A DNA stretch of 52,500 nucleotides from an uncultured Pelagibacteraceae bacterium. Lineage in GTDB: Bacteria > Pseudomonadota > Alphaproteobacteria > Pelagibacterales > Pelagibacteraceae. Within the stretch, counting starts at the first letter, position 1. The number at the start of each line of letters is the position of its first letter. Shown here piece after piece: positions 1 through 52,500 of the stretch. The position numbers and the translations under genes are program-made. The notes under the pieces are model-generated. The model saw only the letters and a list, made by a program, of their open reading frames with translations, searched no databases and was not told the origin of the DNA. The stretch is taken from the NCBI GenBank assembly GCA_902587515.1, contig CACILM010000004.1, positions 1 to 52,500 of the forward strand, written 5' to 3'.

Positions 1-76
1 TTAAAGAATCCTCCTGGCCGTCATCACAAGACAAAAGATAATCCTTATTATTAAACTTTACGTTTACATTTGCCAT
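1..76 (-). CDS. zapA: Cell division protein ZapA, N-terminal part (cut by window edge)
   Basis: Reading leftwards from the ATG at 76-74 gives 25 codons open to the window edge, beginning [20 protein letters not shown]. This matches the conserved ZapA start: two short beta strands, then a CDDGQE-type motif. ZapA is a small FtsZ-bundling protein that stabilises the Z ring; about three quarters of it lies outside the window. Its start overlaps the end of the coiled-coil gene at 64-387 by 13 bases, so the two are translated as a pair. ZapA, a coiled-coil protein and divergent transketolase is a familiar alphaproteobacterial arrangement. The identification rests on 25 residues and gene order. Confidence 0.75.
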   Translation of the reverse strand, partial: MANVNVKFNNKDYLLSCDDGQEDSL

Positions 77-387
77 TTTTCAATCTCAGATACTAGGTTT
101 TCTGTTTCTTGACTTAATTCATCAATTTCTTGATTAAAGTTTTCTTCAATTTGAGACCTTTTTTTCACTTCAGTTTGTAAATTAAATATTTTTTCTTTTA
201 AATATTTATGCTCCCTTATTAATTCTTGATTTTTTTTTTCAATTTCAGCTTTTTTTTTCATTATTTCATTTTTTTCAGTTTTTATTTTCTCAATTTCATA
301 ATTAGGCTGTGAATAAGTTAAAGTTAAAGAATTAAGTTTATTAATTAGCTGATTTAAATTTTTTTCTTTTTTTTCAATTATGCTCAT
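64..387 (-). CDS. Small coiled-coil protein (DUF4164-like) paired with zapA
   Basis: This 107-aa protein is almost entirely predicted coiled coil, rich in Lys, Glu, Asn and Gln, with long heptad-like stretches from about residue 25 to 100. It has no signal peptide, membrane segment or catalytic motif. It lies directly upstream of zapA and overlaps it by 13 bases. In Alphaproteobacteria this position is often held by short coiled-coil proteins of the DUF4164 type. A role as a structural partner in division, like ZapB next to ZapA, is inferred from position and fold only. The divergent tkt gene starts 57 bp away, so 388-444 must hold promoters for both directions. Confidence 0.6.
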
Positions 388-444
388 AAAATATTATATC
401 ATATTATTGATATACTTAGTTTAAGTCTATATAGGTTATTAAAA

Positions 445-2427
445 GTGAGCGTGAATTTTAATCAATTATCAAATGCAGTTAGATTTTTATCAATCGATGC
501 TGTGCAAAAAGCAAATTCTGGTCACCCTGGTATGCCTATGGGTATGGCAGATGTTGCCACAACTCTTTTTAAATACCACCTGAGGTTTAATCCGAAAAAT
601 CCAGATTGGATTAACAGGGATAGATTTATTTTATCAGCAGGGCATGGATCGATGTTACTTTATTCTTTGCTCCATTTAACTGGATATAAAAGTGTATCAA
701 TTGAAGATATTAAAAATTTTAGGCAACTTAATTCTATATGCGCTGGACACCCTGAGTATCAAAAAGGAACAGGTATTGAGACAACAACTGGGCCTTTAGG
801 TCAAGGCTTAGGTAATGCAGTTGGAATGGCAATAGCTGAAGAAATTTATAGAAAAAAATTTGGTTCAAATATTATTAATAATAAAACTTATGTAATTGCG
901 AGTGATGGGGACTTAATGGAGGGCATTAGTCATGAAGCAATGAGTCTAGCTGGACATCTAAAATTAAAAAATTTGATAGTTTTTTTTGACAATAATAAAA
1001 TTTCAATTGACGGTTCAACATCGCTTAGTGTTTCAGATGATTACAAAAAAAGATTTGAGTCTTACGGTTGGAGCTTCTTAGAGGTAAACGGTCACAATGA
1101 AAAACAAATTTCAAAAGCGATCACAAAAGCATCAAAATCAAAAAAACCTACAATAATATCTTGTAAAACTATAATAGGATTTGGATCACCTAATAAATCT
1201 GGTAAAGCTTCCTCTCATGGCTCTCCTTTAGGAGATGAAGAAATAGCTTTGGTGAGAAAAAAACTAAAATGGAACAATCAGCCGTTTGAAGTACCTCAAA
1301 AAATACTAGATGAATGGAGAAATATAGGTAACAAGGGTGAGCAACTTGAAAATAAATGGCTTGAAACAGTAAATAAAAAAAATCCTAAAATAAAAAGTGA
1401 ACTTAACAGCGCTGATGAGAAATTGGATTTGAACGGTTTAGAAAATTTAATTCTTCAAGAAAAAGATAAATATTTTAATTCTAAGCCAACTTTAGCTACA
1501 CGACAATGCTCGATGGCCGCTATAGAAAAAATTTCTGCTTTTCTCCCTAAATTAATAGGTGGTTCTGCAGATTTAAGTGGTTCTAATAATACAAAAACAA
1601 ATAATTCTAAAATTATAAACTCTAAAAATTTTAATGGAAATTATATTCATTACGGAGTTAGAGAACACGGTATGGCAGCAGTTATGAATGGTTTAGCACT
1701 TTATGGAGGTATAATACCTTATGGTGGAACATTTTTAATATTCTCAGATTATTGTAAACCGTCTATACGACTATCTGCTCTAATGGGTCTTAAGGTAATT
1801 TATGTTTTTTCACACGATTCGATTGGTCTTGGTGAAGATGGTCCTACTCACCAACCTATAGAACAACTTACTGGGTTGAGAGCTATTCCGAATTTAAATG
1901 TCTTCAGGCCAGCAGATATTAATGAAACATTTGAATGTTGGGAAATTGCTTTAAAAAGTGAAAATAATCCAAGTGCTATTGCTTTATCGAGACAAAAAGT
2001 TCCTTATATCAATCCAAGCAATTCTAAAGAGAATAAATGTGAAAAAGGAGCCTATGTTGTTAATTTAACTTCGCATGAGAACAGTGTAACATTGATTGCC
2101 TCAGGTACTGAGGTAGAACTTGCCTTAAAAGTTCAAAATAAACTTAAAGAAAACAATATCCACTCAAAAGTAGTTTCAATGCCATGTATGGAGCTTTTTG
2201 ATAAACAATCTGAAGATTACCGAAAAGATATTTTAGAAGAAAACTCATTGATCATCACATTAGAAGCTGGAAGTGTGATGTCTTGGCAAAAATATATTAA
2301 AAACAAAGGTACCAATTTAGGTATAGATAAATTTGGTGAAAGTGCTCCTTATAAAGAAGTTTACAAACATTTTAAATTATCAGAGGAAGATATAACAAAT
2401 TTTATTCAAAAAAAATTGAGAGAGTAA
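445..2427 (+). CDS. tkt: Transketolase
   Basis: This is a full-length 660-aa thiamine-diphosphate enzyme of the non-oxidative pentose phosphate pathway, moving two-carbon ketol units between sugar phosphates. Visible hallmarks are the N-terminal substrate motif [12 protein letters not shown] (about residues 22-33), the TPP-binding GDGDLMEG start near residue 154 ending in FFDNN, the central pyrimidine-domain stretch GVREHGMAA, and the [15 protein letters not shown] substrate loop. The start chosen is GTG at 445; a second GTG at 451 is possible. It leads a carbon-metabolism run with pgk only 9 bp downstream. No gap (GAPDH) gene lies between tkt and pgk, although that order is common in related bacteria. 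A separate split transketolase occurs at 44.2-46.0 kb. Confidence 0.97.
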
Positions 2428-2436
2428 TAGAAGTCG

Positions 2437-3624
2437 ATGGATGAAATAAATTTCTTTCCTAACGATTTAGAAATCAAAGATCAAAAGATAATTCTTAGAT
2501 TAGATTTAAATGTTCCTATTAAGAACAAAGTTATAGAAGATGATACAAGAATAACTTTATGTTTACCTTTTATAAATAGACTAATTGAAAAAAAAGCAAA
2601 AATTATAATTATTAGTCATTTAGGTCGACCAAAAGGTAATGTACCTGACCTGTCTTTAATACCTATCTACAAATATCTTAAAGATGCGCTTAAAACTAAT
2701 GTTTATTTTTTTAGAGGAACTTTTGATGGTGAAACTAAAGAGAAATTTTCACACCTAAAAGGGGGTGAGGTAATATTAATTGAGAATATAAGATTTTTTA
2801 AAGAAGAAACCGAAGACGGCCAAAGTTTTTCAAAAAAGTTAGGTGAACTTGGGGACATTTATATAAATGATGCATTTTCATGTTCCCATAGGAAACAAGC
2901 TTCTATGCATAGTATAACAAAATTTGTAAAAAAAAGCTATGCTGGTCCATTATTAAAAAAAGAAATAATGGCAATAAATCTTGTTATAAAAAATAAAAAA
3001 GAACCGGTCACTTGCATTATTGGAGGATCAAAAATTTCTACAAAGATTAATGTTATTACTAATCTTATAAAAAAAGTAAACAATATAGTGATTGTTGGGG
3101 CAATGGCTAATAATTTTTTTGTTCATAAGAATTTAAAAGTTGGTAAATCTTTAATTGAAAAAAATACAAAAGAGACAATAGCAAATATTTATAAAAAAGC
3201 AGAGGAACATAATTGTAAAATATTAATACCTGAAGATTGTATGGTAGGAACAGACTTTGAAGGAACTGGTAAAAATAAAAATCTTGATGAGATTCAAGAA
3301 AATGAAATGATTTTAGATATCGGTTTCAATACAATCAAAAAAATTCAAAAAAAAATTAACGAGTCAAATACTGTTCTGTGGAATGGACCAGCCGGGTATT
3401 TTGAAAATAAAAATTTCTTAAAAGGCACATTATCGATTGCAGAAAATATCTCTAAAAATACTATTGAAAAATCTTTAATATCTATTCTTGGAGGTGGAGA
3501 CACTCTCGCAGCAATAAATAAAAGTAATGAAAAACTTACTTTCTCTCACTTATCAACAGCAGGAGGGGCATTTTTAGAGTACTTAGAAGGAAAAGACTTG
3601 CCTGGTATAAGTGTTTTAAAATAA
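2437..3624 (+). CDS. pgk: Phosphoglycerate kinase
   Basis: This 395-aa protein has the normal length for bacterial phosphoglycerate kinase, which interconverts 1,3-bisphosphoglycerate + ADP and 3-phosphoglycerate + ATP in the cytosol. Recognisable parts are the N-terminal RLDLNVP motif near residue 20, the SHLGRPKG phosphoglycerate-binding stretch, ENIRFFKEE, NDAFSCSHR (usually NDAFGTAHR), GGSKISTK in the hinge region and the C-terminal nucleotide loop GGGDTLAA. It starts 9 bp after tkt and ends 9 bp before the aldolase gene, so the three are probably co-transcribed. One variation is Ser-Cys-Ser where the usual motif has Gly-Thr-Ala; I see no loss of a catalytic residue. Confidence 0.97.
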   Translation: MDEINFFPNDLEIKDQKIILRLDLNVPIKNKVIEDDTRITLCLPFINRLIEKKAKIIIISHLGRPKGNVPDLSLIPIYKYLKDALKTNVYFFRGTFDGETKEKFSHLKGGEVILIENIRFFKEETEDGQSFSKKLGELGDIYINDAFSCSHRKQASMHSITKFVKKSYAGPLLKKEIMAINLVIKNKKEPVTCIIGGSKISTKINVITNLIKKVNNIVIVGAMANNFFVHKNLKVGKSLIEKNTKETIANIYKKAEEHNCKILIPEDCMVGTDFEGTGKNKNLDEIQENEMILDIGFNTIKKIQKKINESNTVLWNGPAGYFENKNFLKGTLSIAENISKNTIEKSLISILGGGDTLAAINKSNEKLTFSHLSTAGGAFLEYLEGKDLPGISVLK

Positions 3625-3633
3625 ATAATCGCT

Positions 3634-4650
3634 ATGACATTAAATGATATAGCTAAAAAAATGTGCGCTAAAGGAAAAGGTATCCTTGCTGCAGATGAAA
3701 GTACTGGAACAATAGCTAAAAGATTTAAAAGTATAAATGTTGAAAACATAGAAAAAAATAGACTAAATTTTAGACAAACTCTTTTTAATTCAAGTGCTAT
3801 GAAAGATTTTATTGGGGGAGTAATTTTATTTGACGAAACAATAAGACAAAAAACTACCTTAGGTCCATCAATTCCAGAATTAATATCTAAACATGGAGCT
3901 GTACCAGGAATAAAAGTTGATAAAGGTGCTAAACCTCTTGCTGGATCTAGTGATGAAACTGTAACAGAGGGTTTAGATGGTTTACGCGAAAGATTAAAAG
4001 AGTATTATGATTTAGGTGCAAGATTTACAAAATGGAGAGCTGTCTATCAAATATCAGATAAATTTCCATCTACCCAATCTATTAAGTCTAATGCCCACGC
4101 ATTAGCAAGATACGCTGCTTTAGTTCAAGAAGCTAAAATGGTACCGATAGTCGAACCAGAAGTTTTGATGGATGGTTCACATAATATTGATAAATGCTAT
4201 CAAGTTACAACAAATGTACTTAATGAGTGTTATAACGAACTAGAAATACATAGAGTTGATTTGAAAGGAACTGTTCTTAAACCTAATATGGTTATACCTG
4301 GCTCGGAGTGCAAAAATAAATCTAATGCAGAAGAAATTGCAAAAAAAACTTTAGACTGCTTAAAGAAAAATGTTCCAAGTGATGTTCCTGGAATTGCCTT
4401 TTTATCGGGCGGTCAGTCTGAAATTGAGTCTAGTAAAAATCTTAATGAAATAAATAAGATAAATGATAGTAATTTTTTAATTACTTTTTCTTATGGAAGA
4501 GGGTTGCAAGCAAGTGCGTTAAAGGAATTTGGAAAAAATCAAGAAAATGTAGAAAATATTCAAAAAGCCTTTAACCATAGAGCTAAAATGAATGGTCTGT
4601 CATCTAAAGGGGAGTGGTCTGAAGAATTAGAGAAAGAATTTGCGGCCTAA
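3634..4650 (+). CDS. fba: Fructose-bisphosphate aldolase, class I
   Basis: This 338-aa protein is a class I (Schiff-base, metal-independent) aldolase of the animal/plant-like family, cleaving fructose 1,6-bisphosphate into the two triose phosphates. The N-terminal KGILAADESTGTI motif, KWRAVYQI, VPIVEPEVL and VLKPNM are all present; the lysine in VLKPNM (about residue 215) is the Schiff-base residue of the family. The C-terminal SGGQSE phosphate-binding motif and FSYGRGLQ are also intact. It follows pgk by 9 bp and precedes the thiE-like gene by 5 bp. Class I aldolase, rather than the class II zinc enzyme, is the form I expect in SAR11. Confidence 0.96.
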   Translation: MTLNDIAKKMCAKGKGILAADESTGTIAKRFKSINVENIEKNRLNFRQTLFNSSAMKDFIGGVILFDETIRQKTTLGPSIPELISKHGAVPGIKVDKGAKPLAGSSDETVTEGLDGLRERLKEYYDLGARFTKWRAVYQISDKFPSTQSIKSNAHALARYAALVQEAKMVPIVEPEVLMDGSHNIDKCYQVTTNVLNECYNELEIHRVDLKGTVLKPNMVIPGSECKNKSNAEEIAKKTLDCLKKNVPSDVPGIAFLSGGQSEIESSKNLNEINKINDSNFLITFSYGRGLQASALKEFGKNQENVENIQKAFNHRAKMNGLSSKGEWSEELEKEFAA

Positions 4651-4655
4651 AACAT

Positions 4656-5258
4656 TTGAAGAAATTAGTATACTTAATTTCACCTAACAAAATTGATCAA
4701 AATTTTTTCGCTAGTTTAGATAAAGTATTGTCTTTTAAGAACGTAAAGTTTTTTCAATTAAGATTAAAAAATTTTAATCAAAAAAAACTTCTTTATTTCT
4801 CTAAAAGAATTATAAAAATTACCACTAAACATAAAGTTAAGTTTATCATTAATGATAGTTTTGTTTTAGCGTCTAAAATAAATGCTGATGGATGTCATAT
4901 GGGTCAACACGATGGGTCATTTTCAAAAGCAAGAAAAAAACTCAAAAACAAAATATTTGGTATCACATGTCATAACTCAAAAAAACTTGCAACTAATGCA
5001 ATTAAAAATAATGCAAGTTACATTGCTTTTGGATCTTTTTTTAAATCCAAACTTAAGCAAAATACAATAAAAGCTAATCTTAATATTTTGAGATGGGCAA
5101 AAAAGAACATAAAAAAACCAATTGTAGCAATAGGTGGAATAAATAATAAAAATTACAAAAAATTAATAAGATCAGGAGCAAATTATATTGCAATATCAAG
5201 TTTTATTTGGGATAACCCCAAATTAAAACCGGAACTTGCGATTAGAAAATTCAAATGA
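4656..5258 (+). CDS. thiE: Thiamine-phosphate synthase family protein (ThiE-like)
   Basis: This 200-aa TIM-barrel protein belongs to the ThiE/TenI family. ThiE joins HMP pyrophosphate and thiazole phosphate to make thiamine phosphate. Family landmarks are FFQLRLKN near residue 31 (usual form QLR-K), FIINDSFVLASKINADGCHMGQHDG (the IND...GVHLGQ region), ITCHNSKKL (usually G-S-H), IAFGSFF (usually GPIF-T-TK) and the C-terminal VAIGGINNKN with GANYIAISS. Several positions deviate, so a TenI-like or salvage role is possible. The start is TTG at 4656, 5 bp after fba. It overlaps efp by four bases (ATGA), which implies coupled translation. Confidence 0.75.
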   Translation: MKKLVYLISPNKIDQNFFASLDKVLSFKNVKFFQLRLKNFNQKKLLYFSKRIIKITTKHKVKFIINDSFVLASKINADGCHMGQHDGSFSKARKKLKNKIFGITCHNSKKLATNAIKNNASYIAFGSFFKSKLKQNTIKANLNILRWAKKNIKKPIVAIGGINNKNYKKLIRSGANYIAISSFIWDNPKLKPELAIRKFK

Positions 5259-5818
5259 AAATAACTGCCATTGAAATAAAACCTGGAATGATAATTGAAC
5301 ATAAAAATGATTATTGGAATGTTCTTAAAACTCAACATGTTAAGCCTGGAAAAGGTGGGGCTTTTAATCAAGTAGAACTAAAAAGTGTTATCAAAGGTAC
5401 AAAACTGAATGAAAGATTTAGATCAAGCGAAACAGTAGAAAAAGCGGAAGTTAACGAAAAAAAATTTAATTTTTTGTACTTAGATGGAGATAATTGCCAT
5501 TTTATGGATAACAATACTTATGAACAAGTAGAAATTTCGAAATCTATAGCTGGAGAACAGTATAAATTATTAAAAGAAAATTTAGAAGTTACAATTTCTT
5601 TTATGGAAGATAAGCCGATATCAATTGAGTTACCAAACAATATTGAATGTACAATTGAAACTACGGATGCTGCTATTAAAAACCAAACAGCTTCTTCATC
5701 TTATAAACCAGCGATACTTGATTGCGGAATTAAAATTAATGTTCCACCTTTTATAGAAAGTGGTGAAAAAATAATTATTGACACTCGGACTTTAGAATAT
5801 GTAAAGAGAGTCAATTGA
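5255..5818 (+). CDS. efp: Elongation factor P
   Basis: This 187-aa protein has the three-domain EF-P layout: a KOW-like N-terminal domain and two OB-fold domains. EF-P enters the ribosomal E site and relieves stalling at polyproline. The loop with the modified lysine is visible as KPGKGGAF (about residues 30-37), and the C-terminal signature VPPFIESGEKIIIDTRTLEYV is conserved. Lys in PGKGG is the position beta-lysylated in E. coli; whether this organism has EpmA/EpmB cannot be told from this window. It overlaps thiE by four bases upstream and meets suhB as TGATG downstream. Confidence 0.97.
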   Translation: MKITAIEIKPGMIIEHKNDYWNVLKTQHVKPGKGGAFNQVELKSVIKGTKLNERFRSSETVEKAEVNEKKFNFLYLDGDNCHFMDNNTYEQVEISKSIAGEQYKLLKENLEVTISFMEDKPISIELPNNIECTIETTDAAIKNQTASSSYKPAILDCGIKINVPPFIESGEKIIIDTRTLEYVKRVN

Positions 5819-6615
5819 TGAGGCTTAACTCACCGCAAATAAATTTAATTACTAGAGCATGTTTGAAAGCCTCAAAATCTTTGATAAGAGATTTCGGTGA
5901 AATTGAAAATTTACAGGTTTCAATGAAAGCGCCAGGTGATTTTGTTTCATCCGCAGATAAAAGAACTGAAAAAATATTAATAAACGAATTACAAAAAGCT
6001 CATCCAGATTATGGTATTGTTACTGAAGAATCTGGGATAATAAACGATGATAATAACAAAAATAGATGGATCATTGATCCTATAGATGGAACTTTAAATT
6101 TTTTAAATGGTGTACCACAATTTTGTATCTCCGTAGCTTATGAAGAGAATAATGAAATATTGTGTGGAGTTATACTTAATCCTATTACAAATGAAATGTT
6201 TTGCGCAGAAAAAGGAAATGGTGCTTACTTAAATAATTCAAGAATAAGAGTCTCAAATAAAAAAAAGATAAAAGACTCTTTAATTGCTACTGGAGGGCCA
6301 AAGCTAGCAAGTAAAATTAAAGAAAAAATGTTTTCTGAGTATATTGAGGTATCTAATGTGTCCTCTAATGTAAGAAAGTTTGGAAGTGCAGCTTTAGATA
6401 TGGCTTATGTTGCTTGCGGAAGATTTGATGGATATTGGCAAAGGGAAATTAATTTATGGGATATAGCTGCTGGAGTAGTGATAGTAAAAGAGGCAGGCGG
6501 GTTTGTAGAATTTTTTGAGGAAGATACGAAGTATCTATTAAAAAAGAATGTTTTAGCCACAAATTCAAGCATTCATGTCGAGCTAAAAGATTTAATAACA
6601 AAAAAAAGTTATTGA
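5818..6615 (+). CDS. suhB: Inositol monophosphatase family protein (SuhB-like)
   Basis: This 265-aa protein is a Mg2+-dependent phosphatase of the inositol monophosphatase superfamily. The metal-binding motifs are complete: EES at about residue 68, DPIDGTLNF at about 85-93, and the C-terminal WDIAAG with GG. The family hydrolyses inositol 1-phosphate and related sugar phosphates; SuhB also acts with NusA/NusG in rRNA antitermination in E. coli, but nothing here shows that role. I prefer ATG at 5818, which overlaps the efp stop as TGATG, over the in-frame TTG at 5815. It is followed after 32 bp by rpmE. Confidence 0.92.
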   Translation: MRLNSPQINLITRACLKASKSLIRDFGEIENLQVSMKAPGDFVSSADKRTEKILINELQKAHPDYGIVTEESGIINDDNNKNRWIIDPIDGTLNFLNGVPQFCISVAYEENNEILCGVILNPITNEMFCAEKGNGAYLNNSRIRVSNKKKIKDSLIATGGPKLASKIKEKMFSEYIEVSNVSSNVRKFGSAALDMAYVACGRFDGYWQREINLWDIAAGVVIVKEAGGFVEFFEEDTKYLLKKNVLATNSSIHVELKDLITKKSY

Positions 6616-6647
6616 GTAAGAAGAATTATTAATATACAACACGCTTC

Positions 6648-6872
6648 ATGAAAAAAAACATACATCCCAATTATCACAAGATAAAAGTAGTAATGACCGA
6701 TGGAACCGAGTTTGAAACAAAATCAACTTGGGGAAAAGAAAATGATATATTAAAACTTGATATTGACCCAAAATCTCATTTTGCATGGACCGGTGGAAGT
6801 CAAAAAATTTTAGATAAGGGTAGAGTAAGTAAATACAATAAAAAATTTAGCAACCTAAGAACAAAAAAGTAA
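6648..6872 (+). CDS. rpmE: 50S ribosomal protein L31
   Basis: This 74-aa protein matches bacterial bL31: it starts [20 protein letters not shown], has the TWGKE stretch in the middle, and [17 protein letters not shown] followed by a basic tail. It is the zinc-free form: the CxxC pairs of the zinc-binding type are replaced (STWGKE and HFAWTG). L31 forms bridge B1b between the ribosomal subunits. It lies in a run of translation-related genes (efp, rpsU, csp, initiator tRNA, typA), 3 bp before the DUF1013 gene. Confidence 0.96.
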
Positions 6873-6875
6873 TTT

Positions 6876-7460
6876 ATGAGCGGTACACCTTTTATGCCAA
6901 AAGCAACAGCTGTTTGGCTAGTCGAAAATACCACATTAACTTTTAAGCAAATAGCTGAGTTTTGTAATCTACATGAGCTTGAAGTAAAAGGTATTGCAGA
7001 TGGAGATGTAGCAAAGGGAATAAAAGCTTACAATCCCATACTCGCAGGGCAATTATCTAGAGAAGAAATTGAAAATTGTTCCAAAGATCCTTCTAAAAAA
7101 CTAAACTTAATAAAAAAACTTGATGAAGTTGAATTAAAGGAAAGAAAAAAACCTAAATACACTCCTCTTTCTAAAAGACAGGATAGACCTGATGCAATTT
7201 TATGGTTGTGTAAAAACGCACCAGAATTAAGCGATGGTCAAATTTCTAAATTAGTTGGTAGCACCAAAGGAACTGTTTCATTAATAAGAAAAAGAAGTTA
7301 TTGGAATTTCTCAAATCTGAAAGCAAGAGATCCTGTTATTTTAGCTTTATGCACTCAAGAAGCTTTTCAGAAAAGTTTAGAAAAAGCCAGACGAAGAGTT
7401 GAAAGAGAGAAAAAAGCCAAATTAAGAGAGGAAAAAAAGGCTCAATCCGCATCACTATAG
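6876..7460 (+). CDS. DUF1013 family protein (TrcR-type cell-cycle regulator)
   Basis: This 194-aa protein belongs to the DUF1013 family, conserved in Alphaproteobacteria and sometimes named cell-cycle transcriptional regulator TrcR. The opening MSGTPFMPKATAVWLVENT and the second block RPDAILWLCKNAPELSDGQI are typical: two helix-turn-helix-like segments (about residues 9-45 and 105-145), then a charged helical tail ending in an ERE-KKAKLREEKKA coiled region. It starts 3 bp after rpmE, so co-expression with ribosomal protein genes is likely. The biochemical role is not established from the sequence; DNA binding is a family-level inference. Confidence 0.8.
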   Translation: MSGTPFMPKATAVWLVENTTLTFKQIAEFCNLHELEVKGIADGDVAKGIKAYNPILAGQLSREEIENCSKDPSKKLNLIKKLDEVELKERKKPKYTPLSKRQDRPDAILWLCKNAPELSDGQISKLVGSTKGTVSLIRKRSYWNFSNLKARDPVILALCTQEAFQKSLEKARRRVEREKKAKLREEKKAQSASL

Positions 7461-7476
7461 ACAATTTAAGGAACAG

Positions 7477-7521
7477 ATGATAACAACCATGAAAATTAAC
7501 TGGAGGTTTTTATTAAAATAG
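7477..7521 (+). other. Possible 14-codon leader reading frame overlapping the rpsU start
   Basis: An ATG at 7477, preceded by AAGGA, opens a 14-codon frame (a second in-frame ATG is at 7489) ending with TAG at 7519-7521. It covers the rpsU Shine-Dalgarno and start codon in another frame. If translated, it could couple to or compete with rpsU initiation. This may be chance; only conservation of the frame in relatives would make it real. Confidence 0.2.
7502..7506 (+). promoter_or_regulatory. Strong Shine-Dalgarno (GGAGG) of rpsU
   Basis: GGAGG at 7502-7506 is five bases from the ATT at 7512. I see few such perfect Shine-Dalgarno sequences in front of the other genes in this window; most starts lack any recognisable one. 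It is the main reason for placing the rpsU start at ATT. Confidence 0.75.
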
Positions 7522-7706
7522 ACGTAAAAGATAATAATTTAGAGCAAGCAATTCGAGTTTTGAAAAGAAAGCTTCAAAAAGAGGGTTTTTTCAAAGTTAT
7601 GAAAATGAAAAGCACTTACGAGAAACCATCTGAAAAGAAAAAGAGAGTTCAAACAGAAAACCTAAAAAGAATAAAAAAACTCCAAAAACTTAAGAATAGA
7701 TATTAA
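7512..7706 (+). CDS. rpsU: 30S ribosomal protein S21, apparent ATT start
   Basis: Translating from ATT at 7512 gives 64 residues (MKIDVKDNNLEQAIRVLKRK at the start) that match bS21 along the full length, including KLQKEGFF, the STYEKPSEKKKR block and a basic tail. bS21 binds the small subunit near the anti-Shine-Dalgarno and helps initiation. No ATG, GTG or TTG precedes the conserved domain in frame; a stop lies at 7497-7499 and only a CTG at 7500 intervenes. The family normally begins M-x-V-x-V-x-D-N, and ATT falls exactly on that Met. GGAGG sits at ideal spacing. A non-AUG start plus a strong SD suggests translational autoregulation, as for infC (AUU). A base error in the sequence is the main alternative. 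Confidence 0.85.
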   Translation: MKIDVKDNNLEQAIRVLKRKLQKEGFFKVMKMKSTYEKPSEKKKRVQTENLKRIKKLQKLKNRY

Positions 7707-7726
7707 TTAAAATGAGAGGACAACTA

Positions 7727-7930
7727 ATGCCATCAGGTAAAATAAAATGGTTTAACTCTAAAAAAGGATATGGATTTATAAAAGATGATGAGTCTAATAA
7801 AGACATTTTTCTTCACGTTTCAGCTTTAGAGGATTCTAAACTAAGAGTTTTAAAAGAAGATCAAAAAATCTCTTATGATATAAAAGAAGAGAAAGATAAA
7901 TTACAAGCTATAAACATAAAAAAGAAATAA
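7727..7930 (+). CDS. Cold-shock domain protein (Csp family)
   Basis: This 67-aa single cold-shock domain (OB fold) binds single-stranded RNA/DNA. The RNP1 motif KGYGFI and RNP2-like DIFLHVS are both present, with the usual GKIKWFNSKKG opening. I chose ATG at 7727 because the protein then begins MPSGKIKWF, as the family does, and AGGA lies six bases upstream; an earlier in-frame ATG at 7712 would add five residues. It sits between rpsU and the initiator tRNA. CspA-type proteins unfold mRNA structure and often accumulate in the cold, but no thermosensor leader is obvious here. Confidence 0.93.
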   Translation: MPSGKIKWFNSKKGYGFIKDDESNKDIFLHVSALEDSKLRVLKEDQKISYDIKEEKDKLQAINIKKK

Positions 7931-7935
7931 TTTAT

Positions 7936-8012
<77 letters not shown>

Positions 8013-8013
8013 A

Positions 8014-9837
8014 ATGAATAATACTATCAGAAATATAACTATCATAGCTCACGTTGATCATGGAAAAACAACTTTGATCGATAATTTAATGAAACAGAGC
8101 GGAACGTTCAGAGAAAATGAAGAAGTTGAAGATAGAGTAATGGACTCTGGTGAGTTGGAAAAAGAGCGAGGTATTACGATTCTTGCAAAACCTACGTCAA
8201 TTAATTGGAAGGACTCAAGAATTAACATTATCGATACACCAGGTCATAGAGATTTTGCTGCAGAGGTAGAAAGAGTTTTGCACATGGCGGACGGTGCTTT
8301 GTTATTAATAGACTCTGCTGAGGGGGTTATGCCTCAAACAAAATTTGTTTTATCTAAAGCGCTTAAGCAAGGTTTGAAACCAATTGTTGTAATTAATAAA
8401 CTCGATAAACCAGACCAAAGAGCAAATGAAGTTTTAGACGAAACTTTTGATTTATTTGTGAGTCTCGACGCCAATGAGGAACAATTAGATTTTCCTGTTT
8501 TGTATGCTAGTGGAAGATCTGGATGGGCATCAAAAGAAATAAATGGACCTAGAGATAATCTTCAACCTTTACTAAACTTAATAATAGATCATGTTAAACC
8601 ATCCATTTCCGATAAAACAAAACCGTTTGCAATGCTATCAACTCTTTTATACGCTGATAGTTTTCTTGGAAGAAGTTTAGTTGGAAGAATAGCCCAAGGC
8701 ACTGCAAAAGCAAACCAACAAATTAAGGCTATTAATTTGGACGGAAAAAAAGTTGATGAAGGAAGGTTAACAAAAATTTTCAGGTATGAGGGTACAAAAA
8801 AGGTTCCAATAGAGCAAGGCGAAGCAGGTGATATAGTAATTATAGCGGGATTAGAGAAGGCAAATGTTGCTGATACGATTTGTGATTTAGAATTAAATGA
8901 TCCAATAAACGCAACTCCAATTGACCCGCCGACTATGTCTATAACAATTACTGTAAATAATTCTCCTTTAGCAGGAACGGAGGGGAAAAAATTAACAAGC
9001 ACTCAGATTAGAGACCGATTAATTTTAGAAGCTGAAAACAATGTTGGAATTAATTTTGAGGAGAATGAAAATAAAGATGCGTTTGTTATAAGTGGTAGAG
9101 GCGAACTAATGTTAGAAATTCTATTAACTCAGATGAGAAGAGAAGGCTTTGAAATGACAGTGAGCCCTCCGAAAGTTTTAATTAAAAAGGATGATCATGG
9201 AGATAAATTTGAACCGATCGAAGAAATAACAATGGATTTAGATGAGGAGTTTTCTTCAAAAATTATTGACTCTATGAATAGGAGAAAAGGTAAATTAATT
9301 GATCTAAAAGATACTGGAAAAAATAAAAAAAGATTAATTTTTCATGCTCCTACTAGAGGATTAATGGGTTATACAAGTAGATTTTTAACTTTAACTAAAG
9401 GCACCGGGGTAATTAACAGAATTTTTCATTCTTATGGAAAATACACTGGTGATATGGAAGGAAGAAGAAACGGTGCTTTAATTTCAATGGAGAATGGTAA
9501 AGCTGTGGCCTTTGCAATTTTCAATTTGCAAGCTCGCGGAGAAATGTTTGTCACCCACAATGATCCGGTTTATGAGGGTATGATAGTTGGTCTTTCCTCA
9601 AAAAGTGGTGACCTTGAAATAAATGTTTTAAAGGGAAAAAAATTAACAAATATGAGAACCCAGGGTACTGATGAGAATGTAGTTTTAACTCCAGTAAGAA
9701 AAATGGCTATAGCTGAGCAACTTAGTATGCTTAATACTGATGAAGCATTAGAAATTACTCCTAAATCTTGCAGATTAAGAAAGCTTATATTAGATCCTCA
9801 TGAGAGAAAAAGACAGTCTCGAGCTAAAGCTTCTTAA
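8014..9837 (+). CDS. typA: Ribosome-binding GTPase TypA/BipA
   Basis: This 607-aa translational GTPase has all G motifs at the N terminus: AHVDHGKTT (G1, about residues 12-20), RGITI (G2), DTPGH (G3) and NKLDKPD (G4). EF-G-like domains III and V and the BipA-specific C-terminal domain follow (PTRGLMGYTSRFLT, FVTHNDPVYEGMIVG, GTDENVVLTP). BipA binds 70S ribosomes, supports 50S assembly and is needed for growth in the cold in E. coli. Its ATG lies one base after the 3' end of tRNA-fMet, so the messenger freed by tRNA processing would be essentially leaderless. The gene converges with the transaldolase and overlaps it by four bases. Confidence 0.97.
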   Translation: MNNTIRNITIIAHVDHGKTTLIDNLMKQSGTFRENEEVEDRVMDSGELEKERGITILAKPTSINWKDSRINIIDTPGHRDFAAEVERVLHMADGALLLIDSAEGVMPQTKFVLSKALKQGLKPIVVINKLDKPDQRANEVLDETFDLFVSLDANEEQLDFPVLYASGRSGWASKEINGPRDNLQPLLNLIIDHVKPSISDKTKPFAMLSTLLYADSFLGRSLVGRIAQGTAKANQQIKAINLDGKKVDEGRLTKIFRYEGTKKVPIEQGEAGDIVIIAGLEKANVADTICDLELNDPINATPIDPPTMSITITVNNSPLAGTEGKKLTSTQIRDRLILEAENNVGINFEENENKDAFVISGRGELMLEILLTQMRREGFEMTVSPPKVLIKKDDHGDKFEPIEEITMDLDEEFSSKIIDSMNRRKGKLIDLKDTGKNKKRLIFHAPTRGLMGYTSRFLTLTKGTGVINRIFHSYGKYTGDMEGRRNGALISMENGKAVAFAIFNLQARGEMFVTHNDPVYEGMIVGLSSKSGDLEINVLKGKKLTNMRTQGTDENVVLTPVRKMAIAEQLSMLNTDEALEITPKSCRLRKLILDPHERKRQSRAKAS

Positions 9838-10532
9838 AGATTGAATCTTGATTTTTTACTATCTTTGAGAAAACCTTTAACTGTATCTAGTGTCATTGCA
9901 TTGAAGCTTTTACCAAAGTCATCTATTTGATTTATTACTTTAGGAGGCATAGTAATTATATCACAATTAATTTGTTTAGCTTGTATGTAATTGTAAGCTT
10001 CTCTTGTGCTAGCCCAAAGAATTTCAATATTTTTACTCTTTTTAGTTAAAGAAATGCTTCTTTTGAATATAGGAAGAGGGTCTTTTCCTTTGTCTGCCAT
10101 TCTTCCAGCAAATATTGAGATTATAGATTTAGTTTTTTTATTCAATTTGTTATAAATTTTTTTAGTTTGCTCAAAGGTATACACTGCCGTTATATTAAGT
10201 TTTATACCCTTTTCACTTAACTCTTTAATAACTTTCCCCATGAAAATGCCTTTTGAGTTTACTACTGGAATTTTTACGTAAACATTTTTACCCCAAGAGT
10301 TAATTTCATAGGCTTGCTTAAGCATATCTTTTGCATTATCTGCGAAAACCTCAAAAGAAATTGGTTTCTTATTACAAATTTTTAATATTTTAAGAGAATA
10401 ATCTTTGTAATTCTTAGCTCCTGCTAACCTCATTAGGCTTGGATTAGTAGTAAAGCCGTCAACTAAAGATTTATTATTAAAGAATTTTATTGTCTTGTAA
10501 TCAGCTATATCACAAAATATTTTTGTCTTCAT
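9834..10532 (-). CDS. tal: Transaldolase (short, TalC/Fsa type)
   Basis: This 232-aa protein is a short single-domain transaldolase of the TalC/MipB/fructose-6-phosphate aldolase family. It begins with CDIADYKTI, has GFTTNPSLM near residue 27 (the family's D-TTNPS-V motif), and the Schiff-base lysine in VYVKIPV near residue 87. With tkt it completes the non-oxidative pentose phosphate pathway. Normal length for the type is 215-235 aa. It begins at the end of pntB (one shared base) and converges on typA. Whether it acts as transaldolase or as F6P aldolase is not decided by what I can see. Confidence 0.85.
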   Translation of the reverse strand: MKTKIFCDIADYKTIKFFNNKSLVDGFTTNPSLMRLAGAKNYKDYSLKILKICNKKPISFEVFADNAKDMLKQAYEINSWGKNVYVKIPVVNSKGIFMGKVIKELSEKGIKLNITAVYTFEQTKKIYNKLNKKTKSIISIFAGRMADKGKDPLPIFKRSISLTKKSKNIEILWASTREAYNYIQAKQINCDIITMPPKVINQIDDFGKSFNAMTLDTVKGFLKDSKKSRFNL

Positions 10533-11935
10533 CAGTCTAAGTTTTTAACAATGTCCTCTGTCATCTTTTTTGCATCTGCAAATAACATTAATGTATTATC
10601 TTTATAAAAGAGTTCATTGTCTATTCCAGCATAACCAGGTGATAAACTTCTTTTTACAAATAAAACAGATTTACATTTTTCAACATCAAGTACTGGCATT
10701 CCAAATATTGGGCTTTTTGGATCTGTTTTTGCTACAGGATTTGTTACGTCATTTGCCCCAATCACAAACGCGACATCAGAATTTGCAAAATCATTATTAA
10801 TATCTTCTAATTCAAACACTTCATCATATGGAACATTTGCTTCTGCTAGTAACACATTCATATGTCCAGGCATTCTTCCTGCTACTGGATGTATAGCGTA
10901 AGTAACTTTGATATCATTTTTTTTTAATTTATCCACCATTTCACGAAGGGCATGTTGAGCTTGCGCAACGGCCATGCCATAACCTGGAACAATTATAACT
11001 GATGATGCATTTTTCATTAGAAAAGCTGCATCTTCTGCATTTCCACTTTTAACTGGTTTTTGGTCTTTATTTTCTTTTTTATTATCTGAGGAATTATCTG
11101 CTCCAAAACCACCAAGTATCACACTAACAAAAGATCTGTTCATAGCTTTACACATTATGTATGAGAGAATTGCACCAGAAGATCCAACAAGTGCGCCTGT
11201 TATAATCAATGCGGTATTTTCTAATGTAAAGCCTATACCAGCTGCAGCCCATCCAGAGTAAGAATTTAGCATTGAAATTACCACTGGCATATCTGCTCCA
11301 CCAATAGGTATTATTAATAAAACTCCAACAAGAAATGAGATTATAATTACTGTCCAAAAAATATTTGAGGATTGAGTTTTACATAAATAAAAAATTAAAA
11401 CAAAAATACCTATTCCAAGTATCAAATTTAAAATGTGCTGACCGCTAAATGTAATAGGAGCCCCCGACATTATTCCTCTTAATTTCAAAAAAGCTATTAT
11501 AGAACCTGAAAAAGTTATCGCTCCTACTGCTGCCCCTATGGACATTTCTATCAAGCTAGCTAGTTTAATATCACTCACACTTCCCAAATTAAAAGCTTCT
11601 GGATTTAAAAAAGCTGATATCGCTACAAAAACAGCTGCTAACCCAACCAAACTATGAAAACCTGCTACCAGCTCTGGCATTGCAGTCATTGGAATTCTAA
11701 AAGCAATAAAAGCACCAATAGCTCCGCCAATAACTAGAAATATTATTACATAAATTAATGATGTGGAAAAATTACCAATGGACAAAAAAGTTACTACAAT
11801 AGCAATAATCATTCCTGCAATTCCAAAGTAATTTCCTTGCCTTGATGTATCTGGAGATGACAACCCCCTTAATGCAAGAATAAATAGAATTCCTGATACT
11901 AAATAAAAAATCGCCGACAAGTTTGCAGATATCAT
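10532..11935 (-). CDS. pntB: NAD(P) transhydrogenase subunit beta (PntB)
   Basis: This 467-aa protein has a membrane domain of about eight or nine hydrophobic segments (residues 1-270), a short linker, and a soluble NADP(H)-binding domain III from about residue 300 (VIIVPGYGMAVAQAQHAL, then YAIHPVAGRMPGHMNVLLAEA and VIGANDVTNPVA). It is one part of the proton-translocating transhydrogenase that makes NADPH from NADH at the expense of the proton gradient. It overlaps the small alpha2 gene by four bases, and the three pnt genes form an operon. The length is normal for the family. Confidence 0.97.
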   Translation of the reverse strand: MISANLSAIFYLVSGILFILALRGLSSPDTSRQGNYFGIAGMIIAIVVTFLSIGNFSTSLIYVIIFLVIGGAIGAFIAFRIPMTAMPELVAGFHSLVGLAAVFVAISAFLNPEAFNLGSVSDIKLASLIEMSIGAAVGAITFSGSIIAFLKLRGIMSGAPITFSGQHILNLILGIGIFVLIFYLCKTQSSNIFWTVIIISFLVGVLLIIPIGGADMPVVISMLNSYSGWAAAGIGFTLENTALIITGALVGSSGAILSYIMCKAMNRSFVSVILGGFGADNSSDNKKENKDQKPVKSGNAEDAAFLMKNASSVIIVPGYGMAVAQAQHALREMVDKLKKNDIKVTYAIHPVAGRMPGHMNVLLAEANVPYDEVFELEDINNDFANSDVAFVIGANDVTNPVAKTDPKSPIFGMPVLDVEKCKSVLFVKRSLSPGYAGIDNELFYKDNTLMLFADAKKMTEDIVKNLD

Positions 11936-12243
11936 TTCTTTTTATCTTTCTTTTTTTTATACATTTGAAGCATTCTTTGAGTTACCAAAAAACCACCAAA
12001 AATGTTTATTGCAGCTAAAACAATTGCAATAAACCCAAAAATACTTGAAGTGTTAAAAATACTATCTGAAGCACCAGATAGTGCAGCAATAATTGCACCA
12101 ACAATAATCACTGATGAAATAGCATTAGTTACAGACATTAAAGGTGTATGAAGAGAGGGCGTAACGCTCCATACAACATAGTAACCAATGAAAATTGATA
12201 AAATAAAAATGCTTAATCTAAATATAAACGGATCTATTTCCAT
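11932..12243 (-). CDS. pntA2: NAD(P) transhydrogenase subunit alpha part 2
   Basis: This 103-aa membrane protein has three to four hydrophobic helices and the typical SVTPSLHTPLMSVTNAISSVIIVGA segment of transhydrogenase domain II. It supplies the membrane half of the alpha subunit; in Alphaproteobacteria alpha is commonly split into soluble PntA1 and membrane PntA2. It ends in a lysine-rich tail. It starts 2 bp after pntA1 ends and overlaps pntB by four bases. Confidence 0.93.
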   Translation of the reverse strand: MEIDPFIFRLSIFILSIFIGYYVVWSVTPSLHTPLMSVTNAISSVIIVGAIIAALSGASDSIFNTSSIFGFIAIVLAAINIFGGFLVTQRMLQMYKKKKDKKK

Positions 12244-12245
12244 AA

Positions 12246-13340
12246 TTAAACCTCTTTAATTAAAGATTTTTCTATTATCTCATCCTCTAAATTAATGTTA
12301 AAGTCTCTCTTTTCTTTGCTGTACAAATTTCTTATGAAGCTGAATAAATTTTTAGCATACAAATTTGAAGCTGTCAGAGGCAAACTATTCATTAAACTTT
12401 TTACACCTATTATCTTTATTCCGTCGACTGTATTAATTTTTCCTGGCTCTGAAAAGGCAGAATTCCCACCTTGCTCTGCTGCTAAATCGTAAACTATAGA
12501 TCCAGGCCTCATAAGTTTTACTAAATCCTCAGTCAAAATTCTTGGTGCAGGTTTTCCAGGAATTAATGCTGTACAAATTACTATATCACTCTTTTTTAAA
12601 GCTTCTTTCATCATCTCAGCCTGTTTTTTTTTATAATCACTAGATACTTCTTTTGCGTATCCACCTTCAGTTTCCATATCTTCAGATTGTTCCACTGTTA
12701 AAAATTTTCCACCTAAACTTTCTACTTGCTCTTTTGATGCTGCTCTTACATCTGTAGCTGAGACTATGGCGCCTAATCTTTTAGCAGTAGCAATGGCTTG
12801 TAAGCCAGCAACACCTGCGCCTATCACTAAAACTTTAGCAGCAGGAACTGTGCCTGCAGCTGTCATCATCATAGGAACGGCTTTTTCAAATTCTGCAACA
12901 CAATCAACTACAGCTCTATATCCAGCTAAGTTTGATTGAGAGGATAAAACGTCCATAGATTGAGCTCTAGTTATTCTAGGTAATAATTCTAGCGAAAAAG
13001 GTTTAATTTTTTTATTTATAATTTTGCTAATTTCATTTTGATTTTGAGAGGGATTAAGCATACCAATTAAAATTGTATTTTCTTTTAAAATATTGATTTG
13101 GTTTTCCGATGGACAATTAACTCTAGTAATTAAATTGCTTGTGTCAATAACTTCTGATGATGAGTTTTTTATTTCAACCCCAACTTTTTTGAACTCATCA
13201 TCATGAATTCCAAGATGAAGTGCATACCCTTTTTCAACACACAATCTAAGTCCAAGTCCAATAATATTTTTAGCTGACTCTGGTGTAACTGAAATTCTTT
13301 TTTCTAATGTTACATTTTCTTTAATTGAGCCAACTATCAT
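12246..13340 (-). CDS. pntA1: NAD(P) transhydrogenase subunit alpha part 1
   Basis: This 364-aa soluble protein is the NAD(H)-binding domain I of the proton-translocating transhydrogenase, related to alanine dehydrogenase. It opens with KENVTLEKRISVTPESAKNI, then LLPRITRAQSMDVLSSQ, then a Rossmann fold with VLVIGAGVAGLQAI near residue 170 followed by ATDVR, and AEQGGN in the C-terminal part. It is first in the pntA1-pntA2-pntB set. A 36-aa oxidase-like peptide ends 18 bp upstream. Confidence 0.96.
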   Translation of the reverse strand: MIVGSIKENVTLEKRISVTPESAKNIIGLGLRLCVEKGYALHLGIHDDEFKKVGVEIKNSSSEVIDTSNLITRVNCPSENQINILKENTILIGMLNPSQNQNEISKIINKKIKPFSLELLPRITRAQSMDVLSSQSNLAGYRAVVDCVAEFEKAVPMMMTAAGTVPAAKVLVIGAGVAGLQAIATAKRLGAIVSATDVRAASKEQVESLGGKFLTVEQSEDMETEGGYAKEVSSDYKKKQAEMMKEALKKSDIVICTALIPGKPAPRILTEDLVKLMRPGSIVYDLAAEQGGNSAFSEPGKINTVDGIKIIGVKSLMNSLPLTASNLYAKNLFSFIRNLYSKEKRDFNINLEDEIIEKSLIKEV

Positions 13341-13358
13341 TTAATTAATCTTTAAATT

Positions 13359-13469
13359 TTAAAGTAATGTGATTGCAAGTATTACTAAAATAGCAATAAC
13401 TGCAATTGTCCCCCACAAAACAAATTTTGTGAAACCATTATAAGTTTTTTTGAAGTCGTTTCCGCTCAT
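13359..13469 (-). CDS. Small membrane peptide, aa3-type cytochrome c oxidase subunit IV-like
   Basis: This 36-codon gene was found by reading the leftward strand; it starts at ATG 13469-13467 and stops at 13359-13361. The peptide has a short polar N terminus (MSGNDFKKTYNGFTKFVLWG at the front) and one hydrophobic helix of about 20 residues. The T-y-x-G-F-x-K-F-x-x-W-G pattern is that of the short alphaproteobacterial aa3 oxidase subunit IV, a single-helix peptide whose function is unclear. It lies two bases after rpmJ and 18 bp before pntA1, so it is probably co-transcribed with them rather than with an oxidase operon. Confidence 0.72.
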   Translation of the reverse strand: MSGNDFKKTYNGFTKFVLWGTIAVIAILVILAITLL

Positions 13470-13471
13470 TT

Positions 13472-13597
13472 CTACCCTTGTCGAGCCTTGAATTTTGGGT
13501 TTTTTTTATTAATTATGTAGAGCTTTCCTCTACGCTTTACTAATTTAGAGTTAAGGTCTCTTTTTTTTAATGACTTTAGTGAGCTAGCTATTTTCAT
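13472..13597 (-). CDS. rpmJ: 50S ribosomal protein L36
   Basis: This 41-aa gene, read on the leftward strand, starts at ATG 13597-13595. Its product begins [20 protein letters not shown] and ends with [22 protein letters not shown]-like sequence, which matches the zinc-free form of bL36 over its whole length. L36 is a small, highly basic protein of the large subunit. The ATG lies only 13 bases after the 3' end of the 5S rRNA gene, with no terminator hairpin between them, so it may be expressed from the 5S transcript. The oxidase-like peptide follows two bases after the stop. Confidence 0.92.
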
Positions 13598-13610
13598 ATA
13601 ATTAATTTTA

Positions 13611-13729
13611 AGCCTGGCAACGTCCTACTCTTCCATATCTTAAGACAAAGTACCATCGGCGCTGAAGGACTTAACTTCCGAGTTCGGAATGGGATCGGGT
13701 GTGGCCCCTTCGCAATAATTACCAGGCAC
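13611..13729 (-). rRNA. rrf: 5S ribosomal RNA, detached from 16S-23S
   Basis: About 119 nt on the leftward strand form a canonical 5S rRNA: GTGCCTGGT at the 5' end pairs with the CCAGGC at the 3' end. The internal loop block with CGATCCCATTCCGAACTCGG (13685-13710 region) and the GGTACT...GAGTAGGAC block are intact. No 23S gene is adjacent; tRNA-Val lies 66 bp upstream and rpmJ 13 bp downstream. A lone 5S gene bordering a hypervariable region is characteristic of Pelagibacter. Confidence 0.97.
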
Positions 13730-13795
13730 TGTCTTATAGTAGTTTTAATTTAATAAGTAAATACCCTTATAAACTGCAAGAAATATCATTAATTG

Positions 13796-13870
13796 TGGTG
13801 GGCGTGAGAAGAATTGAACTTCTGACCTCTACGATGTCAACGTAGCGTTCTACCACTGAACTACACGCCC
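13796..13870 (-). tRNA. tRNA-Val (GAC anticodon)
   Basis: On the leftward strand 75 nt, including an encoded CCA (13798-13796), fold as a cloverleaf. The acceptor stem is GGGCGTG/CACGCCC, the anticodon stem is CTACG/CGTAG with loop TTGACAT (anticodon GAC), and the T loop is GTTCAATTC. It stands between the 5S gene and the phosphonate genes and marks the core side of the hypervariable region. tRNA genes are frequent integration borders, but I see no duplicated tRNA end nearby. Confidence 0.96.
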
Positions 13871-13885
13871 ATTAAAACAATTTAT

Positions 13886-13913
13886 TCTATAATTAATGTT
13901 TTTGTGATTTAAA
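13886..13913 (-). promoter_or_regulatory. Putative promoter of the tRNA-Val/5S/rpmJ transcript
   Basis: On the leftward strand, TTTAAA (13913-13908) and TATAGA (13891-13886) are separated by 16 bases. A start near 13879 would lie about nine bases before the tRNA. In such AT-rich DNA chance matches are common, but the position fits. Confidence 0.35.
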
Positions 13914-13914
13914 A

Positions 13915-15228
13915 TTATTTTGTCCCTGGTATCAAATTTAATATTTCATTTATAGACATTAATTTTTTGTCCGACTCCTTTGATCGTCCATTTCTTAAAA
14001 TTTCTCCTGCCACTTTTACCATTGCTGGATAGGATGCACGAAGCATATGATTGGCATATATAACAACATTAAAGCCATTTTGAGCTAATTGTTTTTCTGT
14101 TACATGATTATAGCTCGACGGTACACCAATGAGAGGTATATTTTTAAAAAGTTTTCTAAATTGTCTAGAGAAACTAAATACTTCGTTAGGTTTTTTTGAC
14201 TTACTATGTATCATTATGCCATCTGCTCCAGCCTCAACATATTTTTTTGCTCTTCTCATTGCATCTTTAACATCTTTATTTAATATAAAACTTTCTATTC
14301 TAGCTATAATCATAAAATCATCGCTGCTTTGTGCTTTTTTTCCAATGGATATCTTTTCTGCAAAAATATCAGCATTTTCCTGAGTTTGATTAGATGTATT
14401 TTTATGTAAAGAATTTTTTTTTAACCCGGTTTTATCCTCAATAATTACCGCAGAAATTCCTAATCTTTCTATACTGCGAATCTTCATATCAAAATGTTCT
14501 TTTTTTCCTCCTGTATCTCCATCAAAGATTAAAGGTTTTGAGGTTACATCAAAAATATTATTTATTCCATTTAGCCTGAGCGTGTTATCTACATATTCAT
14601 TATCTGGTTTACCCATTGATGTAGAGTCAGTTAAGGAACTAGACCAGAATCCATCAAAAGTTAAATTTTTACCTTTTTTGGTAATTGAAATATTTTCACC
14701 AATCAAAGCTGAAATAGGGCTGTGGGCCTCAATAAATCGTGAAATTTTTTTTATTTCTAATAATCTTCTTAACATTCCGCGTCTAGAGTCTGGTGTTACT
14801 AAACTTAAATTATGGAATTTTGTTAAAGCATCAGAAGAAATTCCTTTTGTGTAAGGTATTTCAATTAGTTTTCCTCCATACTTTTTTAATGCTTTTAAAG
14901 CGTTTACTCTTAAACTTTTTTCTTTACCATATTTCCAATCATCTCCATGGATCATATAATCAGGTTTTAATTTTGAAATATTTTTCGAATAATCATATTC
15001 ATTTTGAGGTACAACTTTTGATACTCCTCTAAGGTTAGATAATATTTTTTTTCTTTGATTAAAATTTAAATAAGGTATTCTTTTATATTCAGCTATAGCA
15101 CTATCGGTGATTAAACCAATAATAATTTCTCCATACTTCCTTCCAACTTCAATTAAATTCATATGTCCATGATGAATGCTATCAGCAGCTAAAGCAATAT
15201 AGACAGATTTTTTATTATTCTTTTTCAT
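13915..15228 (-). CDS. pepM: Cytidylyltransferase-phosphoenolpyruvate mutase fusion
   Basis: This 437-aa two-domain protein starts phosphonate biosynthesis. Residues 1-135 form a nucleotidyltransferase domain with HHGH at 19-22 (HxGH motif), GDDWKYG and YTKGISSDAL (the RT-GIST-type motif). Residues 150-437 are a PEP mutase of the isocitrate lyase superfamily, with the diagnostic EDKTGLKKNS (EDKxxxxxNS) at about 264-273 and FDGDTGG and ADGIMIHSKSK around the active site. PEP mutase converts PEP to phosphonopyruvate, and the cytidylyltransferase domain probably activates the final aminophosphonate with CTP. Decarboxylase and aminotransferase genes lie at 16.5-18.7 kb. This gene is transcribed leftwards alone, divergent from a second cytidylyltransferase. 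Confidence 0.93.
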   Translation of the reverse strand: MKKNNKKSVYIALAADSIHHGHMNLIEVGRKYGEIIIGLITDSAIAEYKRIPYLNFNQRKKILSNLRGVSKVVPQNEYDYSKNISKLKPDYMIHGDDWKYGKEKSLRVNALKALKKYGGKLIEIPYTKGISSDALTKFHNLSLVTPDSRRGMLRRLLEIKKISRFIEAHSPISALIGENISITKKGKNLTFDGFWSSSLTDSTSMGKPDNEYVDNTLRLNGINNIFDVTSKPLIFDGDTGGKKEHFDMKIRSIERLGISAVIIEDKTGLKKNSLHKNTSNQTQENADIFAEKISIGKKAQSSDDFMIIARIESFILNKDVKDAMRRAKKYVEAGADGIMIHSKSKKPNEVFSFSRQFRKLFKNIPLIGVPSSYNHVTEKQLAQNGFNVVIYANHMLRASYPAMVKVAGEILRNGRSKESDKKLMSINEILNLIPGTK

Positions 15229-15392
15229 TTTTAAGTTTACCTTATTTTAGATTTTTTTAAGATGAAAATTCATAAAAATTGACTTAAATACTTTATATAA
15301 CATGAATATAATTATAATCTTTTAAAATCAATAAAATGTTACGAAAATAGCTAAAACAATGTATAAAATGTATTTTTTAAAATTAATTATTT

Positions 15393-15791
15393 ATGAAAAA
15401 AGCAAAAAAAGTATTTGTGGATTTATCAGCTACCATTTTACATCATGGGCACATACGACTACTTAAAAAAGCAAAAAAATTTGGAAAAGTTTTTGTAGGT
15501 TTAAGTTTAGATAAAGAGGTAAAGAAATATAAAGGATATGTACCCGAACTAAGTTACAACCAAAGAAAAGAGATAATTTCCTCAATCAAATATGTTGATA
15601 AAGTAATTCCAACAAAATGGAAAATAACTAACAAATTTTTATTAATTCATAATTTTAATATGATTATTAGAGGAAGTGATCATAAAAAGGATAAGTTTAA
15701 AATTAAAACAATTATATTTCCGAGGACTAAAGGCGTGAGTAGTAAAATTATTAGGAAAAAGGCTTCTAAAATAGTAAAAAAAGTTTACTGA
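15393..15791 (+). CDS. Free-standing cytidylyltransferase-like protein (TagD/PntC type)
   Basis: This 132-aa protein has HHGH near residue 18, LSYNQRKEII, IRGSDHKKDK and RTKGVSSKII, the motif set of small cytidylyltransferases such as glycerol-3-phosphate cytidylyltransferase. It aligns by eye with the N-terminal domain of the PEP mutase fusion next door (same VGL(S/I)-D, YNQRKEI and TKG-SS blocks), so the two are paralogues. It is the only rightward gene in this block: divergent from pepM over 164 bp and convergent with the dioxygenase 12 bp away. It may activate a second phospho- or phosphono-alcohol. The substrate cannot be read from the sequence. Confidence 0.75.
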   Translation: MKKAKKVFVDLSATILHHGHIRLLKKAKKFGKVFVGLSLDKEVKKYKGYVPELSYNQRKEIISSIKYVDKVIPTKWKITNKFLLIHNFNMIIRGSDHKKDKFKIKTIIFPRTKGVSSKIIRKKASKIVKKVY

Positions 15792-15802
15792 TGGAATTTT
15801 AA

Positions 15803-16555
15803 TTATATTAAATATTTATAAGTTCTGCCTTTTACTCTCTCATTATTAGGTGGAAAGCTTATTCTTTTATTTTTGAAATATTCTTTTCTTAAATTACCAT
15901 CTTTTTTTGCATTATAGGTTAAATACATCATTCTTCTGGGTTTGTTTGTTAAATTTTTTTTTGATCTATGCGGCGTGTAAGCACCAAAAATTATAAGATC
16001 GCCAGGTTTAGTTGGAATTTTTTCCCATTTAAGTTTTTTTACGATACTTTTTGGTATCGCAGATTTATTGTCACCTAATAATCCCATTTTATGTTTTTTC
16101 CTTACAATTTCTAGACATCCATTTTTGATTGTTGTTTTGTCTATTGAGATAGTTAAAGAAATGAAACTTTTTATATTTTTGTATAAGTTTTCCCAAACTT
16201 GTGCATCTTGATGGGGTTCAAAGCCGCTAGCGCCTGGATATTTCCAATTTATTTTGTCTTTAAATAAAGATGGTTTAGAACCAATTAAATTGGTCAAAAG
16301 ATTAATGATCTTTTTTTTTGTTAAAAAATTTCTAATTTTAAAATTATGATCATAAAAGTTTTCCGTTCGAGTAAGCAAAAGTTGTTTATTTTGATAATCT
16401 TTATAAATCATATGTTTATTTTTTTTTGGTTTTAACGTTTCTATTTCTTTTACAATCTTTTTTAATAGAATAATCTCCTTCTTAGAAAAGAAATTTGATA
16501 TTTTAATAAAACCGTTTTCATCGTAAGATTTTTTTTGTTTTTTTTTACTATTCAT
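15803..16555 (-). CDS. PhyH-family Fe(II)/2-oxoglutarate dioxygenase (candidate phosphonate hydroxylase)
   Basis: This 250-aa protein of the phytanoyl-CoA dioxygenase family has the iron ligands visible: HQD near residue 115 (H-x-D) and the distal His in YTPHRS near 197, followed by an Arg-rich stretch (NKPRRMMY) for 2-oxoglutarate. It overlaps the aminotransferase gene by eight bases and is last in the ppd-aminotransferase-dioxygenase operon. Dioxygenases of this family (PhnY-type) hydroxylate C1 of 2-aminoethylphosphonate. In a biosynthetic setting the likely product is 1-hydroxy-2-aminoethylphosphonate. The gene context strongly favours a phosphonate substrate, but this remains inference. 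Confidence 0.78.
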   Translation of the reverse strand: MNSKKKQKKSYDENGFIKISNFFSKKEIILLKKIVKEIETLKPKKNKHMIYKDYQNKQLLLTRTENFYDHNFKIRNFLTKKKIINLLTNLIGSKPSLFKDKINWKYPGASGFEPHQDAQVWENLYKNIKSFISLTISIDKTTIKNGCLEIVRKKHKMGLLGDNKSAIPKSIVKKLKWEKIPTKPGDLIIFGAYTPHRSKKNLTNKPRRMMYLTYNAKKDGNLRKEYFKNKRISFPPNNERVKGRTYKYLI

Positions 16556-17534
16556 ATCTTAAATCGTTTAAAATTTTTCCCTTAGCTTTTCTTTTTAAAT
16601 GTGCTTCCCCAAGATGACAGACTACACTTCCAGATACATTAGCTCTTGTTTTATAAAAAATTATTTTTTTATTTCGTGAAGTCAATTTTTTTTTAATGTA
16701 AGTACATAATAATGGCTGATTTTCTTTTGGGTATATTAAGTTTTCTGACATAATCTTAGATATTCGCTTTTTGTTAATTTTGACAGAATATTTAAAATCC
16801 TCATAATTTTGTAAAACATCATGCAAAGATAAAATTGTGTGGTATGGACCTGTCATTTTACTATCTAAATGATTTTGAATATTTAGATAAAAAGAGCTCA
16901 TATTATTTTCTGGTAAATTATTAAAAGCTATAAAACTAGCTCCTGTCAATCCAAAAAGACCTTTGCAAGAACTATAAGCTATTACATCAGCCAAGTGATG
17001 ATCGTTTTCCAAACCTATTGAAGCAGTTGCATCTAAAGCTAATTTAGCTTTAGATTTTCTTTTTAATTTATAAAGTTGATTGATCGGTGTTCTCAAGGCT
17101 ATACTTGTTTCTGTGGGACAACCAAAAATCCAGTCATATTTTTTATCAACTGTATCAATCTTGTTCCATCTTACACTTTCTATTCGTTTAATTTTTTTGA
17201 AATTTTTTTTATAAAAATGAGCCATAAATTTTATCCTGTCTGAGTAAACCCCGGTATCAATAATCAAAATCTTTCCATACAAAAAATTTGAAGTTAGAAT
17301 TTCCAGTGCCAAACTCGCAGAACCCTGCATCCTGGCAATGTGTTTATGGGAAGAAATTTTCTTTAACATGTGTAATACTCTTTTTTCAATTTTAAAGTAA
17401 TCTGCATCTCCCCTACCAAAACATGGTCTAATCTTCTGGATATTTTCAGGCAATAAACTTGCTGGTCCAGGAGTAAGAAGACTTTTAATTTTATTTTGAT
17501 TTAATACAAAGTTTGTAAGATTATTTGTTTTCAT
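16548..17534 (-). CDS. phnW: Class V aminotransferase, probable 2-aminoethylphosphonate aminotransferase
   Basis: This 328-aa PLP enzyme of the class V/PhnW branch has LLTPGPASLLPENI at the N terminus (residues 19-32, compare LLTPGPL-TS), RMQGSASLALE in the PLP phosphate region, the cofactor aspartate in LALDATASIG, and the Schiff-base lysine in SSCKGLFG at about 191. It is slightly shorter than typical PhnW (about 365 aa). It overlaps phosphonopyruvate decarboxylase by four bases, so it very likely aminates phosphonoacetaldehyde to 2-aminoethylphosphonate. No phnX (phosphonatase) is nearby, which argues against degradation. Confidence 0.82.
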   Translation of the reverse strand: MKTNNLTNFVLNQNKIKSLLTPGPASLLPENIQKIRPCFGRGDADYFKIEKRVLHMLKKISSHKHIARMQGSASLALEILTSNFLYGKILIIDTGVYSDRIKFMAHFYKKNFKKIKRIESVRWNKIDTVDKKYDWIFGCPTETSIALRTPINQLYKLKRKSKAKLALDATASIGLENDHHLADVIAYSSCKGLFGLTGASFIAFNNLPENNMSSFYLNIQNHLDSKMTGPYHTILSLHDVLQNYEDFKYSVKINKKRISKIMSENLIYPKENQPLLCTYIKKKLTSRNKKIIFYKTRANVSGSVVCHLGEAHLKRKAKGKILNDLRYE

Positions 17535-18658
17535 TTTTTTGAGACAAATTTCATGAATTTTTGTTTATAGTACAGAGTATTTTGCTTTGGTCTACTTAAA
17601 TTTTTTCGATGTCCTTTTTTACATACTATTTCAATAAAAGTATTTTTTTTGTTTTTAAGTGCGAAATCAATCTTATTTTTTAATTGAAGAGAATTTTTAA
17701 CTCTAAATGAGTTACTATAACCCATGTCTCTAGCCACTTTGTAAAATTCAATATTTTCACTGGGAGGTCTTTGTCCCCCTACAGAGTCATGGGCAAAATT
17801 GTTAAATACAACATGAATAAGATTTTTAATTTTTCCACTATTTGCCAGAGCACCTAAATGCATTAATATTGATCCATCACCATCTAAACAGAATATTTTT
17901 TTACTCTTTTTAAATAAAGCTAGACCAGTCGATATAGAAATAGAGTGCCCCATACCGCCAACACACATAAACGTATTATCGTGAGTTTGGTTAATCTCAT
18001 TTAATTCATAAAGTTCTCTTGATAGCATGCCAGTAGTTGAAATTTTTGGATGGCGATAAGGAATATTTTTATAGACTATCTTAAGTGCTTCTTCTCTGGT
18101 TAGAAGATTTGATGTCAAAAATTTATTAATATATTTAGAGTTTTCAAAAGTATTTTTTTTAATTAGTAAAGCAACTATTTTATTTTTCTGTTTGGCATAT
18201 TTAGTGAGGATCATTATATCTTTTTTAAAATTTGATTTATTGTTTATCACTTTAAATTTGATGTCTAAAAGTTTTAACAATTTAGGAGTTATAAGTCCTT
18301 GGCTTAAATGTTGAGGTTCATCATAAATTTGTTTTTTTTTATTTATTTCTCCTCTCCAACCTATTAATAAAAAAATTGGTACACGAAAAACTTTTTTATC
18401 TGATAAAGATATTAAAGGGTTTATCATATTTCCTATGCCAGAATTTTGAAGATATACTAAAGGTATTTTACCAGTAGCCAGATGATAACCTATTGCTAAT
18501 CCTACCGATGAACCTTCATTGGATGAAAGTATGTGATTTTTTTTTTCTTTTATTTGTAAAGTACTACATAAACTCGAAAACATTGAATCTGGAACACCTG
18601 TAAAAAAATTAATTTTATTTTTTTTTAAAGTAGAAATAAATTTTTTTGGATTAATCAT
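17531..18658 (-). CDS. ppd: Phosphonopyruvate decarboxylase
   Basis: This 375-aa TPP enzyme has FFTGVPDSMFSSLC at the N terminus, SSNEGSSVGLAIGYHLATGK (cofactor Glu), YLQNSGIGNMINPL and IGWRGE...DEPQH, all diagnostic of phosphonopyruvate decarboxylase. The TPP pyrophosphate motif GDGSILMHLG...NN lies at about residues 258-285. Decarboxylation to phosphonoacetaldehyde makes the otherwise unfavourable PEP mutase step irreversible. It is first of three overlapping phosphonate genes and lies 20 bp below a glycosyltransferase gene, so it could also be the tail of the long polysaccharide operon. Confidence 0.93.
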   Translation of the reverse strand: MINPKKFISTLKKNKINFFTGVPDSMFSSLCSTLQIKEKKNHILSSNEGSSVGLAIGYHLATGKIPLVYLQNSGIGNMINPLISLSDKKVFRVPIFLLIGWRGEINKKKQIYDEPQHLSQGLITPKLLKLLDIKFKVINNKSNFKKDIMILTKYAKQKNKIVALLIKKNTFENSKYINKFLTSNLLTREEALKIVYKNIPYRHPKISTTGMLSRELYELNEINQTHDNTFMCVGGMGHSISISTGLALFKKSKKIFCLDGDGSILMHLGALANSGKIKNLIHVVFNNFAHDSVGGQRPPSENIEFYKVARDMGYSNSFRVKNSLQLKNKIDFALKNKKNTFIEIVCKKGHRKNLSRPKQNTLYYKQKFMKFVSKK

Positions 18659-18677
18659 AATCTTTAGTTTTATTTAG

Positions 18678-19463
18678 TTAGATATTAAATAATGGTAAAT
18701 TAAATAATTTCTTAATTTGAAGTTTAATTAAATATTTTTTTTGCATAAATAGTGAGAGATTTTTTTTTAGAAATTTACTTTCATTCTCATTTATCCATTG
18801 TTTCAATTCATTTATGTATAAATTACTTTTTTTTATTGTTAAATTTTTTCCATGAATTCTATAATCTGCCAAAACTTTATTTATAAAACCAATATTAGTA
18901 TGCAAACTGAGATGGATGAAAAGATCGAAATCTTCTAGAATATTAAGTTTCTCATTAAATTTTTTTAGTTTAAACAGAGATTTTTCCATTATAACAGTTA
19001 TAATTCCTAATTGATAGTCGTTAAGCAAACTTTGTGTTGTAATTTTTTTGATATATTTTTTTACCTTTTTTTCTTTTATTCGCTTTTTTTGATAAAAATT
19101 ATTTAAATTTGTAAAACAAATTTTAAAATTATTCTTTTTTAAAAATTCCATTTGAATTTTTAGTTTATTTTTAGGCCAAGTATCATCTGTATCAATAAAG
19201 GCTATGTATTTACCTTTTGCTTTTTTAACAGCTAAGTTTCTAGCTTTACCTAGATTTGTTAATTTTTTGCTAAAAAAATATTTAATTTTCTTATTTTTAA
19301 AACTTTCTACTATTTTTCGGCTTTTATCAGTTGATTTATTATCCCAAAGAATAATTTCCCAATTTTTATAAGACTGATTAATTACGCTTGAAATACTTTG
19401 TCTAAGATATTTTTGGGAATTATGACAATTCATTATAATACTTACCAGTGATGATTTAGACAT
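18678..19463 (-). CDS. Family 2 glycosyltransferase
   Basis: This 261-aa GT-A fold glycosyltransferase starts with SLVSIIMNCHNSQKYLRQSI, has WDNKSTDKS, ARNLAVKKAKGKYIAFIDTDD (DxD metal site at about residues 95-97) and EDFDLFIHLSL as the putative catalytic acid region. It transfers a sugar from a nucleotide donor to a growing glycan on the cytoplasmic side; the donor is unknown. It lies between the DegT aminotransferase (15 bp upstream) and ppd (20 bp downstream). It could add the CDP-sugar made by the neighbouring rfbFG-type genes, which is inference. Confidence 0.88.
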   Translation of the reverse strand: MSKSSLVSIIMNCHNSQKYLRQSISSVINQSYKNWEIILWDNKSTDKSRKIVESFKNKKIKYFFSKKLTNLGKARNLAVKKAKGKYIAFIDTDDTWPKNKLKIQMEFLKKNNFKICFTNLNNFYQKKRIKEKKVKKYIKKITTQSLLNDYQLGIITVIMEKSLFKLKKFNEKLNILEDFDLFIHLSLHTNIGFINKVLADYRIHGKNLTIKKSNLYINELKQWINENESKFLKKNLSLFMQKKYLIKLQIKKLFNLPLFNI

Positions 19464-19477
19464 TGTTTTTAAATTAA

Positions 19478-20605
19478 TTATAAATCATTTTTGTAAATTA
19501 GTGATTTTAACTCTCTAGATATAAATTTAATTTGCTTTAAAGTCATATCTGGATGCATAGGTAAAGATAAAATCTGTTTAAAAATTTTTTCCGTATTAGG
19601 AAATTTTTTTGGTGTATCCTTAAATTTTCTATATTTATAATTAGGGAAATAATGTATTCCTGTTTGTATCCCTTTTAAACTCAATTTTTTTCTTAAAAGA
19701 TCTCTCTTTTTTAAATTAACTATCCTAACAATATAAATATGTGGAGAAATATCTTTATAGTTTTTTTTAAAAATTTTTATATATTTGTTGTCTTTAAATT
19801 CCTTATCATAGATTTTACAAATTTTTTTTCTTTTTTTAGATAATAAATTATATTTTTGGAGCTGAGCCAATCCTATACTCGCATTGATGTCGCTCATGTG
19901 ATATCTCCATCCTTGATCTTTTACATCACTTATCCAGCTTCTGTGGCCAAGATAACGCTTTTCAGAGTCATTTGTGATGCCCAAAAGTCTGATATCTCTG
20001 GATTTATTAAAAACCCTTTTGTCATTTGTTACTATGCAACCACCTTCACCAGAAGTAATATTTTTTATACCATCAAAACTAAAACAACTAATATCTCCAA
20101 AACTTCCTATTTTTCTTTTTTTATAAATCGTTCCAAATGCATGAGCCGCATCCTCTATAATTCTCAATTTATATTTTTTTGCTATCAGATAAATTTTATC
20201 CAAATTGTCTGCTGATCCAGTAAGATGAACAGGCATTATTGCCTTAGTTTTTTTTGTAATTTTTTTTTTTAGATCATGAGGACACATATGTAAATTTTCT
20301 AAATCAATATCACACGCCACTGGTTTTGCTCCAGTTGCTGAAATAGCTTGATAAGACGCGACATATGTTAAAGAGGGTACTATGACTTCATCATTTTTAC
20401 TAATTCCACTCGCTTGAAGAGCAACGTGTAATGCAGCTGTACCAGAATTTAAACAGACAACTTTTCTAGAAAAAAATTTTGATAGTTTTGCCTCAAATTT
20501 TTTTACTACTGGCCCCATACCTAAAAAGCCTTTGTTTAAGACTTTAATAACGGCATTTTTCTCTTTTTTTGAAATACATGATTTAGATAGCCTAATTACT
20601 TTCAT
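19478..20605 (-). CDS. DegT/DnrJ/EryC1 sugar aminotransferase
   Basis: This PLP enzyme of about 375 aa acts on nucleotide-linked keto-sugars. The start is ATG at 20605 (MKVIRLSKSCISKKE), four bases after the stop of the upstream cupin gene; a longer in-frame start would overlap that gene. Typical blocks are LNSGTAALHVAL, PSLTYVASYQAI, EDAAHAFG and the Schiff-base lysine in FSFDGIKNITSGEGG at about residue 184. It follows rfbF, rfbG and the cupin gene in the same direction, so the likely substrate is a CDP-4-keto- or 3-keto-6-deoxyhexose. An 11-base A run lies inside it. Confidence 0.88.
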   Translation of the reverse strand: MKVIRLSKSCISKKEKNAVIKVLNKGFLGMGPVVKKFEAKLSKFFSRKVVCLNSGTAALHVALQASGISKNDEVIVPSLTYVASYQAISATGAKPVACDIDLENLHMCPHDLKKKITKKTKAIMPVHLTGSADNLDKIYLIAKKYKLRIIEDAAHAFGTIYKKRKIGSFGDISCFSFDGIKNITSGEGGCIVTNDKRVFNKSRDIRLLGITNDSEKRYLGHRSWISDVKDQGWRYHMSDINASIGLAQLQKYNLLSKKRKKICKIYDKEFKDNKYIKIFKKNYKDISPHIYIVRIVNLKKRDLLRKKLSLKGIQTGIHYFPNYKYRKFKDTPKKFPNTEKIFKQILSLPMHPDMTLKQIKFISRELKSLIYKNDL

Positions 20606-20609
20606 ATTT

Positions 20610-21044
20610 TTAGTTCCATTTATAATCAAATGAATTTTGTTCCTTTCTTAAGATTTCATTTTCTTGATATTTTTTTTCTAAAATATTTAGGATTCTTACC
20701 TTCTTCTTTTTGCTCAAATTTTTGAAGCCATACCAATGCTTATTTGGTATATTTAAAATTCCTTGCTTTTTTTCTGAAAGTAAAAACTTTTTAAATTTTT
20801 TATTTGAAAGAATAACAACTTTGCATCTCCCATTAAGCAAAAAAATATTTTGTTGTAAGTTTTTATGGTACCTCCATGCTTTAATTCTATTTGGATTAAT
20901 CTCTGAAATATAACACTCTACAAAATTTTTCAACGACGTATTTTTTTTTTCTAAAATTTTTATTAAATTCCCATTATTATTTTTAATAGTATAAGAAGGA
21001 AAAAAATTAATTTTTTTACTTTTAATTAAAAGTTTTCTTTTCAT
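20610..21044 (-). CDS. RmlC-like cupin (keto-sugar isomerase or epimerase candidate)
   Basis: This 144-aa protein has a cupin core: CYISEINPNRIKAWRYHKN (compare the H-RG-H-H region of RmlC relatives), LNGRCKVVIL, LNIPNKHWYGFKNL and a short C-terminal helix. Such proteins act as 3,5-epimerases or 3,4-ketoisomerases on nucleotide-linked 4-keto-6-deoxysugars, and the position between CDP-glucose 4,6-dehydratase and an aminotransferase fits. It overlaps the dehydratase gene by 23 bases. Catalytic identity (epimerase or isomerase) cannot be decided by eye. Confidence 0.65.
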   Translation of the reverse strand: MKRKLLIKSKKINFFPSYTIKNNNGNLIKILEKKNTSLKNFVECYISEINPNRIKAWRYHKNLQQNIFLLNGRCKVVILSNKKFKKFLLSEKKQGILNIPNKHWYGFKNLSKKKKVRILNILEKKYQENEILRKEQNSFDYKWN

Positions 21045-22104
21045 ATTCTTTTATCTGTTTTATAGTAAAATCATACATATTTGAATTTTTTCTAAAATAT
21101 ATTTTGTACCAATTTGTAATAAAAATACCTATTTGATCTAAATTTAATAAAGTTTTCCACCTTAATTTTTTATATGCTTTTTGACTGTTTAATTTTAATA
21201 TTTTTGTTTCGTGAAAATTTGATTTTTTTTTAAAAGAATATGAGTTTTTTTTATTCAAGTTTTTTTGTAATAATTTTACTAATTGCATAACGGTATATGT
21301 TTTTTTGAAATTTGGTCCAAAATTAAACGATTCCCCATTTAATTTTTCATTTTTGTTTAAAAAAATTGCCAATTTTAAATAACCAAATAACGGTTCAAGC
21401 ACATGCTGCCACGGTCTTACGGATTTTGGATTTTTAATTTTTGGTTTTAAATTTTTTTTCCATGATCTCATAATATCTGGAATTAATCTGTTTTTTGACC
21501 AATCTCCTCCACCAATCACATTCCCAGCTCTTACAGTACAGAACCTTAAGTTTTTATTTTTTTTTAAAAAGGAGTGGTAATATGCTTGTAATATAATCTC
21601 TGCTGCAGCTTTAGATCCGCTGTACATATCTTGTCCGCCAAGCAAACTGTTTTCTTTGTATCCTGCTTTCTTTTCTAAATTAAAATAACATTTATCACTT
21701 GTAATCATTATACATGAGCACTTGTTGTTTAAAAATGATGATGCGTGTAAGACATTAAGAGACCCTTGCGTGTTCGTATTTACAGTTTCTAATGGACTAG
21801 TGAAAGATTCAGAAATAATTGATTGTGCAGCTAAATGAAATATTATATTTGGCCTTTCTTTTAAAATTATCTTTTTTAATTTTTTATAATTTTCAATATT
21901 TAAATAATAATTCTTAATTTTTTTTTTTAAATTTAAGTTTTCAAAATTTGACGGCTTAGTTGGAATATTTTTAGAAACACCGACAACATTACAGCCTAAA
22001 TTTAACAACCAAGTAGTTAACCAGCTCCCTTTAAAACCAGTATGGCCTGTAATTAGAACTTTTTTGTTTTGATAAAACTTATAAAAATCTATTTTTTTAA
22101 CCAT
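21022..22104 (-). CDS. rfbG: CDP-glucose 4,6-dehydratase
   Basis: This 360-aa extended SDR has an NAD-binding glycine motif TGHTGFKGSWL near residue 19, LAAQSIISESF, and the catalytic Y-x3-K within GGQDMYSGSKAAAEII (about 158-173). It also has TVRAGNVIGGGDWSKNRLIPD and SVRPWQHVLEPL, which are strongly diagnostic of CDP-glucose 4,6-dehydratase. It makes CDP-4-dehydro-6-deoxyglucose from the product of rfbF, whose gene overlaps it by 16 bases. The normal family length is about 360 aa. Confidence 0.94.
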   Translation of the reverse strand: MVKKIDFYKFYQNKKVLITGHTGFKGSWLTTWLLNLGCNVVGVSKNIPTKPSNFENLNLKKKIKNYYLNIENYKKLKKIILKERPNIIFHLAAQSIISESFTSPLETVNTNTQGSLNVLHASSFLNNKCSCIMITSDKCYFNLEKKAGYKENSLLGGQDMYSGSKAAAEIILQAYYHSFLKKNKNLRFCTVRAGNVIGGGDWSKNRLIPDIMRSWKKNLKPKIKNPKSVRPWQHVLEPLFGYLKLAIFLNKNEKLNGESFNFGPNFKKTYTVMQLVKLLQKNLNKKNSYSFKKKSNFHETKILKLNSQKAYKKLRWKTLLNLDQIGIFITNWYKIYFRKNSNMYDFTIKQIKEYEKKTFN

Positions 22105-22847
22105 AAAATTTTATGAGATTTCCATTGATTAACTAATAAATCATGCTCTCTTCTTGTATCCATACACTGCCAAAAATCTTTATGTTTAAATGCTATTAAT
22201 TGTCTTTTTTTTGCTAAATTTTCTAAGGGTTTTTCCTCCAAAACAGTTTTGTCGTTAGTAAGGTATTTAAATATTTTCTTATTAAAAATAAAGAACCCTC
22301 CATTTATCCATCCTTCTCCTGATTGGGGTTTTTCAGAGAACTTCGAGACATTATTTCCATTTATTTTTAAAGCACCAAATCTAGCAGAAGGAATCACTGC
22401 TGTTACTGTACCAATTTTTTTTTGTCTTAAGTGAAATTTGATCAATTTTGATATGTTAATATTTGCTAATCCATCACCGTAAGTTAGCAAAAAGTTTTCT
22501 TCATGATTAAGATATTTTTTTAATCTCAACAATCTTCCACCTGTCATAGTTTTCAAACCTGAAAAGCAAAATTGTATATTCCATTTTAGTGGCTCTTTTT
22601 TTTTCCCGAGATATTTATAATAACTATTGTTTAATTTTGTTAAATTTTTTTTGTTAAAAAAACTTTTAATTAAATTCCCCTTATATCCTAGTGCCAAGAC
22701 AAAATCGTTTATGCCATGTTTTTCGTAAATTTTCATTATATGAAACAAAATTGGAAATTTTCCAATTTTTACCATTGGCTTAGGTTTAGATCGTGTCTCT
22801 TCGGAGAATCTTGTCCCTAAACCACCACATAGAATAACTACTTTCAT
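22089..22847 (-). CDS. rfbF: Glucose-1-phosphate cytidylyltransferase
   Basis: This 252-aa nucleotidyltransferase has the glycine-rich N terminus VVILCGGLGTRFSEETRSKPKPM, which is specific for RfbF-type CTP:glucose-1-phosphate cytidylyltransferase, followed by LALGYKG, LLTYGDGLANI, NGGFFIFNKKIF and the C-terminal WQCMDTRREHDLL. It forms CDP-glucose, the entry to CDP-deoxysugars. It overlaps rfbG by 16 bases and the upstream aminotransferase by four. No rfbH (E1 dehydrase) homologue lies nearby, so the product is probably an amino sugar rather than a 3,6-dideoxyhexose. Confidence 0.95.
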   Translation of the reverse strand: MKVVILCGGLGTRFSEETRSKPKPMVKIGKFPILFHIMKIYEKHGINDFVLALGYKGNLIKSFFNKKNLTKLNNSYYKYLGKKKEPLKWNIQFCFSGLKTMTGGRLLRLKKYLNHEENFLLTYGDGLANINISKLIKFHLRQKKIGTVTAVIPSARFGALKINGNNVSKFSEKPQSGEGWINGGFFIFNKKIFKYLTNDKTVLEEKPLENLAKKRQLIAFKHKDFWQCMDTRREHDLLVNQWKSHKILWLKK

Positions 22848-24154
22848 TTTTCACCACTCAACATTAAACTATTTCTCTTATCATAATTAATTTGATTTCT
22901 GAGCCAATTCCAATTTTCTTTGATAATTTTTTGGTAAGTATTTAATGGAATTTGGATATGTGTTGGAAAATTTACTATATGCTTCGAAACATACTCCGCT
23001 ACAGGACAGGATCCATTTTTGTACTTAATTTCCTTATAATTTCTAGATCTTCCTTCAAAGATGCTACTATACCATATGTCTAAATTAAATTTTTTTTCAA
23101 ATAATTTAATAAACATTTCTTGATCTTTTACTAAGAAAGAATATCTTAACCAACTATACTTTGATACTTTGTTTTTTTTGAGACTATACCATTTAATTTT
23201 TTTTTCAAGATATTGAGAAACTTTGACTCTATGACTAATGTTTTTTTCAATAATTTTTAATTGATTAACTCCTACTAAAGATAAAAAATTACTGTATTTA
23301 CATGGATAATATTTAGGTTTTGTAATTTTTAATTCATCATTAAAATAAAATAAAATATTAAAATAATTTAAAATTAAAAAAATAGGCTTTCCCATCCATA
23401 ATAAATATGGATTAAAAATAATTATCTCTAAAATAAAAGAAAGTAACATTCTTAATTGCCCTATTTTTCCAATTGTAAATAACGATTTATTGAGTTTTTT
23501 TAGTTTCTGGTAAACTTGAAAATTATTAGTTGTAGCAACACCTCCTAAGTGGGTATTCATAATTTTTGAATGATCAAGAGAATAGTAACTTGCATAGGTA
23601 TTTTTATTTTGTTTGTTTTTTAAATCAAAAACATGAGCTTTGTCCTCAATAATTTTTAACTTATGTTTTTTTGCTATTTTGTTTATCTTTTTCATATCAC
23701 AACTTATTCCAAAAGTGTGTTGAACATAAATTGCAATAGTTTTATTTGTAATTTTTTTTTCTATTAGATTTACATCTATATTAAAATTTTTTGGCTCAAT
23801 ATCCACATAAATTGGTCGAGCGCCCGCATAAATAATAGCATTTGGAACTACTGTACATGTGAAAGCTGGTAAAATAACTTGATCTCCTTTTTTAATACTC
23901 ATTGTTTTGAGTATTGAATACAAGGCCATTCTTCCTGACCCATAAGTAAAAGAATATTTGCTTTTACTTTTTTTAGAAAATTGATGTTCAAATTTTTTTA
24001 TTAAATTTTGTTTTTCTTTAACTCCAAATAGGATTTTAAAAAAATAACTTAATAATATTAAAAGTTCTTTTTTTGTATTTGTTCCACAATAAATTCCATA
24101 TCTTAATTTGGGAATATCAGGTAAAAAATTTGAAATTTTTCTTAAAAAAGTCAT
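22844..24154 (-). CDS. DegT/DnrJ/EryC1 family aminotransferase
   Basis: This 436-aa PLP protein is longer than the average sugar aminotransferase. Core blocks are FTYGSGRMALYSIL, LPAFTCTVVPNAIIYAG, IIEDKAHVFD and YYSLDHSKIMNTHLGG, where the lysine (about residue 190) is the expected Schiff-base residue. About 70 N-terminal residues and an aromatic stretch after residue 220 extend the family core. It is not RfbH: that enzyme has His in place of the lysine. It overlaps rfbF and the APH-type kinase by four bases each. The acceptor sugar is unknown. Confidence 0.8.
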   Translation of the reverse strand: MTFLRKISNFLPDIPKLRYGIYCGTNTKKELLILLSYFFKILFGVKEKQNLIKKFEHQFSKKSKSKYSFTYGSGRMALYSILKTMSIKKGDQVILPAFTCTVVPNAIIYAGARPIYVDIEPKNFNIDVNLIEKKITNKTIAIYVQHTFGISCDMKKINKIAKKHKLKIIEDKAHVFDLKNKQNKNTYASYYSLDHSKIMNTHLGGVATTNNFQVYQKLKKLNKSLFTIGKIGQLRMLLSFILEIIIFNPYLLWMGKPIFLILNYFNILFYFNDELKITKPKYYPCKYSNFLSLVGVNQLKIIEKNISHRVKVSQYLEKKIKWYSLKKNKVSKYSWLRYSFLVKDQEMFIKLFEKKFNLDIWYSSIFEGRSRNYKEIKYKNGSCPVAEYVSKHIVNFPTHIQIPLNTYQKIIKENWNWLRNQINYDKRNSLMLSGEK

Positions 24155-24852
24155 ATAATTAAATTTTTTAGAATTTCTTTAAACTTTTTATCAATTATTT
24201 TTGGATAAATTTTATTTGGGTGATCTAAAAATGTTTGTTTCCATTTATCTTTTTTATAAATATTTGTAAAATACTTTATGGGATCTTTTAAAAGTTCTTT
24301 TGAAATATTATATGTCTTCAATTGAAACCACAATTTCTTAAATACTTTTTTTTCATTATTGGTTAAATTTTTATTTATGTCGTATGGAAAAAAAATACTT
24401 GAAATCAACAGATAAACTAAGTCATAACCCCATATCTCGTTGTTTCCAGATAGTTCCCAGTCTATAAACTTTATTTTTTTCCTATAAAATAGAATATTAT
24501 CAACTGTCAAATCTCCATGATAATATACACGCTTTTTTTTTGGCCAAATTTTAATATAATGATTTATCGCGCTTTTAATTAAGTTTTCGTTTTCTATAAT
24601 TGATCTGTAAAAGACATTTTTTTTTGAATTAAATATTTTTATATCTAGGAAATAAAAATTTTTATTTTGATCAAAATCTAATATATTATTTTCTTCTTTT
24701 ATCAATTTACTGTACCATTGGAGACCATTTATTTCATTATTCAGATATCTATAATATTTTTTATTAAAAGTAATTTTTCTTATTAGCTTTTCTTTTGGAA
24801 AATATAAAACTTTTATTTTGTTTTGATCAGAATTTCTTAAAATAGTTGCCAT
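24151..24852 (-). CDS. APH-family small-molecule kinase-like protein
   Basis: This 233-aa protein carries the catalytic loop of the aminoglycoside phosphotransferase/choline kinase fold: YYHGDLTVDNILF (Brenner motif HGDLxxxN, about residues 113-125) and KFIDWELSG (metal-binding Asp). The N-terminal ATP-binding lobe is poorly conserved and short. In polysaccharide clusters such kinases often phosphorylate choline, ethanolamine or sugar acceptors. Next to a CDP-alcohol transferase-like gene and a LicD-like gene, an amino-alcohol kinase role is plausible but unproven. It overlaps the aminotransferase by four bases. Confidence 0.7.
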   Translation of the reverse strand: MATILRNSDQNKIKVLYFPKEKLIRKITFNKKYYRYLNNEINGLQWYSKLIKEENNILDFDQNKNFYFLDIKIFNSKKNVFYRSIIENENLIKSAINHYIKIWPKKKRVYYHGDLTVDNILFYRKKIKFIDWELSGNNEIWGYDLVYLLISSIFFPYDINKNLTNNEKKVFKKLWFQLKTYNISKELLKDPIKYFTNIYKKDKWKQTFLDHPNKIYPKIIDKKFKEILKNLII

Positions 24853-24858
24853 TTATGA

Positions 24859-25329
24859 TTAAAGTTTAGTAAGAAATTTTTTTGATTTAAAAATAAAAAA
24901 CAAATTTTTTATAAATTGAAAAATAAAATAAATTATTGACTTGTAAAATGAGTGAATTTTAATCTGATATAAAAAGTCAGGTACAAAAGAATTTGCATTA
25001 TTTTTATAAAACATAATAAAACTCTTTTTTTTGCTGAATAATAAAAAAATAAATACCGCTAACTTATTTGATAAATTCGATTTATCTGCATTAAAAATTA
25101 AATAGATATTTTTATTATGGTATTTTTTAATTAATTTTGTTGTAAAAAATTTTTTTAACTCAAACAAATGACAAAAAGAGAAAATTAACGAACTGTTGAC
25201 ATCGAATTTTTCATTTAATTTCAAAGTCTTTATTTTTTTTCCTATTAACTTTTGGGATAATTTTTGTTTTTTATCATAAAAAATGTTAATCACATTTTTT
25301 TTTGGTTTATCAAAAAAACTTATCATCAT
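24859..25329 (-). CDS. Unrecognised 156-aa protein
   Basis: I do not recognise this protein. It is rich in Lys, Phe, Asn and Ile, with a hydrophobic stretch at about residues 88-98 (KLAVFIFLLFS) and a strongly hydrophobic, aromatic C-terminal third (YFIFQFIKNLFFIF) that may sit in or on the membrane. There is no signal peptide or catalytic motif. It fits tightly before the APH-type gene (6 bp) and after an 83-bp gap. A shortened glycosyltransferase is possible, but nothing shows it. Confidence 0.45.
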   Translation of the reverse strand: MMISFFDKPKKNVINIFYDKKQKLSQKLIGKKIKTLKLNEKFDVNSSLIFSFCHLFELKKFFTTKLIKKYHNKNIYLIFNADKSNLSNKLAVFIFLLFSKKKSFIMFYKNNANSFVPDFLYQIKIHSFYKSIIYFIFQFIKNLFFIFKSKKFLTKL

Positions 25330-25412
25330 ATTTTTTTAAAATATATTTTTCCTTAAAAATTAAATTTTTGTAACACGAGGTGCTTAAATCGTATTGAGTT
25401 AATCAAAATTTT

Positions 25413-26582
25413 TTATGTTTTATAAACATTGAAAGGAATATACTTTTCACCTCTTAATATTCTTCCTATCATAGCAGCCACTCGGTGTCTTCCACTTAGA
25501 AAACCATGCTCATTAATCGGTAAAGGATTGTCATTCAAATAATTTGATATTTCAGTTTCATTCATTTCATCTAATTTCTTATAATAGTTTTTGGTATAAA
25601 TATTTGGCTTTAATTTCTTTTTTATATAATCATTTACTTTTTGATATCCAACTACATTTTTTTTGAAACCATAGATAATTGCATAAATGAAAAAATTATT
25701 ACCTGTTTTCCAAAAACGTTGATTTAAATATATCGGCTCATCAAACGTGCTGTTCATTTTCGTTTCAATAATTTTTTTAGCAATTTTATTAATTTTTTTT
25801 CTTCGCAAAAATTTAATTATGTGTTTAATGCTCATCGATTTATTATCTTTCATAATTAAACTGTAGTGTTTTTTTCTAAAAAACCAATTGTATTCTGAGG
25901 GATCAAAAAGTAGTTTTTCAAAACTTGAAAATGAAATTTTATATATTTTTTTTTTTTTAAATTTATTAAGACCTGACTTGATAAAATTTACAAAATTCAA
26001 ACTATATAAGACGAAAATTTTTGAATAAAGTTCATATCGAGTATACTTTTTTCCAAAAAAAAGTATGTAAAATAAAGCTATAGATGAGTTTTTAACACGC
26101 GAAATAAAGCTTTTATTAAATTGAGAAAAAGGAGATAAAATTATTTGTATATTGCTAGGTAAAAATATTTTTTTAAATATAACTTTATAGTTAAGCGGTA
26201 TTTTAAAAACATTATTCATAATTTTAATTTTTTTTATTTTCTTGAAATATGAGGTTTCAAGTTTTAAACCATTAAAGATGAATAATTTCTGATTAAAATT
26301 AATCAAATAAACATTTAACAAAAAATTATCATAATAAAGCTCTAAATGATGAGTTTTTATAACTACTTTAAAATTTTTTTTTAATTCTCTTATTAGTTTT
26401 TTTTTTTTTAATAATTCAATGTTTACTACAACATCATCATAACTATCATGAGATAATAAAGATACTGTTTCTGCGCATACTAGTGTTCTATTAAATAATA
26501 AAAAAGATAAATTATATTTATCGAGTATTTTTTTAAATTTTCTAAAGTAAGAAACTTTTTTTTTTACGTTTTGTAAATACAA
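25413..26582 (-). CDS. LicD-like nucleotidyltransferase-fold protein with C-terminal GRHR motif
   Basis: This 389-aa protein seems to join two parts. The N terminus resembles LicD/fukutin-type nucleotidyltransferase-fold proteins: FLLFNRTLVCAETVSLL, then HDSYDDVVVN with a D-D pair (about residues 48-50), then a strand holding H-x-E. The C terminus (about 335-389) has a ParB/Srx-like ending, NEHGFLSGRHRVAAMIGR. LicD proteins transfer phosphocholine from CDP-choline to surface glycans. Next to a CDP-alcohol transferase-like protein and downstream phosphonate genes, transfer of a phospho- or phosphono-alcohol is plausible. Two 13-base A runs lie in the gene (26397-26409 and 25946-25958). The assignment is tentative. 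Confidence 0.5.
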   Translation of the reverse strand: MYLQNVKKKVSYFRKFKKILDKYNLSFLLFNRTLVCAETVSLLSHDSYDDVVVNIELLKKKKLIRELKKNFKVVIKTHHLELYYDNFLLNVYLINFNQKLFIFNGLKLETSYFKKIKKIKIMNNVFKIPLNYKVIFKKIFLPSNIQIILSPFSQFNKSFISRVKNSSIALFYILFFGKKYTRYELYSKIFVLYSLNFVNFIKSGLNKFKKKKIYKISFSSFEKLLFDPSEYNWFFRKKHYSLIMKDNKSMSIKHIIKFLRRKKINKIAKKIIETKMNSTFDEPIYLNQRFWKTGNNFFIYAIIYGFKKNVVGYQKVNDYIKKKLKPNIYTKNYYKKLDEMNETEISNYLNDNPLPINEHGFLSGRHRVAAMIGRILRGEKYIPFNVYKT

Positions 26583-26586
26583 ATTA

Positions 26587-27420
26587 TTATTTTGTTATGG
26601 TTAGGTAAATTGATTTTAAAAATGTCAAAAAGTAAGTAAAAGACCAAATCAGAGGAAAGATAAAAAAAATATTTAAATCTGTATAATTTTTCTCTATGAT
26701 TAATAAAATTAATAAAAAATCTGTGTACCTTGAACCTCCATCAAAATGAAAAAATTTTAATATTGATATTAAAAAATTAGTTTTATTTTTTTTTATAAGT
26801 TTATTGCTTTTAGATAATTTTTTTCCAGAGACATGGGTTCCTAAATTTTTATTAAAGTAAGATTTTTTAAACTTTGATAAATGCAATCTTAAATCTGAAA
26901 ATGAAAAAAATAAAACAACAAAAAATAATGAATAAAAGATATCCAGATCGCCTAAGGGATTATTTCTTATACCATATAAATAAAATCCAGACATTATAAC
27001 TATTGTACCCATATTTCCTGCCCATCCGTCTAATTCATGTCCTGTAAAGGATATTTTTTTTTGAAAAAAAGCTAGCTGGCCATCAACATAATCAGGAATA
27101 AGTTTTAAAAATAAAATAATTATTCCTAAATAGAATAAAAAATTGTCAAACAAAGATAATAAAATAACTCCAGTAAGTGTCCAGAATACTCCTACAATTG
27201 TGATAAAATTTGCAGATAATTTAGTTTTTAATAATAGATAAATTAATATGCATGACAATTCAATATTCAAGATAGTTTTAATTTTTGAATAAGGATTTAT
27301 TTCAAATGATAATAATTTTTTTGACAAAGTTTTTTCGTTAAAAACTTCCCTAAAAATCTTATCATTTCTTTGATAAGTTTTTGTTCTTATATAATTTAAG
27401 TTGCTTAATTTTTTATCCAT
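26587..27420 (-). CDS. CDP-alcohol phosphatidyltransferase-like membrane protein
   Basis: This 277-aa integral membrane protein has about six hydrophobic helices. The family motif D-x2-DG-x2-A-R-x8-G-x3-D-x3-D is recognisable at about residues 110-135 as DYVDGQLAF...GHELDGWAGN. The Arg is Phe and the fourth Asp, the catalytic base in studied members, is Gly. Enzymes of this family transfer a phosphoalcohol from a CDP-alcohol. Here it could use CDP- or CMP-linked head groups made by cytidylyltransferases in the window, but the motif changes leave activity uncertain. It overlaps the ABC exporter by eight bases. Confidence 0.75.
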   Translation of the reverse strand: MDKKLSNLNYIRTKTYQRNDKIFREVFNEKTLSKKLLSFEINPYSKIKTILNIELSCILIYLLLKTKLSANFITIVGVFWTLTGVILLSLFDNFLFYLGIIILFLKLIPDYVDGQLAFFQKKISFTGHELDGWAGNMGTIVIMSGFYLYGIRNNPLGDLDIFYSLFFVVLFFSFSDLRLHLSKFKKSYFNKNLGTHVSGKKLSKSNKLIKKNKTNFLISILKFFHFDGGSRYTDFLLILLIIEKNYTDLNIFFIFPLIWSFTYFLTFLKSIYLTITK

Positions 27421-29158
27421 TTGATATTTCTTTAAAATTATAAATTTTTTTATCTTTTATTTCATAGATTTTGTCACAAATTTTTAATGTACTGGCTCTA
27501 TGAGAAATAATGATTATTGTCTTTCCACTTTTTATGTCTTGTATAGTATCAATTAATTTTTTTTCTGTATCTAAATCTAAAGAACTAGTTGCTTCATCTA
27601 AAATAATTATATCAGGATTTTTATAAAGAGCTCTTGCGATACCGATTCTCTGTTTTTGTCCTCCAGAGAGGTTGATCCCTCTTTCTCCAATTATTGTATT
27701 TATTCCTTTTTCTAATTTATCTTCTACAAAACCATCTAATTGGGAAAACTTAAGAGCTAATCTTACTTTCTCATCGTCAATCAAATTATCTGTGATACCT
27801 AACGCAACATTTTTTTTAAGAGTATCGTCTAATAAATAGATATTTTGCGGAACATAACCTATTAAATTTCTCCAGGAACTTGTCGTTTGGGATAAATCGT
27901 TATCGTCAATGAATATTTTTCCTTTATTTGGGATATATAGTCCAATTAATAGATCAATTAGTGTGCTTTTTCCTACTCCACTTTTACCGATTATTCCTAC
28001 AACTGAATTTTTTTTAATTTCAAGATTAATATCCTCTAAAATATTTTCTGAATTATAGGCAAATGTTAAATCTTTTATTGTTATTCGTTGTTTAAAAAAA
28101 CTTGTTTTTTTTGAGCTGTTATCGTTTTTTTCTAGCAAATTGAAGTATTTTTCTTTGTTAATAGATAATTTTTCTTTATACAGAACATCGATTGAAGTAA
28201 TCCCATATCTTAAAGTTTGGAAACCCACATTTATTCTATTAAAAGATGGAATTAATCTAAAAGCCGCAGCTGAAAAAACACCAATAATAACTAAAATTTC
28301 AGTATTTTTAACTCCAGATAAGTAAGATGTAATAATTATAAATATGAAAAATAAAACAGCAAAAAATTCCAGAAATATTCTAGGGAGTTGCGATATCATA
28401 TTAAAGTATTTATCGAGCGATGCATACCTTTGGTTATGGTCGTCATAATATTTTAAAAAATTTTCCTCGTTACCTAAAATTTTTATCTCTTTAATACCTC
28501 CAATACCTTGTTGAATGTGTTGGATTTTCATTTTACCGTGAAATTGTCTTTCCTTGGACCAGCTAACAATTTTATTTTTTGTAATTTTAATAATTAGGAA
28601 AGAAATTATCATGCAAAAAAAAAGTAAAATAAATGTAATTTTTGGATTAAAGAAAAATAAGAAAAAACTTATAAAAATAACAATTAAAATTTCTAAGAAT
28701 AAAGTTAGACCTTGGTAAATAATATTATATGTAAACCTATGTACTTCCTCAGTTAAATTTCTGATCAATTCCGAAGAATTTACTTTTGTAAAAAACTTGT
28801 ATGGTCTAATTAGATAGGACTGGTATAGTTTTTTTGATAATGTAGCTTCTAATCTTGCTACATATGAAAATTGCAACCAAGAAAAAAAAGTAAGAGAAAT
28901 AGCTTTTATAAAATAAGTTAAAGCAATTACCGATACCATTAATAAGATAATTTCAGACTCTGAATATTCGGTCAAAAAATTCAAATGATATTTAATAAAA
29001 TTTTTAATAAAATTTTCATCAAGAATAGTTGTTATTAATGGAATTAATAAACTTATACTTAATATCTCTAGTAAAGATACAATAGTTATAACCATAAAAA
29101 AAAATAAAACTATTTTTTTTAATCTACTATCTAATATAAGGTCTATTTTTTTAAGCAT
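27413..29158 (-). CDS. ABC exporter, fused membrane and ATPase domains (PglK/MsbA-like)
   Basis: This 581-aa half-transporter has five to six membrane helices in residues 1-300 and an ATP-binding cassette at about 345-575: Walker A GKSGVGKST, Q-loop VPQN, signature LSGGQ, Walker B IIILDEAT and the switch His in ISHRAST. In glycan clusters such proteins flip lipid-linked oligosaccharides (PglK) or lipid A-type lipids across the inner membrane as homodimers. No wzx/wzy genes are visible here, so this is the best candidate flippase for the glycan. A GC-rich island (29174-29186) precedes it. Confidence 0.92.
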   Translation of the reverse strand: MLKKIDLILDSRLKKIVLFFFMVITIVSLLEILSISLLIPLITTILDENFIKNFIKYHLNFLTEYSESEIILLMVSVIALTYFIKAISLTFFSWLQFSYVARLEATLSKKLYQSYLIRPYKFFTKVNSSELIRNLTEEVHRFTYNIIYQGLTLFLEILIVIFISFFLFFFNPKITFILLFFCMIISFLIIKITKNKIVSWSKERQFHGKMKIQHIQQGIGGIKEIKILGNEENFLKYYDDHNQRYASLDKYFNMISQLPRIFLEFFAVLFFIFIIITSYLSGVKNTEILVIIGVFSAAAFRLIPSFNRINVGFQTLRYGITSIDVLYKEKLSINKEKYFNLLEKNDNSSKKTSFFKQRITIKDLTFAYNSENILEDINLEIKKNSVVGIIGKSGVGKSTLIDLLIGLYIPNKGKIFIDDNDLSQTTSSWRNLIGYVPQNIYLLDDTLKKNVALGITDNLIDDEKVRLALKFSQLDGFVEDKLEKGINTIIGERGINLSGGQKQRIGIARALYKNPDIIILDEATSSLDLDTEKKLIDTIQDIKSGKTIIIISHRASTLKICDKIYEIKDKKIYNFKEISNG

Positions 29159-29173
29159 TATATTTTATTTTTA

Positions 29174-29186
29174 GACAACGCTCCGC
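29174..29186 (-). promoter_or_regulatory. GC-rich island resembling an ops element (tentative)
   Basis: The leftward strand reads GCGGAGCGTTGTC in the 77-bp gap between the NusG-like gene and the ABC exporter. The surroundings are almost pure A/T. It resembles the RfaH ops core GCGGTAGCGTG with one base missing. Location just after a NusG paralogue gene is suggestive, but the match is imperfect. Confidence 0.3.
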
Positions 29187-29235
29187 ATTTTGCAAAAGTT
29201 AATTTTACAAATAATCATAATATTTTTAAAAAAGT

Positions 29236-29733
29236 CTAAATAGGTTTAAAACTTATATTTTTACTTTTTAAAGTTGTTTTAATGTTACCTATTAGAATAT
29301 CAAACCTAGTTTTCTCAAAATTTACAAGACTAAAAACTAAATCTGTAAATGGACCGGAAATAAATTTATATTTTTTATTTATCACTAAATCGAAAAATTT
29401 AGATGATAAATACCCATCCTCATTTTCAAATTTTTTACATTTTTCTATAAAGGAATATATCTCGTCTTGGGAAGATTTGTGCCCCCTGATAAAATACTTA
29501 AGACCTCTTGTATATTTAAGTGACTCAACAAATTTTTCATCTTCAAATTTTTCGTGATAGCAAAAAATGTAATTGCCTAACAAATTTACATCATAATTTT
29601 TTATTTTTTTGCAAATTTTCTTCTGAATTTGGATCTTAGGTAAATAAAATTTAAAATTATCCCCTAATTTAGAAATAAAATCTTTTTTTAATAGATTGAT
29701 ATTTTTTTTATCAAATTTTAAAATTGTCCACAT
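29236..29733 (-). CDS. NusG-family transcription antiterminator (RfaH/LoaP-like)
   Basis: This 165-aa protein follows the NusG plan. An NGN domain spans residues 1-100 (MWTILKFDKKN, LPKIQIQKK, LLGNYIFCYHE, RGLKYFIRGH), and a C-terminal KOW-type domain begins KFISGPFTDLVFSLVNFEKTR. It is far from NusG housekeeping genes and lies second to third in a polysaccharide operon, as specialised paralogues (RfaH, UpxY, LoaP) do. It probably binds RNA polymerase to prevent early termination in the roughly 15-kb leftward operon. The sequence is divergent, with Lys/Phe-rich insertions. Confidence 0.78.
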   Translation of the reverse strand: MWTILKFDKKNINLLKKDFISKLGDNFKFYLPKIQIQKKICKKIKNYDVNLLGNYIFCYHEKFEDEKFVESLKYTRGLKYFIRGHKSSQDEIYSFIEKCKKFENEDGYLSSKFFDLVINKKYKFISGPFTDLVFSLVNFEKTRFDILIGNIKTTLKSKNISFKPI

Positions 29734-29757
29734 CGGTTAGATAAGTTCCATCATTCA

Positions 29758-30768
29758 TTAAAAACGAATTAAATTTATATTCTGCTCAATAGTTTTTTTA
29801 ATTTGTGGAATAGTTAAGAATTTTTTATTTGTTCCTGAGGAATACTCAAAGTTTTCTTTTACTTTTTTATTATTTGAATAATTATTTATAAACTTTCCGC
29901 TATTATTCACCATAATTGTGGGAGCGATTATGTAATAGTCTTTAAATTCAACTGTGTTAATTGCTTCATCTTTTACACATAACAATTCATGAATTTTTTC
30001 ACCTGGCCTAATACCTATTTTTTTAATTTTAATTTTAGCATCTATTGCTTTTATGAGGTCTAATATTTTTATAGATGGAATTTTTGGTATAAATATCTCT
30101 CCGCCTTTCATCCTATCAAATGATTTAAAAACAAATTTTACACCTTCATCTAAAGATATCCAAAATCTAGTCATTCTTTGATCCGTAATAGGCAAAAAAC
30201 TTTTTTTATTTTTTATCATCTTTAAGAATAATGGTAGCACTGAACCTCGTGAACCAATTACATTTCCATATCTAACTAAAGAAAATCTAGTTATTCCGTT
30301 TCCTACTAAATTATTTGCACCAATAAAAAGTTTATCTGAAGCTAGTTTTGTAGCTCCGTAAAGATTTATAGGGTTTGCTGCTTTATCAGTTGATAATGCA
30401 ATTACTTTTTTAACGGAACAATAAATAGATGCGTTAATTACATTTTCTGCTCCTATAATATTTGTTTTAATACATTCTTGGGGATTGTATTCTGCGGCTG
30501 GAACATGCTTCATTGCTGCAGCATGCACAACATAATCAACGTCTTTCATAGCCATATTCAATCTTTGTTGATCTCTAACATCTCCAATAAAAAATCGTAG
30601 CACCGAAGATTGTTTTAAAAATTCTTGGGACATTTCAAATTGTTTTTGCTCATCCCTTGAAAAAATGATTACTTTTTTTGGTTTATAAATTTTGCAAATA
30701 ACAGAGGTGAAATGTCTTCCAAAAGATCCTGTTCCACCTGTTATTAAAATTGATTTATTGTTAAACAT
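29758..30768 (-). CDS. pseB: UDP-GlcNAc 4,6-dehydratase (PseB/FlaA1-like)
   Basis: This 336-aa short-form SDR sugar dehydratase has an NADP-binding ITGGTGSFGRHF motif (about residues 8-19), FSRDEQKQFEMSQEF, DYVVHAAAMKHVPAAEYNP, LSTDKAANPINLYGATKLASDK (K/Y-x3-K catalytic region), RYGNVIGSRGSVLPLF, and ITDQRMTRFWISLDEG. These match inverting UDP-GlcNAc 4,6-dehydratases that start pseudaminic-acid and related pathways. PseG and PseI lie in a separate operon at 35.4-37.5 kb. It starts 12 bp below the MarR regulator. Confidence 0.93.
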   Translation of the reverse strand: MFNNKSILITGGTGSFGRHFTSVICKIYKPKKVIIFSRDEQKQFEMSQEFLKQSSVLRFFIGDVRDQQRLNMAMKDVDYVVHAAAMKHVPAAEYNPQECIKTNIIGAENVINASIYCSVKKVIALSTDKAANPINLYGATKLASDKLFIGANNLVGNGITRFSLVRYGNVIGSRGSVLPLFLKMIKNKKSFLPITDQRMTRFWISLDEGVKFVFKSFDRMKGGEIFIPKIPSIKILDLIKAIDAKIKIKKIGIRPGEKIHELLCVKDEAINTVEFKDYYIIAPTIMVNNSGKFINNYSNNKKVKENFEYSSGTNKKFLTIPQIKKTIEQNINLIRF

Positions 30769-30779
30769 TTTGTTTTAAT

Positions 30780-31094
30780 TTACCTATTTTTATTTTTATC
30801 TTTAAGCTCCTTTTTCAATTCGTCATATTCAGCTATTTTTCTTTTCATAAATCTTATTGTTAATTTAGTTTTTTCTGCAATACCTTTAGGAGTTAATACA
30901 TAGATATAATTTAGTTTTTTTGGATTTTTTTTAAAATTTGAAATTTTTATCAAGCCTTTTGCTTTTAATTCTCTTAAACAATAATTTAATTTCCCTAAGC
31001 TAAATCCTAGGTCTTTTGCCAACTCCCTTTGATTTGAATTTGGGCTTTTTTTTACTTTTCTTAAAACTTCAAAGTAATCATTATTATTTTTCAT
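30780..31094 (-). CDS. MarR-family EPS-associated transcriptional regulator
   Basis: This 104-aa winged-helix protein has a helix-turn-helix at about residues 18-42 (SNQRELAKDLGFSLGKLNYCLRELKAKG) and a wing ending YIYVLTPKGIAEK, then a basic coiled C-terminal helix. The short form and context match the EPS-associated MarR-type regulators found at the head of exopolysaccharide clusters. Its own promoter contains a perfect palindrome exactly between -35 and -10 (31112-31126), and the same palindrome recurs before other clusters, so it is probably an autoregulated local repressor. The predicted transcript would start within a few bases of the ATG. Confidence 0.85.
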   Translation of the reverse strand: MKNNNDYFEVLRKVKKSPNSNQRELAKDLGFSLGKLNYCLRELKAKGLIKISNFKKNPKKLNYIYVLTPKGIAEKTKLTIRFMKRKIAEYDELKKELKDKNKNR

Positions 31095-31103
31095 AATTTG
31101 TAG

Positions 31104-31132
31104 TTATAATGTTCAAATTTTGAACAGTAAAG
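31104..31132 (-). promoter_or_regulatory. Promoter of the MarR/EPS operon with embedded palindromic operator
   Basis: On the leftward strand, TTTACT (31132-31127) and TATAAC (31109-31104) flank a 17-base spacer that consists of GTTCAAAATTTGAAC plus AT. The 15-base palindrome has perfect 7-1-7 symmetry and would block RNA polymerase if bound. The expected start is within about three bases of the regulator's ATG at 31094, giving a leaderless or nearly leaderless messenger. Confidence 0.7.
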
Positions 31133-31174
31133 CTTTTTTTTTAATCCTTTCTCAAATTCCTCAATTTTTGCAAT

Positions 31175-32920
31175 TTATTTACCAATTAATGCATTTTTAT
31201 AAATCTTTAAATAATCATCGTTTGATGAAGCAAATCTATCGCAGAAGATTTTTCTAGCAAATAAAACCTCTTTGTTATTCCACCATTTATCAATGTTATT
31301 ATTAATATTATTTAAGTGTTGAATCAGACTTTTTTTATCATAATGCAATATTCCAACTTTTTTTAATTTGCCAAATATTTTGGTCCATTTGTTTGAAAAT
31401 GGCATTATTTTTTTATCAAGAAATAATATACAAGGCCTTCCTATGCCAATAGCTTCATAAAAACCTGTTGAATTATAATTAAAAATTAATAATTCATAAT
31501 TTTTTTGTATTGAATGGAAGTTATTATTTGGCTCTAATTTTTTAAGTACTATCTTTCTCAGTGATTTTGTCGAATATTTATTTAATTCAGATAATTGTAT
31601 TCCGATTTTATTAGGGATTTCTTGATCAAATAAAAATTTAAAATAAAATTTGTTCATCAAATGTTTTGGTAAAGATAATAAAAATTCACTTTGTTGTCTG
31701 TAGAACATTGAGCTTCTTTCACCCCAAAGGGAGTCTGCTTGAAAAGATGTAAGATATTTTCTTGGATCATGGAATATTAATAATATTTTTCCACTTCTTA
31801 AATATTTTGCTGATCGATTTAATATAGTTGGTGCTGGAACTTTTAGGATTTTTTTACCTTCTCCCCACCCCCAACTTAAAAACTTATTGGAAATTTTAAT
31901 TTCATGCTTGTGAACTGATGATGGAAAATAATCTGTTCCATAAGGAGCCCCTCCATGCTGCATTATAAAAAGTTTTTTATTAAAATGTATTTGAGACGAA
32001 ACCCAAAACTTGAACGCTTCATCTTTAGTAATTGGTGGACATGAAGTTAAAATAAATTTTGGGTTTTTGGGAAAAGATCTTTTATTGGATATAGATTTTA
32101 AGTATTGAAATTTTTCTAAGTAAAGAACTGGAAACATTTTGTTCATCAAATCCTGAATTATTTTTAAAAATTTGTCTTTTTCATATTTATGAAATTTAAA
32201 ATTAAGTTTTCTTTTTTCTGTAATTTTTTCTAACGGTAGAAAATTATGGTGATAATCAGCAAATGAGTGAATTTGTGGTAACTGCCCTAGAGAAAAACAT
32301 AATTTGAATTTATTAATAGATCCATTTATGTAAGAGTTATAAATTATACCATCATCATTTTTAATAAACAATTTAAGAAATTTTGATAAACTTAAGAAAA
32401 TAATTTTTTTTAAAAATACGAAAATATTGATTTTTTTCTTTTTTAATGAATTAAAAGGAAGCTTTTTTGATCTATTAATGTTCTTTTTTAATTTTAATAA
32501 AGAATTTTTTTCAATCATGTAAGTTAAGATTTGTTCATTCCATTCGTCTGACTTATTTTTGTTAGAAAAATCGTCATGGTCATAACAAGAGAAGTTAAAA
32601 TTTATATTTTTGGTAGTTTTAATTTTTATTTTTGGACATTTTTTTTTCAAATTTTCTATTACACACCATTTTTCATATGATGTTTCAATAAATCTTGAAA
32701 GCCAAGGGCCGATTAAAATTCTCCAAGATCTTTTTGACCAATCTAAATTATGTTTCTTATTTAAATATTTTGATAAATATTCTAAAACTTTCTCATAAAT
32801 CTTATCACAATATTTCGAGGCTTTTTTAATTTGATTCGGTTTAGTGAAAGGATACTTAATTAGTTTTTTTTTAAACTTTATGTCTTTATTTATTGACGTT
32901 ATTAAAATTAATTGCTCCAT
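31175..32920 (-). CDS. LIC12162-family transferase-like protein
   Basis: This 581-aa protein looks like the LIC12162 family of large putative transferases found in surface-glycan clusters. The N terminus holds RSWRILIGPWLSRFIETSYEKW; the middle has MQHGGAPYGTDYF and KFLSWGWGEGKK, as in GT-B-like capsule proteins that handle Kdo or other acidic sugars; the C-terminal half has NYNSTGFYEAIGIGRPCILFLD, a nucleotide-sugar-binding-like loop. No membrane helix is clear. It stands alone leftwards, ends 80 bp before the MarR regulator and is divergent from an RmlD-like gene across a shared operator region. The acceptor and donor are unknown. Confidence 0.72.
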   Translation of the reverse strand: MEQLILITSINKDIKFKKKLIKYPFTKPNQIKKASKYCDKIYEKVLEYLSKYLNKKHNLDWSKRSWRILIGPWLSRFIETSYEKWCVIENLKKKCPKIKIKTTKNINFNFSCYDHDDFSNKNKSDEWNEQILTYMIEKNSLLKLKKNINRSKKLPFNSLKKKKINIFVFLKKIIFLSLSKFLKLFIKNDDGIIYNSYINGSINKFKLCFSLGQLPQIHSFADYHHNFLPLEKITEKRKLNFKFHKYEKDKFLKIIQDLMNKMFPVLYLEKFQYLKSISNKRSFPKNPKFILTSCPPITKDEAFKFWVSSQIHFNKKLFIMQHGGAPYGTDYFPSSVHKHEIKISNKFLSWGWGEGKKILKVPAPTILNRSAKYLRSGKILLIFHDPRKYLTSFQADSLWGERSSMFYRQQSEFLLSLPKHLMNKFYFKFLFDQEIPNKIGIQLSELNKYSTKSLRKIVLKKLEPNNNFHSIQKNYELLIFNYNSTGFYEAIGIGRPCILFLDKKIMPFSNKWTKIFGKLKKVGILHYDKKSLIQHLNNINNNIDKWWNNKEVLFARKIFCDRFASSNDDYLKIYKNALIGK

Positions 32921-32943
32921 AAAATCTGAATATATAAGATATT

Positions 32944-32981
32944 GTTCAATATTTGTACAGTATTATGTTCAAAAATTGAAC
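32944..32981. promoter_or_regulatory. Shared divergent promoter with two palindromic operators
   Basis: Two copies of the palindrome, GTTCAATATTTGTAC (32944-32958, one mismatch in the right arm) and GTTCAAAAATTGAAC (32967-32981, perfect 6-3-6), flank a small A/T core. The core reads TATTAT rightwards (32961-32966) and TAATAC leftwards (32965-32960), so both strands have a -10-like hexamer there and each operator occupies the spacer of one promoter. The centre-to-centre distance is 23 bp. It would serve the LIC12162-like gene leftwards and the RmlD-like gene rightwards. Confidence 0.6.
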
Positions 32982-33056
32982 TAAAAGTATTAATTTAGTG
33001 CGTGATATTTTTCTCTTATAGTGATACTTTATCATTTACAAAATAAAATATTTAAA

Positions 33057-33923
33057 TTGAAAAAAATTATTATAACTGGATCTTCAGGTAAGTTAGGAAA
33101 TCATTTAGTCAAATCTTTGTCTAGCGATTTCATAATATTTCACTCTGGTAAAAAAAAAAGGAAATTTGATTTAACAAAAAAGAGAAATGTAGAAGCTTTC
33201 ATTTTAAAGACAAAACCAGACTTTATAATTAATTGTGCCGCTATAACAAACATAGAAACTTGTGAGTTTAATAAAAAATTCACAAAAAAAGTCAATGTTG
33301 GAATAGTAAAAAATTTAATTAGTATTAAGAAAAAATATTGTTTAAAATTTAAACTTATTCAAATTTCAACAGATCAAATGTATGATTCTAAAAATGTTCT
33401 GAAAAACCACGAAAACCAAAAAACTATTGTAAATAACAATTACACTAGACAAAAACTTGAAGCAGAAAAAATAGCGTTAGAATATAAAAGTATAATTTTA
33501 AGGACAAATTTTTTTGGATTTTCAGACATCCAAAATAATAAAACTTTTACTGATTGGCTCTATTCTGAAGCTTTAAAAAATTCTAAATTAACCCTTTTTA
33601 AGGATGTAAAATTCAATCCCTTAAGTTTAATTACATTGTGTAAGATAATAAAAAAAATAATAAAAAGAGATAAGAAAAATATTTTTGGAATATATAATTT
33701 AGGTTGTAGAAATGGATTATCAAAAGCAAAATTTGCTCAAGTGTTCTTATATAAATTTAAAAAATTACGTTATATTAATAAAAATGTTGGTAGTATTTTA
33801 AAAGTAAAAAGATCTAAAAACATGATAATGAATATAAATAAAATTCAAAAAGAATATAATGTAAGATTACCTGAGATAAAAAAAGAAATTCAGAAAGAAA
33901 TTAAAAATTACACATTCTATTGA
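33057..33923 (+). CDS. RmlD-like sugar-nucleotide reductase
   Basis: This SDR-fold protein of about 288 aa resembles dTDP-4-dehydrorhamnose reductase: KKIIITGSSGKLGNHLVKSL (NAD(P) motif, at the start), FIINCAAITNIETCE, LIQISTDQMYD, NNYTRQKLEAEKIAL (Y-x3-K-like, here Y-T-R-Q-K) and ILRTNFFG. I prefer TTG at 33057, just before the Rossmann strand; GTG at 33021 would add 12 residues. No rmlABC set is present, so it may reduce another keto-sugar nucleotide. It is divergent from the LIC12162-like gene and converges on the methyltransferase (12 bp). Confidence 0.8.
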   Translation: MKKIIITGSSGKLGNHLVKSLSSDFIIFHSGKKKRKFDLTKKRNVEAFILKTKPDFIINCAAITNIETCEFNKKFTKKVNVGIVKNLISIKKKYCLKFKLIQISTDQMYDSKNVLKNHENQKTIVNNNYTRQKLEAEKIALEYKSIILRTNFFGFSDIQNNKTFTDWLYSEALKNSKLTLFKDVKFNPLSLITLCKIIKKIIKRDKKNIFGIYNLGCRNGLSKAKFAQVFLYKFKKLRYINKNVGSILKVKRSKNMIMNINKIQKEYNVRLPEIKKEIQKEIKNYTFY

Positions 33924-33935
33924 TTAATTATTTTT

Positions 33936-34592
33936 TTACTTGGTGCATATCACTAGTAAACTTTTTGTTTTACCTTTCAAGAAACTTGGAATTAGAGGGT
34001 TTCTGCTTCCAGTAAAAGGCAACAATCTTCCAATAACAAAACTAAACGGGATCTTCCACATCCATGTAGGTTTACATACCAACCAAGGAACGACTTTTAC
34101 TTTCTTGAAGCCATAGCTATCTAATAAAAATTCCAATGACTCCTTAGTGTAAGGTCGTACATGAGTTGGATCATCATAAAAAATTTTCATATTTTGTTTC
34201 CAGTCAGGTGTAATTAATACAAAAAAAGCTTTTTTTTTCAAAATTCTTTTTACTTCTCTTAAAAAATTAGATGGATTTTGAATATGCTCTATTAGGGAAT
34301 TTGCAACTATCAAATCACAAGATTCGTCTTTCATGTTGATTGTTTGACTTTCGAGATCAACTTGATCTATATCAAGTCCTGAGGATTTAAAACCACTTTC
34401 TTTAGCAACTTCAACAAAAGTTCCATCCGCTGTTCCTAGATCTAGAATATATTCCCCTTTTTCAATTTTTCTATTGAAAAAAGTTTTTATGAGATTTTGG
34501 ATAGTAACTAAAACTCTTTTTTTTAGATAAAGTTGAGTCTCTTTATTATATTCCCCGCTTTTCTGTACTGCTGAAAGGTATTCTATGCTCAT
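33936..34592 (-). CDS. Class I SAM-dependent methyltransferase
   Basis: This 218-aa protein carries the methyltransferase-11-type core: YILDLGTADGTFVEVA (motif I, about residues 48-63), GLDIDQ (acidic end of strand 2), LIVANSLIEHI (motif post-I) and KKAFFVLITPDW. The C-terminal part (WMWKIPFSFVIGRLLPF) is hydrophobic and may contact the membrane. It is last in the leftward nonulosonate operon, 19 bp after a dioxygenase. It may O- or N-methylate a glycan or a lipid-linked intermediate; the target is unknown. Confidence 0.85.
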   Translation of the reverse strand: MSIEYLSAVQKSGEYNKETQLYLKKRVLVTIQNLIKTFFNRKIEKGEYILDLGTADGTFVEVAKESGFKSSGLDIDQVDLESQTINMKDESCDLIVANSLIEHIQNPSNFLREVKRILKKKAFFVLITPDWKQNMKIFYDDPTHVRPYTKESLEFLLDSYGFKKVKVVPWLVCKPTWMWKIPFSFVIGRLLPFTGSRNPLIPSFLKGKTKSLLVICTK

Positions 34593-34611
34593 TGGTGTCT
34601 ATAATAAATTA

Positions 34612-35379
34612 TCAAAGTTTTTGTATTGTTCTAAATCTTTCTCTCTCATGGGTTGGTGGTTGAGAGTTAAAATGTAAAAGTTTTTTTATTTTTTTCTTCA
34701 ATTTTTTGTTTTTCATCATTTTGGGGAAGTTAAAATATGGTTTCATAAACCATGGACCATAATAATTAAACATGCTCCATCTATCTAATTTTGAAGGTTT
34801 GCCAGCCTTATGCCAAATTCCAGTGTCTAAAATAGCTATTGTTCCAGCTTTCCCAGTAATAGCTTTTGATCTATATTTTTTATTTATTGCTGGCGGCCTA
34901 TCCTTTCTATTTAAGCTTTCGGGAATGTATAAAGTAGCTGAATTATCATTAGAAAAGTCATTAAACATTGAGATCGTTAAAAAGCTATAACCTTTATCAA
35001 ATCTTTTATTATTATTGTACCTTGAGTCAGTATGCCATTGTTCACCCAAATTTTTTTTTTTAGAATCTTTAAATTTGTGATTAATTTTTCTATTAATAAC
35101 AGTCGAATCAATTAAGACATAATTTGGATCTAATAAGACACTAAAAATTTTTTCTAGTCTTTTATCGTCTATAAGATTAATTAATGATAAATCATGTCTA
35201 AAAGGGTTAGCGATAACTTGACATTTTGAGTCTACATATTTTTGTAACGTCTTCTTATTTACAATTTTTTCTAATTTATTTATGACGTTTTTACATTCTT
35301 TCTTTTTATAAAAACCTTCTATGTAAGTAATACCTTTTACTTGTAATTCAGAAATATGTTTTTTAAGATTTAATTTCAT
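34612..35379 (-). CDS. PhyH-family Fe(II)/2-oxoglutarate dioxygenase, copy A
   Basis: This 255-aa phytanoyl-CoA dioxygenase-like protein has iron ligands in QWHTDSR (H-x-D, about residues 114-117) and in TGIWHKAGKP (distal His, about 189), followed by DRWSMFNYYGPWFMKPYFNFP. It is a clear paralogue of the protein encoded at 43147-43935, sharing KHI-L--GITY at the start, WH-DSR and the whole GPWFMKPY-N-P block. Enzymes of this type hydroxylate a C-H bond of a small or glycan-bound substrate. It follows PseI by 37 bp in the nonulosonate operon. Confidence 0.82.
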   Translation of the reverse strand: MKLNLKKHISELQVKGITYIEGFYKKKECKNVINKLEKIVNKKTLQKYVDSKCQVIANPFRHDLSLINLIDDKRLEKIFSVLLDPNYVLIDSTVINRKINHKFKDSKKKNLGEQWHTDSRYNNNKRFDKGYSFLTISMFNDFSNDNSATLYIPESLNRKDRPPAINKKYRSKAITGKAGTIAILDTGIWHKAGKPSKLDRWSMFNYYGPWFMKPYFNFPKMMKNKKLKKKIKKLLHFNSQPPTHERERFRTIQKL

Positions 35380-35416
35380 AATTATTTATATCACCCATTA
35401 TCTAGTTAACGCTAGA

Positions 35417-36478
35417 TTAATTTTTTTTTAATAAATTCCATGCTACGGGTGATCCAATTTTTACATTTTTTTTAACTTTTTTTCCTAATAATTTATTTAA
35501 AAATTTAGGGTGTAAACCACCATTAGGTCTTATAGACCTTATATTTTTTCTTGATATTATTTCATTTTTTTTAACATCTTGAACAAAGTATAATGATCTC
35601 ATTAATTTTCTTCCTGATCTCATAGATTTTGTAATTTTTATTTCAAAATTACCCATTGCTTTTTCAACATTTCTTATACTATTTACCATTTTTTTAAATT
35701 GTATAGGATTAAGCGAGAAAGAAGAGTCAAAAGTTTTTATTTTATCATTTAACTTAAAATGTTTTTCAATTATTTTTGCACCCATCGTGACTGCAGCTGC
35801 AGGTATTAAAGTTGATATGGTGTGATCTGATAGACCTAAAATAGTTTTAAATTTTTTAAATGTTAAAAGATTATTTAAATTAACGTCCTTTAAAGATGTG
35901 GGGTACGATGATGTGCATTTTAATATTGCAATTTTATTATTAGAGAATTTTTTACAAATCTTTATTGCATCCCTTATATCTCTCTCATTAGCAACACCCG
36001 TAGAGATAATTATTGGTTTGCCAGTTTTTGCCATTTCTGCAATTAATTCATTGTCACTAATCTCCATTGAGGCAACTTTAAATGCTGGAACTTTAAGTGT
36101 CTGAAGAAATCTGACAGATTGGACATCAAATGGGGATGAAAAACAAATTAAGCCATGTTTTTTTGCTTCTTTGAAAAGAGGTTTATGCCACTCTTTAGGG
36201 AGAAATGTTTTTTTTTCTAACTCAAAAATAGTTTTATTTTTCCAAATTTCATCTCCTGTAAATAAAAAATTTTTTTTTTTCAAATTTAGAGTTATTAATT
36301 CTGGATTACATGTCTGCAACTTAACAGCATCCGCGCCAGTTTTAGCAATTGCTCTTATTGATTTTACAGCAGTTTCAAAATTTTGATTATGATTACAAGA
36401 CAGCTCAGCAATAATAAATGCTGGAAAATTTTCTCCAATCTTTTTAGATCCAATTTTAAAAAATCTATTTTTTTTCAT
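35417..36478 (-). CDS. pseI: Pseudaminic acid synthase-like (NeuB family)
   Basis: This 353-aa protein has a TIM-barrel NeuB domain (about residues 20-265) and a C-terminal antifreeze-like SAF domain (about 290-350). Marker stretches are FIIAELSCNHNQNFE, ADAVKLQTCNPE, CFSSPFD, AFKVASMEISDNELI, IISTGVAN, KCTSSYPT, GLSDHT and GAKIIEKHF. It condenses a hexose with PEP to make a nine-carbon sugar. ADAVKLQT and the PseG partner gene, which overlaps it by four bases, favour pseudaminic-type over sialic acid. An 11-base A run occurs near residue 70. Confidence 0.92.
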   Translation of the reverse strand: MKKNRFFKIGSKKIGENFPAFIIAELSCNHNQNFETAVKSIRAIAKTGADAVKLQTCNPELITLNLKKKNFLFTGDEIWKNKTIFELEKKTFLPKEWHKPLFKEAKKHGLICFSSPFDVQSVRFLQTLKVPAFKVASMEISDNELIAEMAKTGKPIIISTGVANERDIRDAIKICKKFSNNKIAILKCTSSYPTSLKDVNLNNLLTFKKFKTILGLSDHTISTLIPAAAVTMGAKIIEKHFKLNDKIKTFDSSFSLNPIQFKKMVNSIRNVEKAMGNFEIKITKSMRSGRKLMRSLYFVQDVKKNEIISRKNIRSIRPNGGLHPKFLNKLLGKKVKKNVKIGSPVAWNLLKKN

Positions 36479-37494
36479 ACATTTAAAATTTTTTTGACTC
36501 TTAATGATCCTTTGCCGTCTATAAGATTATTTAAATTTTTTGATAATTTTAGCCTTAAAGAATTATTTTGTGTAATTTTTTTAATTAATTCCAAATATTT
36601 ACTGTTTTTTTTTGTACTGAATGTACCCATAAAATAAATTAGGTTTCTTTTCGCTAATTCTTTACAGGAACTGTACTGGTTTTTTGCAGTTTGGAATACT
36701 ATAATTGGTAATTTTAAATTTATACATTCAAAAATAACTTGACCCCCTGATATTAAACCTATTTGAGATTTAGCAATTAAATTTCTTAAATTCGAGAGAT
36801 TGTAATATATATTGCAATTTTTCAATTTTTCTAAGATTTTTTTTTGTATCCTAAAATTTTTATTTTTCGTGGTTAATACAACATCTAAATTATATCGTGA
36901 AATTTTTTCATTGTTAAATAATTCTACGATTTTTTGTGTAATATTCATATTATCTGTACCTAGAAAAATAAATATTCTTTTTAATTTTTTATCAATACCA
37001 TTTTTTTTTTGAAAGGAAGAATTTAAGATACAAAATTTAGGACCTAACAAAAATTTAGTATTTTTTGGAAAATATTTTTCATATTTTTTTTTCTTTACTG
37101 CAAAATTTGAATTTAGAATAAATTCGCAAATATGTTTCCTATTTAAATAATCATCAATTACCAAAATTTTTTTAACATATTTTTTTACTTGTTTTTCCCA
37201 TTTATAACCTAGATTATAATGGTCTACTATTAATAAATCACATTTATTTTTCATTAACCTGATAGTTTGATTGGCATCGCTATACTTTAAATAGGAATTA
37301 ATTTTATTTTTATTAGAAATTATTTTTAATTTAAATTTATTTTTTTTAATTATTGATAAATTGCTTCCATTAAGTTTTTTACAAATAAAAGTTATATTAT
37401 TATTTTTTTTTAAAGTTTGTGCCAAATTTATACATCTATTTAAATGCCCAAAGCCAATTTTTTGAGATGAGTCAACTCTAAAAGTAATTTCCAT
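36475..37494 (-). CDS. pseG: PseG-like UDP-sugar hydrolase
   Basis: This 339-aa GT-B fold protein begins with ITFRVDSSQKIGFGHLNRCI, the hallmark of PseG/SpsG. LLIVDHYNLGYKWE (D-H-Y loop), FIFLGTDNMN and SGGQVIFECINLKLP follow. PseG removes UDP from the 2,4-diacetamido-hexose before condensation by PseI. The order PseG-PseI with a SpsF-like cytidylyltransferase upstream resembles Bacillus spsEFG. It overlaps PseI by four bases and starts 5 bp after the LpxD-like gene. Confidence 0.9.
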   Translation of the reverse strand: MEITFRVDSSQKIGFGHLNRCINLAQTLKKNNNITFICKKLNGSNLSIIKKNKFKLKIISNKNKINSYLKYSDANQTIRLMKNKCDLLIVDHYNLGYKWEKQVKKYVKKILVIDDYLNRKHICEFILNSNFAVKKKKYEKYFPKNTKFLLGPKFCILNSSFQKKNGIDKKLKRIFIFLGTDNMNITQKIVELFNNEKISRYNLDVVLTTKNKNFRIQKKILEKLKNCNIYYNLSNLRNLIAKSQIGLISGGQVIFECINLKLPIIVFQTAKNQYSSCKELAKRNLIYFMGTFSTKKNSKYLELIKKITQNNSLRLKLSKNLNNLIDGKGSLRVKKILNV

Positions 37495-37499
37495 GTTTG

Positions 37500-38438
37500 C
37501 TAATTTTTAAATTTTTTTAATACCCTTGCTGGAGAGCCAGCTATGATGCAATTACTTTCAAAGCTTTTTCTCACCAAAGAATGTGTTCCGACTAAACATT
37601 CATCTCCTATAACGCACCCATTATCAATCACGCAGTTCGGGGCTATCCAACATTTCTTTCCAACTCTTGCTCTACCAGCAATAATTGATGCCACTGTAAT
37701 TTGAGAATACGACCCGAGATAACTATTATGACCTACATGAACTAAATCATCTATTTTTACATTGTCGCTAATCACTGTTGAGTCTATTGTCGCCTTTTCA
37801 ACTGTAACATTAGAGCCAATCCATACATTATTTCCAATTTTAACCTCACCTGTGTGGGGAAAATGAACGTGTTTTTTTTTATAAAAGCCAAAACTAAAAC
37901 CCTCTCCACCAATTGAAGTATTTGATTTAATTCTACAATTTTTTCCTATTGAAGTTCTTCCTAATATAACTACATTTTGTAATATTTTAGTACCTTCTCC
38001 AATTTTAACATTATCCCCAATGTAGCTATTAGCACCGATGTAGACATTTTTTCCAATTTTGCTTTTTTTACTTATTAAAGCTTTTTTATGAATGCCTTTG
38101 TCGTACTCTTCTTTAATAAAATACTTATTAATCACTAACTGAAAACCGAGCCTTGGGTTTTTAGTTATTATAAAGGATTGATTTGTTTTACTTTTCAAAT
38201 CTTGGTCGGTAATTATAAGTAAATTTTTAAATTTTGATAATTTATTCAAGTCATACTTTACGTTATCCTTTAAATTAAATCCTGGATTTAAAATATTTGT
38301 ATAAAAACATACAGAATTATTAGCCGGCTCATTTAATGATGAAAATGTGCTTACATTAAAATCTTTTCCTTTAAATTCAGTCTCTAGAAACTTAGCTATT
38401 TTTTTTACATTTACTTTTTTTTTAATCTTTAAAAACAT
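37500..38438 (-). CDS. LpxD-like acyltransferase with left-handed beta helix
   Basis: This 312-aa protein has an N-terminal LpxD-like domain (about residues 1-105, with LNEPANNSVCFYTN) and many hexapeptide repeats (KIGKNVYIGANSYIGDNVKIG to about 300). The acyltransferase histidine is likely that of VHVGHNSYLG near residue 240. LpxD transfers a 3-hydroxyacyl chain from ACP to a UDP-sugar amine. Its place between a class III aminotransferase and PseG fits an N-acylation step that replaces PseH, on the new 4-amino group. It could instead be a second LpxD for lipid A, which I think less likely given the context. Confidence 0.75.
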   Translation of the reverse strand: MFLKIKKKVNVKKIAKFLETEFKGKDFNVSTFSSLNEPANNSVCFYTNILNPGFNLKDNVKYDLNKLSKFKNLLIITDQDLKSKTNQSFIITKNPRLGFQLVINKYFIKEEYDKGIHKKALISKKSKIGKNVYIGANSYIGDNVKIGEGTKILQNVVILGRTSIGKNCRIKSNTSIGGEGFSFGFYKKKHVHFPHTGEVKIGNNVWIGSNVTVEKATIDSTVISDNVKIDDLVHVGHNSYLGSYSQITVASIIAGRARVGKKCWIAPNCVIDNGCVIGDECLVGTHSLVRKSFESNCIIAGSPARVLKKFKN

Positions 38439-38442
38439 GAAT

Positions 38443-39678
38443 TTATAAATTTTTAATACTATCTTCTATTGCATCTGCTACAAAATTTAAATCTTTAATT
38501 GAATGTCGATACGCTATGTAAGAATGATGAAATGGTTGAGCGAATACGCCCCTTCTTATTAGATTAGTGAAAAATTGTTTTCTTTTGAATTTATATTTAT
38601 TTTCTGTGTCCTTTTTAAAAGTTATATATGGCATCCATGGTCCACCAGAAAATTCACATATTTCGTGATAATTACTTAAAATTTTTTCAACTTTTTTTTG
38701 AAAATATAAACCTTTTTTATTTATATCTTTAATAACATTATTTTTTTTTAAAAATTTTATGGTTTCTAGAGCAGCGATAATTGGCAAACTGTTTTCAAAA
38801 TAGGTTGCGCTTATAAATGCTTCTTTTTCATAGGCTTTCATTATTTCAGTTTTTCCGACAAGTGCAGCTATTTCATAACCATTTGCTATAGCTTTTCCAA
38901 ATGTAGAAAGGTCAGGTGTAACACCAAAATATTTCTGGGCGCCTCCAAGATTGACTCTAAAACCTGATCTTATCTCATCAAATATCAAAACAATGTTATG
39001 TTTTTTAGTAATTTCTCTTAAATCATTTAAAAAACTTTTTTTTGGCATTTCAACTTTTTTTCCCAGGGGGTGGCTTATAGGTGTTGTAATTATAGCGGCA
39101 ATTTCATTTTTATTTTCTTTAACAATTTTTTCAACTGATCCAATGTCATTATATTTAAATTCCAAAATATCTTGTAGAGTAGATTTTGGAATTCCTCCTT
39201 GTACTTCAACACACCAATCATGCCAACCATGATAGCCGCATCTTAAAATTTTATTTTTTTTTGTAAAACATCTTGCAGCTCTTATTGCTGCTGTGGTTGC
39301 GTCTGATCCAGTTTTGACTAATACTGACATTTCGCAAGAAGGAATAAGTTTTTTTAGTTCAGATGAAATTAAATTATGTATAGGTTGTGTTAGTGAAAAA
39401 CAGAAACCTTTTTTTTTGATTTGGTTAATTACTTTATTATCAATTTTATTTTCTCGATGACCTATTATTATTGGGCCATATGAACAAAGCATATCTATAT
39501 ATTCATTTCCATCAACATCCTTAACCTTCACTCCTTTACCGTCAACAAAATAAATAGGATATTCTCCCTCAACAAAATTATAGGGCCTTCTTATGCCCAA
39601 AACACCTCCTGGATGATCCTTTTTTGCTTTTGAGAATAGAGCATTTGATAATTTAAGATTTAATTTTTTTGCTTTCAT
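38443..39678 (-). CDS. Class III aminotransferase (HemL-like fold)
   Basis: This 411-aa PLP enzyme is related to glutamate-1-semialdehyde aminomutase. It starts with FSKAKKDHPGGVLGIRRPYNF and has YIDMLCSYGPIIIGH, LVKTGSDATTAAIRAAR, GYHGWHDWCVE, LIFDEIRSGFRV and the Schiff-base lysine in TFGKAIANGYEIAALVG near residue 265. Pseudaminic pathways normally use PseC, a DegT-type enzyme; here a class III enzyme holds that place in the operon, so it may aminate the 4-keto sugar made by PseB. Housekeeping HemL is unlikely in this context. It lies between the LpxD-like and SpsF-like genes with 4-5 bp gaps. Confidence 0.85.
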   Translation of the reverse strand: MKAKKLNLKLSNALFSKAKKDHPGGVLGIRRPYNFVEGEYPIYFVDGKGVKVKDVDGNEYIDMLCSYGPIIIGHRENKIDNKVINQIKKKGFCFSLTQPIHNLISSELKKLIPSCEMSVLVKTGSDATTAAIRAARCFTKKNKILRCGYHGWHDWCVEVQGGIPKSTLQDILEFKYNDIGSVEKIVKENKNEIAAIITTPISHPLGKKVEMPKKSFLNDLREITKKHNIVLIFDEIRSGFRVNLGGAQKYFGVTPDLSTFGKAIANGYEIAALVGKTEIMKAYEKEAFISATYFENSLPIIAALETIKFLKKNNVIKDINKKGLYFQKKVEKILSNYHEICEFSGGPWMPYITFKKDTENKYKFKRKQFFTNLIRRGVFAQPFHHSYIAYRHSIKDLNFVADAIEDSIKNL

Positions 39679-39683
39679 TTAAT

Positions 39684-40505
39684 TTAGTCTTTCAAATCCT
39701 GTAAAAGGCGATAAGGCAATCTGCCAACTATTGATTTTATGTTACTTCTAACCCTTAACCATAATTTTTGGCTATAATTAAGATTTGATCCCTCGTCTCT
39801 TAGAAAATTACTATTAATTTTGAAAATTTCCGGGTTTTTTTTATAAAATTTATAAATTTTTGAAAAAGAAAAATATATATCAGGTTTAAAATAATTAAAG
39901 ATTTTTAAAATCACATCAAAATCTTCTTGATAGTCAAGAGTAAGTCTTAAATTTGAATAATCAATTTTTGATTTCAAGATATATTTTTTGTTTTTGGGAG
40001 ATCTAGAAACGTAAGGCATCACATGTTCTCTGTCGTAGATTTTTTTAGCTTTTTTCCAAGCATCTTCTAAAGCTGAAAAAGTTGAAACCTCCACATCTAA
40101 ACCATTTGCGTAAGGTAGTGTCTCGTTATTACACGCAAAATCTACTTTTTTTTTTTTGAATTTTTTTATTACATCGTCGACAATTTTTGGATCCACTAGA
40201 GGGCAATCGCCAGTAATTCTTACAACTGTATTTGCTTTATAATATTTCGCTGCTTTATAGTATCTATCAAGTAAGTCGTTTTCGCTACCGTAGAAAATCT
40301 TTTGCTTACTTTTTTTTACAATTTTCTTTAATTCACTTTTTTTATCTGACTCAGGCGCAACAACAATAATTTTGCTTATCTTTTTAGATCTTGAAAGTCT
40401 TTTTAAAAGAATTTCAAAAATTGTTTTACCATTTACTTTTTTTAATATTTTGTTTGGAAATCTTACAGATCCAGTTCTGGCTTGAACAAATGCATATGTA
40501 TTCAT
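39684..40505 (-). CDS. SpsF-like cytidylyltransferase (CMP-nonulosonate synthetase candidate)
   Basis: This 273-aa protein belongs to the SpsF/CMP-Kdo synthetase-like family: YAFVQARTGSVRFPNKILKK at the N terminus (about residues 4-23), VVAPESDKKSELK, GSENDLLDRYYKAAK, VRITGDCPLVDP and LRLTLDYQEDF. It probably activates the nine-carbon sugar with CTP, in the role of PseF. It is first of the leftward operon SpsF-aminotransferase-LpxD-PseG-PseI-dioxygenase-methyltransferase. The palindromic operator at 40555 lies in its upstream region. A 12-base A run sits near residue 117. Confidence 0.85.
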   Translation of the reverse strand: MNTYAFVQARTGSVRFPNKILKKVNGKTIFEILLKRLSRSKKISKIIVVAPESDKKSELKKIVKKSKQKIFYGSENDLLDRYYKAAKYYKANTVVRITGDCPLVDPKIVDDVIKKFKKKKVDFACNNETLPYANGLDVEVSTFSALEDAWKKAKKIYDREHVMPYVSRSPKNKKYILKSKIDYSNLRLTLDYQEDFDVILKIFNYFKPDIYFSFSKIYKFYKKNPEIFKINSNFLRDEGSNLNYSQKLWLRVRSNIKSIVGRLPYRLLQDLKD

Positions 40506-40554
40506 AAAATTGACTTAATTAATACAATAATTCTCATTTTCATACAAGATGGGT

Positions 40555-40569
40555 GTTCAAATATTGAAC
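40555..40569. promoter_or_regulatory. Palindromic operator between the SpsF-like and carbamoyltransferase genes
   Basis: GTTCAAATATTGAAC is a perfect 6-3-6 palindrome of the same kind as those at 31112, 32944 and 32967. It lies 50 bp from the leftward SpsF-like start and 46 bp from the rightward carbamoyltransferase start. The right arm TTGAAC could also serve as a -35. The -10 positions are less clear than at the other sites. Confidence 0.6.
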
Positions 40570-40615
40570 AAAAAACTTGAAAAAATACTGTTATACGCTA
40601 ATTATACCTAATAAT

Positions 40616-42325
40616 ATGTATATAGTTGGTTTACACAATGACGAGGACTCAGGAGTATGTCTTTTAAAAGATGGTAAAATCTTAGATATAATTAATGAGG
40701 AAAGGTTAACAAGAAAAAAACTGCAATCTGGTTTTCCTGAAAAAAGTTTAAATTATATATTAAGAAAGAATAGACTTTCGATTAAAAAAATAGATTATTT
40801 TGCGTATGGATGGCATAGTAAAAAAAATAATCAATCTCAATATCATTATATTTCAAAATTAATAGGCAGACTTAGCGAATGTAATTTAAAAAATCCAAAA
40901 ATCTTAGATTTGATATTTGAAAGAATTAAAGTTGAGTTTAGCAGAGATACTGCTACATTTGAAAAATTTTTCAATTCTCTTAAAAAATTTAATATCCCTT
41001 TAGAAAAAGTTAGATTTTTTGACCATCATCAAAGTCATGCTTGGTCAGCATTTGCTCCCTCACCATTTGATAAAGCTTTGGTCTTTACTATGGATGCAAG
41101 AGGTGATTTAAAATCTGCAAGTGTTTCTATCGCAGAAAAAAGTAAGGGCTTAAAGGAGTTAGAAAATAATCTCTCTTTGGATAGTTTAGGTTTTCTTTAT
41201 GGTCAAATCACTTATTTTCTAGGTTTTAAACCTCATAGACATGAGGGTAAAGTCACAGGTCTGGCTGCTTTTGGAGATCCTAAAAAAACTTTACATATTT
41301 TCAAAAACCTTATCAATTGGAATGGTAAAAGAATAATATCAAACTTAGGTTATTTTAGACCTTTCTTTACTAACTTGAACCCTAAATTGAAAAATGACTT
41401 AAAAAAATTCTCCAGAGAAGATATCGCTGCAGGTTTGCAATACCATTGTGAAAACGTTGTATCAAAGTATATTAAATACTGGATTAAAAAGTTACAAAAA
41501 AAAAATATAAAAAATATATGCTTAGCCGGTGGATTATTTGCGAATGTAAAAATAAATCAAAAAATTAATGAAATTAAGGGGATAAAAAATATTTTTGTTT
41601 TTCCGCATATGGGTGATGGAGGATTAACTGTTGGAGCAGCTTGTAATCTAAATTTTGAATTAACAAAAAAATCAAAAATCAAACTGGGCCATGTATATTA
41701 CGGACAGAACTTTAGTGACAGAGAAATTGTAAGAGTTTTAAAAAAATTTAAAAAAAAATTACTTTTTAAGAAATTAAAAAATATTGAAGGTGCGGTTGTA
41801 GATGAACTTATAGATAATAAAGTGGTTGGTTTTTTTCAAGGGAGGATGGAGTTTGGTCCACGAGCACTTGGCTCAAGATCTATTTTATTTCATGCAAAAG
41901 ATAAATCAGCTAATGATTGGTTAAATAAAAAACTTAAAAGGACAGAATTTATGCCTTTTGCACCTGTTACACCAATCGAACTTGCTAATAAATGTTATGA
42001 AAATTGGAATAAAAAAAACAGTTGTACGCCATTTATGACACAAACTTTTAAATGTAAAAAAGATTTTATTTTAAAGCATCCAGCGGTGGTACATATTGAT
42101 GGTACTGCAAGACCACAAGTTATTGATTCTAAAATAAATAAAGTTTACTACAATGTAATTAATAAGTATTGCAATATCACAGGAAATAAAGCGCTTATAA
42201 ATACAAGCTTTAATCAACACGAAGAGCCTATTGTTTGCAGTCCAAATGATGCTATAAAATCTCTTCTGTCAAAAAATGTAGATGTATTAGCAATTGAAAA
42301 ATTTATCGTTAAAAGAAATGAATAG
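40616..42325 (+). CDS. Carbamoyltransferase (NodU/CmcH family)
   Basis: This 569-aa two-domain protein has an N-terminal Kae1/TsaD-like ASKHA domain (IVGLHNDEDSGVCLLKDG, FFDHHQSHAWSAFAPSPF, TMDARGD) and a C-terminal carbamoyltransferase domain (GFFQGRMEFGPRALGSRSIL, MPFAPVTP, ALINTSFNQHEEPIVCSP). It makes carbamoyl-AMP from carbamoyl phosphate and transfers the carbamoyl group to a sugar hydroxyl. I chose ATG at 40616, where the family begins, over upstream TTG codons. The overlapping PIG-L deacetylase downstream and a shared operator with the nonulosonate operon point to decoration of the same glycan. Confidence 0.92.
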   Translation: MYIVGLHNDEDSGVCLLKDGKILDIINEERLTRKKLQSGFPEKSLNYILRKNRLSIKKIDYFAYGWHSKKNNQSQYHYISKLIGRLSECNLKNPKILDLIFERIKVEFSRDTATFEKFFNSLKKFNIPLEKVRFFDHHQSHAWSAFAPSPFDKALVFTMDARGDLKSASVSIAEKSKGLKELENNLSLDSLGFLYGQITYFLGFKPHRHEGKVTGLAAFGDPKKTLHIFKNLINWNGKRIISNLGYFRPFFTNLNPKLKNDLKKFSREDIAAGLQYHCENVVSKYIKYWIKKLQKKNIKNICLAGGLFANVKINQKINEIKGIKNIFVFPHMGDGGLTVGAACNLNFELTKKSKIKLGHVYYGQNFSDREIVRVLKKFKKKLLFKKLKNIEGAVVDELIDNKVVGFFQGRMEFGPRALGSRSILFHAKDKSANDWLNKKLKRTEFMPFAPVTPIELANKCYENWNKKNSCTPFMTQTFKCKKDFILKHPAVVHIDGTARPQVIDSKINKVYYNVINKYCNITGNKALINTSFNQHEEPIVCSPNDAIKSLLSKNVDVLAIEKFIVKRNE

Positions 42326-43019
42326 TAATTTTGAAAGAACTTTAATAGTTGCGGCCCATCCAGATGATGAAATTTTGGGTTGTGGAGGATTAATCAAAAA
42401 GCTAACTAAAAAAAATAAAAAAATAAAAGTTATTTTTCTTGCAGAAGGCTCTTCTTGTCGTTTTAATATTGAAGATTTGCACAAATCATTTGTTCAAAAA
42501 GAGATAAAACATAGAGAAATTTCCGCTAGAAAAGCTCTTAAGGTTTTGGGAGTAAAAAATTTTAGTTTTTATAATCTTAAATGTGGAAGATTGCACAATT
42601 ACCCAATCACTGATTTAGCCAAAATTGTAGAAAATGAGATTAAAAATTTCAAACCTACAGTTATTTTCACACACTCAAATGATGATGTGCATCTTGATCA
42701 TAGAACAGTCTTTCAAACATGCCTTCAAGCTACTCGTCCAGTAAATTCTCAAAATTTGATAAAAGAGCTTTACTCCTTTGAAATATTAAGTTCAACAGAA
42801 TGGAAGTATAATCAGATTTTTGAACCAAATATATTTTTCAATATTGACGTCGAAATCAAAGCCAAAATTTCAGCTTTAAAAAAATATAAGAGTGAGTTAA
42901 GGCCATTTCCTCATCCAAGAAGTGTTGAGGGTGTTAAAAGCTTATCAAAATATAGGGGTATGCAATCTGGTTTTAAATTTGCAGAGGCTTTTAAGTTAAT
43001 AAGGTCATATAAAAAATAA
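42318..43019 (+). CDS. PIG-L/LmbE-family deacetylase
   Basis: This 233-aa zinc-dependent deacetylase has AAHPDDEILGCGG (about residues 12-24, zinc ligands H and DD), SNDDVHLDHRTV near 124-136 and a C-terminal RSVEGVKSLSKYRG. The family removes N-acetyl groups from GlcNAc-containing lipids or sugars. The ATG at 42318 overlaps the end of the carbamoyltransferase by eight bases, so the two are coupled. The 127 bp to the convergent dioxygenase gene hold T-rich sequence and no clear gene. Confidence 0.9.
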   Translation: MNSNFERTLIVAAHPDDEILGCGGLIKKLTKKNKKIKVIFLAEGSSCRFNIEDLHKSFVQKEIKHREISARKALKVLGVKNFSFYNLKCGRLHNYPITDLAKIVENEIKNFKPTVIFTHSNDDVHLDHRTVFQTCLQATRPVNSQNLIKELYSFEILSSTEWKYNQIFEPNIFFNIDVEIKAKISALKKYKSELRPFPHPRSVEGVKSLSKYRGMQSGFKFAEAFKLIRSYKK

Positions 43020-43146
43020 AAAAAAATTATTATTTTTAATTTCTTAATTTAATCTCCTTATCTATTTTTTTTTACACTAATAACAATTTAGTGAGAGAGC
43101 AATATTTCTGGTTTAAATAGAATGAATGATAAGTATTAAAGAAGTC

Positions 43147-43935
43147 TTATCCTCTTAAAGTATAGATGCTCTCAAGTTCACTATCTGGTGGAACAGAATT
43201 ACAGTGAAGAATTTTCTTTAAATTTTTGCTTATTGAATTTTTATATCTTTTTTGGATCATCGCTGGATAATTGTAATAAGGTTTCATAAACCACGGACCA
43301 TAATATGAGAATATACTCCATCTAGTCTTTTTATCACTTGGTTCACCAGCTTTATGCCAAAGGCCAGTGTCAATAATAGCTACTGTACCTTGATCGCCTA
43401 AGATTTTTTTATGTTTATAATTTTTGTTTCTCTCAGGAAATTTGTCTCTGATTAAATGTGATTTTTCAACATACTGTGTACACCCATTATCTTTCTCAAA
43501 CTTATCTAACATAATCATTACAATAAAACTAAATCCACGATCCAGTCTTCTATTGCCGATTAGCCTTGAGTCATGGTGCCAATCACCTCCTAAATCTTCT
43601 AAATGTAATGATTTTTTATCATATTTATTATTTCTTTTAAATCGATTGGTTAAACTTGAATTTATGAGTACATAATTATCATCTATAACTTTCTTTAAAA
43701 TATTATCTACTTTTTTAAGTTCAAGTAATTTAAGGTAATTTTTGTTATAGAAAAAATAATTTTGTATTACCTGACCTCTATTTCCAAGTTTTTTATATTT
43801 ACTTTCGAAAACTTTAAAAGTTTTTTCAAATTCTTTTATATAAGAATTACACTCTTTTTTGGACAAAACATTTTTTAAATAGGTAATCCCGTTATTTTTT
43901 AAATCTTTAATATGTTTTTGAGTTGAATTTTTCAT
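43147..43935 (-). CDS. PhyH-family Fe(II)/2-oxoglutarate dioxygenase, copy B
   Basis: This 262-aa paralogue of the 34612-35379 dioxygenase has the iron ligands in DWHHDSR (about residue 121) and TGLWHKAGEP (about 194), with WSIFSYYGPWFMKPYYNYP nearly identical to the other copy. It ends the eleven-gene leftward operon that carries LuxC, LuxE, ACP and the split transketolase. Similarity to the nonulosonate-operon copy suggests that both act on related glycan substrates, one in each operon. It starts 4 bp after the ACP gene. Confidence 0.82.
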   Translation of the reverse strand: MKNSTQKHIKDLKNNGITYLKNVLSKKECNSYIKEFEKTFKVFESKYKKLGNRGQVIQNYFFYNKNYLKLLELKKVDNILKKVIDDNYVLINSSLTNRFKRNNKYDKKSLHLEDLGGDWHHDSRLIGNRRLDRGFSFIVMIMLDKFEKDNGCTQYVEKSHLIRDKFPERNKNYKHKKILGDQGTVAIIDTGLWHKAGEPSDKKTRWSIFSYYGPWFMKPYYNYPAMIQKRYKNSISKNLKKILHCNSVPPDSELESIYTLRG

Positions 43936-43939
43936 GTAT

Positions 43940-44176
43940 TTAAAAATCTACTTTATATTTTGATAATATCTCTTTTCCTTTTTCAAAAGAACTAAAATCT
44001 ACAACATCTTCTGTATCAATGGAAATTGAAAATTTTTCCTCTAAAGCTGAAATTAATGTCATATGACCAATTGAATCCCATTCTGGTATTTCATTATATT
44101 TAATTTTTTCACTAAACTTGGCATCATCAATTGATAAAGCTTCTTTAAAAACTTTTTTATATTTTTCTAAATTCAT
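43940..44176 (-). CDS. Acyl carrier protein
   Basis: This 78-aa four-helix carrier protein has its phosphopantetheine serine in EWDSIGHMTLI near residue 35, and the acidic helix SISIDTEDVVDF follows. It is specific to this cluster; housekeeping acpP is normally next to fab genes. It would carry the acyl group activated by the AMP-ligase or LuxE gene and processed by the FabZ-like and LuxC genes of the same operon. It lies 1 bp after the transketolase C subunit and 4 bp before the dioxygenase. Confidence 0.92.
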   Translation of the reverse strand: MNLEKYKKVFKEALSIDDAKFSEKIKYNEIPEWDSIGHMTLISALEEKFSISIDTEDVVDFSSFEKGKEILSKYKVDF

Positions 44177-44177
44177 A

Positions 44178-45146
44178 TTATTTAAAATTTTTTGTAACCG
44201 TTTCTATAATTTTGTCAGCAGTTAGTCCATAATATTTTAATAAATAATCATAACTTCCACTCTTGCTATATTGATCATTGACACCGATTTTTATTAATTT
44301 TGGTGATGAACTTATACTAGCTAAAACCTCTGAGACTGCACTACCTAACCCGCCTAAAACATTATGCTCTTCAACAGTAATAATTAATTTTTTTGATTTT
44401 GCTTCTTCCAAAATTATATCTCTATCAATTGGTTTAATTGTATGGAAATTAATTACAGATGTATCTATTTTTTTTTGTTTTAACATTTCAGCAGCTTTTA
44501 AAGCCTGGCTTACAGATGCTCCACTTGAAAAAATTGCAACATTATTTCCATCAACTAATTTAACAGCCTTACCAATTTTAAATTGGTAATCTTTTTTATA
44601 TACTGGAGTTGAGTTAGCTCCTCCTGTCAATCTAATGTAAACACTTTCTTTATGATTAATTGAAGCTAATAAACTCTTTACAACTTCTAATCCATCAGCA
44701 GGAGAAATTATCGTTATATTTGGAATTGATCTTAAAACACCAATGTCTTCAATTGAGCAGTGAGTATATCCTAAAGATCCAAGAATCAAACCACTGGCAA
44801 GTCCAGTCATTATCACTTTGGTTTTCATATATCCTAGATTAACTTTTATTTGTTCACAACATCTCATTGTTTGGAAGGGTGCAAATGTAGTTGTGATGAC
44901 TTTAAAGCCTTCTGAAGAGAGCCCAGAAGCTATTCCAATAAGATTTTGTTCTGAAATACCAAGTTCTATAAATTTATCAGGAACTTGTTTTCTAAATCTA
45001 TCTAAACCAGCTGAAGTAGAGACGTCACAAGTTAGCACACATAAATTTTTAATATGTTTTTCAATCTCTAGAACCGATAATCCAAAAGTGGCTCTTGAAC
45101 CAAGCTTCGACCACATTTCAATTTTTTTGGTATTTATTTCAATCAT
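44178..45146 (-). CDS. Transketolase-like protein, C-terminal subunit
   Basis: This protein of about 322 aa contains the pyrimidine-binding and C-terminal domains of transketolase: DRFRKQVPDKFIELGISEQN (catalytic Glu in the ELGISEQN motif), TTFAPFQTMRCCEQIK, GYTHCSIEDIGVLRSIP and the C-terminal TVEEHNVLGGLGSAVSEVL. It would form a heteromer with the N-terminal subunit encoded just upstream. I prefer ATG at 45146 (overlap ATGATTGA with that gene); in-frame starts at 45161 and 45170 are possible. Split transketolases in glycan clusters usually make branched or extended sugars or transfer two-carbon units. Substrate unknown. Confidence 0.88.
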   Translation of the reverse strand: MIEINTKKIEMWSKLGSRATFGLSVLEIEKHIKNLCVLTCDVSTSAGLDRFRKQVPDKFIELGISEQNLIGIASGLSSEGFKVITTTFAPFQTMRCCEQIKVNLGYMKTKVIMTGLASGLILGSLGYTHCSIEDIGVLRSIPNITIISPADGLEVVKSLLASINHKESVYIRLTGGANSTPVYKKDYQFKIGKAVKLVDGNNVAIFSSGASVSQALKAAEMLKQKKIDTSVINFHTIKPIDRDIILEEAKSKKLIITVEEHNVLGGLGSAVSEVLASISSSPKLIKIGVNDQYSKSGSYDYLLKYYGLTADKIIETVTKNFK

Positions 45147-45966
45147 TTGTTTTAAGCTCATCAATTGCACTTCTGTAATTTTTTTCAGTCATAATTTTGT
45201 GATGCCAATCATTATTATTTTCTGAAAAAGTGAAACCTTTTCCTTTAATAGTTTTACAAATTACAACGTTTGGAGAATTGTTGTCTTTTTCTTTTAATTC
45301 CTTATAGATTTGATTTATATCATGTCCATCTATAGTGACAGTCTTCCATCCAAAACTTTTCCACTTTGACTCAATGTTATCTGTATTCATAATTTGTTTT
45401 GTGGATCCTGTTTGTTGAAAATTGTTATTATCAATAATTACAGTTAAGTTATTTAATTTTAGATTTGGAGCACATAATGCAGTTTCCCAAACTATACCTT
45501 CATTACATTCTCCATCTCCTATAAGCGCAAAAACCCTTTTATCTATATTCTTCTTTTTTAAAGCAACTGCCACTCCAGCTGCTAATGATAAACCCATACC
45601 TAGGCTACCGGTTGAAAAATCAATACCAAAATTATCATTTTTGACTGGGTGTCCAGGTAAATCAGAATTATCCTTTTCAAAAGTTTTTAGTTGCTCATCG
45701 GAAATAATACCTAATAAATTTAAAACTGCGTAATAAACCATACACCCATGTCCTTTGCTTAAAATAAATCGATCTCTTTCATTTTGTTGGAAATTTTCTT
45801 TATTAAAACTCATTATATCATTAAATAAAGTAGCTATAATTTCCACAGAAGATAAGGCTCCTCCAAAATGTGAACTACTCGATCCAGCGTAATACGATAA
45901 ATCTAAAATTTTTCTCCTTAATTTTTTAGAAAATTCTTTTGTATTATTAAATTTTTTATCTGTCAT
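45139..45966 (-). CDS. Transketolase-like protein, N-terminal (TPP pyrophosphate) subunit
   Basis: This 275-aa N-terminal transketolase half has DRFILSKGHGCMVYYAVL, FSTGSLGMGLSLAAGVAVA and the TPP/Mg2+ motif GDGECNEGIVWE...IIDNNNFQQTG (about residues 152-187). The start chosen is ATG at 45966, one base after the SDR stop; an earlier in-frame ATG at 46008 would overlap the SDR by 41 bases. Paired with the C-terminal half downstream, it forms a second, specialised transketolase beside the housekeeping enzyme at 445-2427. The context suggests ketol transfer to an aldehyde, possibly one made by LuxC; that is inference. Confidence 0.9.
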   Translation of the reverse strand: MTDKKFNNTKEFSKKLRRKILDLSYYAGSSSSHFGGALSSVEIIATLFNDIMSFNKENFQQNERDRFILSKGHGCMVYYAVLNLLGIISDEQLKTFEKDNSDLPGHPVKNDNFGIDFSTGSLGMGLSLAAGVAVALKKKNIDKRVFALIGDGECNEGIVWETALCAPNLKLNNLTVIIDNNNFQQTGSTKQIMNTDNIESKWKSFGWKTVTIDGHDINQIYKELKEKDNNSPNVVICKTIKGKGFTFSENNNDWHHKIMTEKNYRSAIDELKTND

Positions 45967-45967
45967 T

Positions 45968-46711
45968 CTACATTCCGCCATCTGCCCTGATAACTTGGCC
46001 AGTAACATAGCTTGAGAGATCTGATGCTAAAAATAAAACCACATTAGCTATCTCTTGAGGTTCGCCAATTCTTTTAAGAGAGGTTAATTGCTCGATATTG
46101 GTTATCGTTTTTTTGTCTGTATTTTTCGTCATCATTTCAGTATTTGTTAAACCTGGAGCGATTGAATTGACTCTAATATTAAAGTGTCCAACTTCACGTG
46201 AAAGAACTTTTGATTGAGCAATTAAAGCTGCTTTAGCAGTAAGATAGGCACTTCTCCCCTCGTTTCCATCTATAGCCGAACTTGAAGATAAATGTATTAT
46301 GCTTCCTGATTTATTTTTTATCATAGATTTTAAAATCAACTGGGTAAAAAGAGATTGAGAAAAAAAATCTATTTCAAAAATTTCTTTTAGTTTGCTTAAA
46401 GGAGTCATTTGAAATAGAGCTGTATGAATTGAAGCAGCATTATTTACCAGAATATGAATAGGTATATTTTTTGAAATGATTTCTTGCGCTGCAGTTTTCA
46501 AATTTGTTTCATTACTTAAATCTAATTTGATTATATAAATTTTATTATTATATCTTTTTTGTAAATCACTAGTAAATTTAACAAAATCATCACTTGTGTT
46601 TCTTACACATGCAAAAATGTTTGCTTGATTTGCAGAGAAAACTTCAAGAACTTTTTTTCCAATTCCTTTATTGCATCCTGTTATGACAGCATTTTTGTTT
46701 TTCAGCAGCAT
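45968..46711 (-). CDS. Short-chain dehydrogenase/reductase (FabG-like)
   Basis: This 247-aa classical SDR has the cofactor motif VITGCNKGIGKKVL (TGxxxGIG, residues 8-21), LVNNAASIH (NNA), the catalytic Ser in IHLSSSSAIDG, the Y-x3-K in SAYLTAKAALI (about 154-164) and the C-terminal SSYVTGQVIRADGG. Such enzymes reduce 3-keto groups on ACP/CoA thioesters or oxidise sugar or alcohol groups. The cluster ACP and FabZ-like dehydratase make acyl reduction likely, but a ketone formed by the transketolase is an alternative substrate. It starts where the radical SAM gene ends. Confidence 0.9.
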   Translation of the reverse strand: MLLKNKNAVITGCNKGIGKKVLEVFSANQANIFACVRNTSDDFVKFTSDLQKRYNNKIYIIKLDLSNETNLKTAAQEIISKNIPIHILVNNAASIHTALFQMTPLSKLKEIFEIDFFSQSLFTQLILKSMIKNKSGSIIHLSSSSAIDGNEGRSAYLTAKAALIAQSKVLSREVGHFNIRVNSIAPGLTNTEMMTKNTDKKTITNIEQLTSLKRIGEPQEIANVVLFLASDLSSYVTGQVIRADGGM

Positions 46712-47773
46712 CTATTTGACAAAATCTTCTTCTGAAAATATATCTTTAGCTAGAGCCGGTTTAAAAATTGATTGACCGCTTTTAGTCATAAATTTTTCTA
46801 TAAAGGATTTATCTTCTCCTGCTAAACATAAGTCACTATGATTTTTGAAATATTTTATACTAAACCCATAGTCTACTATTTCCTTAAGTGATTGCTCAAA
46901 AATATTTCCAATTTTTATGTGGACATACGGGCAAACAAGAACATCGCCGATAGGGGTGACGTAAAGTCTATTAACAGTGGTGCAACCAAGTATCTTCTCG
47001 TTGTTCTTGTCAAAAGGATTCCAAATATTTCTTACTAGGTTTTTATATTCTTTTCTGATTTTTCTCAGGTATTCTCTGTCTTCATCATTACAAATAATAT
47101 CTGACATTTTCTGCCACATCCCAGACGGAACAGCTACGTTTAGTAATGTTTTATATTTTTTATCTTTTGAGTAATCTAATAGTTGTTTAAAGTGATCGGT
47201 GTTAGCATTGTAACGTCCTACCGTAATGTTTAGGTAAGGATCCATCCCCGCTTTTCTAACATGTTCGAGTCCTTCAATAGCACGTCTCCAAGAGTCTTTT
47301 CTACCTCTGATCTCATCGTGAATTTTTTCATCCATACTATCTATACTTACGGAAACTCTGCTTACTTTATATTCTGCAAGTTTTTTTGCCATTTTTTCAT
47401 CGAGATAATAGCCGTTTGTTGTCAGATAAAGGTAAAATCTTTCAGGTTTTATCGCCTCTAGCACACTAAACAATTTATCAGGTTGTAATAATAATTCTCC
47501 ACCTTGAAGATCAAATTCAAAATATCCTAATTCATCAGCATCATCTGCAAGTTTTTTTATTGCTTTTAAATCTAAATATTCTTTAACGTGATCGCCTTTT
47601 GGTGAGTTAGTAAAACAATATTTACATCTTAAATTACATGCGTTATTAAAATTTAAATCGATCCCTCTAGTTTTTGTTCCCACTTTTCCATCATTTTTTT
47701 GAACGTAGGCATAAAAATCTCTTAATTTTTTTACTAGTATAGGTTTGTTTAAAAGTGAAGAAGCTATTGGCAC
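46712..47773 (-). CDS. Radical SAM/SPASM-domain protein
   Basis: This 353-aa protein has the radical SAM cluster motif CNLRCKYC (Cys46, 50, 53: CxxxCxxC) in an N-terminal barrel with FDLQGGELLLQ and YLTTNGYYLD. A C-terminal SPASM/twitch-like region (GCTTVNRLYVTPIGDVLVCP near residues 263-282, then KIGNIFEQSL) has Cys residues for an auxiliary Fe-S cluster. It uses SAM to make a radical for an unknown reaction on a peptide, sugar or carrier-bound group. It lies mid-operon, sharing one base with the FabZ-like gene and abutting the SDR gene. Its codons look less AT-rich than its neighbours'. Confidence 0.88.
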   Translation of the reverse strand: MPIASSLLNKPILVKKLRDFYAYVQKNDGKVGTKTRGIDLNFNNACNLRCKYCFTNSPKGDHVKEYLDLKAIKKLADDADELGYFEFDLQGGELLLQPDKLFSVLEAIKPERFYLYLTTNGYYLDEKMAKKLAEYKVSRVSVSIDSMDEKIHDEIRGRKDSWRRAIEGLEHVRKAGMDPYLNITVGRYNANTDHFKQLLDYSKDKKYKTLLNVAVPSGMWQKMSDIICNDEDREYLRKIRKEYKNLVRNIWNPFDKNNEKILGCTTVNRLYVTPIGDVLVCPYVHIKIGNIFEQSLKEIVDYGFSIKYFKNHSDLCLAGEDKSFIEKFMTKSGQSIFKPALAKDIFSEEDFVK

Positions 47774-48249
47774 TATGTTTCCTTTTTAGTATTTAAATTA
47801 TACTTTTTAATTTCATCTGGCAAGATTAAGTTGAACTCAGCTTTACAAACTAATTCATTATCAATAACTATGCTGCCTTCGCAATTGGCCATACCTCTTT
47901 TAAAATTTAAAATTTTTGATACAATATTTAATCTTTTATTGGGTAATATCTTTTTCAAAAATTTTATATTATTAGCTGAGGTTAAATAAACAACTTTTCC
48001 TTTATTACCTGGTAAAGTAAGAATAGATAGCGCGCAAGTTTGGACTATTGTTTCCACTTGAAGCATACCTGGCATATTAGGGTCGTTAGGCCAATGTACT
48101 TTAAAAAACCATTCATCATTTTTTAAATCCTTATAACCTTTTGAGCTTACACCTGGAATAACTTCAGTGGCATAATCAATAAAAAGGTATGGGTTTCTAT
48201 TTTGTTGGTATTCTAATATTTCTTTCAAGTTAAGGGAAATCTTTTTCAT
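47773..48249 (-). CDS. FabZ-like hot-dog dehydratase
   Basis: This 158-aa hot-dog protein has the region typical of 3-hydroxyacyl-ACP dehydratases: the catalytic His in HWPNDPNMPGMLQVETIVQ (compare H-FPG-P--PGVL--E; here residues about 53-71), preceded by NPYLFIDYATEV and followed by VVYLTSANNIKFLKKI-PN. It probably dehydrates a 3-hydroxyacyl chain on the operon's ACP, or binds one without turnover. It overlaps luxC by four bases. Housekeeping fabZ normally lies with lpxD/lpxA, so this is a cluster-specific copy. Confidence 0.85.
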   Translation of the reverse strand: MKKISLNLKEILEYQQNRNPYLFIDYATEVIPGVSSKGYKDLKNDEWFFKVHWPNDPNMPGMLQVETIVQTCALSILTLPGNKGKVVYLTSANNIKFLKKILPNKRLNIVSKILNFKRGMANCEGSIVIDNELVCKAEFNLILPDEIKKYNLNTKKET

Positions 48250-49439
48250 TTTATTTCGACAACCCTCGTTAATAAATTATTTATATCAAATCCATCCCAA
48301 TTTAAACTTATATCTAACGCTTGTCCTATTGGAACAATTCTATCAATACCTTCTATATCATTTTTAAAAATGGAAGATAAAAAATTTTTTTTTACTCCAA
48401 AGTAAGTGAGTGTTTGATATTTTTTTCCAATAAAATTTTGTAGATTTTTAAAATTTCTAGTTTCATATTCATAAAAATATCCCCACTTACCTTTAAAATT
48501 TTCTATACTTTTGTCAATTTTATTCAAAAAAATTGTATATATATAATTTCCATACCTTTCGTGATTTTTTATATTTTTTAATTTGGCTGTATCAACGCAA
48601 AATTGATTAAATTTATCATAAGATGCTTTATCAGGAATTATATAATTTTTTTTCAGTAAATTATTGAGTTCTACCCAAAATTTTTTTCTAGAGACTTTAA
48701 CAGAATTCCCTGTCCATATTATAAGATGTGGAGATGAACAAGCATTCTGATCAAATAAATATGTATCATTATAGAAATTTTTTACTAATAATTTTAGATC
48801 AAATTTTTTTAATTTTTTTATCCTGTCAGAATTTATAATACAGAATGAGTTTCGATCTGCAAAAGTGATCTCGAAAGATCTATCTTGCAAAGGGAATTGT
48901 CTTATAGCTTGTATCGATTTACTACCTCCCCAAATAATTCTTATATCGCATACTTTTGATAAATACTTTGTTAAATTATCATTTTCTTTATATTTTAAAA
49001 TTTTAATTAGCTTCCTTATTTTATGAAATTTTTTTATTTTTAATAATTTTTTTATTACATTACAAATAATTGAAATTTGAATAAAATCTTTTGATGGCAC
49101 TTTAATAACATTAGAATTTCCGGTAATTAACCCAAATATAAGAGAATATGCAAAATTAGTTGGGACATTTGATGGAGTAATATGAAAAATTAAACCCTTA
49201 CCTTTTTTTACATTATCGTATTTAAATGAAAGCTTAAGCTTTTCAATATTTTTTTTTCTACACCAAAATGATAATGATTTTAAATCGGGATATTTATTAT
49301 ATTTCTTCTTGCTTAATTCTGATGAAAAGCTATTTAAAAATTCACAAATTATTAAATCATAAGGGAATAAAGTATTATTATATATTTGTTTGTCTCCAAC
49401 TAAAAACTCTACATTATCCCATTTATCTTTAAACATCAC
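48246..49439 (-). CDS. LuxC-like acyl-CoA/acyl-protein reductase
   Basis: This 397-aa protein matches the LuxC family: GLIFHITPSNVPTNFAYSLIFGLITGNSNVIKVPSK-type middle (about residues 85-115), IRIIWGGSKSIQAIRQFPLQ, SFEITFADRNSFCII and the catalytic-cysteine region DQNACSSPHLIIW (about 227-239). LuxC uses NADPH to reduce an acyl group handed over by LuxE to the aldehyde. No luxA/luxB luciferase genes are present, so light production is not implied. It overlaps luxE by 11 bases and the FabZ-like gene by four. Confidence 0.9.
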   Translation of the reverse strand: MMFKDKWDNVEFLVGDKQIYNNTLFPYDLIICEFLNSFSSELSKKKYNKYPDLKSLSFWCRKKNIEKLKLSFKYDNVKKGKGLIFHITPSNVPTNFAYSLIFGLITGNSNVIKVPSKDFIQISIICNVIKKLLKIKKFHKIRKLIKILKYKENDNLTKYLSKVCDIRIIWGGSKSIQAIRQFPLQDRSFEITFADRNSFCIINSDRIKKLKKFDLKLLVKNFYNDTYLFDQNACSSPHLIIWTGNSVKVSRKKFWVELNNLLKKNYIIPDKASYDKFNQFCVDTAKLKNIKNHERYGNYIYTIFLNKIDKSIENFKGKWGYFYEYETRNFKNLQNFIGKKYQTLTYFGVKKNFLSSIFKNDIEGIDRIVPIGQALDISLNWDGFDINNLLTRVVEIK

Positions 49440-50454
49440 TACATCCTCTCACCTCGGACTCTTTAACCCTTCCATAAATTTTGAAATGTTTTTGAGATTT
49501 GCCACTACTACAATTTTTACAATCAATAATTTCTCCTATATCTTCAGTTAAAATACTGTGTCCAGGATAACTTGAAGGAAGTAAAGACAAAATTTGAACA
49601 AACCCTTTTTCACCATTTGAACATAAATTGAAATTTTTATCTCTTATCAAAATTTCTGAAAAATCTGTTGTTGTAAAACAACCACACTCTTTTGTCTCCA
49701 TGAAGATAGAGCCAGTTTGTTCGATAAGACCGTAATAATTATATACCATGTTTAAATTTAATTTTGTTTTCAAAATTTTTTTAAATTTTTCATTTGATAT
49801 TTTTTTATCCTGCATTTTCTTCCACCCACCTCCATGAATTAGTATACCGTTGTTTAAATTTTTAATTGAAAGATTATCAATTTTTAATTTTTCAATTAAA
49901 TTCTCAAATACATTAAAAGTGAAACCAAAAATTAAAAATGGCGAATGTGAAAATTTTTTTAAAAATATATTTAATTTTTCATAATTTATTTTGTGATTTT
50001 CATTCATAAAAATTAAATTATTTCCAAATATCGAAAAACCGAGATATGCCGCTGTTTTTGCATTAAAGTTATAAGGGTTTTTAATATTTTCTTTTTCATC
50101 AATTATTATCATCGGTAACCTTTTAGGCCCTAAAATTTTTGAAACAATTTTAGCTAAAGTTAAAGATTGTAATTGAGCATTTTTTTTATCAAGAAAAATT
50201 TTTGATGGGCTTGAGCTAGATGTTCCAGATGATCTTAAAACTTTAAAAATATCTTTTTTTGAAATGCTTTTCAGTTCCAAATGTTTAAAAACATTAACTG
50301 GCAAAAAGGGAACTTCTTCAATTTTTGAAGCTAAAAATTTTTTTGAATAAACATTATTAATAATTTTTTTATACTCTAATGAATTATCGTAATGATGTTT
50401 AGATAACTTATTAATTTTTGATAAAAATGTTTTTGAGTCCTTTAGGTTAAACAT
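49429..50454 (-). CDS. LuxE/PaaK-like acyl-protein synthetase
   Basis: This 341-aa protein of the LuxE family has the adenylation P-loop-like motif LRSSGTSSSSPSKIFLD (about residues 69-85), LLIHGGGWKK-type middle (ILIHGGGWKKM), VYNYYGLIEQTG and the C-terminal EDIGEIIDCKNC with a Cys pair (DCKNC), then FKIYGRVKESEVRGCS. LuxE activates a fatty acid as acyl-AMP, loads it on its own cysteine and passes it to LuxC. It overlaps the AMP-ligase gene by eight bases, so two adenylating enzymes occur side by side. Confidence 0.88.
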   Translation of the reverse strand: MFNLKDSKTFLSKINKLSKHHYDNSLEYKKIINNVYSKKFLASKIEEVPFLPVNVFKHLELKSISKKDIFKVLRSSGTSSSSPSKIFLDKKNAQLQSLTLAKIVSKILGPKRLPMIIIDEKENIKNPYNFNAKTAAYLGFSIFGNNLIFMNENHKINYEKLNIFLKKFSHSPFLIFGFTFNVFENLIEKLKIDNLSIKNLNNGILIHGGGWKKMQDKKISNEKFKKILKTKLNLNMVYNYYGLIEQTGSIFMETKECGCFTTTDFSEILIRDKNFNLCSNGEKGFVQILSLLPSSYPGHSILTEDIGEIIDCKNCSSGKSQKHFKIYGRVKESEVRGCSDV

Positions 50455-51826
50455 AATTTTTAAAAGTTTTTTGTTTTGAAGAAATAGAAATAAAGTTTTT
50501 ATTTAAGAAATATTTTTTGGATATTTTATTGATAATATCATTTGCTGTAAGTTTGTTTTCATCCAATTCTAGTGTTAATTTTTCATCTATAATTTTGCAT
50601 TTGATTTTTTGCCCTTCGCTAATAATAAAGTTTTCAATTTCATCTAAATCAAACCTCTTGCCAAATATTTTGGCAATCCTTTTGGTTCTTCCTGATAAAT
50701 AAACAAAATTATCATCATCTTTGAAACCTAAATCTCCAGTAAATAAAACTTTTTTATTTACATCTCCTTTTTTTAAATCATTCAAATCTTTTGCATAACC
50801 AAGTGAAACGTTTTTACCAAATAGTACTAATTCCCCTTTTGTGAAAGGTTTCTTTAATTCTTTCTTGTTTTTGAATATTTTAATTTCATATCCTGGTAAT
50901 GGTTTACCTATACTTTTTTTCTTTTTAAAAAAAAAATTCCATTTTAAACATGAAATTCTTGGAGATGCCTCTGTTTGTCCATACATAACAAAAAATTTAA
51001 TTTGTTTTTGTTGAGAAGTTTTTCCAATATACTCTAGTGTACTATCTCTTAATTTGCCTCCAGCCTGGGTTAGGTATTTTATATGTTTAGTAATATAGTT
51101 TTTAAAATCAATTTTTTTTAAAATGTCATAAAATTCTGGTACACCGCCAAACGAATTTACTTTGAATTTTTTTACTTTTTGCCAAAAAATTTTTTCAAAA
51201 ACTGTATTATTATTTAAAATAATTTTTGCACCAGTTTTTAAGTGAGTATTTAAAATTGAAAGTCCGTATGAATATCCTGCTGGCATGGTAGTAATAGTAG
51301 TCTGGTTTTTTTTTATCTTTAAACTTTTAATTATTTTATCAGTATTATCCAGAATATTATTTTTTGATAATCTCACGAATTTTGGGCTTTGTGTTGTCCC
51401 CGATGTAGATAACAAAAGGTAATTTATGTAATTTAATTTTTTAACATTTTTTTGTTTAATTTTTAAGATTTCATAATTATTTAATTTTTCTCTATTAACG
51501 ATATTTAAATTTTTTATTTTGAGTTTGCCTGGACAAATAATATAATCAGGTTGATAGATACGTGTTAAGTCAGTTATATAATCTAAAGAGAATGATTTAT
51601 CCAATAATAGTGTAATAATTTTTGATTTATTCATGGAAGCGATATAACTTGCAACAAAATCAAGGCAATTATCAGCAATAATTATTACAATTGAGTTTGT
51701 TTTTAAAAGTTTTGATATTCTTTTAATTTTGTTATGTAACTCTAGTTGAGTTATCTCATTATTATTCTCATCAATCAAAACTACATTTTTTTTTGACCTT
51801 CCGACTTTAAAAAGATTATTTGTCAT
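50447..51826 (-). CDS. AMP-dependent acid ligase (ANL superfamily)
   Basis: This 459-aa adenylating enzyme has the core motifs LLLSTSGTTQSPKFVRLS (A3, about residues 137-154), TMPAGYSYGLS, MYGQTEASPR (A5, about 281-290), FTGDLGFKDDDNFVYLSGR (A7/A8) and a short C-terminal lobe. It activates a carboxylic acid as acyl-AMP and transfers it to CoA or to the pantetheine of the operon's ACP. The C-terminal lobe is small; a conserved A10 lysine may be one of those in SISSKQKTFKN. It overlaps the AAC(3)-like gene by four bases and luxE by eight. Confidence 0.88.
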   Translation of the reverse strand: MTNNLFKVGRSKKNVVLIDENNNEITQLELHNKIKRISKLLKTNSIVIIIADNCLDFVASYIASMNKSKIITLLLDKSFSLDYITDLTRIYQPDYIICPGKLKIKNLNIVNREKLNNYEILKIKQKNVKKLNYINYLLLSTSGTTQSPKFVRLSKNNILDNTDKIIKSLKIKKNQTTITTMPAGYSYGLSILNTHLKTGAKIILNNNTVFEKIFWQKVKKFKVNSFGGVPEFYDILKKIDFKNYITKHIKYLTQAGGKLRDSTLEYIGKTSQQKQIKFFVMYGQTEASPRISCLKWNFFFKKKKSIGKPLPGYEIKIFKNKKELKKPFTKGELVLFGKNVSLGYAKDLNDLKKGDVNKKVLFTGDLGFKDDDNFVYLSGRTKRIAKIFGKRFDLDEIENFIISEGQKIKCKIIDEKLTLELDENKLTANDIINKISKKYFLNKNFISISSKQKTFKNYV

Positions 51827-52500
51827 ACTTTCTCCGGTATTATTCTTCCTTCATTATTTTTAAGATCTTTGACCATTAAACCATAGGCTTTTGCAATATC
51901 AACAATACTAAATATTAAAGACTGAAACTTAATGGTTTTAATTGCTTTATTTTTTTTGAGAATATTATCAAATTTTTTTGTAATGATTGTTGATTTTGCT
52001 TTGTTAGTTTTTCGACAGTACATAGTAAAAACTTTCTTAATCTTTTTTTTCTTTGAGTTTATATAAATGCCTGAAAATTTTTTTTGATATCTATAATTTA
52101 CTTGTGCTGTCTCTTCAGCAACATGCACGAGCGTAAAAGCCTTTTTATAATCTAAGTCAATAAACAATTGTTTACCTTTATTATTTATTAGATATCCAAA
52201 CGGAGAGTCTAGACCAAAGCAGCTTCTATGTTTAAGTAAGGATATCTTTTTCTTATCTTTTCCAAATATAGAAAAAGAATATATCGGATTTAAAGACCTT
52301 ATGAATTCATCTTTTTGTAATGTTAAATTACTTAATGCTCCAGCCAGAGATTTTGTTTTGTTATAATCAAATCTTTTCAAATTACAAAATTGCCAGTTAA
52401 AAGTAGGAAAAAATAAATTTCCTTTTTCACTGACTATTTTTTTTAAAATTTGAATAATTTCATCAGGTTTTAGTTTATTTTTTTTGTTATGAATAATTCT
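51823..52500 (-). CDS. AAC(3)-family N-acetyltransferase, C-terminal part (cut by window edge)
   Basis: The frame is open from the right edge of the window to the stop at 51823, about 225 residues. FFPTFNWQFC (from 52415 leftwards), KTKSLAGAL, PIYSFSIFG, CFGLDSPFGYL and TLVHVAEETAQVNYRYQK match the aminoglycoside 3-N-acetyltransferase (YokD) fold. The apparent start at 52380 is only an internal TTG; the homology continues upstream of it. Members in surface-polysaccharide clusters probably acylate amino sugars rather than antibiotics. It is the first gene seen of the LuxC/LuxE operon, although the real operon start lies outside the window. Confidence 0.82.
   Translation of the reverse strand, partial: RIIHNKKNKLKPDEIIQILKKIVSEKGNLFFPTFNWQFCNLKRFDYNKTKSLAGALSNLTLQKDEFIRSLNPIYSFSIFGKDKKKISLLKHRSCFGLDSPFGYLINNKGKQLFIDLDYKKAFTLVHVAEETAQVNYRYQKKFSGIYINSKKKKIKKVFTMYCRKTNKAKSTIITKKFDNILKKNKAIKTIKFQSLIFSIVDIAKAYGLMVKDLKNNEGRIIPEKV

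Follow-up and report, generated by a model that had tools for sequence, protein, structure and literature searches.

What is made by the run of genes at the right end of the window (the whole 52,500-nt stretch of SAR11 DNA that was analysed), do these genes form one unit, and has a pathway with this set been described? Based on the ORF calls in the window, eleven ORFs, all on the minus strand, are tightly packed, with gaps of at most 4 bp (the widest, 4 bp, being that between the PhyH and ACP genes) and with neighbours mostly overlapping. This spacing and the Pfam matches confirm the eleven leftward genes of named families in the original prediction, which are the following.

51823..52500, minus strand: AAC(3)/Antibiotic_NAT-type acyltransferase (Pfam Antibiotic_NAT, 4.9e-26); optional member
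50447..51826, minus strand: AMP-forming ligase, probable acyl-ACP synthetase (Pfam AMP-binding, 6.7e-32); core
49429..50454, minus strand: LuxE-type acyl-protein synthetase (Pfam PF04443 LuxE, 2.1e-45); core
48246..49439, minus strand: LuxC-type acyl reductase, predicted to make an aldehyde (Pfam LuxC, 2.9e-26); core
47773..48249, minus strand: FabZ-like hot-dog dehydratase (Pfam FabA/FabZ, 8.7e-19); core
46712..47773, minus strand: radical SAM protein (rSAM), predicted alcohol oxidase (Pfam Radical_SAM, 4.6e-31; SPASM, 3.1e-6); core in SAR11
45968..46711, minus strand: FabG-like SDR reductase (Pfam SDR, 5.8e-51); core
45139..45966, minus strand: N chain of a split transketolase (TK-N), ThDP-binding (Pfam Transketolase_N, 7.8e-46); core
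44178..45170, minus strand: C chain of the split transketolase (TK-C) (Pfam Transketolase_C, 1.4e-27; Transket_pyr, 4.6e-26); core
43940..44176, minus strand: acyl carrier protein (ACP) (Pfam PP-binding, 20.1 bits); core
43147..43935, minus strand: PhyH-type dioxygenase (Pfam PhyH, 3.4e-14); local accessory, not core

It is noted that the AAC(3) ORF is truncated by the right edge of the window, its start codon lying outside, and that the ATG at 45966 is a more likely start of TK-N than position 46008, as judged from the family lengths of 269-285 aa. Scans of the locus for promoters and terminators gave signals at chance level only. The locus lies in the SAR11 hypervariable region HVR2, the content of which is chiefly cell-surface functions (PMC2217521).

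A co-conserved set of nine genes

The cassette consists of nine genes: AMP-ligase, LuxE, LuxC, FabZ, rSAM, SDR, TK-N, TK-C and ACP. All nine are present in 26 of the 26 SAR11 loci that were anchored on rSAM and measure 20 kb or more, including the AMP-ligase (26/26), the ACP (26/26) and the SDR (26/26), with the five-gene core of ACP, SDR, AMP-ligase, LuxE and LuxC jointly present in all 26. The order of the window is kept in 22 of the 26, and the gene set is retained even in rearranged loci, e.g., L042, L050 and L060. Of the 24 rSAM-anchored loci shorter than 20 kb, 6 hold the complete set; in each of the remaining 18 the cassette extends to within 250 bases of a locus end. The co-occurrence in the same order, by which the original prediction was to be checked, is thus found for the nine core families, and these genes are co-conserved elsewhere. 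By contrast, all eleven genes as one unit do not hold, because AAC(3) is present in only 8 of the 26 complete loci and PhyH, above 80 bits, in none of them; PhyH occurs otherwise in one of the 24 shorter loci (L014) and as a weak 45-bit match in one of the 26. NeuB is present in 20 of the 26.

Since the rSAM-anchored loci were picked by rSAM peptide patterns, a count anchored on LuxE is the fairer test. In 150 relatives, rSAM is present in 8 and LuxE in 9, with all 8 rSAM genomes being LuxE-positive as well (Fisher 1.7e-12, which is not a true probability because the genomes are related); the ninth LuxE-positive relative, G078, has GMC where the others have rSAM. Across 398 genomes of Pseudomonadota, 4 have the LuxE-type TK-C (E < 1e-140) and 14 have LuxE (E < 1e-100), and all 4 fall among the 14 (Fisher 9.7e-7, post hoc). 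Chance assembly in a variable island is rejected on the 26 complete loci together with these two reciprocal counts. Note also that the pairwise identities correlate poorly between most cassette genes in 10 loci, giving no clean co-divergence. The mean pairwise identity of rSAM is 86% versus 38-63% in the other core genes, a value that is biased by the choice of loci by rSAM pattern; in the LuxE-anchored set it is 64-94% versus about 40-55% for LuxE.

Active sites and the altered transketolase

In the alignments, the catalytic residues of LuxE, LuxC, FabZ, ACP, SDR, rSAM and TK are all retained. LuxE, which matches the PDB LuxE 7xc6_E at 3e-11, keeps the cysteine of its C-terminal R-G-C, which we take to be the acyl-accepting residue, in 32 of the 32 full-length SAR11 copies and in 8 of 8 sequences of a wider alignment that includes Rhizobium, Ponticoccus and Deinococcus. 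The Q-N-A-C cysteine of LuxC is kept in 38/38, the catalytic His and Glu of FabZ in 39/39 each, the Tyr and Lys of the SDR in 47/47, and the D-S-I-G-H serine of the ACP in 47 of the 47 full-length SAR11 copies, with the PP-binding score of the ACP (20.1 bits) lying slightly under the Pfam cutoff of 20.8. The best NCBIfam match of the AMP-ligase is ligase_PEP_1 (7.8e-40), well under the family cutoff, and its C-terminal SGK (A10) motif is altered in the copy of the window.

The nearest solved relative of TK-N is the Carboxydothermus split TK 6yak (1.5e-63), and TK-C matches 6yaj at 4.4e-58. In 46 of 46 TK pairs the ThDP and catalytic residues H26, H66, H100, D155, H261, E411 and H473 are present, together with R358 and S385, while the substrate-recognition residues R91, H461, D469 and R520 are replaced in 46/46, giving the combination E/Q91, A/G461, L/F469 and G/A520 with R358 and S385. 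(In a smaller alignment the R520 column reads T, N or A in some cassette members, apparently by a one-column shift, and never R.) The housekeeping TK of the window, at 445-2427, retains R91, H461, D469 and R520. The C. hydrogenoformans enzyme is a two-chain TK like that of the cassette, but according to its authors it has no substitution of R358, S385, D469 or R520 (excerpts of PMC7661550), whereas the cassette TK is without D469 and R520.

As a control, 14 TK-like pairs from other settings were used, with L113 dropped as a repeat of L107 and with L105 and L106 set apart as cassette members. All four residues are kept in L101, L103 and L110; two or three are lost in seven pairs, with H461 kept in L107, L108, L109, L111 and L112 and R520 kept in L114 and L115; and all four are changed in L102 (Q91, N461, L469 and G520, plus L358 and T385), L104 (T91, I461, L469 and V520, with odd catalytic sites), and L116 and L117 (C91, G461, L or Q469 and K520, with G385). 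The loss of all four residues is therefore not unique to the cassette (4 of the 14 controls), and D469 is missing in 11 of the 14, while the exact combination of the cassette is absent in all 14. A separate observation is that the lost residues overlap the sites engineered for acceptance of non-phosphorylated aldehydes: the E. coli variant S385Y/D469T/R520Q came from evolving TK away from phosphorylated aldehydes, towards non-polar and aromatic ones (excerpts of PMC5073344).

The oxidase slot and relatives outside SAR11

Between FabZ and SDR the cassette shows an exchange, FabZ-[rSAM]-SDR versus FabZ-[GMC-hyp]-SDR, with the GMC occupant in L093, L067 and L075. Solely from this exchange it is predicted that the rSAM enzyme is an alcohol oxidase. 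In 50 of 50 rSAM copies the CX3CX2C motif and C264, C281 and C316 are present, as is C228 in 18 of 18, and the C-terminal cysteine set is twitch-like. BtrN, a twitch radical SAM alcohol dehydrogenase, carries one auxiliary-cluster motif at its C terminus, as does the cassette rSAM, for which alcohol oxidation is the predicted role (excerpts of PMC9012708). BtrN appears neither in the 22 sequence matches to the PDB at 0.001 nor among the 50 Foldseek matches listed for a query model of pLDDT 65, and this AlphaFold model, which is weak, gave with Foldseek no functional hint.

Outside the family of the window, 26 LuxE clusters were surveyed (L066-L086, L095-L099; L085 and L086 are weak LuxE matches). 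Of the seven weak matches at E of 1e-68 to 1e-76, G547 is L086 and was included, and G541, G550, G570, G578, G654 and G669 were left out. Six of the clusters bear FabZ, and five of these have rSAM or GMC with it (L066, L067, L070, L074 and L075), the exception being L095. A strict rule that TK accompanies FabZ is broken twice: L072 (G682) has TK with neither FabZ nor an oxidase nearby, and L095 (G193) has FabZ, with neither TK nor an oxidase, adjoining an acetolactate-synthase-like TPP enzyme.

The extended gene set is not confined to SAR11: it occurs on Rhizobium plasmids and in a few further genomes, where the rSAM slot mostly holds a GMC oxidoreductase, and the GMC version is found in one SAR11 genome. 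The plasmid cluster of the Rhizobium leguminosarum group (L067, L070) shares TK-N, TK-C, ACP, AMP-ligase, LuxE, LuxC, SDR and FabZ with the SAR11 cassette, but it has a GMC oxidoreductase and a small protein instead of rSAM, and a hexapeptide acyltransferase where the window has AAC(3). We know of no described function for this cluster. The hexapeptide protein of L067 is weakly PglD-like (PglD_N 22.7 bits versus a cutoff of 23.4) and has relatives in L069, L070 and L072-L075.

The same five families as in the SAR11 core, i.e., ACP, FabG-like SDR, AMP-ligase, LuxE and LuxC, occur in variable flagellin-glycosylation islands, namely the Group II polar-flagellin islands of Aeromonas, where pseudaminic acid genes accompany them, and those of the Enterobacteriaceae (excerpts of PMC7874193 and PMC4875605). 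FabZ is named in the island of one enterobacterial strain (excerpts of PMC4875605), and transketolase and radical SAM have no occurrence in the main texts of PMC7874193 and PMC4875605. This five-gene subset is already published, which the original prediction missed. Its statement that no pathway with this set is described holds in so far as no characterised gene-for-gene match was found among the matches listed and in open-licence PMC papers.

A proposed pathway and its rivals

We propose, tentatively and as a reading that is quite possible, that the nine-gene core assembles a small and unusual acyl group on an ACP of its own, and that a nearby acyltransferase then moves this group to an amino sugar of a surface glycan. 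The gene content, the co-conservation, the kept catalytic residues, the altered TK acceptor site and the rSAM/GMC slot exchange are observed; the substrates, the order of steps, the product, the oxidation by rSAM and the transfer to an amino sugar are inferred. LuxE would activate a small acid, which LuxC would then reduce to an aldehyde; the presence of two acid-activating enzymes in one operon suggests that the start is a diacid or hydroxy-diacid, e.g., malate, succinate or malonate. The split TK would join a two-carbon ketol unit to the LuxC-made aldehyde, the use of which by TK appears more plausible because of the changes in its active site. Reduction by SDR and then dehydration by FabZ would follow, an alcohol would be oxidised by rSAM (by the GMC flavo-oxidoreductase in other bacteria), the free carboxylate would be loaded onto ACP by the AMP-ligase, and the acyl group would be moved from ACP to the surface amino sugar by the acyltransferase near the core, which in the window is AAC(3), with this as its probable role, and in L067 would be the hexapeptide protein. 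From the acid-to-aldehyde-to-extended-glycan pathway that was originally predicted, a single pathway in a surface-glycan setting is kept and the eleven-gene unit is given up. More doubtful is the stronger reading that the acyl group is built with no ketosynthase, through a LuxE/LuxC aldehyde, lengthening by a TK whose acceptor site would suit non-phosphorylated aldehydes, and ACP-bound dehydration and oxidation, with an oxygen-sensitive rSAM doing the job of GMC in an aerobic ocean bacterium.

Against the proposed pathway, it should be noted that FabZ would need a beta-hydroxyacyl thioester, which fits only a malonate-like semialdehyde acceptor, that the retained R358 and S385 could still hold the donor phosphate, and that the residue losses of TK are also seen in other TK-like pairs. 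The TK of L072, found without FabZ or oxidase, the FabZ of L095, found without TK or oxidase, the weak rSAM model (pLDDT 65) and the lack of clean co-divergence also speak against it. An unlikely rival is that TK takes a glycolyl (C2) unit from a ketose and charges ACP with it, Qnc/Scl-like, with LuxE and LuxC on another branch. QncN/QncL/QncM are reported, and SclQ1-4 proposed, as glycolyl-ACP loaders; compared by description only, these systems have a ThDP chain, a pyrimidine-binding/TK-C chain and an ACP as in the cassette, SclQ2, SclQ3 and SclQ1 being the same three protein kinds (excerpts of PMC6335953), and TK-N, TK-C and ACP adjoin in the window. However, a lipoyl-bearing acyltransferase (SclQ4/QncL) is present there, while neither a lipoyl nor a 2-oxoacid acyltransferase domain is found among the eleven genes by Pfam, and the aldehyde-maker LuxC is present in 26/26 loci.

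With a similarly low probability, the five-gene core would suffice, a diacid such as malate being converted by LuxE/LuxC and SDR to a hydroxy acid that, on ACP, N-acylates a nonulosonic acid, with TK, FabZ and the oxidase being separate; an example of such an acid is 3,4-dihydroxybutanoate. This core is found without TK in many glycan islands, and in Aeromonas piscicola AH-3, of the core-bearing group, a mass of 376.14 Da has been put down to a putative derivative of pseudaminic acid, beside an unknown moiety of 102 Da (excerpts of PMC7874193); by our arithmetic, C4H6O3 (102.032) in place of one acetyl gives 376.148. Yet C4H6O3 also fits O-methylglyceroyl, the glycan of strain AH-1 is another one, of 403 Da, according to the excerpted text, and in the SAR11 loci the core cannot be separated from TK, FabZ and rSAM. 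Least probable of all is that the aldehyde from LuxE and LuxC is a fatty one, with the operon lipidating the glycan. The Lux fatty acid reductase is known to act on fatty acids, which favours such a role, and liposugars have been proposed for flagellin islands (excerpts of PMC4875605 and PMC7874193), but neither LuxD nor a ketosynthase is found among the eleven genes by Pfam, and the scores against the long-chain equivalogs are 62 bits versus a cutoff of 550 for LuxE and 45 bits versus 750 for LuxC.

Finally, we note what the proposed pathway means for SAR11, which is among the most abundant bacterial groups on Earth (excerpts of PMC7029224) and in which the HVR2 surface genes shape the face that the cell presents to viruses and grazers. 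The cassette would provide a concrete route, open to testing, by which a building block of the surface is made; no description of this route was found in the open-licence PMC papers searched. It would also link the LuxE/LuxC genes of the flagellin islands, published so far with no explanation, to a definite chemistry. Its transketolase is a natural one that is changed at sites mutated by engineers to alter the acceptor, and the gene swap allows a guess at the reaction of its radical SAM enzyme. If the ketosynthase-free reading is true, the cassette would make a surface-sugar substituent of a new class.

Genomic setting and conservation of the cassette in SAR11

The contig belongs to a genome of 1.05 Mb. 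The cassette lies at the far end of a region starting at the 5S rRNA gene, where the gene content up to the right edge of the window, with many ORFs judged by eye, appears largely surface-glycan-like. The features are as follows.

13612-13726: 5S rRNA gene
13915-18658: candidate phosphonate cluster adjoining the 5S gene, its ORFs appearing by eye nucleotidyltransferase/PEP-mutase-like, PhyH-like, aminotransferase-like and phosphonopyruvate-decarboxylase-like
34-43 kb: nonulosonic-acid-type cluster with NeuB, cytidylyltransferase, aminotransferase, hexapeptide acyltransferase, carbamoyltransferase, PIG-L deacetylase and one further ORF without Pfam match
34612-35379 and 43147-43935: PhyH-type dioxygenases on either side of that cluster
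43147-52500, leftward: the eleven ORFs that include the cassette

The eleven ORFs of the original prediction and their families are all borne out by ORF and family matches in the window. Every one of the 50 relatives of the radical SAM gene (rSAM) recovered from the collection of genomes comes from a record with Pelagibacteraceae, Pelagibacterales or Candidatus Pelagibacter in its title. Among the 50 fetched loci, the 26 of at least 20 kb all contain nine core genes, and 22 keep the order AMP-ligase, LuxE, LuxC, FabZ, rSAM, SDR, TK-N, TK-C (the two transketolase chains), ACP, with intervening genes allowed. Of the remaining four loci, L057 departs from this order solely by a broken TK-N. Six of the 24 shorter loci are complete; in the remaining 18 the cassette reaches to within 250 bases of the locus end. 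In L023, L042, L050 and L060 the core genes remain together despite splitting or inversion.

When anchored on LuxE, the search found it in 9 of 150 relatives, eight of which have rSAM; none of the 141 LuxE-negative relatives has rSAM at E up to 1e-50. Besides the window's, eight LuxE-positive genomes (L087-L094) were read, and six carry the full set on a single contig, counting L089, where the AMP-ligase lies apart on the opposite strand at the contig end. In G086 the transketolase, SDR and ACP genes are on a separate contig (L106) and LuxE is broken; at 8390-10844 of its locus L094 both LuxE and AMP-ligase are in two pieces, by decay or assembly error, with rSAM, TK-N and TK-C still there. 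G078 carries a GMC oxidoreductase where the others have rSAM. G396, outside the window's family, has rSAM, FabZ, LuxC, LuxE, AMP-ligase and ACP on L066 and SDR, TK-N and TK-C on L105; a PhyH-type dioxygenase similar to the window's two lies between ACP and rSAM at L066 5000-5767.

Although it lies in a hypervariable region, rSAM (46712-47773) is far more conserved than LuxE (64-94% versus about 40-55% in the LuxE-anchored set). One SAR11 contig (L058) has two rSAM copies, at 1246-2301 and 9427-10173, with 64% and 90% identity to the window's, so that a single genome may contain two cassettes.

Wider distribution and the exchange of rSAM with a GMC oxidoreductase

LuxE relatives occur in 8 of 385 Alphaproteobacteria (E up to 1e-90) and 14 of 398 Pseudomonadota (E < 1e-100), the survey covering PLSDB and Pseudomonadota samples, with other phyla represented by plasmid records alone (Deinococcus, L069; Nonomuraea, L071). 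The majority of the fetched LuxE clusters have ACP, AMP-ligase, LuxE, LuxC and usually SDR, and nothing more of the set; NeuB adjoins such clusters in L077, L078 and L080-L084. The transketolase-bearing version is present on Rhizobium plasmids (LuxE matches in 10 records, two regions read) and in L074, L075 and L072. The TK-C subtype is sharply set apart, with four genomes at E < 1e-140 and the next matches only from 1e-87; the profile includes rows from all four genomes, and their scores are raised by this. The count of four is post hoc, three of them having first been met via LuxE, but no LuxE-negative genome of the sample scores near them.

In SAR11 the arrangement is FabZ-[rSAM]-SDR, and in Rhizobium and L075 it is FabZ-[GMC, small protein]-SDR. 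The latter also occurs in SAR11 genome G078, which is only 58% complete but has the slot occupied, GMC replacing rSAM beside a 117-aa small protein. None of the small proteins matches a Pfam family. In a set of 14 genomes, nine have rSAM and three the specific GMC (E < 1e-100), no genome has both, and G193 and G682 have neither. The simplest reading, we infer, is that rSAM and GMC perform the same kind of oxidation. Such oxidation is within the reach of twitch radical SAM enzymes, one of which, BtrN, oxidises a sugar-like alcohol (PMC9012708). Besides the radical SAM cysteines, the cassette rSAM has four others that are invariant; a fold search with it gave no help on an oxidation role.

The transketolase and a possible pathway

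LuxE plus LuxC gives an aldehyde from an acid, and of the enzyme types present only transketolase is known to link a carbon unit to an aldehyde. In the proposed pathway LuxE and LuxC, whose active cysteines are present, would convert an acid to an aldehyde; AMP-ligase and ACP would form an acyl thioester, which SDR, FabZ and rSAM or GMC would tailor before an acyltransferase uses the acyl group. The beta-hydroxyacyl-ACP required by FabZ would arise, as a guess, if the transketolase substrate were a malonate-like semialdehyde. In L095, a LuxE cluster without the transketolase pair, an acetolactate-synthase-like TPP enzyme (4734-6518) lies between FabZ and NeuB and is perhaps a substitute carboligase.

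The nearest solved relative of the cassette enzyme is a genuine split transketolase. With residues mapped onto E. coli TktA, 46 cassette pairs (window, Rhizobium, L072, L074, L075, L093 and 40 SAR11 loci) all keep the catalytic residues checked and all lack four substrate-recognition residues. According to PMC5073344, the E. coli enzyme has a D469-R91 salt bridge, and changes at D469, R520 and S385 turn it away from phosphorylated aldehydes and towards non-polar and aromatic ones. In the cassette enzyme both R91 and D469 are gone and S385 is kept. These residues argue for a changed acceptor, with no particular one indicated, because split transketolases from other settings also vary at these sites, 4 of 14 at all four.

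For Aeromonas piscicola AH-3, which has the island type with the five-gene core (ACP, SDR, AMP-ligase, LuxE, LuxC), the masses in the accessible part of PMC7874193 are, by our own arithmetic, compatible with a C4H6O3 acyl group; a malate-derived dihydroxybutanoate would match, and O-methylglyceroyl would fit equally well.

That five-gene core is in print, in PMC7874193 and PMC4875605, as fatty-acid-synthesis-like genes of putative function. Searches of open-licence PMC papers did not find the transketolase, FabZ and oxidase extension, its conservation in SAR11 or the rSAM/GMC exchange.
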